Shown: positions 1-64,000 of the stretch, in pieces
Numbering within the stretch: the stretch's first letter is position 1
Layout: each line of letters begins with the position of its first letter
Source of the DNA: Mesostigma viride
Lineage: Eukaryota > Streptophyta > Mesostigmatophyceae > Mesostigmatales > Mesostigmataceae
Direction of reading: 5' to 3'
Length of the DNA stretch: 64,000 nt
Assembly: GCA_009746045.1 (NCBI GenBank)
Contig: RPFO01000333.1
Coordinates: 112,501-176,500 of the forward strand
Notes under the pieces: generated by a model
What the model was told of the DNA's origin: nothing
Database searches by the model: none
The model's input: the letters and a program-made list of their open reading frames with translations, nothing else
Made by a program: the position numbers and the translations under genes

Positions 1-77
<77 letters not shown>

Positions 78-80
78 GCT

Positions 81-131
<51 letters not shown>

Positions 132-136
132 CAACA
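1..136. repeat. (CAG)n microsatellite
   Basis: About 40 GCA triplets in two blocks separated by TGCT at 77-80, ending in CAA triplets. The repeat starts at the window edge, so its full length is unknown. No supported coding frame runs through it. Confidence 0.97.
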
Positions 137-191
137 CAAAGCCTGAAATCTACGTGTTGTGACAAGCAGGCAGGATTGGCAGCAATTCTGC

Positions 192-263
192 GATAACGGC
201 AGGCTCGAGCTACCATGGTCTGGATTCTCCCGATTTCTGGCCTGCGCTGGTTGTCTCCTTGAT
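192..263 (+). mobile_element. Penelope-like element 3' end fragment
   Basis: These 72 bases match, with few mismatches, the last part of the full-length Penelope element (35070-35142): the GATAACGGCAGGCTCGAGC start and the GCGCTGGTTGTCTCCTTGAT end. It is a 5'-truncated remnant with no coding sequence. Confidence 0.85.
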
Positions 264-1010
264 ATACGATTCGCTGTATTGCTGGGAAATGCGCACATAG
301 TTTGGCGCGCACGTAGCCGGGTTTGACAGCTAGTGCTATGGCGCGGGATTTGCTTGCGTCAGCAGCACTTTTGGAAATAGCTAAAGGGAACGAGCCTCGA
401 CCACCGGAGGTCGTTGTTCGCTCGTCTCTCTCCCTCATGTAACTGACCAGTTTGTTGAACGTCTTTATGGGGATGAAATAGTTCGAGCAGCCCGGAGCAG
501 CCCCCGTGAGTGGTCGGCATGCAGTCCATTGCCACACTTGAATGGATTGACGGAAATGACAATAATGTGTTTTGTTAAGAATGTGTGTAACATTGGGAAC
601 GATCAACAGTGCTCAGGGAAGGGGACAGCCCCGTAATGCCCTAGGCCTGTCATCCGGGTGGCTCAGGCGAGCCGGTAGCTCGATCAACAGCGGGATCATG
701 GAATTCCTGATGAGTACAGCTGCTCTTATAATTGAAACATTACAACTCGACAGTCTTTGTAATTCGTCATTGATCTTATTGGAATAGAAAGGTTTTTGCT
801 TTCTTTGATGATAAAGCATGAATTCTCTCAATATGAAATCGGCTGGCGGGATTGTCTGTCATGAAGGTGGCGGTGCTGTGATTAAGATCGACCGCACCTA
901 TCATTTTTCACCCTATTAAATATAGATAGCTGGGCGTTTGCTTTGGTTTGCAATTGAGTCTAGATGCGGCTGTCTAGATGTTGTAGTTAGAATGCTGTTA
1001 GATAGATGTT
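264..1010. other. Intergenic, no gene recognised
   Basis: Short open frames exist on both strands, but none has recognisable motifs or convincing composition. I see no RNA gene here. Probably degraded repeat sequence. Confidence 0.5.
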
Positions 1011-1120
1011 GTATGTAGCCGATGTAGATAGATTAGACCGGTAGGACTGTTTGCACCCATCCATCCATCCATCGGGGTTAATGCTCCGTGACTCCCCAAC
1101 GGGAGCACGAGTCTAATTAA
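1011..1120 (+). mobile_element. LINE family A 3' end fragment
   Basis: Near-identical to 15437-15550, the 3' end of the ORF1-only LINE A. It has the CCATCCATCCATC run, then a hairpin of the form GTGCTCC...CCCAACGGGAGCAC, then a TAATTAAT tail. The tail is interrupted by the left TTAA element and appears to resume at 2865. Confidence 0.8.
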
Positions 1121-1127
1121 TAATAAG

Positions 1128-2864
1128 AATATGTTTTTTTAATTAGAACGCGATATATAGCGTTGTAAGCTTTTTTTAGAACGCGTATAGCACCTAAGGA
1201 AAATTTTTTTTCATGGTCATGTATATACTTTCCTGAAAGCCCATAAATCAAAGGATTTTTTGAGCTACTCAGACCTACAAAATGCTTATTCATTAGAGAG
1301 ATACACTGGTTTGAATACAGGGGGGTCTGACCATGACCGCGATTTCTTGACCCTAGGTCACAAGTCATGTGCTTATTCACAAATGGTTCATGAAAAAAAT
1401 CTGGCTTCTTGCACGAGCTATGGGCAACATATGCAGGCTCTGTGAAACAAAACTCAGGCCCATTGGGCCACTGGAGCTATTTTTCATTAGCATCACAATT
1501 ACAACGCAGTACAACGCAGTGGGAAAAATGAGAGCCCTTCACAACATGACGCAACGACATGAGCCCCATAAACGGGGCCATAGTGAGCTTGGAGGGTCAA
1601 AACGTTGAAAATAGGTGTTGTATAAGTTATACAGCATCAAACATGCATCAAACATCATGACTGGATGACCTAATATGACTGAATCAGGCAGCCATAGCCA
1701 AAGCATCATCCACTCTCACAACGTGTTGAGCACATGCCTCGTGGGAACGGAGGTGCTGGGTTTTCATTCCATAACGCGTGCAATACTGAAAGAAAGAGGC
1801 ACGTGAAATGCAAGGCTTGGATAGGTTGAGTGATCCATGAGCTTACATGCAGGCAAAGATGACGCTGGAATGCATGCTAGCAAATGGTGGCAAGATGCTA
1901 ACAACACATGATTATACACCATGATTATGGGCACCTAGCTGGTCTTCTTGCACAATCAACGCAGTATAAACCATCAACATCCAATCCTCACGATATATGC
2001 ACGGCTTGACGACGTATACAGCACCTAAATACTGCACAACTGCAACCTGCTATGGCTGACATGCAAGCAACGTCGAGTAGGATGGCGGTCTTAGAGAGGC
2101 TGGGCAGAGGTCGGTAGAAATAAGTGGAAAACTGGCAGAAACTAGGTAGAAACACGATATACTTACGCCTGCAAGCACTATTGAGCCGGTGGCAGAGGCC
2201 ATTTCCAGGAAAATACAGCATACCGTAGCAATAGCCACGGTCACGCCTTACGCTATTTGCAGGCACCATCATGCCCGGCGCTACCCAATAAAAGTCTGCA
2301 CAATTCTCGGTTTAGCCGAGAGTCCGGACGTTCGGAATGAATAAACATGTGTTAAGAAGTCGAAACACCATGGAAATACCAAGCATGGTGCCGCAGCAGA
2401 CCCGAGTCTTGACGTAATAATATGTATGCCGGTTTCCAGGGTTTCCGCATGAAAGTTGGGTGAGAAACTGGAAAAAACTACGTTTCCTTTGCCCCAGTAC
2501 CTCAACAAACTCGTAGAAACCTAATTATCAACCTTTGAACGCATCATCATGGTCGTGCCACCCAACAGCCACTGAAATTCGCGCGAAAACTGGCGAGATC
2601 TACCTGCCGCCATCGCCGTCGTCTTCACCTTCGTCCCGCGAAAATGCCTGATTTCAGTGGTACATATTTGTTTGCAGCTGTCACAAAAAAAATACCAAAA
2701 ATACCAGGATTTTTTCTTGAATTCTATGAGATGTTTCTGACCTATCTTGAAAGTTTCAGACCAAAAATCGCATGTTTAATAGGTTTGCCACGTGTCAGAT
2801 TACAACGCGATACATCGCGTTCTAACCCTACAACGCGATGTATCGCGTTGTAAAAAAACACGGG
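1128..2864 (-). mobile_element. TTAA-type DNA transposon, family 1, left inverted copy
   Basis: An inverted copy of 13326-15070; short open frames match residue for residue between the two. The inner end is intact: ACACGGG followed by TTAA at 2865-2868. The outer end (about 1128-1140) has decayed from CCCGTGTTTTTTT to AATATGTTTTTTT and has no adjoining TTAA. Two hairpins built on CAACGCGAT...ATCGCGTTG lie at 2804-2852, and a weaker one at the other end. There is no transposase frame, so the element is non-autonomous. Confidence 0.88.
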
Positions 2865-2868
2865 TTAA

Positions 2869-3244
2869 TTAATTAATTGCAATTGAGTGATTTCACTCTG
2901 CTGTAAGTAATTATATTTTTAATAAATATAGATAGTGGATCACACACAAAGTGCTCTATTGCTGTGGATATGTCTTCCAAGTGATAGTCTAGCTAGGACA
3001 TAATGGCACGCAAACGCAACATGCTGACCCCCATGAGCCCGCTGCGGTTTGCGGAGAGCAATGTACAATCCATTGCAGTTAGTGACGACACAAAGGTCTT
3101 TTAAGACCGTGGTTGTATAGATGACGGTTATGGTGACATTGATGATGACCCCGTTTGGACAATGCATCAGTCGGCTGAGCGTGATGCGCAGCCACAGGAT
3201 TACGCTGAATTTGTCGTCGGACCGTGATGCAAAGGATACCACCT
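2869..3244. other. Repeat-derived spacer
   Basis: Starts with TTAATTAATTGCAATTGAG, probably the rest of the LINE tail split by the TTAA element. I recognise no gene. Confidence 0.45.
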
Positions 3245-3440
3245 GTACAGTGTTGCGCCCCGGCACCATGCTGTGGAGAGATCGCTCTGTGGCCTGCCCA
3301 CTTGCAGCAGTGAGCCTAGAGAAGCTAGCTAGGGCACCCTCGGACCTCCTCCTCGTTGTGTATATAGGGTTGAAGGTTCCTTTACTCTGTATTGGCACCC
3401 ACGTGACCGCAGTACGTCACGTGCTTATTAATCAATTGTG
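3245..3440 (+). mobile_element. LINE family C 3' end fragment
   Basis: Closely matches 26702-26880, the 3' untranslated end of LINE C. Shared landmarks are GTGTTGCGCCCCGGCACCATG, the GGGTTGAAGGTTCCTTTACTC block and a CACGTGCTTATTAAT tail. It is a 5'-truncated insertion with no coding sequence. Confidence 0.85.
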
Positions 3441-3938
3441 GTGCAGGCGATCTTTGTCTGTTTGTTTAACTTTTGTGTAACTATTTTTCTAATGAGATTA
3501 CCTTAGTACTCAGTGGCATGCCTATGCGCACACATGCAACCAGTTACTTACTTACAGGTTACACACACAAAATACATGGACTACTTTCTTTTTTCGTGCT
3601 TAGAATCAATCCACACATCTATGCATATAAACCGTTTCAGTTCTATCTCTGTGACAACATAATAAGTGATGCAGTTCATACATTGATAAGTTTGCATGCA
3701 AAACTAGCTTCAAACTGCCCGGACCTTTGCCCTCAAAAAGGGGGGTAGGCAGGGGAAGAGCAACCAACAGGCAAAATGGCTGCCCGCCAGCTACGAAAAC
3801 AAGAACCAGTTTTTTAAAAAAGAAGGGAAAAGCCCACTACACTGCGCACAACTCAATTTGCCTGCCTTGACCAAACAAAGAAACCTTCGCTGCAGTGTGC
3901 ATGGACACTTGACAGGTATAAACACGCTGCCGTGCAGC
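3441..3938. other. Spacer downstream of the NBR1-like gene
   Basis: No recognisable gene. On the minus strand this should hold the 3' UTR and polyadenylation region of the NBR1-like gene, but I see no unambiguous poly(A) signal. Confidence 0.4.
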
Positions 3939-6900
3939 TTACTGCTTGGTCGCCTGCATGAGGGACTGCTGGTACATGTCCAGCAGCAGCGACTTCACCC
4001 GCTGGGACAGCTGGGCACCGCTCACCCCCTCAGGCACACTTTCCTCCACCGCGCCCTGGCATTCTGCTACCAGTGTGCGCAAGAAGCTTTCCACAGAGCC
4101 GAGGGTGGGCGCGCCAGGGGGGGTGGCGGCGGGCGTGCCCGCTGCAGGAATGGCCGGCGCCTCCGGGCGGGTGGAAGGCAGCGGCTGCTCGTCAGAGCCC
4201 CTTGCTGCGGGCGCAGGTGGTGGCGCCTGCTCGCTGCTGGCAGAAGCAGCGGGCCCATCCGGCTGGGGGACTTCCACCCAATCCGCTGCCGGCGCCTCCT
4301 CCCCATTAAGCGACACAACGACGCTCACGCGCAGTGGCGGCCCAAACTGCAGCGGGGCAGACGCCTTGGGCAGCGCCTGCAGGGTGTAGATGGCCTCGTA
4401 GGTGCCCTCCCGCTTGGGCGTGGTGAGAGGCAGGGAGACGGCCAGGTGGGTCCCAGGGGGCACGCAGGCCACGCCGGGCGGCAGCAGGCCGGTCACGCGC
4501 GCGGGGCCGATATCGCCTGCCACGCGCCGCAGCAGCAGTGAGGGGCTCCAGGGGAGCGCGCCGGTGTTCAGCAGCACGAAGGTCTGAGGTGTGGGCGTGG
4601 GCGGGGTGGCGGTGGGGGGTGGGAGTGGGTAGGGGACATGTTGACAACAAACACAAATCAGAGAGATGTGAAGGGCATAGCAGCATGTGACGGCGCACGA
4701 GTGGCGCATTGCCGCGCAGCAGCGCGGGTAAGGAACTACCGAGCTACGGCGTAGACCCGGGGATTATGAGAAGAAAAAGCTGACTTGGCCACAGGCCGGC
4801 GATTCATGCATACACAAAGACCATCTCCACAAGATTGGATCAAGCACAACAAACCCTCTCTACAATACCGCTGTTTAGGTTTAAACTAAAGCCCGGGTGA
4901 CTTGTCCCAGTGCGCTGTCCCCCACGCATCCTCCACCCGCGTACACGATGGCCCCAGAAAATCATCTCCCTCTTCCAAACGTGATCCAGCAGCACCTGTC
5001 CACACACCCCACCGGCACGGCCCCCAGAACCACGCCGCGCCCCCCACAACGCGCCTGCATCCTCGCACGCCACCTCAAGACGCACACTGCCTTGGCACCG
5101 GCGTTGAAGCAACCGGTCTAGGTACGGCGTACGCACGGTGCAGACCGCAACAGGTTGTGCAGTCAACCCCCACCAACCTGCACCAACAACCGCCAGCCAG
5201 CCACCCAGCCACCCAGCCACCCACTCACCTGCACCAACAACCGTCTGCCTCCACCAACCTGCACCAACAACCGTCTGCCTCCACGCACCTGCACCAACAA
5301 CCGTCTGCCTCCACGCACCTGTACCAACAACCGTCTGCCTCCACCAACCTGCACCAACAACCGTCTGCCTCCACCAACCTGCACCAACAACCGTCTGCCT
5401 CCACCAACCTGCACCAACAACCGTCTGCCTCCACCAACCTGCACCAACAACCGCCTGCCTCCACCAACCTGCACCGACAACCGTCTGCCTCCACCAACCT
5501 GCACCAACAACCGTCTGCCTCCACCAACCTGCACCAACAACCGTCTGCCTCCACGCACCTGCACCAACAACCGTCTGCCTCCACCAACCTGCACCAACAA
5601 CCGTCTGCCTCCACGCACCTGCTGTAACAAACGCCACCCCCCACCCACCAGCACCAACAACCTCTACACCCCACGCACCTGCTCCAGTGTCTGCTCCGGC
5701 GCGGCCTGCCACTCGGCAAATGTTGGCGCGCCCTCGGCACATGCGGCCGCCAGCTTACCGCTGCGCACCGCCTCACGCAGCCGCGCACGCAGCGCCGCGT
5801 CTCCCTCGCGCGGTGGGCCGCCAAACAGAGAGGCGGTGCTGGGGACGGAGGGTGGCGCGCTGCTGTCCGCGCTCAATGGCAGCGGCTCCTCCCCCTGTGT
5901 GTAGTAAGGCAGGCAGATGACAGCCGGGGGACAAGGGGCGTCGCCGCCGGACGGCGCCTCCTCCGTTCCCACCGCCGCGCTGGTAACTGCGGCCGTAGCG
6001 ACGTCATCGCTGGGGACAGGTGCCACCTGCCTGCTGGCGCCGGCCTCCCCATTGCCCACTGCAACAGGGCCAGCGCGCACGGAGAGCGTCAGTCTCAGCT
6101 TGGGGCCAAACCAGAGCGGGGCCCCAGCCTTGGGCAGCGCCTGCAGGGTGTAGACGGCCTCATAGGTGCCCTCGCGCTTGGGCGCGGTGAGGGGCAGGGA
6201 GATGGCCAGGTGGGACCCAGGGGGCACGCAGGCCACGCCCGCGCGCGCCACCACGGGGAAGGTGTCAGGGCCGAGTGGGGGCGCGTCGGGGTGGGAGGTG
6301 GGCAGCTGGCGCAAGACGACGGCAGGGCCCCAGGGGAGCGCGCCCGTGTTCATCAAGCGCCATGTCTGGTGGTGGTGGTGGTGGTGGTGGTGGTGGTGGT
6401 GAGGGGGGGGGGGGGGCAGGGGGGGGGGGGGGGCTAAAGGGGCATAAGGAGGGGGTAGGGAGGCGGGGCAGCCGGATTAAGGTGCATGGCATGCACACAC
6501 AGTAAGTGGGTACGCGTACGCCGGCAAACCACGATCAGAGCAGCCCCAACGCCAGCTCCAAACCACCACCACCGCATGAGGGCTGCCAATGACACGCCTC
6601 AGGGGACGCAACGAACCCAACAGACACCGCCTCCATGCCATGGTGATGGCGGGCCATAGCCATGTCGGGCTGTGGTCACAGCGATGCGCTGGGAGGAAGC
6701 AGGGCCAGCACATGCCCTTGCCGCGCTCAGTGTACAGCGAGAAAAGCTTTGCACGCAGTCCTCCACTAGCTGGCTCCCACCCCGTGCCCCCCTCATCATC
6801 CCCCCTCCCACGCACTCATCACACGGCATCCGGGATCGCCGATCCTTAACGGGCCACCCCACAAAATGAAGGGGAGGCGATAGCAAATAGAACTAGAACC

Positions 6901-8116
6901 TCTGGTTGGAAACATGCAGCGGTGTCAGCAAAGACACTGAGGGTACGTGGATGGGCCAGGACACAGCACGACTCAGGAACACGGACCTCCTCTCGTACCA
7001 CGCGCGGGCGGCAAGAGCATCCCGGGGAGGATGTACATGGTCATGAGGTACCCCTCTGCCAAAGTGCACGACAGCCACCATGGGGAGAGGGGGGTGGGGA
7101 ATCATGGTACGTGCAGGAAAACACCATACTTGCGGCAACAACCCGTGCTAATACTATGATGCTGACAACAACAATTTACTCATAGGTATTGCTATTCGCC
7201 ATGTCAACAACAGGTCAAGCCCCACTCACTAGCAGCAAATTCTCCCCGGGGCGCACATCCTTTGCCAGCAAACCAGTGCACGCGCCGTCCGGACCCAGCA
7301 CGAGCGCGCCGTTGAGCGCGCCATCAGCGACCGCCTTCCGCAGCCTGCTCCGCAGCACCACGTCGTTGGCGCGAGGCTCGGCCTCAAGCTGCGAGACGAA
7401 GGCACCCCCACCAGATGCAGGTGTCGCTTCCGCGCCGCGTGCCAGGGAATACGCAGCTAGCGCCAGGTTAACGTCAGCTTCCGAAATCTTGGCCACCTCC
7501 GAAAGTGCGTTCTTTTCGGCATCGCCCAACTTCGCAACCGTCGCGGATAGGAACTCGGCAAGAGACGGATTGCCCGGCTGCTTGGCAAGGTTGCGGGTCA
7601 CTTTAGCAATGAAATTATTGGCCCTCTTTACGTTTCCTTTTTCCAACATCGCCTTGAGTTTCTCCGATTTCTTGACCATGTCGAAACCCTTCTGCCCGCA
7701 ATCGGCACCCGACCGCGAGGACGTGGCAGAGACACGCGGAGCTTTCGCTGCGACAAAGCAAGAAGAACATGCGATAAACGACAACACGTCAGATCGCCAC
7801 AAGCAATCGCACCTTCTCGATGATTTTGACGCCGTATCAAAATAAGGACAATCGTGGAGGTCACAACTTGTATACCTGCAATGGTCAGCTTCACAACAGG
7901 CAGTCGCTGCCGTAGAAGTTCTTCGTAATCGCCTTCACCAGAAATAGTGATACGATCCTTGTCCTCGTCCAAATACGTGCATAAAATTTGCTGTCCCTGG
8001 AGCGCAGGAAACATGGTTTCCATCTCGCGAAGCAGGCTGCTCCATGCCACCGGCTCAGCAAAAGAGCGCCGTCTCATGTCCGAGCCGTGCTCAAACTTTA
8101 AGACGAAGCTCGACAT
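3939..8116 (-). CDS. NBR1-like selective autophagy receptor (PB1 + two FW domains)
   Basis: Four exons: 8116-7876, 7747-7230, 6365-5679 and 4583-3939, all GT-AG, with consistent phases giving 696 aa. Residues 3-79 form a PB1 domain (start MSSFVLKFEHG, then YLDEDKDRITISG and DYEELL), a self-association domain in p62/NBR1 proteins. Exons 3 and 4 each open with an NBR1-type four-tryptophan (FW) domain. FW1 (about 240-345) starts TWRLMNTGALPW and FW2 (about 483-575) starts TFVLLNTGALPW. Both share PKREGTYEA-YTLQALPK, so the exon was probably duplicated. After FW2, ADWVEV (W584-V587, acidic context) fits an ATG8-binding LIR. NBR1 proteins usually also have a ZZ finger and C-terminal UBA domains. 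I see no ZZ cysteines, and the C-terminus (FLRTLVAECQGAVEES onward) is not clearly UBA. The inferred role is a cytosolic cargo receptor delivering ubiquitinated or aggregated cargo to autophagosomes. The domain calls are strong; the precise function is inferred. Confidence 0.83.
5166..5660. repeat. 30-bp intronic minisatellite
   Basis: About 15 tandem copies of a 30-base unit containing CTGCACCAACAACCGTCTGC, varying mainly between CCAACC and CGCACC. It lies wholly inside intron 3 of the NBR1-like gene (4584-5678). Because the unit is a multiple of three, all six frames stay open, which creates false long open frames. Confidence 0.95.
6366..6433. repeat. (GGT)n and poly-G tract at a splice acceptor
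   Basis: About 12 GGT triplets followed by G-runs. On the minus strand this reads poly-C then (ACC)n, ending CAG directly before exon 3 of the NBR1-like gene, so the simple repeat forms the polypyrimidine side of that acceptor. Confidence 0.9.
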
Positions 8117-9213
8117 GTTGACACCAAGGAAGAATTGGGGAGAAGAAGATCAAGGGAAAGGAAGCGATGGCTTCCGTGCGAATTCGCAGTCGTGCGGAGC
8201 GATGGCTCGTGCGACTCCAGTCGTCGCCTCGTGGGTGAGCATATTTTTACGCAAGTTTTCCCGTAGGGCATGCGTCCTGCATCTGCCACGTGCGCAAAGT
8301 ATGCTACTGGAGGGATTTGAGCAAGCTGCAAGTCCGCCTTTGATTGTTGTTGTTGTCACTTGTCACACAGGCCGGAAAGATGGGTCAGCACGTCAGCACG
8401 CAACATGTTATGGACTTTTCTGTTGTACAGTACAGGGCTGGGACATCCGCCGCATACCGATTACCGAACATGTTCGGTGTTCAACAACAGTACATACTAC
8501 TGATACTAGAGAGTTTTTGCAGAAGCTTTAGATTTACATTCGACATAGTAGCTTCCAACCGTCCATGTCCCAGTGCCCCGAAAGTACCACCCCAAAAAGA
8601 AAAAAAAAAAAAAAAAAAAAAAAAAGGGAAAAAAAAGGGACGTGGGGGACCCTTATTGTTGTTGTTATGTCCCACGCCGCCCAGGGGCAGCAGAGAATCT
8701 TTAGTGGCCGAGGGCCGGGGGACCCTTAGGTTAGATCTTCCTCAATTACCGATAGCTGGACACGGGAAACGAGATCGACGATCACGCTGCGCAACGGTTG
8801 CGCGCGCCGCGCCTCTGAATGCCCCAAGTGGGGGCGTCCATGGGGTGCAGTTTTCTGTTGGGGGTGGCATGCCATCAAACGAACGTGATTGGATGATGGA
8901 GGGATTGGGGAACATTGCCGGATAAGTTTGCTCGGGGAAAGCCGTGCGACTCGTGCAGGATCCCCTTCGGCCATCTCCATCACTCAACCCTCAGTAAGTA
9001 GGAGCATGGATTCCAATTCTTTAGCAGTAATGGGAATGCTGATAGCTTCGTAACGTAGCGCTAGGCGAGATTAGGTTTCCCCAAGTTTTTAAATATGCGT
9101 CCTACGTAATTATCTGATGTTCGATCCCACGGAAGCTTACCCCGTTGGTCATTGGCGATACGTGCTTACTGCCATCACCCTGGTAATGACTTGCAGATCC
9201 AACCAGCTTTAAA
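8117..9213. other. Intergenic region between divergent NBR1-like and psaK genes
   Basis: Holds both promoters because the genes diverge. An A-rich tract at 8599-8638 interrupts it. I see no TATA box I would defend. A CTTGCAG at 9190-9196 could be the acceptor of a 5' UTR intron of psaK (weak inference). No other gene is supported. Confidence 0.5.
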
Positions 9214-10085
9214 ATGGCCTCCGCTGTTGCCGTCTCTGCACCAACCTTTGTGACTGGCTTGGGGGCCAAGACCATCCCAAGCCGCGCCCAGAAGCAGGTT
9301 AGTGCTCGGCGCCGTGGGCGAAGCTTTGTAAAGTTTTGCAGTATCATCGGACTTCATGCGGTAAATGCTGAACGCCCATTGTGATTTTGACTTATGATAT
9401 CCACCACTGTGTATATTTTGGGTGGATGAATCGCTAGCAGAACCCATGGTGTGATCTGATATACCTGCCGGGGAAGCTCAGATGAATTGAAGATTGCAAG
9501 TTGTACGTTTTGTAGCATCGGTCAGTGCCGGCGAGATGTGCGTCGTTTTCTGAAGCGGTTGCCTGTTCTGCCTTGCGGTGCTGCTTTCAGGGCCTGACTG
9601 TGATGAAGAGCAAGAAGGTCGTGAAGGCCATGGGTGCCCGCGCTGACTACCTGGGCTCCTCCACCAACGTCGTAAGTTGTCCGTATCACTAATGCCTTAC
9701 TGCGTGAATGACCACTTCATAAGCTCGAAATGTGCTCCCAATTGAGTTGCAAGGAGCAATGCCATCTGCTTGGCAGGGTCCCAGTTCCAGTTTAGTTCAA
9801 CACAGCACTGATGCTAACGTATTCTGCTGTCCCTTGGTGTACATCTCGTGCCTGCAGATCATGATTGCCTCCACCGCTGCCTTCCTGGCCGCTGGCCGCT
9901 TCGGTCTGGCTCCTAGCACCCAGCGCCCAGCCAACGCAGCCTGCAAGCTGCAGGAGCGCGACATTGGCATCCAGTCCAATGACCCTGCGGGCTTCAACTG
10001 GGTTGATACCCTGGCCCACGGTGCCTGCGGCCACATCTTCGGTGTTGGCCTGGTCCTTGGCCTGCGCGCCACCGGCAACCTCTAA
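9214..10085 (+). CDS. psaK: Photosystem I subunit PsaK precursor
   Basis: Exons 9214-9297, 9591-9671 and 9858-10085, phase 0 throughout, with donors GTTAGT and GTAAGT; 130 aa. The N-terminus (MASAVAVSAPTFVTGLGAK...) is rich in Ser, Ala and basic residues, as expected of a chloroplast transit peptide. The mature part matches PsaK: YLGSSTNVIMIASTAAFLAA, AGRFGLAPSTQR, the NDPAGFNWVDTLAHGACGH stretch and the end VLGLRATGNL. PsaK is a thylakoid protein with two membrane helices at the rim of photosystem I next to light-harvesting antenna; the two hydrophobic stretches are visible in exon 3. The start is the first in-frame ATG that gives a transit peptide. A TGTAA motif (10089-10093), the common green-algal polyadenylation signal, lies just after the stop. 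Intact. Confidence 0.97.
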
Positions 10086-10263
10086 ATTTGTAAATAAGCA
10101 TTTCTAATCCTATTTGCAAAATAAACTCTCTTCACACTCTTGAAGCATTCTCTGCGTCGAAGTATAGCTTTTTGTATTTGCTCACAGTCTTAACTGTGGA
10201 GGAATTCAGTAACAATGTGAAAAAACCAACTTAAGGGGACAGGACATACATAAAGTGCCTAGT

Positions 10264-10694
10264 GTTTTCACCTTTGCGGAGTGTCTGATCAGAATATACG
10301 CTTGGCTGATTTCGATAGTACCGGCTACGCCCCCTTCTACTAAAAAGAAGGATTCAGCCGTGTTCAGCCCGTCTCACGGTGCGAGACTGAACAAGTCTCG
10401 CGTGCAGACACGTGTGTAGTACTCCTACACACAGATCTCGAGTGATTTATCTAGTACCAAATCCGAAAGGCTTGCATCACTCCCCGGACAGGAGAACTTT
10501 TGCGGATGACTGTAGGTGTAAGTTGGCGATGCCATGGTATCCGAAGACGTCCGTCCTATAGTCAGCAAAATTGGTGCGAGAGGTCCCCAGTTCGATTCCG
10601 GTCGGATTCATTTGCAGATCGCGTTTTCCGCGTTTTCCGCGGCCTGGCACTGAACGCAAAGGTTTTCACCTTTGCGGAGTGTCTGATCAGAATA
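10264..10694 (+). mobile_element. tRNA-like SINE candidate between 33-bp direct repeats
   Basis: An identical 33-bp sequence (starting GTTTTCACCTTTGCGGAGTG) occurs at 10264-10296 and 10662-10694. The 365 bp between contain a B-box-like AGTTCGATTCC (10589-10599) and complementary ends ATCCGA (10539-10544) and TCGGAT (10602-10607), but no good tRNA cloverleaf. A tRNA-derived SINE with a long target duplication fits; a simple segmental repeat is the alternative. Confidence 0.45.
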
Positions 10695-10721
10695 AAGTGC
10701 ACTTTTCTGGAAAGCATTAAA

Positions 10722-10936
10722 CTTAAATTAAATTAAATTACAACATGACTCCGTTGGGAGATCATGTAGCACATATTCCCGTGGATGGATGGAGGGGGGA
10801 CAAAGCCGCGAAACCGAACTAATCTAACTTTAAGCTAATCCAATCTAATCCAGAAAATCCTACCTATTCTACTCAGCAAAGCGCCCCTTCCGCTTGGGGG
10901 GAGGGGGCTTGCCCACAGGTGCGGGCGTATTAAATT
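10722..10936 (-). mobile_element. LINE 3' end fragment (minus orientation)
   Basis: Read on the minus strand it ends with GTGCTACATGATCTCCCAAC, GGAGTCATGTT and an AATTTAATTT tail. The part at 10787-10935 resembles 15575-15720, the 3' UTR of the RT-bearing LINE. A 5'-truncated copy. Confidence 0.75.
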
Positions 10937-10987
10937 TTTAAAAAAAATTAAATTATAACATGCCTCCGTTGGCGGGTCATGTAGCAC

Positions 10988-11698
10988 GAGACATTATGCT
11001 CCGTCAAGTCCGATGTTTTTTGCAACGTCACCCACATCTGTTCGGTGCTGCCCCTTGGCACAAGCTCTACAAACAGGTCGTGGACCGGCTGGATCGCATA
11101 GTATCAAAGAGACAACCAGCGCACATCTGCCCATATCTGAACCCTGTGATGCCAGATCTCCTTTGCGGCCGTTCCGAGCTTGGCACTGGATTCGTTGTCC
11201 ACATCGTCGCGTCGCTGCAGCAACACGATGTTTTCTGGCATCCGCGGGCTTTTGACCAGTTCCTGCCGCACATTTGAAAGTGCTGTCCTCCGGCTTTTTG
11301 CCATTGCAATGTGTGCAGTTCTTGGACGTTTGGAATCATGGCATGGCTAACGTGATGACTGACTAGCTACCTTTTCAGTGGTTTTCCATTTGCGGGTATT
11401 TCCTCGTAAATGGTGGGAGAGCGATCGCAGCAATGGTGCTCACCACTAGACACTCCCGGCCAGTTAGGCTCGAAACACACGCCCTGATCAAGCATGCTGT
11501 TTCCGGCCCCACCGTCTAGGTCATCTAGTCGCTCTACACGTAAGCCAGCCATAATTTCAATGCACAAGGATCCACATTTCCATCACCATTCATCTTCATC
11601 ATCCTGAACGACTCGAACACGCGGACAAGATAACGGCAGGCTCGAGCTACCATGGTCCGGATTCTCCCGATTTCTGGCCTGCGCTGGTTGTCTCCTTG
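10988..11698 (+). mobile_element. 5'-truncated Penelope-like element
   Basis: Matches 34456-35140 of the full-length element: the last RT-protein codons (ATTATGCTCCGTCAAGTCC onward) and the whole 3' UTR. It is flanked by ATGTAGCAC at 10979-10987 and 11699-11707, a 9-bp target duplication. Near 11106 it carries an extra TCAAAGAGACAACCAGCGCA, the reverse complement of the element's own 3' terminus. Confidence 0.88.
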
Positions 11699-11928
11699 AT
11701 GTAGCACATATTCCTTGATGCCATGTGGTTTACGGTGTGGCGAGCTATGGATGCCGAGAATGCTCATAACTTTTACATCCGGGCATGAAATTTGGTCGGG
11801 TAAATTGCAGTGGATGCGCCTTTTGATGACGAACACGATGATATAATTTTCAGCCGCCATCGCCCAAGATTTAGCGCAATATCAAAAAACGCAGCACAGG
11901 CAGGGTTCGTATTTTCCCGGAACCAGCT

Positions 11929-13233
11929 ATGGCAGAAACTCCGTCAACCGCCTCCCATACTCTCTCCGAGGGGGAGGCTTCAGCGCCCAACACGATTACG
12001 CAACTAATTGCAGATGCGGAAACCATTGCGACGCAGCCCCCGGCCAGCGAGGCAGCCATTACCGCCTCCTCCAAGCGGCTTTGCGTCACCCCAGCCGACG
12101 AGATGTCCAGATCGCCAGATCCCTCTGCCATCGTCTTCTAAACCCAGCGAGGACACCCCCATTGACGACGCCACCGACGACGCTACCGACGACGCTGAGT
12201 TCGACCCAGCATCCTTCATGCCTGGCCAGGTTGTCGACGAGCACCGGTTCTTTTCGCTTACTGCCGAGCAGGCGCAGGCTATCCTGCGCCACCTGCACGC
12301 CAACGGCAAGGAGATATATTTTCCTAACGCGTCTGGCGGGACCATTCCAGTGAACGAGCTCGACGAATTGGACGAGCCACAGCTTCGACTTTCTGTTTTC
12401 TTGAGCCACGTGCAGGCCCCTTGCCTCCGGGCACTCTTTGCCGCTTTTGAGGACGCCGAGCACGGCACCGCCAACACCCCCGATGCTTTCCCGGAAGCAG
12501 ACCTGCACAAGCTCAATAAGAAAGTCGCAGACATGGCTGCCCAACTCGGCGCCTTGTCCACCGCTATCCGTCAAGACACTGCTGAGCTCCACTCCAGCAT
12601 TGCCGAGGTCAAGGCCGCCCTGACCAGCCCGCCCCAGCCAGCCGCCCCCGCACCGGCCACCAGCTACGCTAACATGGTTAAACAGACGGACATTGCCAAC
12701 CTGATGGAGGATGCCGCATGCAGGGGGGCTGCAGCCCACAAGACTGCTATCGAGGAGGACCTGCGCTCACCGCAGTATAGTGGTCCGGTATTTACAGGTC
12801 GCGCAGCAACCAGAAACGGACCTGATGCTAGCGCAACGCCTGTATCGGCAGCCTCATCGTGGGCCGGCTGCATCTGGGCAACGAACGCATCCGCATTGAG
12901 TCGGCAGCCTGGATGGCGGGCCAGCCTGGCCCCATCCGGGTGACCTTCGCGAATGTGGCCAGCAAGGTGAAGGTACTCCAGGCCCGCAAGCTCCTAGGCG
13001 GGAGAAACGCGCCGAGCCTCGACGACCTCCTCTCCCCGGCCCAGCTAGTCATCATGAACGGTCTGCTGGGCAGCGACGTGGCGATCCAGGCCAGGCATGA
13101 AGGCCAGAAGGTCTACGTCCGCCTCGTCCACGACACCCATGTGCTCTTCATCAACGGCAAGCGCACGGATGTGCAGGCTCCTAACAAGCGGCACAAGCCG
13201 GGCCGTACCAGGCCCGCCCCAGCGCTGCGTCAT
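11929..13233 (+). pseudogene. LINE A ORF1 (frameshifted)
   Basis: Reads MAETPSTASHTLSEGEASAP from 11929, then shifts to another frame near 12080-12140 and again near 12780-12860. The order is a low-complexity N-terminus, a helical segment with HKLNKKVADMAAQLGAL, the stretch TSYANMVKQTD, and a C-terminal domain (RIRIESAAWMAGQPGPIRV...). The layout matches the intact ORF1 at 21177-22586. Such proteins bind the LINE RNA and act as chaperones. This copy cannot make a full protein in one frame. Confidence 0.75.
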
Positions 13234-13325
13234 CATCGTCTATGCACGGCCCGGGTATGGATGGCGCCCGGTAAGGGCACACCCTCGTGGCCTCGCGGTA
13301 CAATTGGCTTTGGGCATAGCCTTAA

Positions 13326-15070
13326 CCCGTGTTTTTTTACAACGCGATACATCGCGTTGTAGGGTTAGAACGCGATGTATCGCGTTGTAATCTGACACGT
13401 GGCAAACCTATTAAACATGCGATTTTTGGTCTGAAACTTTCAAGATAGGTCAGAAACATCTCATAGAATTCAAGAAAAAATCCTGGTATTTTTGGTATTT
13501 TTTTTGTGACAGCTGCAAACAAATATGTACCACTGAAATCAGGCATTTTCGCGGGACGAAGGTGAAGACGACGGCGATGGCGGCAGGTAGATCTCGCCAG
13601 TTTTCGCGCGAATTTCAGTGGCTGTTGGGTGGCACGACCATGATGATGCGTTCAAAGGTTGATAATTAGGTTTCTACGAGTTTGTTGAGGTACTGGGGCA
13701 AAGGAAACGTAGTTTTTTCCAGTTTCTCACCCAACTTTCATGCGGAAACCCTGGAAACCGGCATACATATTATTACGTCAAGACTCGGGTCTGCTGCGGC
13801 ACCATGCTTGGTATTTCCATGGTGTTTCGACTTCTTAACACATGTTTATTCATTCCGAACGTCCGGACTCTCGGCTAAACCGAGAATTGTGCAGACTTTT
13901 ATTGGGTAGCGCCGGGCATGATGGTGCCTGCAAATAGCGTAAGGCGTGACCGTGGCTATTGCTACGGTATGCTGTATTTTCCTGGAAATGGCCTCTGCCA
14001 CCGGCTCAATAGTGCTTGCAGGCGTAAGTATATCGTGTTTCTACCTAGTTTCTGCCAGTTTTCCACTTATTTCTACCGACCTCTGCCCAGCCTCTCTAAG
14101 ACCGCCATCCTACTCGACGTTGCTTGCATGTCAGCCATAGCAGGTTGCAGTTGTGCAGTATTTAGGTGCTGTATACGTCGTCAAGCCGTGCATATATCGT
14201 GAGGATTGGATGTTGATGGTTTATACTGCGTTGATTGTGCAAGAAGACCAGCTAGGTGCCCATAATCATGGTGTATAATCATGTGTTGTTAGCATCTTGC
14301 CACCATTTGCTAGCATGCATTCCAGCGTCATCTTTGCCTGCATGTAAGCTCATGGATCACTCAACCTATCCAAGCCTTGCATTACACGTGCCTCTTTCTT
14401 TCAGTATTGCACGCGTTATGGAATGAAAACCCAGCACCTCCGTTCCCACGAGGCATGTGCTCAACACGTTGTGAGAGTGGATGATGCTTTGGCTATGGCT
14501 GCCTGATTCAGTCATATTAGGTCATCCAGTCATGATGTTTGATGCATGTTTGATGCTGTATAACTTATACAACACCTATTTTCAACGTTTTGACCCTCCA
14601 AGCTCACTATGGCCCCGTTTATGGGGCTCATGTCGTTGCGTCATGTTGTGAAGGGCTCTCATTTTTCCCACTGCGTTGTACTGCGTTGTAATTGTGATGC
14701 TAATGAAAAATAGCTCCAGTGGCCCAATGGGCCTGAGTTTTGTTTCACAGAGCCTGCATATGTTGCCCATAGCTCGTGCAAGAAGCCAGATTTTTTTCAT
14801 GAACCATTTGTGAATAAGCACATGACTTGTGACCTAAGGTCAAGAAATCGCGGTCATGGTCACTTGGTCAGACCCCCCTGTATTCAAACCAGTGTATCTC
14901 TCTAATGAATAAGCATTTTGTAGGTCTGAGTAGCTCAAAAAATCCTTTGATTTATGGGCTTTCAGGAAAGTATATACATGACCATGAAAAAAAAATTTCC
15001 TTAGGTGCTATACGCGTTCTAAAAAAAGCTTACAACTCTATATATCGCGTTCTAATTAAAAAAACACGGG
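13326..15070 (+). mobile_element. TTAA-type DNA transposon, family 1, right copy (intact ends)
   Basis: 1745 bp between TTAA at 13322-13325 and 15071-15074. Terminal inverted repeats are CCCGTGTTTTTTT, and subterminal hairpins carry CAACGCGATGTATCGCGTTG. TTAA duplication with CCC ends is the hallmark of piggyBac-type transposition (Kolobok also uses TTAA). No transposase frame, so non-autonomous and moved in trans. Confidence 0.9.
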
Positions 15071-15992
15071 TTAAATAAACAAGCCCCTTTCCATCCTCAT
15101 GTCGCACCGTGCGAGCATGATTAGGATGCAAGGTCGCCAGGCACGCCACGGTCAACCTTCCCGCCAATTTACCAGCCACACACGCCTCTTGGCCCGCCTT
15201 GAGCGGGACGAGGCCCTGTCGACACGCCGGCGACTGACCCCAGCCAGGACGGAGACGACGCATATCCGCCCTGAAAGAAAGACTCCATGCGTTGACAAGC
15301 ATTAACCCCAATCGCCACCCTCCCCCCCCCCCCCCCCACCCCACCCCACCCCCACCTCCAGCACTACCCTTCTCCACCCCCACCCCACCCCTCACCCCCA
15401 CCCCCCCGCTACTGATAGGGCAACGGCCCATTCTTGGAGTATGTAGCCGATGTAGATAGATTAGACCGGTAGGAATGTTTGCACCCATCCATCCATCCAT
15501 CGGGGTTAGTGCTCCGTGACTCCCCAACGGGAGCACGAGTCTAATTAATTAATTAATTAATTAATTAATTCCTTGATGGGTGGCGGGAAAGGATCTAGAG
15601 CCGCGTAATCGAACTATCCTAACGCGCTAAGGCTACCTAGTCTAGAAAATCCTAACTGCCCTACTCGTCAAAACGCCTCCTCCTCTTCAGGGGGAGGGGG
15701 CTTGCCCACAGGGTCGGGCGTGTGAGCCTTGACAATCTTCTGCCACCGCGTCTTGTCCTGCATGGCAGTCCAAAGAAGGGAGAGAGAGTGGATGCGGTAT
15801 TCAAACTGGGCTGGGACCAGTAGGTCATCCAGCAGCACCTGTACGTAGTTCGTGACATGTTTCCCTACCCTTTAATTTTGGGAATGTCCTTGGGGCCAGG
15901 CCAGGTCAGAATGTGCCGCCCTGGCTGGCCAAGCCGCTGGGGGCCGGCCAGACCAAGGGCGGTGTCGACCTGGCTAGTGCGAGCAAGGTGTC

Positions 15993-16586
15993 CTATACAA
16001 ATGCTATCCTACGCTGTCTAATCTCGTCCGAAATACGAGGCATGCCCTGATACAAAGACTCTGATGACGGGCGCTTGGAAAACCCTACTACGTTCAAGAC
16101 CTGTCGGAGCATCCTGTAAACTGTGCCGTCTAGCCCAGCTGCCAGTGCACATGGGTGTGAGTGTCCACGCCCGTCGGCGCCATACGTTAGCACCGTGAGG
16201 ACGAGGACCTTGAAGAGCATGCGCTTGCGGTGGTCGCCCAGGCCCTTAGAGCGCCAGTAGGTGTTGAGCGAACGGAGCCTAGCCCAGGCCAGGCCGATGC
16301 GGGTGTCCACGTCGTCGGCGGTGTCAGGGAGCCAGCTCCCTAACAGCTTGAAGCGATCGCGGAACGGGACCGTCGTCCCATCGAGCAGGCGCGGCAGCGG
16401 CGGTGTACTGGAGGCCCCAATCACCATCGCCTCAGTTTTGACACTAATCTCCAACCCCACCGCCCTCGCCTCCAGGCCCAGACAGTCCAGCCAGGTCTGA
16501 ATGTGCTCGGGGCGCGCGATGAGGGTGGTGTCATCCGCATAAATCAGGTCGGCCAGGCGGTAACCAGGTCGACAGTGTACAGGCAT
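15993..16586 (-). pseudogene. LINE reverse transcriptase fragment
   Basis: An open minus-strand frame with the RT motif-C stretch RLADLIYADDTTLIARPEH at its start, then LGLEISVKTEAMVIG and KLLGSWLPDT, typical of the palm/thumb part of non-LTR reverse transcriptases. The 5' part is missing (cut at 16588). A separate frame at 15661-15858 holds the C-terminal tail (around LLDDLLVPAQFEYRIHSL). No complete ORF2 remains. Confidence 0.85.
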
Positions 16587-16588
16587 GC

Positions 16589-16859
16589 ATACGCAATACG
16601 CAATCGTACGGGGCCCATGGGTATTGGGTATAATACGCTCGTACGGGGTATTATACGCAAATCGTACGGTGACTCTTGAAAATGCTGTTTTTTGAATGGT
16701 TCAGGGGGGTCCTCAACATTTTGACCAATCTGACAGGCATGTTTTCTTTGTGTTCTTGCAATGCACCACATGCCTATATGTGACACATCATCTCATCACA
16801 TTGGCATTAACGTTGCTGCTTACAAGTACAAGCATTGTCCTATTTGATTATTAAGTCTC
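16589..16859. repeat. ATACGC-rich spacer
   Basis: Starts with repeated TACGCAAT and GTACGG motifs (16589-16672), then unremarkable sequence. Similar motifs border the other broken RT at 27056-27183, which suggests the end of an unclassified repeat family. Confidence 0.4.
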
Positions 16860-16863
16860 TTAA

Positions 16864-18591
16864 CCCTTAAATGGTATCCAACTCACTGTTATAAATATCA
16901 GTCAGTTAACAACTTGGCATCATAATGCCCACAAACCAACCTAATAACAATTTTACTATCCATATTGGGACCAAAGCACACACATATATTGACCTCCTTG
17001 GGGGTCACGTCATTGGTCATATTGCAATGTCCTATGGGTGCTAAATATAGCACCCCCTGGCAGGGGGTGCCCAGGGTGCAAAAAGTTACACACATATAAT
17101 GCAATATTGGATGTCAAATCTTATTTGCTGGTCCTGGATTCGACAAGGCAGTGAGAAAAGAAGCTAGTAAGGGCTCCTGAACACTGACATCATGGGTTGT
17201 CCCAGGGACCCAGCTGTGGCACTAAAAGTAACTGCCCGCTATAAATAGCGGACAGTTTGGCTGGTGACGTTTGCTAGCATTACAAAGCTAAATTCTTATC
17301 CCCTAGCAACAAAAAACATCATGGATGATCAAACATGCTAATTACATCCTGTCCAGGCTGCAGAACATCCATCATAGCATATAAAGATAGGTAACCACGC
17401 CTATGCACAGTCACATTTGTACGTATCATAGCATGGTAAGGGCACACCCTTGAAACCACACAAGCCAAACACGATGCTCACTTTTTTCTTGTGCTGATGC
17501 TGTAATAAACAAGTGCAAGTAAGCCTAGCTCAATGACAATGCTAGCTAGTGCTACCTGTATGCTGGGCTTTATCATACTAGCTGCTAACTGGCTATGGGG
17601 TGTCCTCTACTAACAAAACCAAAAAGCTAACCAAAACCTGGCTAAGATACCATCTTTCCAAAGAATGTAGGCAAGAAAACCCATCACAATACCATGCACA
17701 ACATATTTAATCATCACATCGATCGTTACTCCAGTATATAGGATGAAGACGCAGCTAACCATGAGCACCACGGATGATAAACTGGGCGAAATGGTTGTAC
17801 ACAGCCACCACGACAAACCATTACATAAAAGTAGTAAGGAGGGAGCTTTAACACCACGAAACCTTCATAATAAGTCCGGGATTACTTACGGAACGATGAA
17901 ACCACTTTACCTCCTTCACGGCAGCGGCAGGGACTGCAAACTGCGCCAGGTCCAACTACCGCAAAAAAGGCTGTCTGACAGGTAGCAAGCTCATGACAGA
18001 AACGATGCCCCGAGGCTTCCCTGGCCCACAGCGCTGATGAACTATGCGATATACATCATAAGAAAGTTAATCGTTGCGAAATATTCAATGATAAAACGGC
18101 AAATACCAAGTGCTAGCTTCATCGGCATCCCCGTGGTAGTGAACGCGTGTTGACGCAATAAAAACCAGCCCGAGATGATTGCGCGCCTCGTTAGAGGTTG
18201 CGCAACTAGGTCTATAGCATCCTTATGACGTATAAAGTGTGCCTACAAATTTTGGAACGAATCCATGCATCGACGCTCCTGCGCCAGTCAGTTTTCTGCA
18301 CCGCCATGGCGGCAAATCTGCACGGATGTCAATATTTTACATTCACGTTTTCGTCCCATTGAAAAGGGTACCCCCTGTACTTTGGTCAATAATTAGTCCC
18401 TGTGTACTTGTCAGAATGTAGTGATGTTTATGTACGGGACGCAGTACACATCTAGCTGAAGACGCCTGGCTAAAAATATCACGGAAATACCTACTGGCAT
18501 CCGCGTTATGCTCCCAACCAACTGTCCGCTATTTGTAGCGGGCAGTTGGTACTGCCCGCTATAAATATCAGTCATCAGTACCATTTAAGGG
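16864..18591. mobile_element. TTAA-type DNA transposon, family 2
   Basis: 1728 bp between TTAA at 16860-16863 and 18592-18595, with terminal inverted repeats CCCTTAAATGGTA. Subterminal motifs ATAAATATCAGTCA occur near both ends. A palindrome of the form ACTGCCCGCTA...TAGCGGACAGT lies near 17230 and a related one near 18521-18550. No transposase-like frame. Confidence 0.9.
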
Positions 18592-18595
18592 TTAA

Positions 18596-20999
18596 CACTC
18601 CGTCTGTAATTACGGGCGTGGCCCGTATTACGGGCGTGGCCCGTAATGGAGGCATGGTTACTCTATTGGTGGTTACTATTGAACTAATTGTCAGAATGCG
18701 CTTTTTATTGGATAGGATGAAAGCTGACTTCAAGGCCTAAAAGAATATCTAATTTTCACGGCCACCCCATGTCAGATGCTCCGTGGCCACCCCATGGAAA
18801 AAGGTGCTTTTTTGGACTTTCTTGGGCTTGCAATCGGACCGCCGAATGCCAACAACGGTGCAGATGCAGGCAAATGCTAGCAACGTCGGCTGCAGAAGGA
18901 GACTGTCTTTTCGTCACGACTGCTTCGGTCGCGATGTCGTATGCCGAGGTATCCTCGGGTGCTCCTAATCTTGGCACTGGCGATGAACTGTCCGCAGTCC
19001 TTGATGGTTGGGCTGTGAGCCTCGGCTTTAAATCAGGATTTTTGGCGGCCGTGTTGGGCGATTGATTGATCAAGACAACTTTATCACGTAGGGTCCTGCT
19101 TGGTCGAAGGAGCAAGGAGCAGCAAGGAATTCAGATTTCACTCGAGGCGATGGGTAGCGAACCTTACGTAGTGGGAGAAGACCTCGCCCGGCCAGGCAGT
19201 GTCGCTGAGGTTATGTACTTCATGCTCAAGAAAAGGTGGCCCGTGGAGGACGGGACCTTCAGTAGCTAGTGCGCGCTTCATGATTCCGGGTGTCGAGGCG
19301 TGTGAAGATTACCTGCATCCGGCTGGGAGAAGGTTTATGGCAACTTTTGGTTTGTAAATCTGCCAGTTTTTATCACATGTGATCACGGCACATGGCCGGT
19401 GTGACTTCAAGGCAGGTTACTGCATAATGCTAAGCTCTGCGCGCGGCTGCGCCCCGTTGCGTAAACGTGGGTGCTTTCTCTAAGATGCATGACAGTTCCG
19501 GCTGCTACGTTGCCCATGTCACAAGCAAGCCTTGCAAGACGGTCCCCCAAAGCGAGGTAGAGGTTTAGAGAACTGGGTATGGGTGTCCATTCATGCTTGT
19601 ATACATATCTTGCCTGATGCTAGCTATTCATGTGCTACCTTAACAGCAACACCTTGTCATAAACTCTGATAATTGAATAGGTATTTGGGCATGGTTTGCG
19701 AAGTTAAGCGCTTGGAAGTTCACAACTGTCATTATAATGCATGAACCGCTTGCGTGTTTGTATATAGAGGCTGTGGATTCCTCGTAGTAACATGCAATAC
19801 CCATGGCAGGCTATTACTGCCTGCAGTGCTTTGCGACAGCCCCAGCCGTGCATGTGTGTGTGCGGTCCCTTGGGGAGCATGCCGTGCCTTGCCATGCTAA
19901 CCGTATCGCGGGCAAACCTCGCAAGGCCCGAAAGATACTTGCGGTTAATCGATGTTCCCGGACATTCATGGTATGCACGTGGCCATGAGTTTCTCAGGCT
20001 ATATTGTTGCGTCGTATGCGTTTGCCTGCCAGACAGGCACATACGATGATTAGGATGATGATATGGCGATGCCTTTCTTTTCAACATTTTCAGAATGTGG
20101 ACTTGCACCACGTCGTGGATTTACATGTGTTGCCGTCTTATGCATTGACAGTTGTGCTGGACGACGAGCGGTGGGTTATTATCTATGCATTTGTTTATAT
20201 AGCATGGTGCATGCTATGAGCTGGCCCCTCATAACAAGTGCCCTATATTTGATAGCTTTAGTAATCATATTTCTTGTAAAATAGCATCATCCTATGTGTC
20301 CATTTCAACACCATATCATTTCAAAATAGAGAGGATGTGCCATGACACCATACTAGACGGCCATGCCACATGCACGGCGCATTTGACCCATAGCATGGTG
20401 CACCTATGGGTTGAACCCTCATTGTGCCCTACATTTGATAGCTTTAGTAAAATATTTCTTGTGCAAAAGCATGTCCTATGTGCCCATTTCATCACCATAT
20501 CATCCTCTAATGAGAGGATGTGCCATGGTACCACAGATGGCCATGCCACATGAATGGCACACCCAAAGGCTAGAATGGAGCATTCTAGTTCTTATTACGG
20601 GTGTCACCCGTAATGGTTTGAGTGCCTAGATATTTGGAAGCTTGTGCATGATTGATGCTGAATTTCTCACCAAGCGTCCATTATGTAGTGTACTTTTGGG
20701 TTTAGGAGGTTTTTGGTGCCCTCAACTTTATCATCATACCCCAATTTAGAACCATCTCATCACCCCTTTTTTGTTAACGTTTGTAGCCAAACCCCCTCAG
20801 ATGGCAACGTGCAATTCACCAATATTTGTTATCCAAAAAAAATATTTAAAATATATTCAAATAGCCCAGCATTGGATCTCGGATCCCATCGAACCGTTTT
20901 TCCAGATTCGGCGCGACGCTCCGGCGCCCGCATTTGGCGCGATTCTGCATTCTACGAAAAATTACGGGCCACACCCGTTATAAGTTCACAGACGGAGTG
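18596..20999. mobile_element. TTAA-type DNA transposon, family 3
   Basis: 2404 bp between TTAA at 18592-18595 (shared with family 2) and 21000-21003. Terminal inverted repeats are CACTCCGTCTGT, followed by subterminal palindromes of the form TTACGGGYGTGGCCCGTAA at both ends and a related one near 20596. Short internal frames show no recognisable domain. Confidence 0.88.
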
Positions 21000-21021
21000 T
21001 TAAAAGCACACCATAACAAAG

Positions 21022-23041
21022 CTAACGAGCCACGAGCCACGAGGTAGCCATGGCTGACGGCGGAGCTCATAACTTTCACGTTTGAGCACCGAATTTAGCC
21101 GTGAATATCACAATCGACGCGTCTTTTTATGACGCACATGCTGATATAATTCTCCGAAGCTATTACGCAATATACGATGAGCAAACGCCTCTCGACGCAA
21201 CGCAGCCTGGCGGCTGCGCTTAGCAATGAAAATACGTCTGCAGCCCCGGCTGCAGCTTCGCCAACCGGTCCAGAAGGCAGCGGCGCCACTAGCCAAGCTC
21301 TAGTGGTCGCCCAGCCCCCGCTGGCCGCCTCGCCAGCAGCGTCGCCTGAACCCAAGCGCAGTCGCCCTGCCGAGCCGACCTGGGAGGAGTTCGACTTTGA
21401 CGCCAGCCAGCCCGGCTTTTTTGACAAGCTCAACCCCGACAAGATCCTGAGCTACGTGTTTTTCGGATCGTATGCCTCGCTTCTCGAGATGTGCAAGCAA
21501 CTCTTCCATCAGGGCCGCCTCACCGATGCTTTCCAGAGACGCACCCACAACTTCGACCAAATCCTCAAATGCCGCCGCCCCCACCTTCAGATTCGCGTCC
21601 TTTTCTCCCTCCTCGGCCGCTCCCTCGAGGAGCTTTGGCCCCCAAAGCCCCTCACCACCACCTTAACCGAATCCTCCATCCGCTCACTCCTCAAGGAGGC
21701 CCTCGAGCAGCACGTGGCCCCCATCGCAGCAGATGTGGCGGTCATGGGCAGCACGTTGGCTGCCGAGCTCCCCCTCCTCTCCACCGCCACCTCCACCATC
21801 TCCACCGCCACCTCCACCCTCCTCGCCTCCTCCACCGCCACCACCTCCACCTCCGACGCCATCACCGCCCAGCTCCGTGACATCGACCAGCGTCTTAAGG
21901 ACAACGCCATTGCTATCGAGGTTCTGCAGAATACCGCAGGCCTCACCGCCCAGGCGGTGAAGGACATTGCCGCCAAGCCAGCCTCGGCTGGCCTGGCCGG
22001 CGATGCTCCTCCCATCACCACCTGGGCGGACATGCTTAAGCAACATACCACCTCCACCACCTCCGCCGTCGCAGCCCAGCTTCAACGGCAGACGCTTGAC
22101 CTCCGCGAGGAGGCCGAGCTCGCCAAGCGCAGCCTCAACGTCATTGTCAAGAACTTCAAGATGGAGGAAGGTGAGAATTCCGAGAAGCTTTTGCGTGCGT
22201 TTGAGAGAGAAATCCTTGGTCGCATGGGCCTTAACGGTGAGATAGAGCTGGCTGCCCACCGCCTTCCCCGCGCGCGGGGTAAGGCAGGGCCGCCCCCGCT
22301 CCTCCTCACCTTTAAGACCCCGGCGGACAAGATTTCTTTTCTCAGACGCCGCAAGCGGCTCGAGAAGACTCTCTTCACCCTTGATGACGACTTGACCCTG
22401 GCGCAGCAACAACGGCGACGGGAGCTATGGCCGACCTACCTCCAGCTCCGGCAGACCAAGGCGGGGCAGCCGGTGTACTGGAAGGGGGCGGCCATCTACG
22501 TCGGCCACAAGCCCTGGCAGGCGACCCCCCCCCCCCCGCGGCCCCAGCGACTCCAGACGCCCCAGCTTAGGGGAATACAGCAGTAGTAGTGCAGAATAGA
22601 TAGACCGTGGCCATGTACATGTACGCCTCCTAGAGGCACTATCCCAGCTAAGCCCCGCGCTTTATTTAATCATGTACATGTGTGCCTACTTGATGTGCCA
22701 CACTCCAGACGATGCATAGCCTTATTTAGTAATGTTCATTGTGCCCATGCAGGGAGTCACTCTCTGCTGAGAAGCCATGCCATAGCTCTTGTATTCTGAT
22801 CATAGCTCTTGTATAGCCATGATGATCTTCCCCCTCACAGGCATGCTCCCCCCTTACCCGGGCATAGCGTGATAGACCATGAGGGTGCGGGTGCCCTGGT
22901 GCACCTAGAGCAAGTGTTGTTTACATTCCCACCCTTGCAGGAAGTAGCTTAGAATGTATTATAGGCCCATATGCCCCTTCTCAGGGCTATGTGCTACATA
23001 TACTCCCAACGGAGTTATGTTCCTAATTAATTAATTAATTA
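21022..23041 (+). mobile_element. ORF1-only LINE B (intact ends)
   Basis: 2020 bp bounded by the 9-bp target duplication ATAACAAAG (21013-21021 and 23042-23050). It starts with GAGCCACGAGCCACGAG and ATGGCTGACGGCGGAGCTCA, encodes a single long ORF1, and ends with the hairpin ACTCCCAACGGAGT and a (TTAA)n tail. No reverse transcriptase is present. Confidence 0.9.
21177..22586 (+). CDS. LINE ORF1 protein (nucleic-acid-binding, coiled coil)
   Basis: An uninterrupted 469-aa frame. Residues 1-65 are low-complexity Ala/Ser/Pro; 66-160 form a predicted helical domain (WEEFDFDASQPGFFDKLNPD...); about 195-270 is Thr/Ser-rich and then heptad-like, probably a coiled coil. After about 300 comes RSLNVIVKNFKMEEGENSEK followed by AHRLPRARGKAGPPPLLLTF, which resembles the RRM-like and C-terminal domains of L1-type ORF1 proteins. 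These trimerise and chaperone LINE RNA in the ribonucleoprotein. It ends in a Pro-rich tail beside a C9 run. It is the only gene of this element, so RT must come from another LINE. The start is the first ATG after the leader. Confidence 0.8.
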   Translation: MSKRLSTQRSLAAALSNENTSAAPAAASPTGPEGSGATSQALVVAQPPLAASPAASPEPKRSRPAEPTWEEFDFDASQPGFFDKLNPDKILSYVFFGSYASLLEMCKQLFHQGRLTDAFQRRTHNFDQILKCRRPHLQIRVLFSLLGRSLEELWPPKPLTTTLTESSIRSLLKEALEQHVAPIAADVAVMGSTLAAELPLLSTATSTISTATSTLLASSTATTSTSDAITAQLRDIDQRLKDNAIAIEVLQNTAGLTAQAVKDIAAKPASAGLAGDAPPITTWADMLKQHTTSTTSAVAAQLQRQTLDLREEAELAKRSLNVIVKNFKMEEGENSEKLLRAFEREILGRMGLNGEIELAAHRLPRARGKAGPPPLLLTFKTPADKISFLRRRKRLEKTLFTLDDDLTLAQQQRRRELWPTYLQLRQTKAGQPVYWKGAAIYVGHKPWQATPPPPRPQRLQTPQLRGIQQ

Positions 23042-23050
23042 ATAACAAAG

Positions 23051-23879
23051 TTGTATGCACAATCAGTGCACACCTGAAAAGGATAATAACACAAGTAGAT
23101 ATGCATGCGCAATGACACTTGCAGAGGTATAGAGATTGCTGCCACCATTACTGTATGTTGAACTTAAAACCACGTCATCTCTGGCAGCATGGAATTGCTA
23201 TATACTAGGACTGAAATACAGCACACGGTCAGTCGGCCAACTTGCCAAAAGTAATAAGACATTGTGCCAGAAACAGACATCTTGCCTACTCGTGGTAGGC
23301 CACCATGCAATATTGATCTACATGAAGCAAGAATCCATACGGGCTGCCAACAATGTGGCTAGCGTGCAGGATACCATGCATGCCAGCAACCCGACCCAGC
23401 TTCCCTAAACCATTAACACATATGGTACGGTGGCTGGCTAGCCGCAGCCTGCATGGCTAAATAAGGCATTTATGTGCATCGCGAGTCACACCAAATACCC
23501 CGCAGCCTGCGACGTAATGCCTCCGGCGGCCTCTTGCACTCGCTCACTCTTGCCTCCTTCGCATACGTAGCGCCCATGATATGGCGGGTGCTAGCCTTGC
23601 TCGGGTGGTAAAACCCGAGAATTTTGCATCCAAAAGTGTGCACGTCACTGAGCTAGTAGTTACCTGTCGGCTGCCCTTTCTTGTTGAGAGTCTGTTCTTT
23701 CACGATGTGTGTCCAGACAGTCTCGAATACGGCCTGCATCTCGTCGGCCCCATCATCATCGTGTTCCATAGACCCACACCATCACCGTCGCTAGCCATGG
23801 TGCCTGGATGTCAATTGTGCTACGATTAAATGTTAGGTGCCAGATGCGCGCCCTTGTTGGCAGACAACATAACTTCGTC
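23051..23879. other. Spacer, nothing recognised
   Basis: Two short plus-strand frames (23136-23408, 23581-23829) have no motifs. The last bases form the target site of LINE C. Confidence 0.4.
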
Positions 23880-24051
23880 GTGATATACCACGAGCCATAA
23901 GCCACGAGCCACGAGCGGACATGGCTGACGGCGGAGCTCAGAACTTTTGCGTCTGAGCCCCAAATTCAGTCAGGCTACTTGCATCAGATGCGTCTTTTCA
24001 AGACGCATCTGCTAGTATAATCGGTTACGGCTGTAACGCAGTATTTTGCAA

Positions 24052-26499
24052 ATGCCACCAAAACGCAGCCTTGACAAACATTTTGAGCTGTCGTCGGCAT
24101 TCCCGTCGACAGCAGCACGTGCGACATCAACTCCTGCGGACGCCAACCTTTTCGCGCTGATCGAAGCTCTCCCCCCCGGTCTGCCTCCCTCGACGCAGTG
24201 CTCTACGCCAAACTCGTCGCCCATTCCCAAGAAAACCCGCACTTCCCATACCAAATGGGACGTCCGCCGCTTCGGCGCCGGCCAGCGGGATTTTTGCATC
24301 TTGGAAATCTTTACGCTCACAAAGGAACACTGATGTGACGATGTTATCAAGTTCCTGGCCCGCCATGACGAACTTTTCCTGCCTACCCCTGGCGACAAGG
24401 TCACCAAGCCCGCCTGGGAATGGCTGCTTCAAGAACCGGAGGCGTACATACTTGAAGGCAGTCATCATGTGCAGCTACATGCGCTGCGACGCCCAGGACA
24501 TCACCCAGATTGGCTACGCTGGCCTCAGGAGCCTCCTGCATCAGACGGGCAGCCACAGCAGCTGCAGCATCCCCGCAGAGCAGCACCTCCCCCAGCACGG
24601 ACTCCATCCGAGCTGTGCACAGTGGCGGAGCAGCTGGCGCCGATGGCTGAGCAGCTCGCCGCCCTGAACGCGCCTGACGGCCCACTCAACACTCTCTCGG
24701 CCAAGGTCAACAACATTGAAGCCAGGGTCGCCCTTAAGCTCCAGCCTCAGTTTACTGCTACGCAAGAGCACATTGCCACCAAAGTTTCCGAGGCCACAGC
24801 CACTGTGACCACCCGCCTTAACCCCTCAACCGTCCTCGTGCCGATTTTCGACCACGAGTTTTTCTCGTGACTCAAAATCGGCACGAGTTTGTGCGCCCTG
24901 TAGGGATCTGGCGGGAAGGTTTTTTCGGGTAAAAATAGGACCGTTGGAAAGATCTAGATCTGCTCTTTCCGTAGGACACTTGAATGACCGTATCTGACCA
25001 CCGGACCAGGGTGCAAACCCTGGTCAAAGTCAACAGGGTACTCTAAACTGGTGACTCAAAATAGTCACCAGTTATTTTGAGCATTTTCTTGCGGTTCCCT
25101 GGGTGAAACAAGACATGTAAGTGCTTGGATGTAGTGTTTGGGTACAGTTGCAGTCCCCCCTGACATACTAGGGTGAAATCCAAGGTATACGTGGTCCATC
25201 ATGCGTTGGTTGTGAAGCCCGTGCTCGCGGCACGCGCGTAGCCTTCTCCAAGCATATGCGGCAGTGGTTATGGCAAGCGTTGGTGGCACCCTGGTTGGAA
25301 TAGGTGTTAGCATGCATTTTTACCAATATTCCATGCTTACCTATCATGTCCAGGTTCAAAACTGCACTAGAATGCTTGTTTTAGCCCCCCAAAACTGGTG
25401 ACTCAAATGAGTCACCAGTTATTTTTAGCACTCTCTTGTGGGTCCCTGGGGCGGTTACAATTTTTAGTGTTGCGTTACCCATCCTAACTTGTAAACCTAT
25501 CTACAAAACCAACCCCAGGGTCAACTCATTGAGAAAAGAGGTCTATCACGCATTGTAAGAGTGTCACCGCACACACTCACCGTACCCCCCTGAGGGGGGG
25601 GCTATTTATAGAGCAGGGGGACCTAGTACTAGGACCACCCACTATACCCCCAGGTGGGCCCTCATATGGGTATGCTTGGTTCCCAGTATGGTCTAGAAAT
25701 AATAATTAGGTTGAATGGGGGCACCTGTGGCGTACTGTGCAACTGGTGACTCATCCTAGGCACGAGTCAGAGACGGTTGAGGGGTTAACCAGGTGGAAGG
25801 CCGAGTCGGCCATGGCACCGTGAAACTTGAGGCAGTTGCTGCCAAGGTAGACGCCCTGGCCACGCAGGTCCCCGAGATCGCCGAGCGAACGGCCACCATC
25901 GCCGCCCAACCTGCTGGTATAGGGCTAGCGATGACCCCTCGACTCGCGCCTCCTGGGCGGACCTGCTCAAGAGCCAGGCATCCTCTACCACGACCGCCAT
26001 CACCACCAAGCTCCAGGAGCTGGAAGACACGCGCCGCGAGGCCGCTGACCGCGACCGTCGCCGCTGCCGGGTCATCCTCAGGCGCTTCGACATGCCGCCG
26101 GAGGAGACCCCAGACTCTCTTCTCGACGAGCTGAAGAAACAGCTCTTGGCGTGCATGCAGCTGCCAGGTGCGGCACTGCAGGGCGCCTACCGCCTGCCCC
26201 ATCCACGGGCCAAGGCTGGGCCCCCTCCAGTGGTCCTCACCTTCAGCGACATCACAGCCCGAGTTCGGTTCCTCTCTCGCCGCAAGAAGCTGGTGAACAC
26301 CTCCTGGTCGCTTGACGACGACCTGACGCCAGCCCAGCAGCAGCAACGCCGCGATCAGTGGCCCGACTACATCCGCCATGCAAGACCAACCCCGAGAAGC
26401 CCCAAGTGTACTGGCGGGGCGGGGACCTCTATGTCAACAAGAAACTGTGGAAGCCCCCCCGGGCCTCCCCGGGATAGAGCACTCCAGCTAGTTGTCTAG
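24052..26499 (+). pseudogene. LINE C ORF1 (frameshifted and interrupted)
   Basis: Begins MPPKRSLDKHFELSS; a stop and frame change follow at 24334. The middle part (ARVALKLQPQFTATQEH, ATATVTTRLN) is cut at a TTAA by the element 24822-25784 and resumes as QVEGRVGHGTVKLEAVAAK in the same frame once the element and one TTAA are removed. A C-terminal part (AYRLPHPRAKAGPPPVVLTF, RRKKLVNTSWSLDDDLT) matches the ORF1 of LINE B. Not translatable as one protein. Confidence 0.8.
24822..25784. mobile_element. TTAA-type DNA transposon, family 4
   Basis: 963 bp between TTAA at 24818-24821 and 25785-25788, terminal inverted repeats CCCCTCAACCGTC. A palindrome of the form AACTGGTGACTC...GAGTCACCAGTT occurs near 25049 and 25392, with a half copy at 25740, spaced about 345 bp. 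Non-coding. It sits inside a LINE ORF1 codon run, which fixes its borders exactly. Confidence 0.93.
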
Positions 26500-26891
26500 A
26501 TGGGGGCAATCGATTATGGGATAGCTTAGGCATTACAACACTTGAAACGATATTAGCGCACAGCGTTATAGTACCTTCAATTAGCTCTGGCACCTTGTGG
26601 CCATCAGCTTGCGCCTTAATTAGCCGACGTCTTGCGCCCACCTCACATTTGTAGCATAAGCTATGCGTCAGCCTACCTATGGTATTGCACTGGTTGTATT
26701 GCACCCACAGTGTTGCGCCCCGGCACCATGCCGTGGAGAGAGCGCTCTGTGGCCTGCCCACCTGCGGCAGTGAGAGAAGCTAGGGCGCCCTCCCTCCTTC
26801 TCGCTGTATAAAGGGTTGAAGGTTCCTTTACTCTGTATTGGCACCCACATGACGCAGTCACGTGCTTATTAATTAATTAATTAACTTCGTC

Positions 26892-27183
26892 ACCCGTAAT
26901 TTCCTCGTCCTTCGTACGTCTCCTAGACCCTAGTCCGACACGCAGCAATCTGCAGCAATGCACGTACAGTCGTACATGCACGGCCAGCTTGGCACCTGCA
27001 TCTAGTTCCGGCTCCACGTGCCGTCCAAAATGATGCCAGAAGCTACTTCGAACGAGGTTCATACGCAAAAAATACGCAAAAAATACGCAGTGCGTATTTT
27101 TTTTCCCATTTTCATACGGAAATATTGCGTATGGCGTATAATACGCGCCATACGGCGTATTATATGCCGTATGGCTGTTCACT
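26892..27183. other. ATACGC-rich insertion border in a LINE
   Basis: 27056-27180 is a series of ATACGC, GTATGGCG and palindromic CGCCATACGGCG motifs. It abuts the point where the LINE RT frame (27184 upward, minus) is lost. No gene recognised. Confidence 0.4.
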
Positions 27184-27491
27184 GCAGGTCGAACCCCGCC
27201 ATGCTCTTTCAGTTTCTCGTTAAGGATGTCCAAGCCGGCCTGGCTCGAACCAGCAGTAAAGAGCGCACGTGCTCGGCGCATGACGTGATCCACGATCGAC
27301 AATAATGAACAGGTATATGGGGTCAGGACACAACCTTGCCACACCCCGTGGTGAAGGGGGAATGGTGGGGTGGTGCCTTCCGCTTTCCGCACTTTACTGC
27401 CTGTGAGCCTTCATACAGTATCAACAGGCGAATGGCAGCAATAAACGCAGGTGGCACTCGATCCAGAGCTAGGATGGCCCAAAGAGCCTCC

Positions 27492-27549
27492 ACGGGAATA
27501 TGTGCTACATGATCTCCCAACGGAGTCATGTTATAATTTAATTTAATTT
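27492..27549 (+). mobile_element. 58-bp LINE 3' end insertion
   Basis: A tiny 5'-truncated LINE copy consisting of the CTCCCAACGGAGTC hairpin and an AATTTAATTT tail. It is flanked by the 11-bp duplication AAAGAGCCTCC (27481-27491 and 29249-29259), the right copy being displaced by the TTAA element that later entered the tail. Confidence 0.82.
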
Positions 27550-27553
27550 TTAA

Positions 27554-29246
27554 CCCCTAAATGGTCTTGCTGCCGATTTTCCGCCAAAAATCGAGTTCCA
27601 GCCGATGCATCGGCCCCTTCTCGGGGGACCAGATGCCGCGAAATCTATTGAGAATTAGGAAAAGTTTAGCTGAGAAGATCGAAAGCTTATAAAATTCTTC
27701 ACAGCATGGTACTAGGGTTTGCATACTTTTGACAAAGTTATAGAGGTGTTCTGGCCGGTCAAAGTACAAGGGGTCAGGGTACTTTTTCACGTACAACGTG
27801 CATTCCGGAAAACGACGACCTGGCCATGGCGGCTTGCGCCCACGCATGGCATTTACGTTTGCGTTCGAATTTTCAGGCCAAACTTAGGATATTGGTTTTA
27901 TACGTCCTAAAGATCATACAGGCCAATTTTGTGTTCGCGGGAATGCCATTTGATAGGTGTCGGCAGCGTTCTTGCTGGAAAAAACTGCGATCAGGCCGGA
28001 CGATAGAAACGTTGACAGCAATACCTTTACGGCGTATTTTAAAGGACATATTGGTTTCTTTGTACTTTTTATGATACATAGTAGTCGTAAACGTGCAAGG
28101 GTGGCCAGAAATCGCCGAATCCAGCGACCATGCTGCACAACTTTGGTGTGCCGAAATGCGCCATTTTGCGGCCACCGCCTGGGCCAAGGTAACGCCATTC
28201 ATGCCTGGTAAAGCTTAAGCATCGTTTTCCTATCGATGTTTGACGTTTATATATACGTTCTAGCTTGTGTAGCACATTCTTTTTGCATTATTCATGCTCT
28301 TTCTTGACCCTGGCCTGGCCCCTTTCTAAAACACCCTTCTTAGATGCTTCCCTCAGTCAGTTGACCTGCCACAGGGTGATGGTGATAAGTTTTAGAGGCT
28401 GTATGGGTTTGAATACCTCCATATATGTTTGTTATACATTTCCCATACACATATTGCATGAGTGTGAGGCAGTTGGCTGGTCTCTGTGGCATCATCAAGC
28501 ACGTAACTGGTGAGTAAAAGCTTCCCATTGACAGCATGTGCCACCAGGTGTGCTGGCCATCACCTGGCAAGCTATAGCAGCTTAGGCCTAGTTTATCCTT
28601 GCTAGGGCAGGCTGAAATAGGCTCAACATCACTAGTTTGTTGGTGGCTGTCTCCTAGAATGCATGCCTTGCGTAGGGTATCCGTACCACGTTACCTACGA
28701 GCATGGACAAGGTGGCACCTGCACATAGGTGCCATGTAAGGGCAGTGTGATGATGCAGTTATGTTTCCCCATCATTGTGGAAGGGAAATGTATTGTTTGG
28801 CATGGTTGGTGGCCATATTAGTAGGTAGTATGCCCACCCCTACCCCCTTGGTTGCTTTTTACCAACGGTACCCCTATGGGCTGTACTGGGTGTAACTGCT
28901 GGTATACCCACCCAAATGATGACCCCAATGGCTCAAACTGTTCAGCAACTAATTGTTTATCATCCCTGAAGTGGTAGGTGCCTAGGTCTTATAACATAAT
29001 TCAAAATGCACATTCTACCAAAAATGAAAACGCGCGTCTTGACCCCCCTGACTTTGACGGCAGTTATATATGGCCTACCCTGCATATATGTGAGGTTGTG
29101 ATATACCAACCCGAAGGGCAACTCATGGACATGCTTGGCCCCCAAGGACAGGGCTCCATTGGATATGGGTGGGTTGGATGGCATCTGGTTTGCAAAATTG
29201 TGAAGATCCAGCCGATTTATCGGCAGGATCTCAGACCATTTAGGGG
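27554..29246. mobile_element. TTAA-type DNA transposon, family 5
   Basis: 1693 bp between TTAA at 27550-27553 and 29247-29250, terminal inverted repeats CCCCTAAATGGTCT. Subterminal palindromes contain GCCGATGCATCGGC (left) and CCGATTTATCGG (right). No transposase-like frame. Inserted into the tail of a 58-bp LINE fragment inside a LINE RT. Confidence 0.92.
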
Positions 29247-29832
29247 TTAAAGAGCCTCCCAGAGGACCGTGTCAAAGGCCTTGATATAGTCAACAAAAGT
29301 GAAGACCATGCAGTGGCAAACTGTCAGGGGGAAGGCGACGCACCTCCTCCATCAACCGGCGCGCGACAAACACAGCCATGACTGTCAGTGTTACAACCAC
29401 GACGGAAACCCATCTGAGACTCACCCAGGTGCCCAGGGGTCCAGCGCGGCGCGGAGCCTGTGCAGCATCACATGTGCGCATGAAGACCTTCAGCGCGCGG
29501 CGCTCTGGAGGCAGACACCCCTGTAGTTACCGGGGTCAGCAGCAGAGCCCTTCTTGTACAGCATGACGCGGATGGCCGTCTGCCACTCAGCAGGCGGAGC
29601 CTCGTCAGAAAGCAGGACACGGTTGCAGAACGCCAGCAGAAGATCCCTAACCGCCGGATCAGGGGTCTTCAGCAGCTCAGCAGAAAGGTGGTCGGCACCG
29701 ACCGCCGCATTGTACCGCAGGCGAGCAAGGTCGCCGTCCAATTCCTTCAAAGTGAAGGGGTGGACGATGTCGTCGGTGGCAAGGCAGCCCTCCTGCAAGG
29801 CGGGGACTTGGTACACTAGGAACTCGGCTTTG

Positions 29833-30200
29833 AGAATGGGTGAGAAAAGGTGAGAAAAAGGGTGAGATGGGTGAGAAAAAGGGTGAGAAATGGGTGAGAA
29901 TGGGTGAGAAAAGTGAGAAAATAGGGTGAGAAATGGGTGAGAATGGGTGAGAAAAGGGCAATCTCACCCGGGTGAGATTGCCCCAAAAAGGTGAAAAAAG
30001 GGGAAAAACGTGAGAAAAATCTCAAAAAAACAGGACGTGAGATAAGTGAGAAAAACGGGAGGTGTGAAACGTGAGAAAAATCTCAAAAAAACAGGACGTG
30101 AGAAAAGTGAGAAAATCAGGACGTGAGAAAAGTGAGAAAAGTGAGAAAAGTGAGAAAAGTGAGAAAAGTGAGAAAAGTGAGAAAAGTGAGAAAACACAGC
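29833..30200. repeat. GTGAGAAAA-type minisatellite
   Basis: Irregular units of 8-20 bases built on GTGAGAAAAG, becoming a regular 10-bp tandem array at 30121-30190. No coding potential; the minus-strand frames it creates are runs of Phe, Ser and His. Confidence 0.93.
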
Positions 30201-30401
30201 GCTGAGAAACACAGCCATAATACAATATGCTGGCAGCAGACATATGCATGCAGTGCCAGTAACAACCGCTGTTCAAAACAGCACGAACAATCATGATTTT
30301 TTCAACAATGTTTGAATAATTTAATTGTTTACAGCTGCAAGAACCCGTTGATTCAACTATTCAACACTGTTACGGCGTTATGTACATCTTCGGCATTCAA
30401 T

Positions 30402-33400
30402 AGGTCATCTAGTCGCTCCACACGTAAGCCAGCCATAATTTCAATGCACAAGGATACACATTTCCATCACATGCATTCATCTTCATCATCCTGAACGACT
30501 CGAAAACGCGGAAAAGATAACGGCAGGCTCGAGCTACCATGGTCCGGATTCTCCCGATTTCTGGCCTGCGCTGGTTGTCTCTTTGATATTAGATTGGTTG
30601 AATATAGTTCGTTTTCGGCTAGGAGGCGTGGCCTTTGCATGACGGGCAAGAGGATTTCAGCCGTGGGCAACCAAGCACACATGTCGTCGGGCTAGTCCGA
30701 CGAGTGCGCACGTGAACCGGCACTCCCGGTCACACACGACACCATAGAGATAGTCAGCTGCACCGCCTCATGTCGGCGAAACCCATAGTTCCATCGGAAT
30801 CGTTTCAGCGGCCGGCATTTCCTCTCCGCGTTTCCTCAACCTCGTTTTCAGGATCATACTCATCGTTCCTGCATTTTCCTCTTCCACGCAGGTTGTGGCT
30901 TTTTTGAAAGCCACGAATGTACCCGGGGATGGGACGCTTCGGCTGCCTCAATGCCTACACATTCAATACGATGTCCCCCTCTCACCTTCCTCCATCATTC
31001 CGCTCACATTGCACTACGTGTCTGTGTTTTGTTCTTTTTCTTGTTCTCGTTTGTTTTGCTGTTCTTGTCCTTTTTCTTTTACTTTACTGAGGGAGCTAGG
31101 CTGGGCTGCGCGCTGTGTGTGCTACTCTCGTGTTTTTCTGTGGGCACTTGAGAGACTAACCAAGGATCGGGCCCCCCACACGGCAATATCAGCCTTTGCT
31201 TTTGTTTACCCTCCCATATCTCTTTACAAACGCCAAAAAAACACAAAGGCAGGAGCACGGTGACTCATCTGGAACATGAAGAAGGGAAATCTTTTCGTTA
31301 CAGGAAAGAGGTGTCAAGTATGACAATTGGAAGGCCCCCCCACTGGGAATCCACATGTTCCGAGTCCATTCAGCTGTGTTGTTAGCCACATCCTGCCCCG
31401 GGGAGATGCATCATGGACCACCGCTATCGCGTAACGGGTGTTACGCAGTGAATATTGACTTACCTCAATATGCTCCGCTCTGGTTCTGTTTGATGTCTTA
31501 GCTCTCAGTGCATCTGAATCATCATGAAACACCTTATGACTTTCTGGCATGCTCTTACCCTCCACAGAATACGGCAATCCAGTGGCATTGATTACCGGAA
31601 GTACACTGCTATTTCTCGGCAGTTCCCCTATCGTATCTCCTCACAGGCATGGCGGAAGCGTTGTCGCATCAACACGCGCCATAACCATCACTGCAAGGAT
31701 GACCATACTCTACGTCGCCTCCGGCGCTTACAGCGCACGCATTTGTCGCTTACCAACTCCACTCGCCCACACCCCGTAAGCACCCATCGCGTCATTTATG
31801 CCATTTACAACCGCAGGTACCCTCAGCGTATCTACGTTGGCCAGACGCAACGGGATGCCTGGACGCGTTTTCAGGAACATGTCCGAGCGGCACGCCGCCT
31901 TCATATTGGCCGCCCTGCCGCCAACGACGACACCCCCCTACATGGCGCCATGGCCCAATACGGGTGGTGGGATTGGCGAGTCGTCCCCTTGGAACATGTC
32001 CCCGGCACCTTTACCGGCGCCGCTTTTCGCAAAGCCGCAGGGCATCGGGAAACGTTTTGGAAACGAATGTTACATGCATTTCTGCCCCACGGTTTTTGCA
32101 TTGAAGGCAAGAGTTTCAAAGCTCGGTCTCGCCGCCGCCCGCCTCCCCTCCGTCCCCGCCCTCTTATGTTCATCCGTGCCTGGCGTCTGAAGCACAATCT
32201 CCACCCATATCGCCCCTATCCCCCCAGCGTCACCCCGGCCCCTCCACCTTCCACACATGTGTCCACCGATCCTTCCCTTTACTCCACCAGTCTCCGCTGC
32301 TTACGTCACATGTCTCGGCTTATGCAACGCGGCAACTTTCATGCATCCTATCTCGAAGCCTGCAGCTTGAAGAAGCTTACCAGCTTACACATTGCCGTCG
32401 GGTCGTGCTCCCCAGCTGATCTGCAAGTCCCCCGCTCCCATGCCACTAGTCTGCGAGGCCTTCTCTCACGTATCATTCGGCACCGTGTCAATGGGAATGC
32501 AGATGCACTGCGTCCGCGCCGTTTGCTGATCTCACCTTTCATTCATGCTGCGATGGATGAGCTGTGTTTGCCACACATTCTGCATTTGCCGCAAGTGCAG
32601 GCTGCGATGCCGCTCGTGGTGCGCAACACTTTCGGCACTCCCATTGCCGCCTGGCATTACTCTCCCACCTTGGGACAAATGGTTTTCAGCAACGGGAAGG
32701 TCAGCCGCGATACAACGCCCACCGAGCTGGCCACCATCTTGGCAGGGCCCTGCCCCTGCCAACAACAACGGTATTTCAAGTACCTTGATCCCACCTCACA
32801 GCACGTCATGACCGCTGACCTCAGCATCCTGCCGAGCCACACGCTTGTAGACCTTTTTGCCAAAGGCACCAAGTTTCGGCCGTGGGTCCAGCGCACGTGT
32901 GCCAAAGAGGTGAATGCACTGCTCTCCACATCACTGCGCAAATTCTGCAATGCCATGAGCACGGACCTACAGCTTGCTCCCCTTGCCATGGAACCGTGGT
33001 TTCGCGCCGTCATTCACGAATGCAATGCACGTCTCACCAGGCTTGATTACCGTCTCCAGCAGGTCCACCGCACCACCTGGCTCAACACCACAGATAAAGC
33101 ACTTCTTGACCACTTCAAGCAGGACTTTATCATCACGTGTGTTGACAAGAGTGCCAACAACTTTGCTTTCATATGCAAGAAGCACTACCTTGCTACTTTG
33201 CAACACGAGTTGGCGTCCAGCCCTACCTATGTTCAGCGTGCACAGTCCACCGCCAGTATCACTGCTGCTCATCGGGCTTTTCTGCACAGCCAAAACATTT
33301 TTGCTCGGGCATTCCTTAAGCGGCAGCGACGCGCCACCACCACTACGTTCCCATATCTGTATCTCACTCTTAAGCTGCACAAAACTCCTGTTGCTTTGCG

Positions 33401-35140
33401 CACCATTGCTGCGTCGCATTCAGCCCCACTGATGCCTCTCTCGAAACTCATCTGCCATGCTTTGAATGCTCTTCTCCCCGAAGCCAATGCATTATGGGTG
33501 GAGGTGCTGTCGAATGCCGGGTATGAATGCGCTGGTAGTTGGATCGTCATAGACTCAGCCCAAGTACGCCTACGCCTTGCCGCCCTTAGCCGTTCTAAGA
33601 CAGCAGCAGAGAAACGTATACCTATGCCCATAGCCACCTATGATTTCACCACTCTATATACCACACTAGATTTGCACGATTTGAAAGCTCGTTTAGATAG
33701 CCTCCTTACTCGTCTGTATGCACGTAGGCCTCACGGGCGCAACCACCTGCACGTGCGTGTTTCTCAGACCAAGCCCACGGCAACGTGGCTCTCAGGGATC
33801 GCGGCAGGTGCTATCGTGCGGGATGGTTATAATTATATTATCACGAAGGCTGACCTTGTCCATTGGATCTCTTATCTTGTTGATAACACCTTCATCTGTT
33901 TTGCGGGCAATGTATACCAACAAGCTATCGGCATCCCTATGGGCACTAACTGTGCCGGGCTCCTTGCAAACCTCTATCTATACACTTATGAGCTTGCATT
34001 CATGGAGAATCTCATTGCCTCAAACGATGATGTTCTCATCAGGCGTTTTATCCATACATGTCGATACATTGATGATGTCATCGCTTTCGACAACCCTGAT
34101 TTCGCAACCCATTTGTATATCACCGCTGGTCTGCCTGGCATCTACCCGCAAGCGTCCCTCACATTAAAGCTCACGTCGGAGGATACTCATTGCAATTACC
34201 TCGATCTTAACATTACCCATAACAAGAAGGGCTGGCGTACGGCTGTCTATGATAAGCGCAAGGATCCTAAATACCAGCAAATTCCTTTTATTCGTTACCC
34301 CGATATTCACAGTCTCCTTTCCCACACAGCAAAATATGGTGTTGTTCTTTCTCAGTTACATCGTTTTTCCCGTCTTTGTTCTTATCGTGTTGATTTCATC
34401 ACGACTCTTGTTGAACTCTTGCAGCGTTTATTGGTCAAAGACTATGACCGAGCCATTATGCTCCGTCAAGTCCGATGTTTTTTGCAACGTCACCCACATC
34501 TGTTCGGTGCTGCCCCTTGGCACAAGCTCTACAAACAGGTCGTGGACCGGCTGGATCGCATAGTATCTCCGCACATCTGAACCCTGTGATGCCAGATCTC
34601 CTTTGCGGCCGTTCCGAGCTTGGCACTGGATTCGTTGTCCACATCGTCGCGTCGCTGCCGCAACACGATGTTTTCTGGCATCCGCGGGCTTTTGGTTCCC
34701 GCCGCACATTTGAAAGTGCTGTCCTCCGGCTTTTTGCCTTTGCACCGTGTGCAGTTCTTGGACGTTTGGAATCATGGCATGGCTAACGTGATGACTGACT
34801 AGCTAGACCTTTTCAGTGGTTTTCCATTTGCGGGTATTTCCTCGTAAATGGTGGGAGAGCGATCGCAGCAATGGTGCTCACCACTAGACACTCCCGGCCA
34901 GTTAGGCTCGAAACACACGCCCTGATCAAGCATGCTGTTTCCGGCCCCACCGTCTAGGTCATCTAGTCGCTCCACACGTAAGCCAGCCATAATTTCAATG
35001 CACAAGGATACATGCACATTTCCATCACCATTCATCTTCATCATCCTGAACGACTCGAAAACGCGGAAAAGATAACGGCAGGCTCGAGCTACCATGGTCC
35101 GGATTCTCCCGATTTCTGGCCTGCGCTGGTTGTCTCTTTG
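30402..35140 (+). mobile_element. Penelope-like retroelement, permuted (N-terminal GIY-YIG) type
   Basis: Flanked by the 16-bp target duplication ATCTTCGGCATTCAAT (30386-30401 and 35141-35156). It has the partial tandem structure typical of Penelope elements: 30402-30587 repeats 34956-35142, forming pseudo-LTRs. Between them lies one long coding frame (31524-34580). The N-terminal nuclease places it with the Chlamys/Naiad-type permuted Penelope elements. I could not see a canonical hammerhead ribozyme core by eye in either pseudo-LTR. Confidence 0.93.
31524..34580 (+). CDS. Penelope-like GIY-YIG endonuclease / reverse transcriptase
   Basis: A 1018-aa uninterrupted protein. Residues 90-190 are a GIY-YIG nuclease: VIYAIYNRRYPQRIYVGQT, then an Arg/His helix (RFQEHV) and the late Glu region (GHRETFWKRML). 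A long basic linker follows. The RT runs from about 560 to 880: finger motif YLTLKLHKTPVALRTIAAS (about 612-630), motif A ATYDFTTLYTTLDL (about 700), motif B AIGIPMGTNCAGLLANLYLY (about 800) and motif C CRYIDDVIAFDNP (about 845). The C-terminal region ends SPHI. It nicks target DNA and primes reverse transcription of the element RNA. Canonical Penelope proteins carry GIY-YIG at the C-terminus; here it is N-terminal. All visible catalytic residues are present and the frame is intact, so recent activity is plausible. The start is the first ATG of the open frame; the true start could be further in. Confidence 0.92.
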   Translation: MKHLMTFWHALTLHRIRQSSGIDYRKYTAISRQFPYRISSQAWRKRCRINTRHNHHCKDDHTLRRLRRLQRTHLSLTNSTRPHPVSTHRVIYAIYNRRYPQRIYVGQTQRDAWTRFQEHVRAARRLHIGRPAANDDTPLHGAMAQYGWWDWRVVPLEHVPGTFTGAAFRKAAGHRETFWKRMLHAFLPHGFCIEGKSFKARSRRRPPPLRPRPLMFIRAWRLKHNLHPYRPYPPSVTPAPPPSTHVSTDPSLYSTSLRCLRHMSRLMQRGNFHASYLEACSLKKLTSLHIAVGSCSPADLQVPRSHATSLRGLLSRIIRHRVNGNADALRPRRLLISPFIHAAMDELCLPHILHLPQVQAAMPLVVRNTFGTPIAAWHYSPTLGQMVFSNGKVSRDTTPTELATILAGPCPCQQQRYFKYLDPTSQHVMTADLSILPSHTLVDLFAKGTKFRPWVQRTCAKEVNALLSTSLRKFCNAMSTDLQLAPLAMEPWFRAVIHECNARLTRLDYRLQQVHRTTWLNTTDKALLDHFKQDFIITCVDKSANNFAFICKKHYLATLQHELASSPTYVQRAQSTASITAAHRAFLHSQNIFARAFLKRQRRATTTTFPYLYLTLKLHKTPVALRTIAASHSAPLMPLSKLICHALNALLPEANALWVEVLSNAGYECAGSWIVIDSAQVRLRLAALSRSKTAAEKRIPMPIATYDFTTLYTTLDLHDLKARLDSLLTRLYARRPHGRNHLHVRVSQTKPTATWLSGIAAGAIVRDGYNYIITKADLVHWISYLVDNTFICFAGNVYQQAIGIPMGTNCAGLLANLYLYTYELAFMENLIASNDDVLIRRFIHTCRYIDDVIAFDNPDFATHLYITAGLPGIYPQASLTLKLTSEDTHCNYLDLNITHNKKGWRTAVYDKRKDPKYQQIPFIRYPDIHSLLSHTAKYGVVLSQLHRFSRLCSYRVDFITTLVELLQRLLVKDYDRAIMLRQVRCFLQRHPHLFGAAPWHKLYKQVVDRLDRIVSPHI

Positions 35141-35240
35141 ATCTTCGGCATTCAATGCCTGTTCAACACATGCAGTCTGTTATGGCGTTATGACATCTTC
35201 GGCATTCAATGCCTTTCATCAAATACTATATGGCAGCTAG

Positions 35241-38200
35241 CTAACAAAGCGGGCCGCTCGACAGGGCGTCACATGCTGACTTGAAAGTGGGACCGCTTGC
35301 ATTATATTCTCGTGGTGCCTGCAAGAAATCAAGCAAACCGACACAATATATGCAAGAGGAAAAGAAATCAGATCCTTGACATAGATGTAAGCGTTCTACA
35401 ATGATCTTGAGCTCATCACCACCTAACAATCCATGCAGCCAATGTGTTTGGCAAATCAAACCAAGCAACATACAATTCCACACATCCATGCATGCAAGAG
35501 GGGAAAAAAAAACAGGCCCTTGCAGATAAACATCTATACCTTCAAATGCCGAAAACATGACACCTATAATTCCCCCCCAAATGAAAGCAGTGCAGCTAAC
35601 CTTGGATGGTGATGCAACTGACGACGCCGATGACATGGTATCGTCATCGGCGTCGTCAGTGTCAGTCCTCCCACCACGTTAATTGTTCCTCGAAGGCGGT
35701 CCAGTTTACCTGCAAGTAAGAGGCATACAAGGAAGTCAACTAAATCATGTTCAGGAAAACTTAATTGCAGAAAAAAGATGCTATCAATAAATGGCGATTT
35801 TTATAGCGGAACAAAATTTCAGAAATCATAGGGGGAAAAACAACAAAACCTAATCAGCCAACATAATTTACCATGATTACATGAACAACAATATGGCATG
35901 CATACAAGATGCAAACAACTTATTTTTAGGCACGACTAAAAAGGTATACTTACCGATGTCATCCCCGTTGCCGTCGAGATGTCGATAGTCGCAGTACCCT
36001 GCTGCCGGGCCGGCGCGAACAAGGGCCTTTTGTTTTGCTAGGAGGGCTTCTAGCCTGGCCAGTTCTCGCTCTGCCTCCTTCAAATCCGGCTCGAGCTCCA
36101 TATCCACGTCGCTGAATTCCAGTAAATAGCAGGCGCAACCGACAGCACCGTCGGCGTGGCGACCTCCGCCTTGGCCTGCGCCGCTGCCGGCGTGGCGACC
36201 TCCGCCTTGGCCTGCGCCGCTGCCGGCGTGGCGACCTCCGCCTTGGCCTGCGCCGCTGCCGGCGTGGCGACCTCCGCCTTGGCCTGCGCCGCTGCCGGCG
36301 TGGCGACCTCCGCCTTGGCCTGCGCCGCCGCCGCCGTGGCAACCTCCGCCTTGGCTTTCTCCACAGCAGGCGTGGTGACTACCACCTTTGTCCCTGCCTT
36401 TGCCTCGCTGCCCTGCACCGCAGCCCCAGCCACAACTCCCTTCGCACGCTTCACAGGCACCTGCTGCGCGGACTCCTCCACCTGTCTCTTTTTCACCGGA
36501 TCCTGCATGCATGTTGGTGGGGTCCACAGAGGCAGCAGCCTTCACGGCTGCTTGGGACCGCTTGAGGACTCGGTACGCCGTCATGTCCTCGGGGTACACT
36601 CCATCAAGAGCCACCCAAGCACATATTTCCTTGCTGTTCTCGTCTTGGGGGAGGTCGTTGAGGGCGAGCTCGTAAGTCTTGCTTGCGCCGTCATGCTCGA
36701 CGAACAGGATTGAGTGTGGGATCTTCCTTTTCTTGTTGATGGAGCAGACTTTACCAAACTCCCAGATCCACTCATCCCGGTCCTTCTTAGGGTCCTCTAG
36801 GAGAAACCGCACGGCGATGAACATCCCGATTTTCGGCTGGGCATCCTTTCGGATGGTGGCCACGCGGCTGAGCTGCGGCAGAAAGTGACTGCAAGGCCCA
36901 GGTCGAGGGGGGTACCACGTTCCTTTTTTATTTGGGGCTCCCGTTCCTTCTTGAGTTTCTTTGGCGGCACATCAGGTTTCTTCTCTACTTTGTTCTTTTG
37001 CGTCTTTGGAATGAACGGCGCCGCGGCCTCGGCTGCCGGCTCCCCCTCGGCCTGGGCTGCCGGCGCCGCGGCCTTGGGTGCCGGCGCCGCGGCCTTGGGT
37101 GCCGGCGCCGCGGCCTTGGCTGCCGGCACCGCGGCCTTGGGTGCCGGCGCCGCGGCCTTGGCTGCCGGCGCCGCGGCCTTGGCTGCCGGCGCCGCGGCCT
37201 TGGCTGCCGGCGCCGCGGCCTTGGCTGCCGGCGCCGCGGTTTCTGCGGCGGGGGGAGCCGACGTGGCCGAGGGGGAAGCGGCCACGGCAAGGACAGGGTT
37301 CCTTGGTGGCACAGGGGGCGGCGCCATGATATAGACGACCGACTGTTCTGAAGCTGTTGCCGCCTTTGCAGATTGTTCAAGTGCAGCTAGCCTTGCCCGG
37401 AGGAGGGCGATTTCCTGCTGCTGGGGGCTCAGGGTGTTCTCGACCTGCGCATGCCACAATTTCGGGGAAACGGACACAACCAACTAGGTACAAAAGTTAG
37501 AGGACGTGATTTCTTGAGCTATTTGCTCATCTGACATGGGGGCGCTTGAAAATGGCAAAGGCAAAGCGGAGCCCGCCGCCTTTAGGCGGGCGTAACAGGT
37601 TGGTGGTGTGCTGGCATGCATAAATAAATGGGGTGCCCAGGTGCTGGCATGCATAAATGAATGGGGTGGGGTGCTGGCATGCATAAATGAATGGGGTGGG
37701 GTGCTGGCATGCATAAATGAATGGGGTGGGGTGCTGGCATGCATAAATGAATGGGGTGGGGTGCTGGCATGCATAAATAAATGGGGTGGGGTGCTGGCAT
37801 GCATAAATGAATGGGGTGGGGAGCTGGCATGCATAAATAAATGGGGTGGGGTGCTGGCATGCATAAATAAATGGGGTGGGGTGCTGGCATGCATAAATAA
37901 ATGCCCAGGGTGGGGTGCTGGCATGGATTACAAGTATTAAAATTTTTTTATAGGCTTGTCAGTCACTGTAGCATTTCTTAACCAGATTTATATAAGGGCG
38001 CGTGAATACCCACGGTTTAAAAAGAACATGTTCACGAGCATGGAGAGTGGAAAGCAACAATCTTTGCGGACGACATACAGTAAGCTAGTCCAGGTTGGCA
38101 AATACGTGCGTATTGTCAAAATAAATACGGCAATACGCGTTTTTTTGGCCCCGACGTACTATACGCGTATTTTGTCAGGAATACGTGATTTGCATGGACT

Positions 38201-41200
38201 TGGAAATTTTCGAGGTTCGAGCTGGGGCAGCGCTTGGCGCCAGGCCAACCGGACCGTGGCGCGGCGCCTACCTTTACCAAGATTTTCTACTACGAGCTAG
38301 GTTTCGTCCAGTAATGACTTGGCAGTTGGCACTTGGCAAGCTAGCTGAAATTACACGGAGAGACCGAGAGAATGCCAGCACGATGAAAATGCCAGCTGTG
38401 CTGGGAACGTGGTACTTGTAATAACACAGCCTGCTCCTCCCCACCCAGCTATGCCACCGGATTCGGGTTGTACCTTGGTCCCTAGAACAGTCATGTGTAT
38501 ACCAACCCAACCCCAACCTTCCAGACGCTGCTATTATTTGGCTACATGTGGGATCAACTCGCCTGGACATGTTGTCATTGGATCCAGTGGAATTTGGCTG
38601 GGTGCTAAATCAGGGTGACAGCAGAATTGTAAAAGGCCTTTACGAGTACACGGCAGAGTGGGGCTACACAATGCTCCGGCATAAAAACCATCAATTCCAC
38701 CCCGGACGGACACGCTGGGGTGCTACTGAGTGGCCTGGCCACACCTGGGTCCGCAACATCACCCTCGCCGCTGACCACCCGCTGATTGATCGCCGCGCGA
38801 CCGACGTACAACACCTCTTGATGCACCGATCCATCGGGGTCGGGGAGATCCTCCACCGGCGATTTCAACACCCTGCTACTTGTTTATGTACCAACCCCAC
38901 TGAAACTGTGGAACACCGATTTTTATGGTGTAACCTCCAGGGAGTTTGGACCTGCATGGTTGATTGGTTTATGGGCAGCCTGGACATCTGAGCCTATCAT
39001 ACCGGTGTCTACCCGCTCAATTATCTTTGGCATCACTGGCACCCCTGGCCTTGAGCTCACCTTTTCACAACAAGCGTGGATATGGCTCCGCACATGCATG
39101 TTATATACAATCTGGACGGTGCGAAACGATGTGGTGTTCAATAGGCGCACAGTTTTCGACAAAGCTGGGGTTCTCTCATGCTTCATTTACCTATGGAACT
39201 CCGGCATGCGACGCTACTGGATGGTTGCAAATGAACAAAACAAAATCTGGGACCCTGGCGCGGACCAGGATAAGCCCAGCCCACTTGAGATCTTTCATGA
39301 CCTCATGGGCAAAAACAGGATCTTTACCCACATGCCCAATGACAACCCATTAGAAGTCCAGTGGCTTCCGTGGTCTAGTAAGGCTCCGTTTTAGCCACTG
39401 ACATCTTGATACCCTAGGCTTAGCAGGGATTAATTACTGGCTATATTTGGAATAAACGTACACCTATTTACCTGGAATAACACAGCCTGTATCCGCAGGC
39501 CAGAAATCGGGAGAATCCGGACCATGGTAGCTCGAGCCTGCCGTTATCTTGTCCGCGTTTTCGAGTCGTTCAGGATCATGAAGATGAATGGTGTTGGAAA
39601 TGTGTAGCCTTGTGCATTGAAATTATGGCTGGCTTACGTGTAGAGCGACTAGATGACCTAGACGGTGGGGCCGGAAACAGCATGCTTGATCAGCTGGGCG
39701 TGTGTTTCGAGCCTAACTGGCCGGGAGTGTCTAGTGGTGAGCACCATTGCTGCGATCGCTCTCCCACCATTTACGAGGAAATACCCGCAAATGGAAAACC
39801 ACTGAAAAGGTCTAGCTAGTCATTCATCACGTTAGCCATGCCATGATTCAAAACGTCCAAGAACTGCACACATTGCAAAGGCAAAAAGCCGGAGGACAGC
39901 ACTTTCAAATGTGCGGCGGGAAACAAAAGCCCGCGTATGCCAGAAAACATCGTGTTGCTGCAGCGACGCGACGATGTGGACAACGAATCCAGTGCCAAGC
40001 TCGGAACGGCCGCAAAGGAGATCTGGCATCACAAGGTTCAGATGTGCGGAGATACTATGCGATCCAGCCGGTCCACGACCTGTTTGTAGAGCTTGCAAGG
40101 AATGTGCACATGCAGTGATGGGTACGTAAATTATGGTGGCAGGTTGGTAGGGAATAAGTTCAAGGAATGTGCACATATTGCCGATTTCTGCCCTGCGCTG
40201 GTTGTCTCTTTGATATTGCATTAAAAAATTATGGAAGGCTGGTGGGGAATAAGTGCAAGGAATGGTGCAGATTAAATTATGCCTTCCACCATAATTTACT
40301 GATCTCCATGCATAACAATGCCCCCTAAGACCTTAACCCTAAAGGCCCATTCATAACCATGCTGCACACTGCCACGTATTCTGCTGACGTATTCTGCCAT
40401 GCTCCACGTATAATACTCGTATTTTGAGGCCGACGTATTTGACGTACCGAAGTATTGGCCAACCTGGAAGCTAGTAGCCAGAATGCTTTCTTGCCGTAAC
40501 CTACCTTGGCCGGGGCTTGTGGCTCGAGGTGAGTCTTGTCTTGCTTGGGATTCGCCATCTTGGGCTTTGGCACCCCGACCTTCACCTAAGATCGTGCGAG
40601 TGATACGACGATTGTGAGGACAAAGACAAGCAAATCAATTAAAAGAAGGAACTTGACATCGAAGCTAGCGGCAAGTACACATTTTACTCCAATACTAATG
40701 GTGCCGGATCAGAAAATATTGCATGCATGAAGTTCGGTTGCCTTTGCATCGGGAAAAGAAAAGCATGCAGTTCGAATAAGTCCAATGTAGAGCTTAGTAG
40801 CTATACCTTTGGCGTGTCCAGGTTGGTTAGGTTGGCCAAGGCACCCCCCTCGTCCGGGTTGCGAATGCCGCGCTTCCCGCTATTTGCCTTGTACTTCGAA
40901 TTCGACAAGTATCGAGACAGCTCGGCGGCTACAAATTTCCGCGCCGGCTGGAATACCGGAGCCTTGCCCGCCTTCGCGGGGTCCACTTTCTGCAATTCCT
41001 CGTACCTCCGCGTTGCTGACTCAAAAACTGAGTTTGCTAATGCCCCCGCAAACTCGCATACTTTTAGCAGTCTATCGACAACTGCGGCAACTAACGCAGC
41101 ATCTTGTTTAGCTTTTGGGTCCCCAAGGTGAAGGTACCTCCGCGATAGCACCGCTATCTGGCTGCGGAGGACTGCCAGCCGGTTACTCTCGGCGACAAAT

Positions 41201-41538
41201 GGCAAAGGGACTTCCTCGCTGATCTTGTTAACACGGAATGAGCGCCACTCTTCATCTGTGGCCTTGTAAGGCCCATCCTGCTCTGCTGCCATGTAACTAC
41301 CCAACGGCGGTTGGGTAGAAAAATTGGAACCTGGGTCAATGCGTCGGCCGCCTGTGTTTGCGGCTCCATGGCAACAACGACTACGTTCGGTGGACGCGGC
41401 AAATTCAACGCATACATCATCTTGAAATCGTGACCGTCCATCTGCACCGATCCGACGACTCATGCAGTATCCCGCTTTTTTTTCTCTCGCAGGAGAGCCG
41501 TTGGCCGGTTCCCAACGCGTGCGACCACTGGTCTGCAT
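35241..41538 (-). CDS. Unrecognised multi-exon gene with Ala/Pro/Lys repeats
   Basis: Not a family I recognise. Supported minus-strand exons: about 41470-40807 (ends TNLDTPK, donor GTATAG); 40585-40505 (VKVGVPKPKMANPKQ..., donor GTAGGT); 37444 to about 35955 (VENTLSPQQQEIALLRARL, a coiled-coil start); and a small one near 35709-35600. The third exon has repeats of about 10 residues rich in AAPAAK/AAPAPK, then a Lys-rich stretch. After a frame break in a C6 run (about 36908-36913) comes a compact domain (KIGMFIAVRFLLEDPKKDRD, then EWIWEFGKVCSINKKRK and YELALNDLP) that recalls Tudor/SH3-like barrels, by inference only. A second repeat region and a coiled coil (LKEAERELARLEALLAKQK) follow. Introns hold a minisatellite and TE fragments. 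The start is uncertain; alternatives lie at 41464 and 41447. It may belong to a decayed large element related to the one at 44.35 kb. Confidence 0.5.
35617..35660. repeat. 18-bp perfect hairpin
   Basis: ACTGACGACGCCGATGAC and its exact reverse complement flank an 8-nt loop. It lies in a probable small 3' exon of the minus-strand gene. Too GC-balanced, and lacking a T-run, for a simple terminator; function unknown. Confidence 0.85.
37605..37926. repeat. 30-bp minisatellite in an intron
   Basis: About 10 units built from GTGCTGGCATGCATAAATGA and ATGGGGTGGG. The unit is related in sequence to the arrays at 53.7-56.5 kb. Confidence 0.93.
38434..39475 (+). mobile_element. 5'-truncated LINE with zf-RVT C-terminus
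   Basis: Flanked by the 14-bp duplication AATAACACAGCCTG (38420-38433 and 39476-39489). Its frames (38548-38991, then 38960-39394 after a shift) encode the C-terminal end of a LINE ORF2: a zinc-binding stretch TCLCTNPTETVEHRFLWCN and the downstream WIWLRTCMLYTIWTVRNDVVF typical of the region after the RT. Too short and broken to be active. Confidence 0.82.
39495..40094 (-). mobile_element. Penelope-like element 3' fragment, minus orientation
   Basis: Reverse complement of the full element's 3' region (34520-35125), with small indels. A second scrap (40179-40217, plus orientation) carries the terminal GCGCTGGTTGTCTCTTTGAT. No coding capacity remains. Confidence 0.85.
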
Positions 41539-41805
41539 TAACTTAACTTACCTTAAGTTCTCCATGCAGAGAAGTGACCCAAGCCGTCGGTTGGCACTCA
41601 TCGACGTCAGCCGCAGTGTGTTGACGCGTCCGCGCGATTGACGCGGCGGCACCAAACGGCACCTACCGACAGAGGGAGCACCGCGCAACCTAAACAACGC
41701 GTTCGTTTTGAGGTCTGCTGTGGCTTCGACGAGTTCGCATCAAGTCTGACGCGGGGCCTTCCGTGACTTTACATTTACTGTCTTATTTATTCCTGAATAC
41801 TAACA

Positions 41806-43325
41806 ATGGCGGATTTGAACTGTAGCATAGATGATTTTTTACAGGAGGGGGCGATCATCTGCCTGGTACCGGGGAGGAGGATGCAAAAGAGTTTGCCAGA
41901 AACTTCGCAGCTACAGTAGGCAAAATATCAGCAGACACACCACTTTATTCAGGATCCAGTAACACTGCCATAGCTAGCGCGTTGGAGCTCTTATCTATAC
42001 TCGGCAGGCATTCTGCATCGGCTGTCCTAGCGGATGAGGTATTCAGTTTTATCAGCAAAGTTCTGCCAGCCGGTAATTCTCTGCCAGAAAGTGTAAAAGA
42101 AGCCAAGAAAGTCATGAAGGGTTTGGGGTTAGATATGCGTGTATATGATGCGTGCCCCTGTGAAAAATATATATACAAAACAAAAGAAGTCCAGACCTGC
42201 CCTGTATGTAAAAACAATAGATTTGAACAATACGAAGATAGAAATGGAGAGACAGTAACAACAAGAAGGGCCCATCGCCAAGTTAGATACTTCCCTCTTA
42301 TAAATCGTTTCCGCGGATTTTTTAGGATACCCGAGATGTCCAAGGCATTACGATATGCTGGAGAAACTGAAAACAAACAAGATGAAGAAGACCCAAATCG
42401 GTAAGTCCACGGAATTAAAGGTAAAAGGTGTCCTTGTCAATTTCTTTTCTGCACGTGCTTTTTGGCTGGCTGTATACGGTTCACCCAACTCATGCTGCAT
42501 ATGTTGTGGTGATTTTGCTGCATATTATAACATTCGGTTGTGCCGCCCGCACTTCGGCCGTCCCGTTTACCCACCTCCCTGTTGTATAATTGCATGCAGA
42601 TTGCCGAGCGATGCTGCACGTCAAGAGAATGTTCCCTCAGTTTCGGCTTGACCCACGCTTCCTTTTTTTAGCGCTTTGTTTTGATGGAGTATGTCCTAGG
42701 TGCTACATGGACCAGCACTCCAGCTGGCCGTGTTTCTGTGCAATCTTGAACCTGCCTGAATGGGTCTTCATTAACAAACATTTCTGCCCAATGGTGCTTC
42801 TGGTGGGAGGGAACAAGAAAGGTAAGGCCCCAAAGAATATGCACATTTTTCTTGACCTGATTGTAGATGAGCTGGTGAAGATGTGGGATGGGTTTTACAT
42901 TTGTGATGTGTTGGATGATGATGAGCATGGTGGGCTCCACCCGGCAAAGATTCAAGCACTGCTGTTGTTTACTGTTCACGACTACCCGGGGTTTGGTAAG
43001 ATGGTAAATATGCCAGACTCCGGGTACGACGGCTGCCTTGTGCACGGCCCTGCTTGGAAGGGCACCTATGTTTCCAAAGGGCGCATTGTTTTTCTTGGGC
43101 ATGAGACCTTGCTGCCAGCTGATGACCCCCGTCGCGGTGGCAACGACAAGGAGGCGCCGCCAGACATGACGATGCAAACCTATGTGGAGCACTGCAGAAA
43201 GCACGGCCGGCAGCCGGAGCCCTTTTGCAGGCTGCCGTACTGGCCTCAACTCCTCCAACGGCACCTGATCGACGAGTTCCACCTGGGGGCGAACAACCTC
43301 TTGCGAGTCGCCAACTCCACTAGCG
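41806..43325 (+). pseudogene. CACTA (En/Spm) transposase, TNP2-like, partial
   Basis: Exon A (about 41847-42400, acceptor TTTTTTACAG, donor GTAAGT) encodes LLSILGRHSASAVLADEVF, then VKEAKKVMKGLGLDMRVYDA and a zinc-like CPCEKYIYKTKEVQTCPVC. After VRYFPLINRFRGFFRIPEMS comes exon B (about 42600-43325). It holds LDPRFLFLALCFDGVCPRCY (expected first catalytic Asp), FLDLIVDELVKMWDGF, LLLFTVHDYPGFGKMV and GRIVFLGHETLLPADDPRR. This order matches the Transposase_21/TNP2 family that moves CACTA elements. The two exons do not join in frame as I read the splice sites. The protein stops at a donor (GTAAGT at 43326) with no downstream exon before the 44,351 insertion, so the gene is truncated or split. No CACTA termini were identified. 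Confidence 0.78.
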
Positions 43326-44350
43326 GTAAGTGCGGTGCTGTCTAGTGTTGTGTCACTAGTGTTTGTCGCTGTTTTTTTCCTTTTCAACATTTTGTATTTA
43401 AGGAGAATTCCATTAGGATTTATTACATGCTGTGGTTCAGTGTGTGTATTAACCCTTAGTCGGGAGGACCATTTTTGGCACTTTCAGACCCCTGAAAATG
43501 AGAAAAATCATAACTCACAGGCCACAACTCCAAATGCCCCCAACCAAGATGCTAGGAGTATCTACACTTCGAGGGCTTTCAGAATATGCAATAATACCAC
43601 GGGTTTATCGAAGCATTTGGATGATAGCGCCAGTCAAACTTGGCCAAAAGACGATCTTTTTTCCCCAAGGAAAAGTGAACCCCCACCTAACTTCCCAGGG
43701 AGGGTATGGAACCTCAACAACAACATTGGACAACTTAGTTGGATAGTCCAATGGTGCTTTCCTTGGGTCAGACCACCCGGATAACCCATTAGACCTATAT
43801 AAGGTGCTCATATATGTGTGTGGGTTACGCGCGCGTAAACAGCCATCTAAGACATGCAATACAAGAATGCATTATAGCAAGCTATAAAAGATTGCCAAAG
43901 GTGCTGGAATACAAACATGCTGCATACCTGCACTAACGGAATGATGTGCTCCAAAGAAATGCCATAAACTGGTCACTTTCAGGGCTAATACCCCTCTTTA
44001 CAGCAGGCATGGAGGCTTGCTGAAAGGTGCACTAAAAAGCTCGTCAAATATAATGCATGGGAGACGTATTCCGCTGCAAAGGACACGCAAACACGTTGCC
44101 ATACCTGGCTCGTTCACGTCCTGCCCGGATTCCACTGGCCGGGACCCTCATATCTCACACATACCATTGCTTTACAGGCATAGGTCGCCATAGCCGCATC
44201 ATGCATGCATCCTTTATGATTACAAGGTTGATGCTCCGTTCAAATATTACCTATAAACGCGTCTGCATTCCCAGCAAACGCATCAGCGGACATCCGGTAC
44301 CAAATCTGGATGCTTGGGCTGGCGCAGACTGCCCGGCCACGAGGATAAAA
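43326..44350. other. Intron or flank of the CACTA gene; no gene recognised
   Basis: Begins with a good donor. TTAACCCTTAGTCGGGAGGA at 43449 looks like one end of a further TTAA element, but no partner end was found. The last bases (GAGGATAAAA) adjoin the giant element. Confidence 0.4.
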
Positions 44351-44422
44351 GGGTGGTCCCACGCGGAATGGGGTCATTTTTGGCGCATTTTGCAAGAAAA
44401 AAACGCTAGTTTCAATCGTCCG
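44351..44422 (+). repeat. Left terminal inverted repeat of the 19.4-kb element
   Basis: Pairs with 63719-63781. It begins GGGTGGTCCCACGCGGAATG and contains a run of seven A flanked by CAAG and CGCTAG. An insertion of about 9 bases relative to the right copy follows base 24. Confidence 0.88.
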
Positions 44423-44644
44423 ATATCTTTTTTTCGCGCGAATTTGGCGTCCGATCGCGTATTTTCGAGCTAATTTGGTGTCATAATGCTTAATTCATGT
44501 CAATTTGAGCGTACATTCCACATCGAGAGGCTTGAAAGTTAGTAATTCATGTAAATTTTACGTGGAGAGACTCGACATCATCCTAACCTTTGTATTAACC
44601 ATAGGACGAGCATTGCCAGCGCATGTCCAAGTGCTAACTTTCCC

Positions 44645-47600
44645 TCACACTTTCGAGGGCCTCTTCCGTAATTTCGCTTCCGCGATCTGCTGTTCCGTTT
44701 TCGAGTTCCTCCTCTTCTTATCGATCTCCTTTGCAGGCGCCCAGACTTCCACATCCTTCCAGCTCTTGCCATCCGTCAGCTTTACCACCTTCATCGCGTA
44801 GTCCAGCGGCATCCACCACAACTTGTTCTTCAACTTCCCTCCCTTCTCCCCCTCAGCGAAAAACTTAAATGCGACGTCCCTCCACTTGGTGTCGTATCCA
44901 GACACCTGCCCATAAAGCATGACGTCTTCTAGCTTGGCATACATTGGCGTAGCCGTATCCTTGTTCCCTGCTTGCATAATGGCTAAAGTCCACCCATCAC
45001 ACCAAAAGGCCTCTGGTGCTCCGAACCCCATTTCCCCGTCCATAAGTCTCATTTCCAACGTGGGCTTGTCATCATCCTCATCGCCCGCCTGACTGTCTTC
45101 CGCCCCCTTAGGCTCCTCCCGTCCGGAAGTGTCAGCATGTACAGCCGCTGGTCCGAAGCCCACCGCCACATTAGCCAAGCGAAGTAACTGCTCCACATCC
45201 TCATTACCTGCGAGCAAACCGATCATGCCATCAACGCATGACTAAAATCGAGTTAGTAGAAATCGGACTGCCAACCGTGAAAAATCAAAACACTCTACAT
45301 ACCAGAATTCACTCGCAGATTTTTTCTTACCCTTTTTGGCCTTTTCCTTCGACCTCTGCTCGCAGGTAGACCCCGTCTGGGGGTGGGGGGCAGGCGCCGG
45401 GGCGGGTTTGGCGGGCTCGGCAACCTTGGCAGTCTTCGCGGTCTTGGGTAACTTCTTGGAAGCAACGCGCTCCTTTCCCCCGTCCTCCTCCTCTCCGCCG
45501 CCATCCTCCTCCTCCTTCTCCTCCTCATCGTCCGAATCTGAAAGCACAACTGCTTTTCGACGCCGTTTCTGAGGCAGGGCAGGCTTGGGAGGCTTCCCCA
45601 CCTTGGCCGATTTCTTGGAAGCAACGTGCTCCGCAGCCTTCCCACCCTTGGCGGATTTCTTGGTAGCAACGTGCTGCTCCTCCTCCTCCTCCTCCTCCTC
45701 CTCCCCCTCCTCCTCCTCAGCATCGTCGTCCTCCTCCTCCTCCTCCTCCTCAGCATCGTCGTCCGAATCAGCCACTGCCACAACTGGCTTACGAAGCTGC
45801 TTCTTCGGTACCTGAGAAATGGCCAGAGTCGGCGGGGGAACCCGAAGCTGCTTCTTCGGTACCTGAGAACTGGGCAGAGGCGCCGGGGTGGGCAGAGTCG
45901 CCGGGGGAACCCGAAGCTGCTTCTTCGGAACCTGAAAAACGGGCTGCGACGCGGCAGGCTTGGAAGGCCCACCTCCATCATCCTCAACAAGTGACACGAC
46001 TGCCCGTCGAGTCACTTGAGAAGCGGGCTTCTTCGCCGCAGGCGGATCCGAATCACCTTCAGGCCCCGTCCTCTGTTCGGCCTGCTGCGTTCTGACCTCG
46101 ACGGGGGTCTCTCCGCGGTTAGACCCTCCTGCCGGACCTCCATCCCCTCCATCCCCTCCCTCCAACAACTGTTGGTCATCCCTCTCCACCACGGCGGACG
46201 ATCCCCCAGCTTCGTGGGAAGCTTTTCGCTTCTTCGCCCTTCCGAGCCTAGGCCCCCCATCACCTTCCCCCTGTTCAAGCCGCTCCCACAATTCACTCCC
46301 TTTCCCGATCCTTTCCACTATCTCTTGAAACCCCTTAATCTCCGTCTTGGTACCAAACACGATCACCATCGGTTCGAACCTGGAGAAAAAGTCGTGGGCG
46401 CAAGCCTTCAGCACATTATCGTACATCCCGCCCGGTTGGGGAATGGACGAAGCTGTCGGGCAAGGACCGAACGCCCACCACCCTCTCTGAAAGTTACTCC
46501 ACTTATCACCCCAAATGTTCGCCAAGTTCAGCAGGCTCAGGCACGGAAGGGACCTGCCCAAGGGAAAGGGGCGGGCTGAAGCTGAGGCAACCTCGCCTGC
46601 CACCTGCTTGACGAGCGACTTGTCATCATCATCACCGTCTAGCCTGACAGCAAAACCAGACCCGGCGACGGCCCCAGTCCACACTCTGCCACTCATACTT
46701 CACGTCCCACTCCTCCTCCTCCTTCGCCTCCTCCTCCTTCTTCGCCTCCGTCTCCTTCCCCTTCCCCTTCCCCTTCCCCTTCTCCAGCCCCTTCACCGGC
46801 CCCTTCATCGCCGCCTCCTTCACCCCCCTTCGAGTAATCCAACTTTTGGAGCGTACTTCCTGAACGCTTCCGGAGCCAAAAGTGCCAAACCCACCGTCTT
46901 GTCCTCGCTCTCTTTTAGCAGAATCTCCTGAAAGTCGATCTTGCCATTACTGAGATCCTTTCTCGGAATCCTCAGATGTGCGGCGTGTTTTTTGGCTTTA
47001 AGAAGGTAGGCGATGTTCCTCGTTATGATGACGGCCACATCCCAAAATTCCCGGTATCTGGCCACAATCTCCTTCCTGCCGACCGGCCGAGCGAGAGGAT
47101 GGAGATTGAAGACGAGTTCGAAAATATGAGACGCCACAAACTCCTTGCCCTTTGCGTCCTTGCATTGCGCTTCCAGCGTCTCATCCTCCTTGAATCTGGC
47201 GCAAATGGTCAGCCGCAGGCACTCCAGCACATCCTTGGCGATCTCCACCAACTTGGTGAGCTTTTCCGGTCCAACCTGGCAGCTCATGATGCAATCGATC
47301 ACGGCGTCCATCATAGGAAGGCTGGCCAAGTTCCTGAAAGAAGTCCAAGAGACCTTCTGGCCTTTCTTCTCCCCCTCTGCATTGCGAATTTGCACCTTTG
47401 CATCATCACCTCCTCAGGCGCGGGTTTCGTTGAGGCAGGATCATCAGTCTGCTCCTGTGTCAGACGGAGAAACGTGTTGGCCAGCGTGCGACTGTAAGCG
47501 GAATGCACTGAAGCAATGCTGTGGGCCGGCTTTTTCTTTCCTTCTGCTTCCTCCTCGTGTACATCCACCGCTGCCGGCTCCACATTCCCTTCCCTTCCCC

Positions 47601-50600
47601 CCGCTTGCCGCATAGCCGGGAGGATGTACGTGAGCAGATTGGTGTAGTGGCCATCCGCAATATAGTGGCCCTTCCCACGCGTGACTTTGCCGTATAGATA
47701 TAGCTTGTTGTAGTTCCACACGTCAAGCAACGCCTGGCCCAGCGTACGATCCGCCACGGCTAAGTCCTCCGAATTCGCCCCCTTGGCGATGTCGAACAGC
47801 TTCTCCAGCTTGCCGGTCAGCACCGCCTGCGACATCAATTAACATCGAGCGAGCAACGACAAAACTCAGTCATAAAAGGCGAGGGGTATAGCTGCGGATA
47901 GACCCTAACAAAATTCGAAAAAGAAACGGCCGACAATACGCAACGAAAATTCCAACAAAAAAAAGGAGAGGGTCTAGCTGCAGCGAGACCCTCGCAAAAA
48001 ACTTGAAGCGCACACAAAAAACAACCACGAAAATTCCGAGGGTCTACCCGCAGCTAGACCCTGCCAAAATAGATAGCTTACATCTTCTTTTGCCTTAGGT
48101 AGATTTCGCAGCTCACTCCACGACGGGAGCAGGTCGCCACCCTTGAGAAGAATGACGTTCGTACCCATGTAACCACCACGGAATTTCCGCAACAGGTCCT
48201 GGAAGGCGTGCTCCGCCTCCTTAGGAGTATTTGCGAAATTGGACTCCGCCCCACCCTCGCACATCATTGCCCGAACCTCTCCCCACCCGCCATCCGGCCC
48301 CCTGAGAAACGACTTTAACCCCTTAAAGTAGTGGTTCCCATCCACCACCGCGTACCGGAGAACCAGATACGGTACCGGTACCCGTTCCTCAAAAAATTTC
48401 GGATCGTAGGACTTCATCGCAGTATTGCACAGCAGGTTGAAAACTTGCCGACTGCCCTCGATCTCCTGAGGCAAAACTGCTTCCACCTCGTCCACCCTGG
48501 CGTAGGTACGCCACTCAAGTCCTCTCGCGAGGAAAGAGGTGGTGGACTCCGTGTTAAGCCACACGTCGACTTCAGTATCCGAAAGGGGCCGGAAGTACCT
48601 GGACCCCACATCCTCCGCGTCAATCTTGGCGCCGTGGTGAATGCTTCAGCCACTTGACGAAATCCGGCATGCACAAGATTTGCTTGTCGAACAGGTCAGG
48701 TTGAGATTCGGCAAGCGCCTGGAAAGGGAACTGCCAGACCGGGACAACAACCTTGAAGTGCAAGGCGTTGTCCCGCGCATTGAGGAGAATGCGGCCGTTC
48801 TCCTTAATGGTTTCAAGGTTTAAACGCCGCTGCCTCAAAGCCTCTGGCAAAATAAGCGCGTTGACCGTCTGGATCCGCATACTGAAACATCCGGTCTGCT
48901 TAAAATCGGCCGGCCGAATCCAACGCGTTTCCCTGAGAGTATTGGCCTTCCGGATGTTCTGGTCCCTGACCTCCTTGTTCGAGTCGACCTTTTTCGAAGG
49001 CTTCCAGCTTTCAATGATAGGGTCGGTGTCCGGGTTCCCACTGCTCGTGAGCACCCCCTCCTTAAAAAGCTTGTTGAGTGACCGGAGCAGCTCAAGAAAG
49101 GGGGAGAACTCGGGCCAGTTTGGCAGGTCATCGACGTCCGCCATCCGCCTACTCGAGCAGTACTTGAGCATATCCTTCACCAGCGCGAACACGGCGTCAT
49201 GACCAGGTAACTTCTTCTCCACCGTGGCGTCTTCGTCCCCCCCGTCATCCTGAAGTAAAAAATCGAAAAGGACCGCAGGATTTGCTCAAGTCAGTAATCT
49301 TTAGGCCGACCACGACATCCTGTTCAGGGACGAACAAAGTTCTGTTGGAATAGTACCTTACTGACACTAAACACCAAGTCCCGCAGCCGGTCAGCGTCTA
49401 CCCGCAGCGAGAGGTCTAAATTTTCACAACAATCGTACCTGTCCAGTTTTCTGCTGCTTCTTGGCCTCCTTAGCCTTCTCCTTCTCCGCCTTCTTCGCCT
49501 CCTTCTCCGCCGCCTTCGCCTCCGCGTTCTTCTTACTGTTGGCCTTTGCCACCGCATTCAGCGCCCTTTTTCCCTCAGCGGCCCGACGACGAAAATCAGC
49601 CTTCATGAATTTCTCGATCTTGTCAACCTTTGCCTCTGAGTACTCCTTAGGCTGCCACTTGAAATTCTTGGTGGCTTTCGACTTCACCAGATTTGCGAAT
49701 TCATATGCCAATTCACTCTTAAAGGTAGCGTCACCCAACACCTCCGTATCGAAATCGGCATCGACTTCCGCCTCAAGTCGTGTCAGGTACTTGCGAAACT
49801 CGGACCCCGCAGGTCCCTCCGAATCGACGCCATCGGGCGGAGACTTAAGCATGATCAGGCCAACAGCAATAATATGATCCTTCGCAACCTTCTTGCGGGA
49901 ATCCAGCTTTTCCCTTTCATGCTCAGTCAATGGAGGCTTCGCCGCCTTCCCCCCCGCAGTACCCCCAGCGACAGCCCCCGCCTGCATGACAAAAAAAAAC
50001 GAACAAGAAGGGACTTGACCTCAGTTCGATTGTTGCACCATCGTCTCTCTGCGGAGATACCCCTCAGCACGAAAAAAATCACACGAACTCGCGGCGGATG
50101 AACGTACCTGCACAGCCACTTCTCCCTCAGCGTCTCCCCCATCCTCATCTCCTCCAGCGTTTTCATCCCCCCCATCCTCATCTCCTCCAGCGTTTTCTTC
50201 CTCTCCGGCAGCGCCTGCTGAGGCCAAACCCCCCGCCTGTCAACACCGAATACGACAGCTCATTGGAAATCAAAATTAGTCGATATTTGTATATTTCGCA
50301 TAATGCGCTCACTAAAACTTCAGGCGAAATGCAGACATCCGGATATCGTTTAATGCTTACCATTTCCATCTCGAGTCCAGACCAAATACCAGCACTGTCA
50401 ACAGCCATCGCCGCAGCCGCCCCCTGAAAAAAGACAACAGATTGGTTGGGGGCACCGTTGAAATTAGCCGAACATGTCAGTCTCAATAAAAGGGTGAGGG
50501 TCTACCTGCAGCTAGACCCCATGTAAGATGCTCGTGGAAACTCGACGGACAAGCACCCACCTTATCAACCAAGTCTGACAAATTAGGTAAATCCTCCGAT

Positions 50601-53160
50601 ACGTCCCCTGGCATGGAGCCCCCCTGCATGATATGACAGGACAAACCATGAAGGTTGGTCAGCATATAGAGCCCTATTCAGGGAATGGAAACAACCCAAA
50701 TCGATAAACGATATCGGCAAGTTAACGTACCGAAACGTAGAACTTCCACCTCCTCAAAATCTTCCCCAAAGGCCATATCGGCACTTGATGGGCTCTCTCC
50801 TTTTCCAGTTGCCGCCTCAATTCCGCCTCGAAGAACAACTCGAGGGACTGCCAATGGCCTCCCGCCTCTAAATCAGACCACTCCGTGTCTGTCTTGGTTC
50901 GGATACTCTGGAGACAATCAACCAACGAGATTTGATCCAACCATTCCTGGACGACTTCCCGGTATGGCTTATATGTCTGAATAACATGGAAGTCCTCCCG
51001 GTGCCGGAAACTTTGGATCACCTGTCCAGCCCAATCCAAAAAGAAAGCGACCGCTTCCCGCGAAAGGCTGGCGTCCGGGCTGACAAGAAAGTCAGTCCGC
51101 CACTTAACAAAAGATTGCAGTAAGTGGTCTCTTGCCATGTCCAAATGCGCGATCACTTCATGTGCGCGCTCCTCCAATCCTCCTACGTCATTCATTCTTC
51201 CCGGCACAATTACGATATAGTCACTGTTGGACGTGTCAACAAATCCTTGCCTGACAATATCAAACACTTCATCTTCCGACAGTGAAGCCCTCGAATCCGC
51301 TCTCATATCTCCAGTCATGAGTTTAAAGAGCTGATGCAACGCAGTGGTTTTCAAGGTTTCCATATAGGAAGCCTCGATGCATGTGAAGCCAATGTGGACC
51401 TCGAACTTTTCAACCTCATCAAAGAGCGTCGACCATATTAAAGCACGACGGGGAAAGTAACGTCCGACATCCTCCTTCAGATTAAGGATGCACGACTGCG
51501 CGATCTTCAAAACCTCATACATGTCGTCACCAACGACCCTCTTCCCATGAATGGCTCGCTGTGTGGCTTCGAACAATGCAAGACGGCCCAGGCGGTCGTT
51601 CTTCCAAATTATGTCTGCCGACTCCGGACGGTCCACGACGACACCGGACTTCTCTGCAAACGCTATCTCGGCCGAAAGAAAGCGGATCAAGCCTCTCAAG
51701 CCCTTTTCGGCTTTACGACTCACCCCAGACTCAGACTCAGCCTGAGCCAGGTACTGTTTCAGAATGGCCAGCGTGTCGGGCTGCAGACAACAAGAGTAAA
51801 AAAAAGGCCACACATCGTCGTCGTCAACAACCTTAACTCCTAGGTCAACGTCTCTCCGCAGCTAGACCCTTACGATCAATGTATGACATAAAATCCCACC
51901 CTTTCTACGATACACACACGCCGTTCAAGCCATCTGAAAAATGTACGTCTCACATTAATAAACATACCTGATAATCGACTGAAAATCCTTCGTGAAGAAG
52001 GGGTGGGCTCCCGTTCTCGTCCTTCTCCCCCTCAACTGCCTTCGCAGCCTCCTCCTCCTTCCTCGCAGCCTCCTCCTCCATCTTCCTCGCGGCCTCTTCC
52101 GCCTTCATCCTCTCCTGTCGCATCTGCAAAAAAAGAGCGGCCTCCTCCGCAAGAATTCCCTTCGCTGCCGCCTCCGTCTTCTTCTTCGCCTCCTCCTTCT
52201 GCTTCGCCACCAGGATCCTGTGCTCCTTCTCCTGGGCAGCCTTTTTCTCCTTGTACTCCCTCTCCTCCTCCTCCCTCTCCGCCTTCTCCAGCCTCTCCTT
52301 CTCCTCCCTCTCCACCCTCTCCCTCTCCGCCTTCTCGATGGCCTCCCTCTCCGCCTTCTCCTTCTCCTTGTCCTTCTTGTCGAGAGCCGCGTATTCGTCA
52401 GCAAAGCTTGCGGCCATTGCTAACAAATCGGACAACCGCTTCTGACGCGACTCCCGAACCGGCGATTCCGGGTCTTCAGGCCTCCCGTTAGTCTGATCGC
52501 GCTCGTCCTCCTCAACAAGCTCACTGATAGACTTCCTCAGCTTCCTGAGCTCTTTGGTGCGGTCGTCTTCCTCTACCCACTCGGCCGCAGGCTTACGCTT
52601 AGAACTGGAATGCTTGGGGGACGGCGAGCGGGACGCAGCAGCGGGGGACTTGGGTGGCGGCGAGCGGGACTTGGGGGAAGCAGAGCGGGACGGCGAGCGG
52701 GTCGCAGTTGCGGGGTTCTTGGTTGACGGCGAGGGGGACTTGCGAGAAGGAGAGCGGGACGCGGTAGCGGGGGGAACTTTGGGCGGAGAGGGGGACTTGC
52801 GGTTCGGCGAACGGGTCGCAGTTGCGGGGGACTTGGGGGACTTGCGGGGCGGCGAGCGGGACGCAGTAGCTCCGGCCGACTTGGGGGGCGGCGATGGAGA
52901 CTTACGGGGCGGAGAGCGGGACGGAGCGCGAGACGCAGCAGCGAGAGAGGTGGGGGGTATAATTCTGTCCAACTCGCTGGGGGGCAAGTTGGACTTGGAG
53001 GGCGAGGGGGACTCGGTGGGGGGGACCTCGCAAGATCTTTTACGGGACCGAACTGCAACGAAGGAAACTCCTCCGTTGCCGTTCGGTCCGGCGAGGTGTT
53101 CGCCGTCATCTTGGGTGAAACGGGAGTGGCCTTGACAGAATCGGAATAGGAGGACGACAT
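44645..53160 (-). CDS. Large multi-exon coding region of unknown function (element cargo)
   Basis: No family recognised. Exons read on the minus strand: 53160-51968, 51780-50731, 50623-50561, 50423-50361, 50236-50108, 49981-49439, 49249-48082, 47826 to about 46690, about 46690-45300, and about 45230-44645. GT-AG sites are good and phases are mostly 0. The N-terminus has SR-type repeats (SRSPPRKSPSPP) and a long charged helix (AEREEEEREYKEKKAAQEKE). Exon 2 is a 350-aa mainly helical domain. Short acidic exons and a Lys/Ala-rich helix follow. The last parts hold SQVPKKQLRVPP repeats and acidic runs, then KKSAKGGK-like basic patches (nuclear signals likely). Frames break near 53040, 48650, 47410, 46826 (a G6 run) and 46690. 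It could be one gene or two to three consecutive genes. Confidence 0.55.
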
Positions 53161-53296
53161 CTGCAGAACAATATCAAAAAAGCAAGTTTCACAAATGTCA
53201 TTCAGAATCTGAATCGCCGGCAGAAAAACGATGGGGAGGGTCTCGCTGCAGCTAGACCCTTTCGTGGATTCTAAAAGGGACATTTAGTTTAATGCA

Positions 53297-53702
53297 AAAC
53301 TTTGGCGTCTCGCTGCAGCGAGACCCTCACTTCAAGCAAAAACAAATCATTTTTAGGGTGAGCGTAAACAAGCAACCTCCCATCATGCAAACATAAAAAA
53401 GTATACATTCCTTGGGGTCTCGCTGCAGCGAGACCCTAACGTCAAACAAAAACAAATAATTTTTAGGGTGAGCGAAGAAAGCCCCCTCCCATCTTGCAAA
53501 CATTAAAAGTCGACATTCGTAGGGGTCTCGCTGCAGCGAGACCCTAACACCGATACAAAAACAAATCATTTTAAGGGTGAGAAAAGAAAGACCCCCCATC
53601 ATGAAAACATGAAAAATTGACATTCCTTGGGGTCTCGCTGCAGCGAGACCCTAACGTCAATACAAAAACAAAATTCCGAGGGTCTACCCGCAGCGAGACC
53701 CT
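53297..53702. repeat. 108-bp tandem repeat carrying the CTGCAG palindrome
   Basis: Three to four tandem units of about 108 bases, each starting with the palindrome and continuing with AAACAAATCATTTTTAGGG and a TCCCATCATGCAAACAT block. Lies upstream of the minus-strand gene start, where its promoter should be. Confidence 0.88.
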
Positions 53703-54383
53703 TACGACCACGTATAAATACATGTGGGGGGGGAAGCTACGTATAAATACATGTGGGGGGGGATGCTATGTATAAATGCATGTGGGGGGGTGCTGGCATT
53801 AATAATTAAATGTGGGGGGTGATGGCATGAATAAATAAATGTGGGGGGGTGCTGCCATGAATAAAAGAATGTGGGGGTGTGATGGCATGAATAAATGAAT
53901 GTTGGGGGGTGCTGGCATTAATAATTAAATGTGGGGGGGTGATGGCATGAATAAATAAATGTGGGGGGGTGCTGCCATGAATAAAAGAATGTGGGGGTGT
54001 GATGGCATGAATAAATAAATGTGGGGGGTGCTGCCATGAATAAAAGAATGTGGGGGGGTGCTGCCATGAATAAAAGAATGTGGGGGTGTGATGGCATGAA
54101 TAAATGAATGTTGGGGGGTGCTGGCATTAATAATTAAATGTGGGGGGGTGATGGCATGAATAAATAAATGTGGGGGGGTGCTGCCATGAATAAAAGAATG
54201 TGGGGGTGTGATGGCATGAATAAATGAATGTTGGGGGGTGCTGGCATTAATAATTAAATGTGGGGGGGTGATGGCATGAATAAATAAATGTGGGGGTGTG
54301 CTGCCATGAATAAAAGAATGTGGGGGGGTGATGGCATTAATAATTAAATGTGGGGGGATGATGGCATGAATAAATAAATGATA
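53703..54383. repeat. Minisatellite array I (G-rich on plus strand)
   Basis: About 22 units of 29-31 bases, mixing GTGATGGCATGAATAAATAA, GTGCTGCCATGAATAAAAGA and GTGCTGGCATTAATAATTAA, each followed by ATGTGGGGGG. Higher-order repetition of three to four unit types is visible. Confidence 0.95.
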
Positions 54384-56526
54384 CGTAGCATCACCCCCCA
54401 CATGTATTGATACGTAGCATCACCCCCCCACGTGTATTAATACGTAGCATCCCCCCCCACATGTATTGATACGTAGCAGCACCCCCCCACATGTATTGAT
54501 ACGTAGCAGCACCCCCCCACATGTATTGATACGTAGCAGCACCCCCCCACATGTATTGATACGTAGCATCCCCCCACACATGTATTGATACGTAGCAGCA
54601 CCCCCCCACATGTATTGATACGTAGCAGCACCCCCCACATGTATTGATACGTAGCAGCACCCCCCCACATGTATTGATACGTAGCAGCACCCCCCCACAT
54701 GTATTGATACGTAGCAGCACCCCCCCACGTGTATTGATACGTAGCATCCCCCCCCACATGTATTGATACGTAGCAGCACCCCCCACATGTATTGATACGT
54801 AGCAGCACCCCCCACATGTATTGATACGTAGCAGCACCCCCCACATGTATTGATACGTAGCAGCACCCCCCACATGTATTGATACGTAGCAGCACCCCCC
54901 ACGTGTATTGATACGTAGCAGCACCCCCCACGTGTATTGATACGTAGCAGCACCCCCCACATGTATTGATACGTAGCAGCACCCCCCCACATGTATTGAT
55001 ACGTAGCAGCACCCCCCCACATGTATTGATACGTAGCATCCCCCCCCACATGTATTGATACGTAGCAGCACCCCCCCACATGTATTGATACGTAGCAGCA
55101 CCCCCCACATGTATTGATACGTAGCAGCACCCCCCCACGTGTATTGATACGTAGCAGCACCCCCCCACATGTATTGATACGTAGCATCCCCCCCCACATG
55201 TATTGATACGTAGCAGCACCCCCCCACATGTATTGATACGTAGCAGCACCCCCCCACATGTATTGATACGTAGCAGCACCCCCCACATGTATTGATACGT
55301 AGCAGCACCCCCCCACGTGTATTGATACGTAGCAGCACCCCCCACGTGTATTGATACGTAGCAGCACCCCCCACATGTATTGATACGTAGCAGCACCCCC
55401 CCACATGTATTGATACGTAGCAGCACCCCCCCACATGTATTGATACGTAGCATCCCCCCACACATGTATTGATACGTAGCAGCACCCCCCCACATGTATT
55501 GACACGTAGCAGCACCCCCCCACATGTATTGATACGTAGCAGCACCCCCCACATGTATTGATACGTAGCAGCACCCCCCCACGTGTATTGATACGTAGCA
55601 GCACCCCCCACATGTATTGATACGTAGCATCCCCCCCACACATGTATTGATACGTAGCAGCACCCCCCCACATGTATTGATACGTAGCAGCACCCCCCCA
55701 CATGTATTGATACGTAGCAGCACCCCCCCACATGTATTGATACGTAGCAGCACCCCCCCACGTGTATTGATACGTAGCAGCACCCCCCCACGTGTATTGA
55801 TACGTAGCAGCACCCCCCCACATGTATTGATACGTAGCAGCACCCCCCACATGTATTGATACGTAGCAGCACCCCCCCACATGTATTGATACGTAGCATC
55901 CCCCCCACACATGTATTGATACGTAGCAGCACCCCCCCACATGTATTGATACGTAGCAGCACCCCCCACATGTATTGATACGTAGCAGCACCCCCCCACA
56001 TGTATTGATACGTAGCAGCACCCCCCCACGTGTATTGATACGTAGCAGCACCCCCCCACATGTATTGATACGTAGCAGCACCCCCCCACATGTATTGATA
56101 CGTAGCAGCACCCCCCCACATGTATTGATACGTAGCAGCACCCCCCACGTGTATTGATACGTAGCAGCACCCCCCCACATGTATTGATACGTAGCAGCAC
56201 CCCCCCACATGTATTGATACGTAGCAGCACCCCCCCACATGTATTGATACGTAGCAGCACCCCCCCACATGTATTGATACGTAGCAGCACCCCCCCACGT
56301 GTATTGATACGTAGCAGCACCCCCCACATGTATTGATACGTAGCAGCACCCCCCCACATGTATTGATACGTAGCAGCACCCCCCACATGTATTGATACGT
56401 AGCAGCACCCCCCACGTGTATTGATACGTAGCAGCACCCCCCCACATGTATTGATACGTAGCAGCACCCCCCACATGTATTGATACGTAGCAGCACCCCC
56501 CCACATGTATTGATACGTAGCAGCAC
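54384..56526. repeat. Minisatellite array II (C-rich on plus strand)
   Basis: About 74 units of 28-29 bases: ACATGTATTGATACGTAGCA followed by GCACCCCCC, with ACGTG and GCATC variants. The reverse complement (GGGGGGTGCTGC...ATGT) resembles array I, so the two arrays are related and inverted relative to each other. It opens long false reading frames in all minus-strand frames. Confidence 0.97.
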
Positions 56527-57249
56527 AATTTTAGTCAGCCTACCATCCACGTTGCGGCAAAAGATCACCTTTTTTTGTGTTTCGGCAAAATGAAGATTTC
56601 TTGCAAACTATCGTTATGCAGGCAGGTAGCAACGTCCGATGTTATAATCCGGCAGGTAGCATGCAAACGTCGAAACGATATGAAGGGGAAAAAAAGCATC
56701 AAACAGGAGCACCGATTAGAAACGCAGCAAATGCAGTATGTGCACATCTACACCTATAACCTAACCAGACCAAAGGCATAGCAAACATGGAAAGGGTGAC
56801 CCAAGTGAAAGCCTAGCACCACCATGATCGACATGTGCGAGACCAAGAAACGCTCCATGGCAACTAGACTAAAGGGATGGATGCCAGATGTGGATTAGGA
56901 TCGGCTTAGCTGACTCTACCGAGATGTCTGCAGGGTTTAGCTAGCAACGAAAAGAAGGAAGCCAGACATTTTTATCACTCTTGCTGCAACATAGAGTTTC
57001 TTGCGATGGCAGCAAGGACATGTCTTCGCCCAGCTGGCTAACTGTGTCGTCGGCGTGCATGCGCTGTTTAGTTGCCGTTTTTGATAGAACAATTTTAGTC
57101 AGCCTACCATCCAGGATGCGGCAAAAGCTCACCTTTTTTTCGTTGTGCGGCGAAAGCAGACCGATTTCCTTGTAAACTTCCGGCACCAGGCAGGTATCAA
57201 CGTAGGATTTTATAATCCAGCAGGTAGCATGCAAACGTCGAAACGATAT
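56526..57249. repeat. Direct repeat of about 160 bp
   Basis: 56525-56684 and 57088-57249 are related copies, both running from CAATTTTAGTCAGCCTACCA to GTAGCATGCAAACGTCGAAA. The sequence between has no recognisable gene. Confidence 0.88.
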
Positions 57250-58345
57250 GGCAGCTCGTATCAGCTATGGGGTCTCTCTGCGGCTGCGCTTCTTTTTCGA
57301 TGGGCGATGGGACGGTCGCAATTCGCAAAACGGACGCGGCGTCACAGGGCTGAACGGTATTGAAAAAATTGGAAACGTGGCATCCTCGTTCCTCCCCACG
57401 GAACTGAAAACTGGAAGCGCGGCGCTGGTGCAAAAGCTCGATCCCATCTTTTGGAACCAAGCTAGCGGATTGGACGACATCCAATATGCCGTCACCCGTG
57501 CTTGTGGCCGCAGGTATAAAAAGAGACGACCTCCAGCCCATTTACCTGGGAACATTCGGATGTTTGGCTGACATCGTTACCATGCGTCAATGTACAATGA
57601 GGTTCTGGGTTCGATTCCTGGTGTGGTCATGGAAATAAATTTTTTTCTGCACATCTACTGAAATCAGTCATAGCACCAAACAATCACGCTGCAGCGAGAC
57701 GCTATAGCCCTGGAGCCCGCTGATAAACCTGACATCCGGTACGTCTTACTATCATAGATTGCCGAACTATATAATAATAATAGTCTATACCACTTTTTCT
57801 TGTAAATGATTTACTAAATAATGATTCTATATACTTTAACATACCATATTATTAAAGTATGTGGAATTTAACCATGCTATTCACAATATATTATAAAATC
57901 TTTTGCAAAATATACTGTAATTAGTATATATATTTTCTGATAAACAATTTTATCAATGCTACTGTGTTATTTTTGTTATTCTCGCCATGCAGGTATCTGA
58001 GTGTTCTGGGAGAACTAATAAGAGAATGAGCCGCGAAGGTGAGGAAAACCTGAAATCTTTTCGTCCTTATTGGGGTCTCTCTGCAGCTAGACCATTTATA
58101 ACCACAAGCAATAGCTTAAATTCAAGGGTCTCGCTGCAGCTAGACCCTCTTTATGGTTGCTATAAAATTAATGAATCAGAAGTCTGTGATTTAACAATCG
58201 CACGCCGCAATGAAGGGTCTAGCTGCAGCGAGACCCCAATCTTGGTCGGGGTATGCTAAGTTCACCACATCAGGTAATCTTTTCGTCTAACGGAAAAAGC
58301 CCCTCTAAGGGTCTAGCTGCAGCTAGACCCCAATCGTGGTAAAAA
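57250..58345. other. Upstream region of the plus-strand gene
   Basis: A 107-codon frame at 57248-57571 has no recognisable motif. 57740-57960 is AT-rich. Four CTGCAG palindromes (58072-58331) lead up to the start region of the next gene, the last only 15 bases before its first ATG. Confidence 0.45.
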
Positions 58346-61300
58346 ATGATACACTTTCGAACTTTGTCTGTAATTGTCGCTTTTCCCAACGATACTCGAT
58401 TTGCATGGATTTCGTTGTGCCGGTCGTCATGGCATGCAGCACGCGAACGGGTGGGAGTTTTCGCCCTTGCGTCCGGTCGTCCAGGATTCAGTGCAATTAA
58501 GTTGAACACCGGGACGAAGCAGTCAACTGGCGCAAAAAGGGTTTTCGGAGATGAGAACCAGAATCCAGCGCAGCCTGAAGCCAAGGAAGTCAAGCGGCCG
58601 GGAGAATACTCGAAATCAAAGAGGGTTATTGGGGAATATTTCGCTGACCAGGCGTTTGAAGCGGCTCAGGCGATGACAAAACCCGAGGGGCGGGGGCCGG
58701 CTTTCGACCAGATGATTGCTGGCTTTAACTCTAGGGCCGCTGAACTAGGTCACGGGAAGTATCATGAGGAGGCGAAAAAGCTTTACAATCAGGAGCGGAT
58801 GGCAGAACTGAACAGGTTCTGGGTGGCTCGGATTAACGGCTTTTTTGATGGTCTGACCAAAAGCGACGCAGACAGAGACGTCAGGATGGTGCTGATGTCC
58901 ACGCTTTACTGTGGTGACGACTTGGAGAAGGAGTTTTCGGCCGCGGAGTTGGAGAACCTGACGGGGATGGACGCCAAGAAGATTCGCGGAATTCGCGCGA
59001 TACGAAGGCAGCAGAAGTTGGACTACCTCAGACACGCGCAGGCTCGCAAGGGGCGCCCTTTGCCGCAATTCGTGATTGACGCGATAGTGGACGCGTGGAT
59101 GCACGATGATGAGTCGCGCGCCTCCTCCCAGATGAAGGATGTCAAGCGCACTTACAGCAGGGAGGGTCGTGGCAATCACGGGGTGCTCGTCGCCGTTGAG
59201 GGAGCGCGCTATTACATGACCTCCAAGGAGGACATGTACAATCACTTTCTCGAAAAGCATGCGTACTGGAACAAAAGGAGTAACCAGTATGATAAGGACG
59301 TGGGCATTCACGTGGGCTACACGACCTTCTGCAAATACGCGCCCGATTGCATCAAGGGCAAGTGGAAGGAGAGGAACCTGTGCGCGTGTGAGAAGCACGT
59401 CACCATGCAGTCGGCCATGGGGCGTGGACCAAGCACTCCAATGCGAACCACGGCAAGAACTGCAAGTGTGGCGCGGAGTGTGCGGGATGCTCCAAGTACA
59501 GAGAGCCGGACGGTACTTGCGGAATGTGGAAAGCCATTCACTCGACGGACTGGATCAAGCACTTTCACTGCCCGGTGTCCGCCGAGACTGACGGCAGGGA
59601 TAACGGGCTGCGTGAAGGGGGCGGAATGGGCGGGGGGATGGAAGAGGGGGAGGGGGAAGATGAATGGCGGGGACGGGACCTGGAAGACCTCGACATTTCT
59701 GAGAGGCTGGTGGAGGACGAAGATGGGGTGCCGAGGACGGAGAGGGTTCACCGCATACTGAAGATGGCGTGTGTGGAGGGGTTCTGTCCTGAGGAATCAT
59801 GCGGCATCCATAATAACTGGGTGCAGTGTGATCGGGACAAGAATTCCACGGAGATTCTGAATTGGTTCAAGTTCGAGATGGTGGAGCAGACTGTGACCCG
59901 ACGGGTGAATGTGAGTTGGTTTCGATTTTATTTCTCCGTTAATATGTTGTTGACTTTTTTTTTTGTGACCTATAGCTGCAGCGAGACCCTTTGTGAGTTG
60001 CAGTTATCTTATCGAAATGCGATTTTATTGCAAATCGAAACTGTCTGCGGACCTTTGCGAAACAGGGCGAGACCGATGGCAGGGCGGCGAAGAAGGTGAA
60101 GCGGCCCGAGCAAGTCCAAATGAGGTCCACCCCAGCTGAGCTGCGGGACGAGATTCTTAAGATGTGGGACAAGTTCACCGTGCACTGCTTTACGGCCTGG
60201 TCGCAGGCGGATACAATCAAGGATCGGGAGAAGAATCTGAGAGAGGGGGACGTGCTCGTGCACGGCGACTGGGCCGAGAACTACGAGAACAGCAGCTACG
60301 TCCAACTGCAGTCGCAGTACTTCCACAAGCGCAGCCACATCCTGATGCCCATGATCGTGCGTTATCGGCTCAACGGCGAGCTGGAAAAGCGCGTCTTCTT
60401 TTTCCTGGGGGATTCCAGTATCAAGCGGGGCGAGCGCGCACTCGTATACGCTCTTCGCAAGATTCTGGAAACCCTGCGGGTAGAAGTAGGGGTAGAGGTG
60501 CGAAACCTGTACATGTGCTCGGACAACTGCGCGGTGCAGTTTAAGTCCAGGTACGTGATTAACCAGATTAACGGTCTGCTCATGGGGGATCCCGACCTGC
60601 AGGCCTTTGAGTTCCACTACATGGGGGAGCAGCATGGGAAGGGGGAGGTGGATGGTCAAGGAGCGAAGTGCAAGTGCGTCTTGAGGGAAATGCAGAGGAT
60701 TCCCGAAAACCAGCACATACTTGAGACCCACCAGCTAGTCGCCTACTTGAACCAGAACTGGCAGGGCGGCAAGACATCGAGCAGGGAGTCGGCCCGCGCG
60801 CGGGCCGAGAACGTCACTCGCCACTTCTTCCTTTTACCCCCGGTACGGAATTGTGTGTTATTTCAGGTTTTAAGACGTCAACTGCCGCTGTTCTATAAAA
60901 ATTCAAACCCAATAAAGGTATCTCTGCAGAGAGACCCTATATACTGTCAATGGGTTGCTTTTCTTTTAGGTATGAAATTTCGCTTGTTCTATCGGTATGA
61001 AGGGGTCTCTCTGCAGCTATACCCTGTGTCGAATTTCGATCACTTGATATCTTGTCGTACGTTGTTATTATGATTCGAATGGGGTCTCTCTGCAGCTATA
61101 CCCTGTGTCGAATTTCGATCACTTAATATCTTGTCGTACGTTGTTATTATGATTCGAATGGGGTCTCTCTGCAGCTATACCCTGTGTCGAATTTTGATCA
61201 CTTGATGTCTTGTCGTTATTTTTTTTTTTGTAAGGGGTCTCTCTGCAGCTATACCCTGTTTTATTGATTTTTGGTCAATTTTGCTAACTTGAACGGTATT

Positions 61301-62073
61301 CTTTTTGCCCTAACTATTTGATGACAGGACGTCGAGTCCGGCCGACGCGCGGAGGTGGAGGAGGTGCCTGGCATCAAGAAGGCGCATTGGTGGCGACTGG
61401 ACAAGTCCGACCCTGGCCTTTTGATGATTAGGCGCTATTCCTGCTACTGTCCGCCCTGTTTGGCTGGGCGGTTTGAGGGATGTCTAAGCGAGTGGTCGTT
61501 TATCATCGAGTTCAATGATGCAGGAAGCTCGATGAAAACTGTCCGTTTGCTGCCACCGAGCCAGCCCAACCCTCCGGTTCGCATGGTGACGCGGGGGGAG
61601 CAGCTGAAGGACAAGCGGGAGGCGATGGGCCGGCAGATGAGACTCCACGACTATGTGGCAGTTCCATCGGACAAGGACACGGATCACGATCCCATCCACC
61701 CGTTCTGGTTGGCTGAGGTTGTAAGCGAAGCCGGGCCGATCGTGTTAGACGAGAACTTCGAGAGGTGGGTCGAGGGCCGGAACGGACGGGAGAAGGAGCT
61801 GTTCCTCGCCGGGAACGGCATTCTTCCCGTTCGGATTTGGAAGCGGGATAAGCATGACCCCTGCATTTCACGCTCAACGTTGAGGATTGGCCACCGTCAC
61901 GCCAGCCCGAGCTTGTGAATTGCTATCTCTGCGTCGCTCCGGCTCTCCGTCTAGAAGCACGCGTGCGCAGCGACGGAATGTGTGCCGACATCAGGATGAG
62001 CAAGGAGCTCGACAAGTGGCTTACTGCGCTGGTGATCAAGGATGAAGCCCCGGAGGGGCCGGCACCGACTTAA
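58346..62073 (+). CDS. Candidate transposase of the 19.4-kb element
   Basis: Three exons: 58346-59910 (donor GTGAGT), 60066-60842 (donor GTACGG) and 61328-62073. The N-terminal part (about 100-340) is helical: KRVIGEYFADQAFEAAQAMT, then ARKGRPLPQFVIDAIVDAWM. A cysteine/histidine cluster follows: CACEKH, CKCGAECAGCSKYREPDGTC, FHCP. Exon 2 has an RNase-H-like pattern: VLVHGDWAENYE (first Asp), NLYMCSDNCAVQFKS (second Asp) and YMGEQHGKGEVDGQGAKCKC (third acidic). Exon 3 has CYCPPCLAGRFEGC and a C-terminal domain to 62073. The same motif order occurs in uncharacterised DDE-type transposases of animals; a Sola-type relationship is possible but not shown. Frame breaks near 59400 and 61860 (in a C run). 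The start is uncertain: ATG 58346 or a later one near KRVFGDENQNP. Confidence 0.6.
61002..61258. repeat. 79-bp intronic tandem repeat with the CTGCAG palindrome
   Basis: Three and a half units, each beginning GGGGTCTCTCTGCAGCTATA, inside the second intron of the candidate transposase. Unit spacing is 79, 79 and about 75 bases. Confidence 0.9.
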
Positions 62074-62360
62074 ACAAGAAATTGGGGTCTCGCTGCGGGT
62101 AGACGACGCCCTAGTTTCGGCTTGTATTATATCTTTAGAGTGGGGCTTCAGTAGGGTGTAAAAAGGTGGCCGCATATATTGTATATATTTTTCGAGATCT
62201 TTCTGAGGTCAAGTTTAAGGGTAGTTGATAATTTTTTGCGGCCTTCAATTAACAGTTATTTTTTACTGCAACATAATTTTATGCTGTATATTTAAATAAT
62301 GATAAGGATTTCGATATTTTTTTGCACAATCTATTCGACATTTGTTTCTGCATGTCGAGA

Positions 62361-62574
62361 ATTTATTGCTCCACCCCCACAAAAAAATCGTTCCGGAACT
62401 GTTCGAAGCGAATAGCACTGACAGGATTCGAACCCGGGTCCACCTTAATGTTCGGAGTGAGGTAGGCCAGCCATCATGTTCCGCACTCAAATCTGGCTCG
62501 GGTCCGATCCCTCCCATTGCTCTTCGCTTCGAACAGCTCCGGAACAAGTTAGGTGTGGGGTTGGAGCAATAAAT
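62361..62574. mobile_element. Small foldback element with a tRNA-like centre
   Basis: Left arm 62361-62411 (ATTTATTGCTCCACCCCCAC... GTTCCGGAACTGTTCGAAGC) is the imperfect reverse complement of right arm 62523-62574. The roughly 110-bp centre, read on the minus strand, has GGGTTCGAATCC (B-box) and ATGGCTGGCC (A-box-like), but no 7-bp acceptor stem. MITE-like structure; not a functional tRNA as far as I can fold it. Confidence 0.65.
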
Positions 62575-62894
62575 ACTTATTTGCCGGGCGCAGTTGTCAT
62601 TCCGCCTAGTACAATTGCGTCACTAGTACAATTTTTGTCTGGGTACGGTACGAACCAATAACGCAATATTTAGTATCTAATCGCCGCTGCTCTTGCTGAA
62701 TTTTATCCGGAAGCTGAAAAAGGTGTCCGGTGAAGCGAATACTAGTGACTGGTGGTCGTGCCCTTCCATTACTCCTTATCGACAAATTTTGGGTTCTACC
62801 TGCAGTTATAACCCTTGCGCGTCTGGCTGTCGGGGTCACCAATTTCCTGTCGATTGCAAGCAGCCAACCTTGCCGAAATTTAACACTGTCACAA

Positions 62895-63332
62895 ATGGAG
62901 CAGAGCAATATTTTCGGTTCTCAGCATACCTATGTGATGGTCGACAAAAATGAGCACGCTGCAAACATCAGAATTGATGTAGAGTTGCTCGGACCTTCTG
63001 CACAGTGGGGTGCAGGTGTCATTGCGTTCGGCAATGGCATGATCGATCTGGTGCCACCCGATTCAGATTTGAACCCTGCTTACCAATGCGTGCCTGACAA
63101 TCAGGCGAGAGTGGTGGTGGAGAGCACGGAAATTCCGGGCTCTCCCAATGTATCAATGATGCGCCTGAGGGCCGAGGCCCAGCAGGAGTTCCTGGCTGCT
63201 GCGGAGAACGGCGGGGCCAAGTGGAACACCAAAATGTATACAGGCGAGCCTCCCAACTACAGGGGAGACCAGTACCAGGGAGTGTACTCCTTCGGCGATT
63301 TTGACATCGACGGATGGGGCACCTTTTTCTAG
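62895..63332 (+). CDS. 145-aa protein of unknown function
   Basis: A single uninterrupted exon starting MEQSNIFGSQHTYVMVDKNE and ending DFDIDGWGTFF. It is acidic, with no membrane segment or signal peptide and no domain I recognise. The chosen ATG lies 81 bases after a CTGCAG palindrome (62791-62814); an upstream in-frame ATG (62730) would translate through that palindrome, so I prefer the later one. AATAAA at 63421 may be its polyadenylation signal. It lies between the candidate transposase and the right terminal repeat, same strand, so it is probably an accessory gene of the element. Confidence 0.65.
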   Translation: MEQSNIFGSQHTYVMVDKNEHAANIRIDVELLGPSAQWGAGVIAFGNGMIDLVPPDSDLNPAYQCVPDNQARVVVESTEIPGSPNVSMMRLRAEAQQEFLAAAENGGAKWNTKMYTGEPPNYRGDQYQGVYSFGDFDIDGWGTFF

Positions 63333-63718
63333 GCGCAATGCCTAAGTTGTCAAATACTCCGACAATGTCAAAATTGCGAATGATAAAATTACGGACATGT
63401 GCACATATATGTACTGATTCAATAAAAACTTTCGGCAATTTTGTTCCCGGCATTGATAATCAATAGCTGCTAGCAAGCCAAGGACTTCAAAAGTGGCAAT
63501 AGATCGATGTAGGTCGTCGATAAAACTTGTCTAGTCGTCATATTTCGGTCGCAAAATTCGTGCGTGGCCTGCAGGCATCGGACAAAGTGCACGCAACAGC
63601 AGGAGTCGGTTGAGTTCGAAGCACGGCAGACACAAAATTTCGGCGCAAAGTCCGTCGGGCGAAAAATTCGCTCGGCTGCCAAATTTTCGGCAAGAATTTC
63701 GGCGCAATGTCCGGTTTT
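63333..63718. other. Right subterminal region of the 19.4-kb element
   Basis: After the poly(A)-like site the sequence is non-coding. Repeated TTTCGGCGCAA and AATTTCGGC motifs at 63640-63712 resemble subterminal repeats of DNA transposons. Confidence 0.45.
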
Positions 63719-63781
63719 CGGACGATTGAAATTAGCGTTTTTTTCTTGCAAAAATCTACCCCATTCCGCGTGGGACCACCC
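63719..63781 (-). repeat. Right terminal inverted repeat of the 19.4-kb element
   Basis: Reverse complement of the left end, ending CCGCGTGGGACCACCC. The open frames across both ends share the residues GWSHAEWG and FLQEKNA/ILQEKNA only because the repeats are related. Confidence 0.88.
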
Positions 63782-64000
63782 AAAATGGAAATATGATAAG
63801 CGATTACTCATCTGGCACTGACGACCCAGAAGGCGGTATTTTCCTACCTGAATTTTCCCAATCCTACAAGTTTGGCCATGCCTGACCTACGAAAATCACG
63901 CAAAGTCATTCTGAGCAAAATTCTGAACCGTTTCTAGCCTCGACACGCAAAATTTCCATGAGAACGGCATGCTGGCAGCCATATCTAGTTACGCGCGCGC

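Follow-up and report, generated by a model that had tools for sequence, protein, structure and literature searches.

The window (the whole 64-kb stretch of DNA analysed here) contains a 19.4-kb element with terminal inverted repeats (TIRs) at 44351-63781, flanked by a 4-bp target site duplication (TSD), and a palindrome of one family-specific type is dispersed through its non-coding DNA. Our comparison of copies and families suggests that these palindromes are probably binding sites, by which each family tags its own DNA for a protein that it encodes. The site is 24 bp long, with the consensus RGGGTCTMNCTG followed by CAGNKAGACCCY, and is built of two 12-bp half-sites (R-GGGTCT-MN-CTG). Because the half-sites stand head to head, binding by a dimer is most likely: a dimeric element-encoded protein would bind the site, and each half would tolerate differing 2-bp spacers. 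Since the sites are spread through upstream regions and introns and have been multiplied by tandem duplication, such a protein would cover the element along its full length, as well as the derivatives, but not much other DNA.

Distribution of the palindrome in the window and the genome

Sites were scored against the 18 fixed positions of GGGTCTNNCTGCAGNNAGACCC; those with up to three mismatches were taken as good and those with four or five as weaker. The element holds 28 sites at up to five mismatches, 23 good (20 of them at up to two) and 5 weaker, and the reversed consensus gave none in the window at the same limit. These counts agree with the initial annotation, which had reported about 26 CTGCAG-centred palindromes confined to the element; its 20-mer has 17 matches in the window at up to three mismatches, against a mean of 0.00 in 100 shuffles. 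The span that it gave, 47883..62814, does lie within the element, but the sites start earlier, at 46105, or at 45352 with the weak ones (Table 1). As it had stated, copies are lacking elsewhere in the window: the remaining 44.6 kb has no site at up to two mismatches and a single look-alike with three, at 28888. In the 102.5 kb of non-element DNA scanned there were no sites at up to two mismatches and one at three.

Table 1. Features of the element and positions of its palindromes in the window
Feature	Position	Strand	Remarks
Left terminal inverted repeat	44351..44423	+	starts GGGTGGTCCCACGCGGAATGGGG; AAAA directly before
Left multi-exon gene	44640..53160	-	SP/SR-rich and K/E-rich in parts
Weak site, 5 mismatches	45352..45373	.	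within presumed exon
Palindrome	46105..46126	.	sole good site inside an exon
3 palindromes (47884, 47970, 48040)	47884..48061	.	intron L-I7 (about 47830-48085)
Weak site, 5 mismatches	49394..49415	.	intron L-I6
Weak site, 4 mismatches	50041..50062	.	intron L-I5
Palindrome	50498..50519	.	intron L-I3
Palindrome, 3 mismatches	51848..51869	.	intron L-I1
6 palindromes (53238, 53305, 53415, 53523, 53630, 53680)	53238..53701	.	upstream of left gene
30-bp minisatellites	53710..56526	.	between two divergent genes; outside motif system
Weak site, 5 mismatches	57681..57702	.	intergenic; other copies have 3 mismatches
4 palindromes (58073, 58126, 58215, 58309)	58073..58330	.	just 5' of right gene's first ATG
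Right gene	58346..62072	+	three exons
Right gene exon 1	within 58346..62072	+	cysteine-rich stretch; frame differs from copy C1b near 59430
Weak site, 4 mismatches	59968..59989	.	intron R-I1
Right gene DDE/D-type transposase exon	60067-60840	+	
5 palindromes (60916, 61003, 61082, 61161, 61235)	60916..61256	.	intron R-I2
Right gene third exon	61329-62072	+	
Palindrome, 3 mismatches	62085..62106	.	just 3' of right gene's stop
Palindrome, 3 mismatches	62792..62813	.	upstream of small ORF R2
Small ORF R2	62895..63332	+	conserved in family 2; closely preceded by palindrome
Right terminal inverted repeat	63718..63781	-	AAAA directly after (4-bp TSD)

Mapping of exons and introns confirmed that both strands have sites within introns and directly ahead of start codons. 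Seven of the nine introns contain sites (good ones in four), and sites stand upstream of all three inferred gene starts (53160, 58346 and 62895). Tandem duplication is evident in two groups: a 107-bp repeat (53302-53672) carries four of the six palindromes upstream of the left gene, and a 79-bp repeat accounts for four of the five in intron R-I2. The placement before gene starts would also suit ordinary promoter or operator sites through which a host transcription factor drives the genes of the element. However, this is improbable, as the motif is absent at up to two mismatches from the other DNA scanned, sites also occupy introns and derivatives without a transposase gene, and related families of the same genome have different motifs.

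Genome-wide, the palindrome gave 3294 matches against 5 for the reversed control, which is not the equal density that the initial annotation had named as evidence against its view. Among the matches listed, 52 places form 19 clusters, all in or near copies of family 1, to which the present element belongs: 11 clusters have a listed family-1 transposase exon at most 30 kb away, four are in aligned copies of the family, three have a listed exact TIR at most 25 kb away and one is in a relic 79% identical. A virus-borne site was also considered and rejected; in viral contigs one consensus had no exact match, and protein relatives were absent.

The palindrome is shared with derivatives that have no transposase gene. 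A 10.3-kb derivative shares the TIRs but has a largely unrelated interior; it carries 22 sites at up to three mismatches, 21 of them in two arrays, of 11 and 10, which start about 2.05 and 2.7 kb inside, and one further site 1.45 kb inside. Two derivatives of about 0.59 kb, also with the same ends and largely unrelated interiors, each retain two good sites, which lie 133 and about 205 bp inside the ends. Retention of sites by the small derivatives and of two arrays by the large one is consistent with accessory transposition sites, where an element-encoded protein would bind the palindromes and assemble both ends like TnpA of Spm/En, and gene regulation would be secondary. TnpA reportedly binds repeats of a motif and has roles in transposition, suppression and activation (PMC2613891). 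However, the outermost good sites of the full element are 1.75 and about 0.97 kb inside its ends, most sites being in mid-element introns and upstream regions, and neither these nor the sites of the 10.3-kb derivative are subterminal. We regard accessory sites as possible, although rather unlikely.

Sequence constraint and independence of the half-sites

At the 14 sites outside the arrays, 7 of 1650 positions were changed, against 527 of 27096 in other non-coding DNA, or 4.6 times fewer changes (0.0045 in the test with random blocks and 0.0175 with near-site blocks), and site divergence is also below that of exons. The copies in this sample are related to each other and were recruited via an exact site, and because of this recruitment both arrays were removed from the test. 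Exons are avoided: though presumed exons make up 65% of the element without the minisatellite, they hold only 1 of the 23 good sites (p=1e-9), and the bias persists with arrays collapsed to 11 sites (p = 2e-4). The multiplication of some sites by tandem duplication might suggest neutral hitchhikers without function, either a self-spreading palindromic micro-insert or remnants of old tandem repeats. Such an origin is highly unlikely given the low divergence and the avoidance of exons, and the palindrome has not spread into the flanking DNA scanned and occupies matching places across families despite differing sequence.

In the initial annotation, variants of the two arms were said often to stay complementary, as if symmetry were under selection. 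This did not hold, and within the element pairing is no commoner than composition predicts. Of the 28 sites, 12 pair at positions 7/16 (13.1 expected) and 14 at positions 8/15 (11.1 expected, p 0.08), and 8 are symmetric (6.75 expected); column pair 3/20 pairs in 23 of 23 sites against 21.1 (p 0.044), a slight excess due to the single site 62792. Half-sites vary independently within family 1, and likewise in family 2. Because the two arms vary independently, an RNA hairpin in introns, with a splicing role or as a small-RNA precursor, is disfavoured; the many introns with sites would fit it, as would transcription of a motif-bearing intron in family 3 (see below), but sites also occur upstream of genes and in gene-less derivatives, and we give it very little weight. 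Of the three interpretations offered initially, the intronic hairpin therefore recedes, a recombination or replication signal is represented by the less likely transposition role considered above, and an element-encoded DNA-binding protein is favoured by sites that are element-specific, shared with derivatives of largely unrelated interior, constrained and different between families.

Element genes and related families

The ends of the element read GGGTGG..., and the 23-mer TIR end has 236+230 matches genome-wide at up to two mismatches, against 0 for the reversed control. At three insertions the 4-bp TSDs are AAAA, CTAA and CCCC, two of which are homopolymers. The seven GT-AG introns of the left gene were inferred by eye, and five pieces of this gene, which left out exons 8 and 10 and small exons, gave no Pfam family above the cut-off. 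Across the element exons scanned, Pfam recognised no DNA-binding domain and no other known domain above its cut-off, the sub-threshold weak matches being BSP_II and Nrap_D6. Rfam and tRNA searches of the window and a PDB search with the transposase exon found no match. This exon has two relatives in a collection of 5.8 billion proteins, which suggests that such large DDE elements form an orphan group.

Two related families carry different motifs. Family 2, whose transposase exon is 68% identical to that of family 1 in amino acids, has the palindrome GGGTSRCKCTGCAGMGYSACCC at places matching those of family 1 (505 matches at up to one mismatch against 0 reversed). Family 1 has T at position 6 in 42 of 42 half-sites, family 2 has A or G there in 51 of 54, and both arms have changed alike; the motifs are similar enough that the family-1 pattern at up to two mismatches also accepts two family-2 sites. 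Among the 39 family-2 clusters listed, 18 are not tied to any listed transposase (150 of 725 candidates scored). In family 3 (48% identity over the transposase exon) the motif GTTRCGCCGGCCGKCGTT, taken from two partly read copies, occurs six times upstream of the transposase and once in the intron that follows the DDE exon. This motif-bearing intron is read through in a protein record with near identity to family 3, and is therefore transcribed if that record is transcript-derived. A search for a further family, with C in position 6, gave no exact matches.

The motif has changed between related families, and in our reading the protein would have changed with it. Exon 2 of the left gene is 33% identical between families over 121 aa, and mere scraps of exons 1 and 9 align (39-41% over 32-41 aa), against 46-71% in the longest aligned stretches of most other exons. 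As these three exons diverge faster than most others, they are candidates for the reader protein.

Comparison with known self-recognition systems

In Arabidopsis, the VANC targets of VANDAL21 and VANDAL6 are short motifs enriched in one TE family and mainly non-coding (introns of VANC21 and VANB21, upstream of VANA21), with frequent tandem repeats; related VANDAL families differ in motif, an unrelated element, AT9TSD1, bears VANC6 motifs, and the VANC21 motif YAGTATTAY is short, non-palindromic and arrayed in a single orientation (PMC5735166, PMC10398659). Likewise, our element has a family-specific motif in its non-coding parts, often in tandem repeats, and related families have different motifs, that of family 3 coming from two partly read copies. 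In contrast to the short VANC21 motif, the site here is a 24-bp palindrome. MULE (Mutator-like) elements, VANDAL included, make a 9-bp TSD, whereas our element has TIRs and a 4-bp TSD, and the exons scanned gave no match to a MULE domain. VANC anti-silencing removes DNA methylation, but when mutations were searched for signs of lower methylation around our sites, none emerged and the difference was in the opposite direction: CpG C>T changes numbered 15/1511 within 100 bp of sites against 32/8950 beyond 300 bp, and other substitutions were likewise raised near sites.

TnpA of Spm/En and other CACTA elements pairs an element-encoded DNA-binding protein with a repeated motif; it is also reported that the motif differs between families, that derivatives must retain cis sequences, that repeats are subterminal and that Tgmt* has CACTA ends and a three-base duplication (PMC2613891). 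A repeated motif that differs between families and is retained by derivatives is found here too, and an element-encoded binding protein is predicted. However, good sites within a few hundred bases of the ends, where subterminal repeats lie, occur only in the 0.59-kb derivatives. CACTA (EnSpm) elements have CACTA/G termini and a 3-bp TSD, in contrast to GGGTGG... and 4 bp here, and the element exons scanned have no match to the tnp2 transposase (PF02992). The neighbouring ORF at 42590, outside the element, does match tnp2 in the scan. By analogy, the palindromes may work like VANC targets or TnpA sites, in an element that belongs to neither VANDAL nor CACTA.

The most likely purpose of such binding would be self-recognition, own copies staying expressed and within reach of the transposase, which is what VANC achieves for VANDAL. 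We tentatively suggest, with doubts that outweigh our confidence, that giant DDE transposons of about 20 kb may form an undescribed superfamily and may have independently evolved sequence-specific self-recognition (anti-silencing), with a family-own palindromic address in promoters and introns, a matching dimeric reader encoded by the element, at least three address-reader pairs in one genome, and non-autonomous derivatives riding along. To our knowledge, encoded proteins that recognise the family's own motif all along the element are known from very few transposons, mostly of plants, and the present system would apparently be an independent case in another type of element. Reader-address co-evolution, and the question of anti-silencing versus transposition, are directly testable, because in one and the same genome at least 122 copies of the family-1 transposase exon exceed 90% identity and two sister families have motifs of their own.

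Sola-type DNA transposons have a 4-bp TSD and a DDD/E-type transposase; our element shares these two traits, and differs in having no Pfam match in the exons scanned. The PstI palindromes of Neurospora mitochondrial DNA are dispersed and contain CTGCAG, as do the present sites; they are organellar and of other sequence, whereas the palindromes described here belong to a TIR element.

The element and the distribution of its palindromes

The palindromic sites of the window element's family (family 1) and of related families of the same genome together point to a putative family-specific protein–DNA recognition system. Gene models of the window element were drawn by eye, with introns of the GT-AG type, in a genome of 440 Mb. 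Its TIRs are imperfect, ~73 bp long and start with GGGTGGTCCCACGCGGAATGGGG. Flanks of AAAA here, CTAA at another full copy and CCCC at a 586-bp derivative indicate a target duplication of 4 bp (homopolymers in two of the three). A 23-mer from the TIR ends gave 236 and 230 genome-wide matches at ≤2 mismatches and none in the reversed control. From its motifs, the exon listed in the table looks like a DDE/D-type transposase. None of the element exons scanned matched Pfam; in a large protein collection, this exon retrieved one relative (P0002), to which a two-row profile added a second (P0003). At least 122 copies of the exon, partial ones included, exceed 90% identity, and 30, the window's own counted, are 100% identical over 253 residues, hence family 1 was recently active.

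Elements, derivatives and palindromic sites in families 1 and 2 (C36 and C1, other stretches of the genome)
Feature	Location	Length	Details
DNA transposon, family 1	44351-63781	19.4 kb	TIRs; AAAA at either flank
Putative transposase exon	60067-60840		Motifs DWAEN, SDNC, EQHGKGEVDG
Derivative	C36	10,314 bp	Family-1 ends
Single palindrome	C36 locus 1554
Array of 11 palindromes	C36 locus 2150-2748
Array of 10 palindromes	C36 locus 7120-7658		First at 3 mismatches
Family-2 copy (one read)	C1:2457890-2478263	20,374 bp	Perfect 25-bp TIR GGCCGGGCCCACTTCGAATGTTCCG
Family-2 site	Upstream of left gene		58-bp tandem array
Family-2 sites	Left-gene introns; upstream of right gene; both right introns
Family-2 sites	After right-gene stop; before small ORF

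Scanning the window element with GGGTCTNNCTGCAGNNAGACCC found 23 good sites at ≤3 mismatches (20 at ≤2) and 28 at ≤5. Flanking bases lengthen the half-site, since a purine precedes it in 42/42 half-sites (21 family-1 sites used), and the full 24-bp consensus is RGGGTCTMNCTG followed by CAGNKAGACCCY. Four palindromes each lie in a 107-bp tandem repeat ahead of the left gene and in a 79-bp repeat within the second right intron. The initial annotation had placed palindromes in introns, and seven of the nine GT-AG introns inferred by eye (ends accurate to ~20 bases) indeed carry one: good sites occur in left-gene introns L-I1, L-I3 and L-I7 and right-gene intron R-I2, weak sites only (4-5 mismatches) in L-I5, L-I6 and R-I1, and none at ≤5 mismatches in L-I2 and L-I4. 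Presumed exons make up 65% of the element minus its minisatellite, yet hold one of the 23 good sites (p=1e-9). Collapsing the arrays leaves 1/11 exonic (p=2e-4), and counting weak sites too gives 2/28.

The sole good palindrome inside an exon (46105-46126) is translated in an open frame; at a similar distance from the left end of family 2 lies a degenerate one with 4 mismatches. Between the divergent genes, 53710-56526 is a 30-bp minisatellite, whose ~95 units form two arrays of opposite orientation. A longer minisatellite of similar kind is present in family 2, and one family-1 copy is apparently inserted into such an array.

Density is not equal genome-wide: the annotated 20-mer has 3294 matches at ≤3 mismatches, against 5 for its reversed sequence. 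The motif was likewise missing, as first noticed, from other DNA: 102.5 kb of non-element sequence contained a single 3-mismatch site and nothing at ≤2 mismatches. Among the matches listed, 52 places form 19 clusters, of which 11 lie ≤30 kb from a listed family-1 transposase exon and none that close to a listed family-2 exon; four of the remaining eight fall in aligned family-1 copies. Judged from positions alone, 3/19 lie <25 kb from a listed exact TIR. The last cluster belongs to a relic that shares 79% identity with the window element; of its two sites, one is exact and the other has 1 mismatch, and this locus is among the matches listed because of its exact site.

Two insertions of a ~1.7-kb element with ends CCCCTAAATGG and TTAA flanks occupy 4053-5752 and 13842-15540 of a family-1 copy (C2a, L013+L014). 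Both hold GGGTGTAACTGCTGGTATACCC or a one-base variant, and the window also has such a sequence (28888-28909).

Conservation of the sites within family 1

The C36 derivative resembles the 19.4-kb element over ~0.9 kb at one end, reaching into the last exon of the left gene, and over ~0.2 kb at the other. Apart from the palindromes, its interior shows little likeness, limited to a 164-bp stretch with 69.5% identity and some shorter pieces. Many of its reading frames are repeats, and no transposase was seen in them. At ≤3 mismatches, this derivative has 22 sites. TIR pairs spaced nearly alike occur at three further loci (C80, C280, C335) among the matches listed, by positions alone. Small derivatives of 586 and 588 bp carry two palindromes each and have in common with the big element ~97-135 bp per end, the palindromes and nothing more. 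Thus, ends and palindromes are what all three element kinds share.

Eight further family-1 copies, not all complete, were aligned to the window element, which gave 9/2672 changed positions in all 23 good sites, 143/6856 in flanks, 397/20790 in other non-coding sequence and 737/56048 in exons. Because the copies had been found via exact sites in the 53.3-kb array, both arrays were taken out. The resulting 14 sites had 7/1650 changes, versus 527/27096 for non-coding sequence (Fisher 3e-7; random 22-bp blocks, 0.0045; blocks close to sites, 0.0175) and 737/55938 for exons (5e-4), p-values that are rough, since sites were treated as independent and copies are related. Five weak sites had 13/660 changes, 12 of which come from two differences at 57681 that set the window copy apart from six others.

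The annotation also stated that arm variants often stay complementary, a claim that did not hold within family 1, where pairing is not above expectation. Positions 7/16 pair in 12/28 sites (expected 13.1) and positions 8/15 in 14/28 (expected 11.1, p 0.08). In 8/28 sites, the two spacers match throughout (expected 6.75). Pairing of positions 3/20 is slightly over expectation in the ≤3-mismatch set (23/23 vs 21.1, p 0.044), owing to the single site 62792. Half-site spacers AG, CG, CT and AC combine freely, as would be expected if a putative protein bound as a dimer and tolerated variation of the 2-bp spacer; a selected RNA stem is disfavoured by this free combination and by the absence of arm covariation in family 1.

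Divergence of the motif between families

The family-2 transposase exon is 68% identical to that of family 1, with at least 28 copies among 150 scored of 725 candidates. The copy read lacks a clean 4-bp duplication, and its exons have the order and strands of family 1. Its palindromes, with half-site GGGT[C/G/A][A/G]C[T/G]CTG, stand at places matching those of family 1, as judged by flanking exon matches and partly by sites with 2-4 mismatches. Position 6 is T in 42/42 family-1 half-sites and A/G in 51/54 family-2 half-sites; 50/54 of the latter still have a purine in front. The arms are independent in family 2 as well (positions 6/17 pair in 10/34, expected 11.5). The two motifs are related, and the family-1 pattern at ≤2 mismatches accepts two family-2 sites. 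Genome-wide, 505 matches to the family-2 motif were counted at ≤1 mismatch, and none to its reversed control. Its 39 clusters among the matches listed comprise 20 lying ≤30 kb from a listed family-2 transposase, one near a family-1 transposase, where a family-1 copy ends inside a family-2 element, and 18 near neither among those listed.

Family 3 (48% identical to family 1) has at least 136 copies (136 scored of 717 candidates). In the part of it that was read, 10 kb from each of two copies (L035, L036), sites of the form GGGT..CTGCAG..ACCC are missing at ≤2 mismatches. A tandem repeat ahead of the DDE region holds two or three look-alikes with 4 mismatches, which were treated as chance. The sequence read has another, less symmetric motif, GTTRCGCCGGCCGKCGTT, with six copies in a 226-bp repeat that lies upstream of the transposase gene. 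Half of these six contain the perfect palindrome CGCCGGCCGGCG, and a further copy of the motif is in the intron, drawn by eye, that follows the DDE exon. Over 84 residues, P0003 (EukProt, filed under Prorocentrum lima) shares 98.8% identity with family 3 (L035 7150-8050), and its remainder, compared by eye, apparently matches read-through of the next intron. This likeness may reflect host kinship, contamination or horizontal transfer.

In such a system, an element-encoded reader protein would co-diverge with the palindrome between families. Exons that stay similar between families 1 and 2, as measured in their main matching stretches, are the DDE exon (65-71%), the third (56-65%) and first (46-62%) right exons, the small ORF (60-78%) and left exons 7 (48-65%), 8 (45-66%) and 10 (54%). 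Identity in left exon 2, by contrast, drops to 33% over 121 residues, and exons 1 and 9 of the left gene match only in scraps. From this faster divergence we infer that left exons 2, 1 and 9 may be the best candidates for the reader.

According to Hosaka et al. (2017, PMC5735166), VANC21 binds YAGTATTAY, which is dense as tandem repeats in non-coding parts of VANDAL21, introns and upstream region included, and VANC6 has different motifs, present too in the unrelated AT9TSD1. Sasaki et al. (2023, PMC10398659) relate that TnpA activates Spm, in correlation with demethylation, and PMC2613891 places TNPA at subterminal repeats with motifs divergent between families. The present palindromes are like VANC targets in layout, although the features tested place the window element in neither VANDAL nor CACTA, and no description of these elements or such palindromes was found among the titles and abstracts listed by searches of an open-licence library. 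The spread of sites across upstream regions and introns argues for a putative role in which the element is marked or expressed as a whole, as with VANC, more than for end pairing, as with TnpA. The methylation form of this VANC-like reading is spoken against by CpG transitions, which are not lower near sites (15/1511 within 100 bp, 19/2557 at 100-300, 21/6058 at 300-800 and 11/2892 beyond). Moreover, CpG is hardly depleted (observed/expected 0.89); hence, if a mark exists at all, it would not have to be 5mC.

Other features of the window

Directly left of the element, 42590-43342 is a tnp2 (PF02992, CACTA-type) transposase fragment. An inverted repeat of 400 bp, 98% complementary, occupies 34523-34922 and 39696-40095, with 4.8 kb between. 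An ORF of 1018 aa (31524-34580), without a Pfam match, looks by its sequence like a reverse transcriptase whose N-terminal part is GIY-YIG-like. The ORF at 3939-4709, with an NBR1-type Ig-like domain (PF16158), is probably a host gene.
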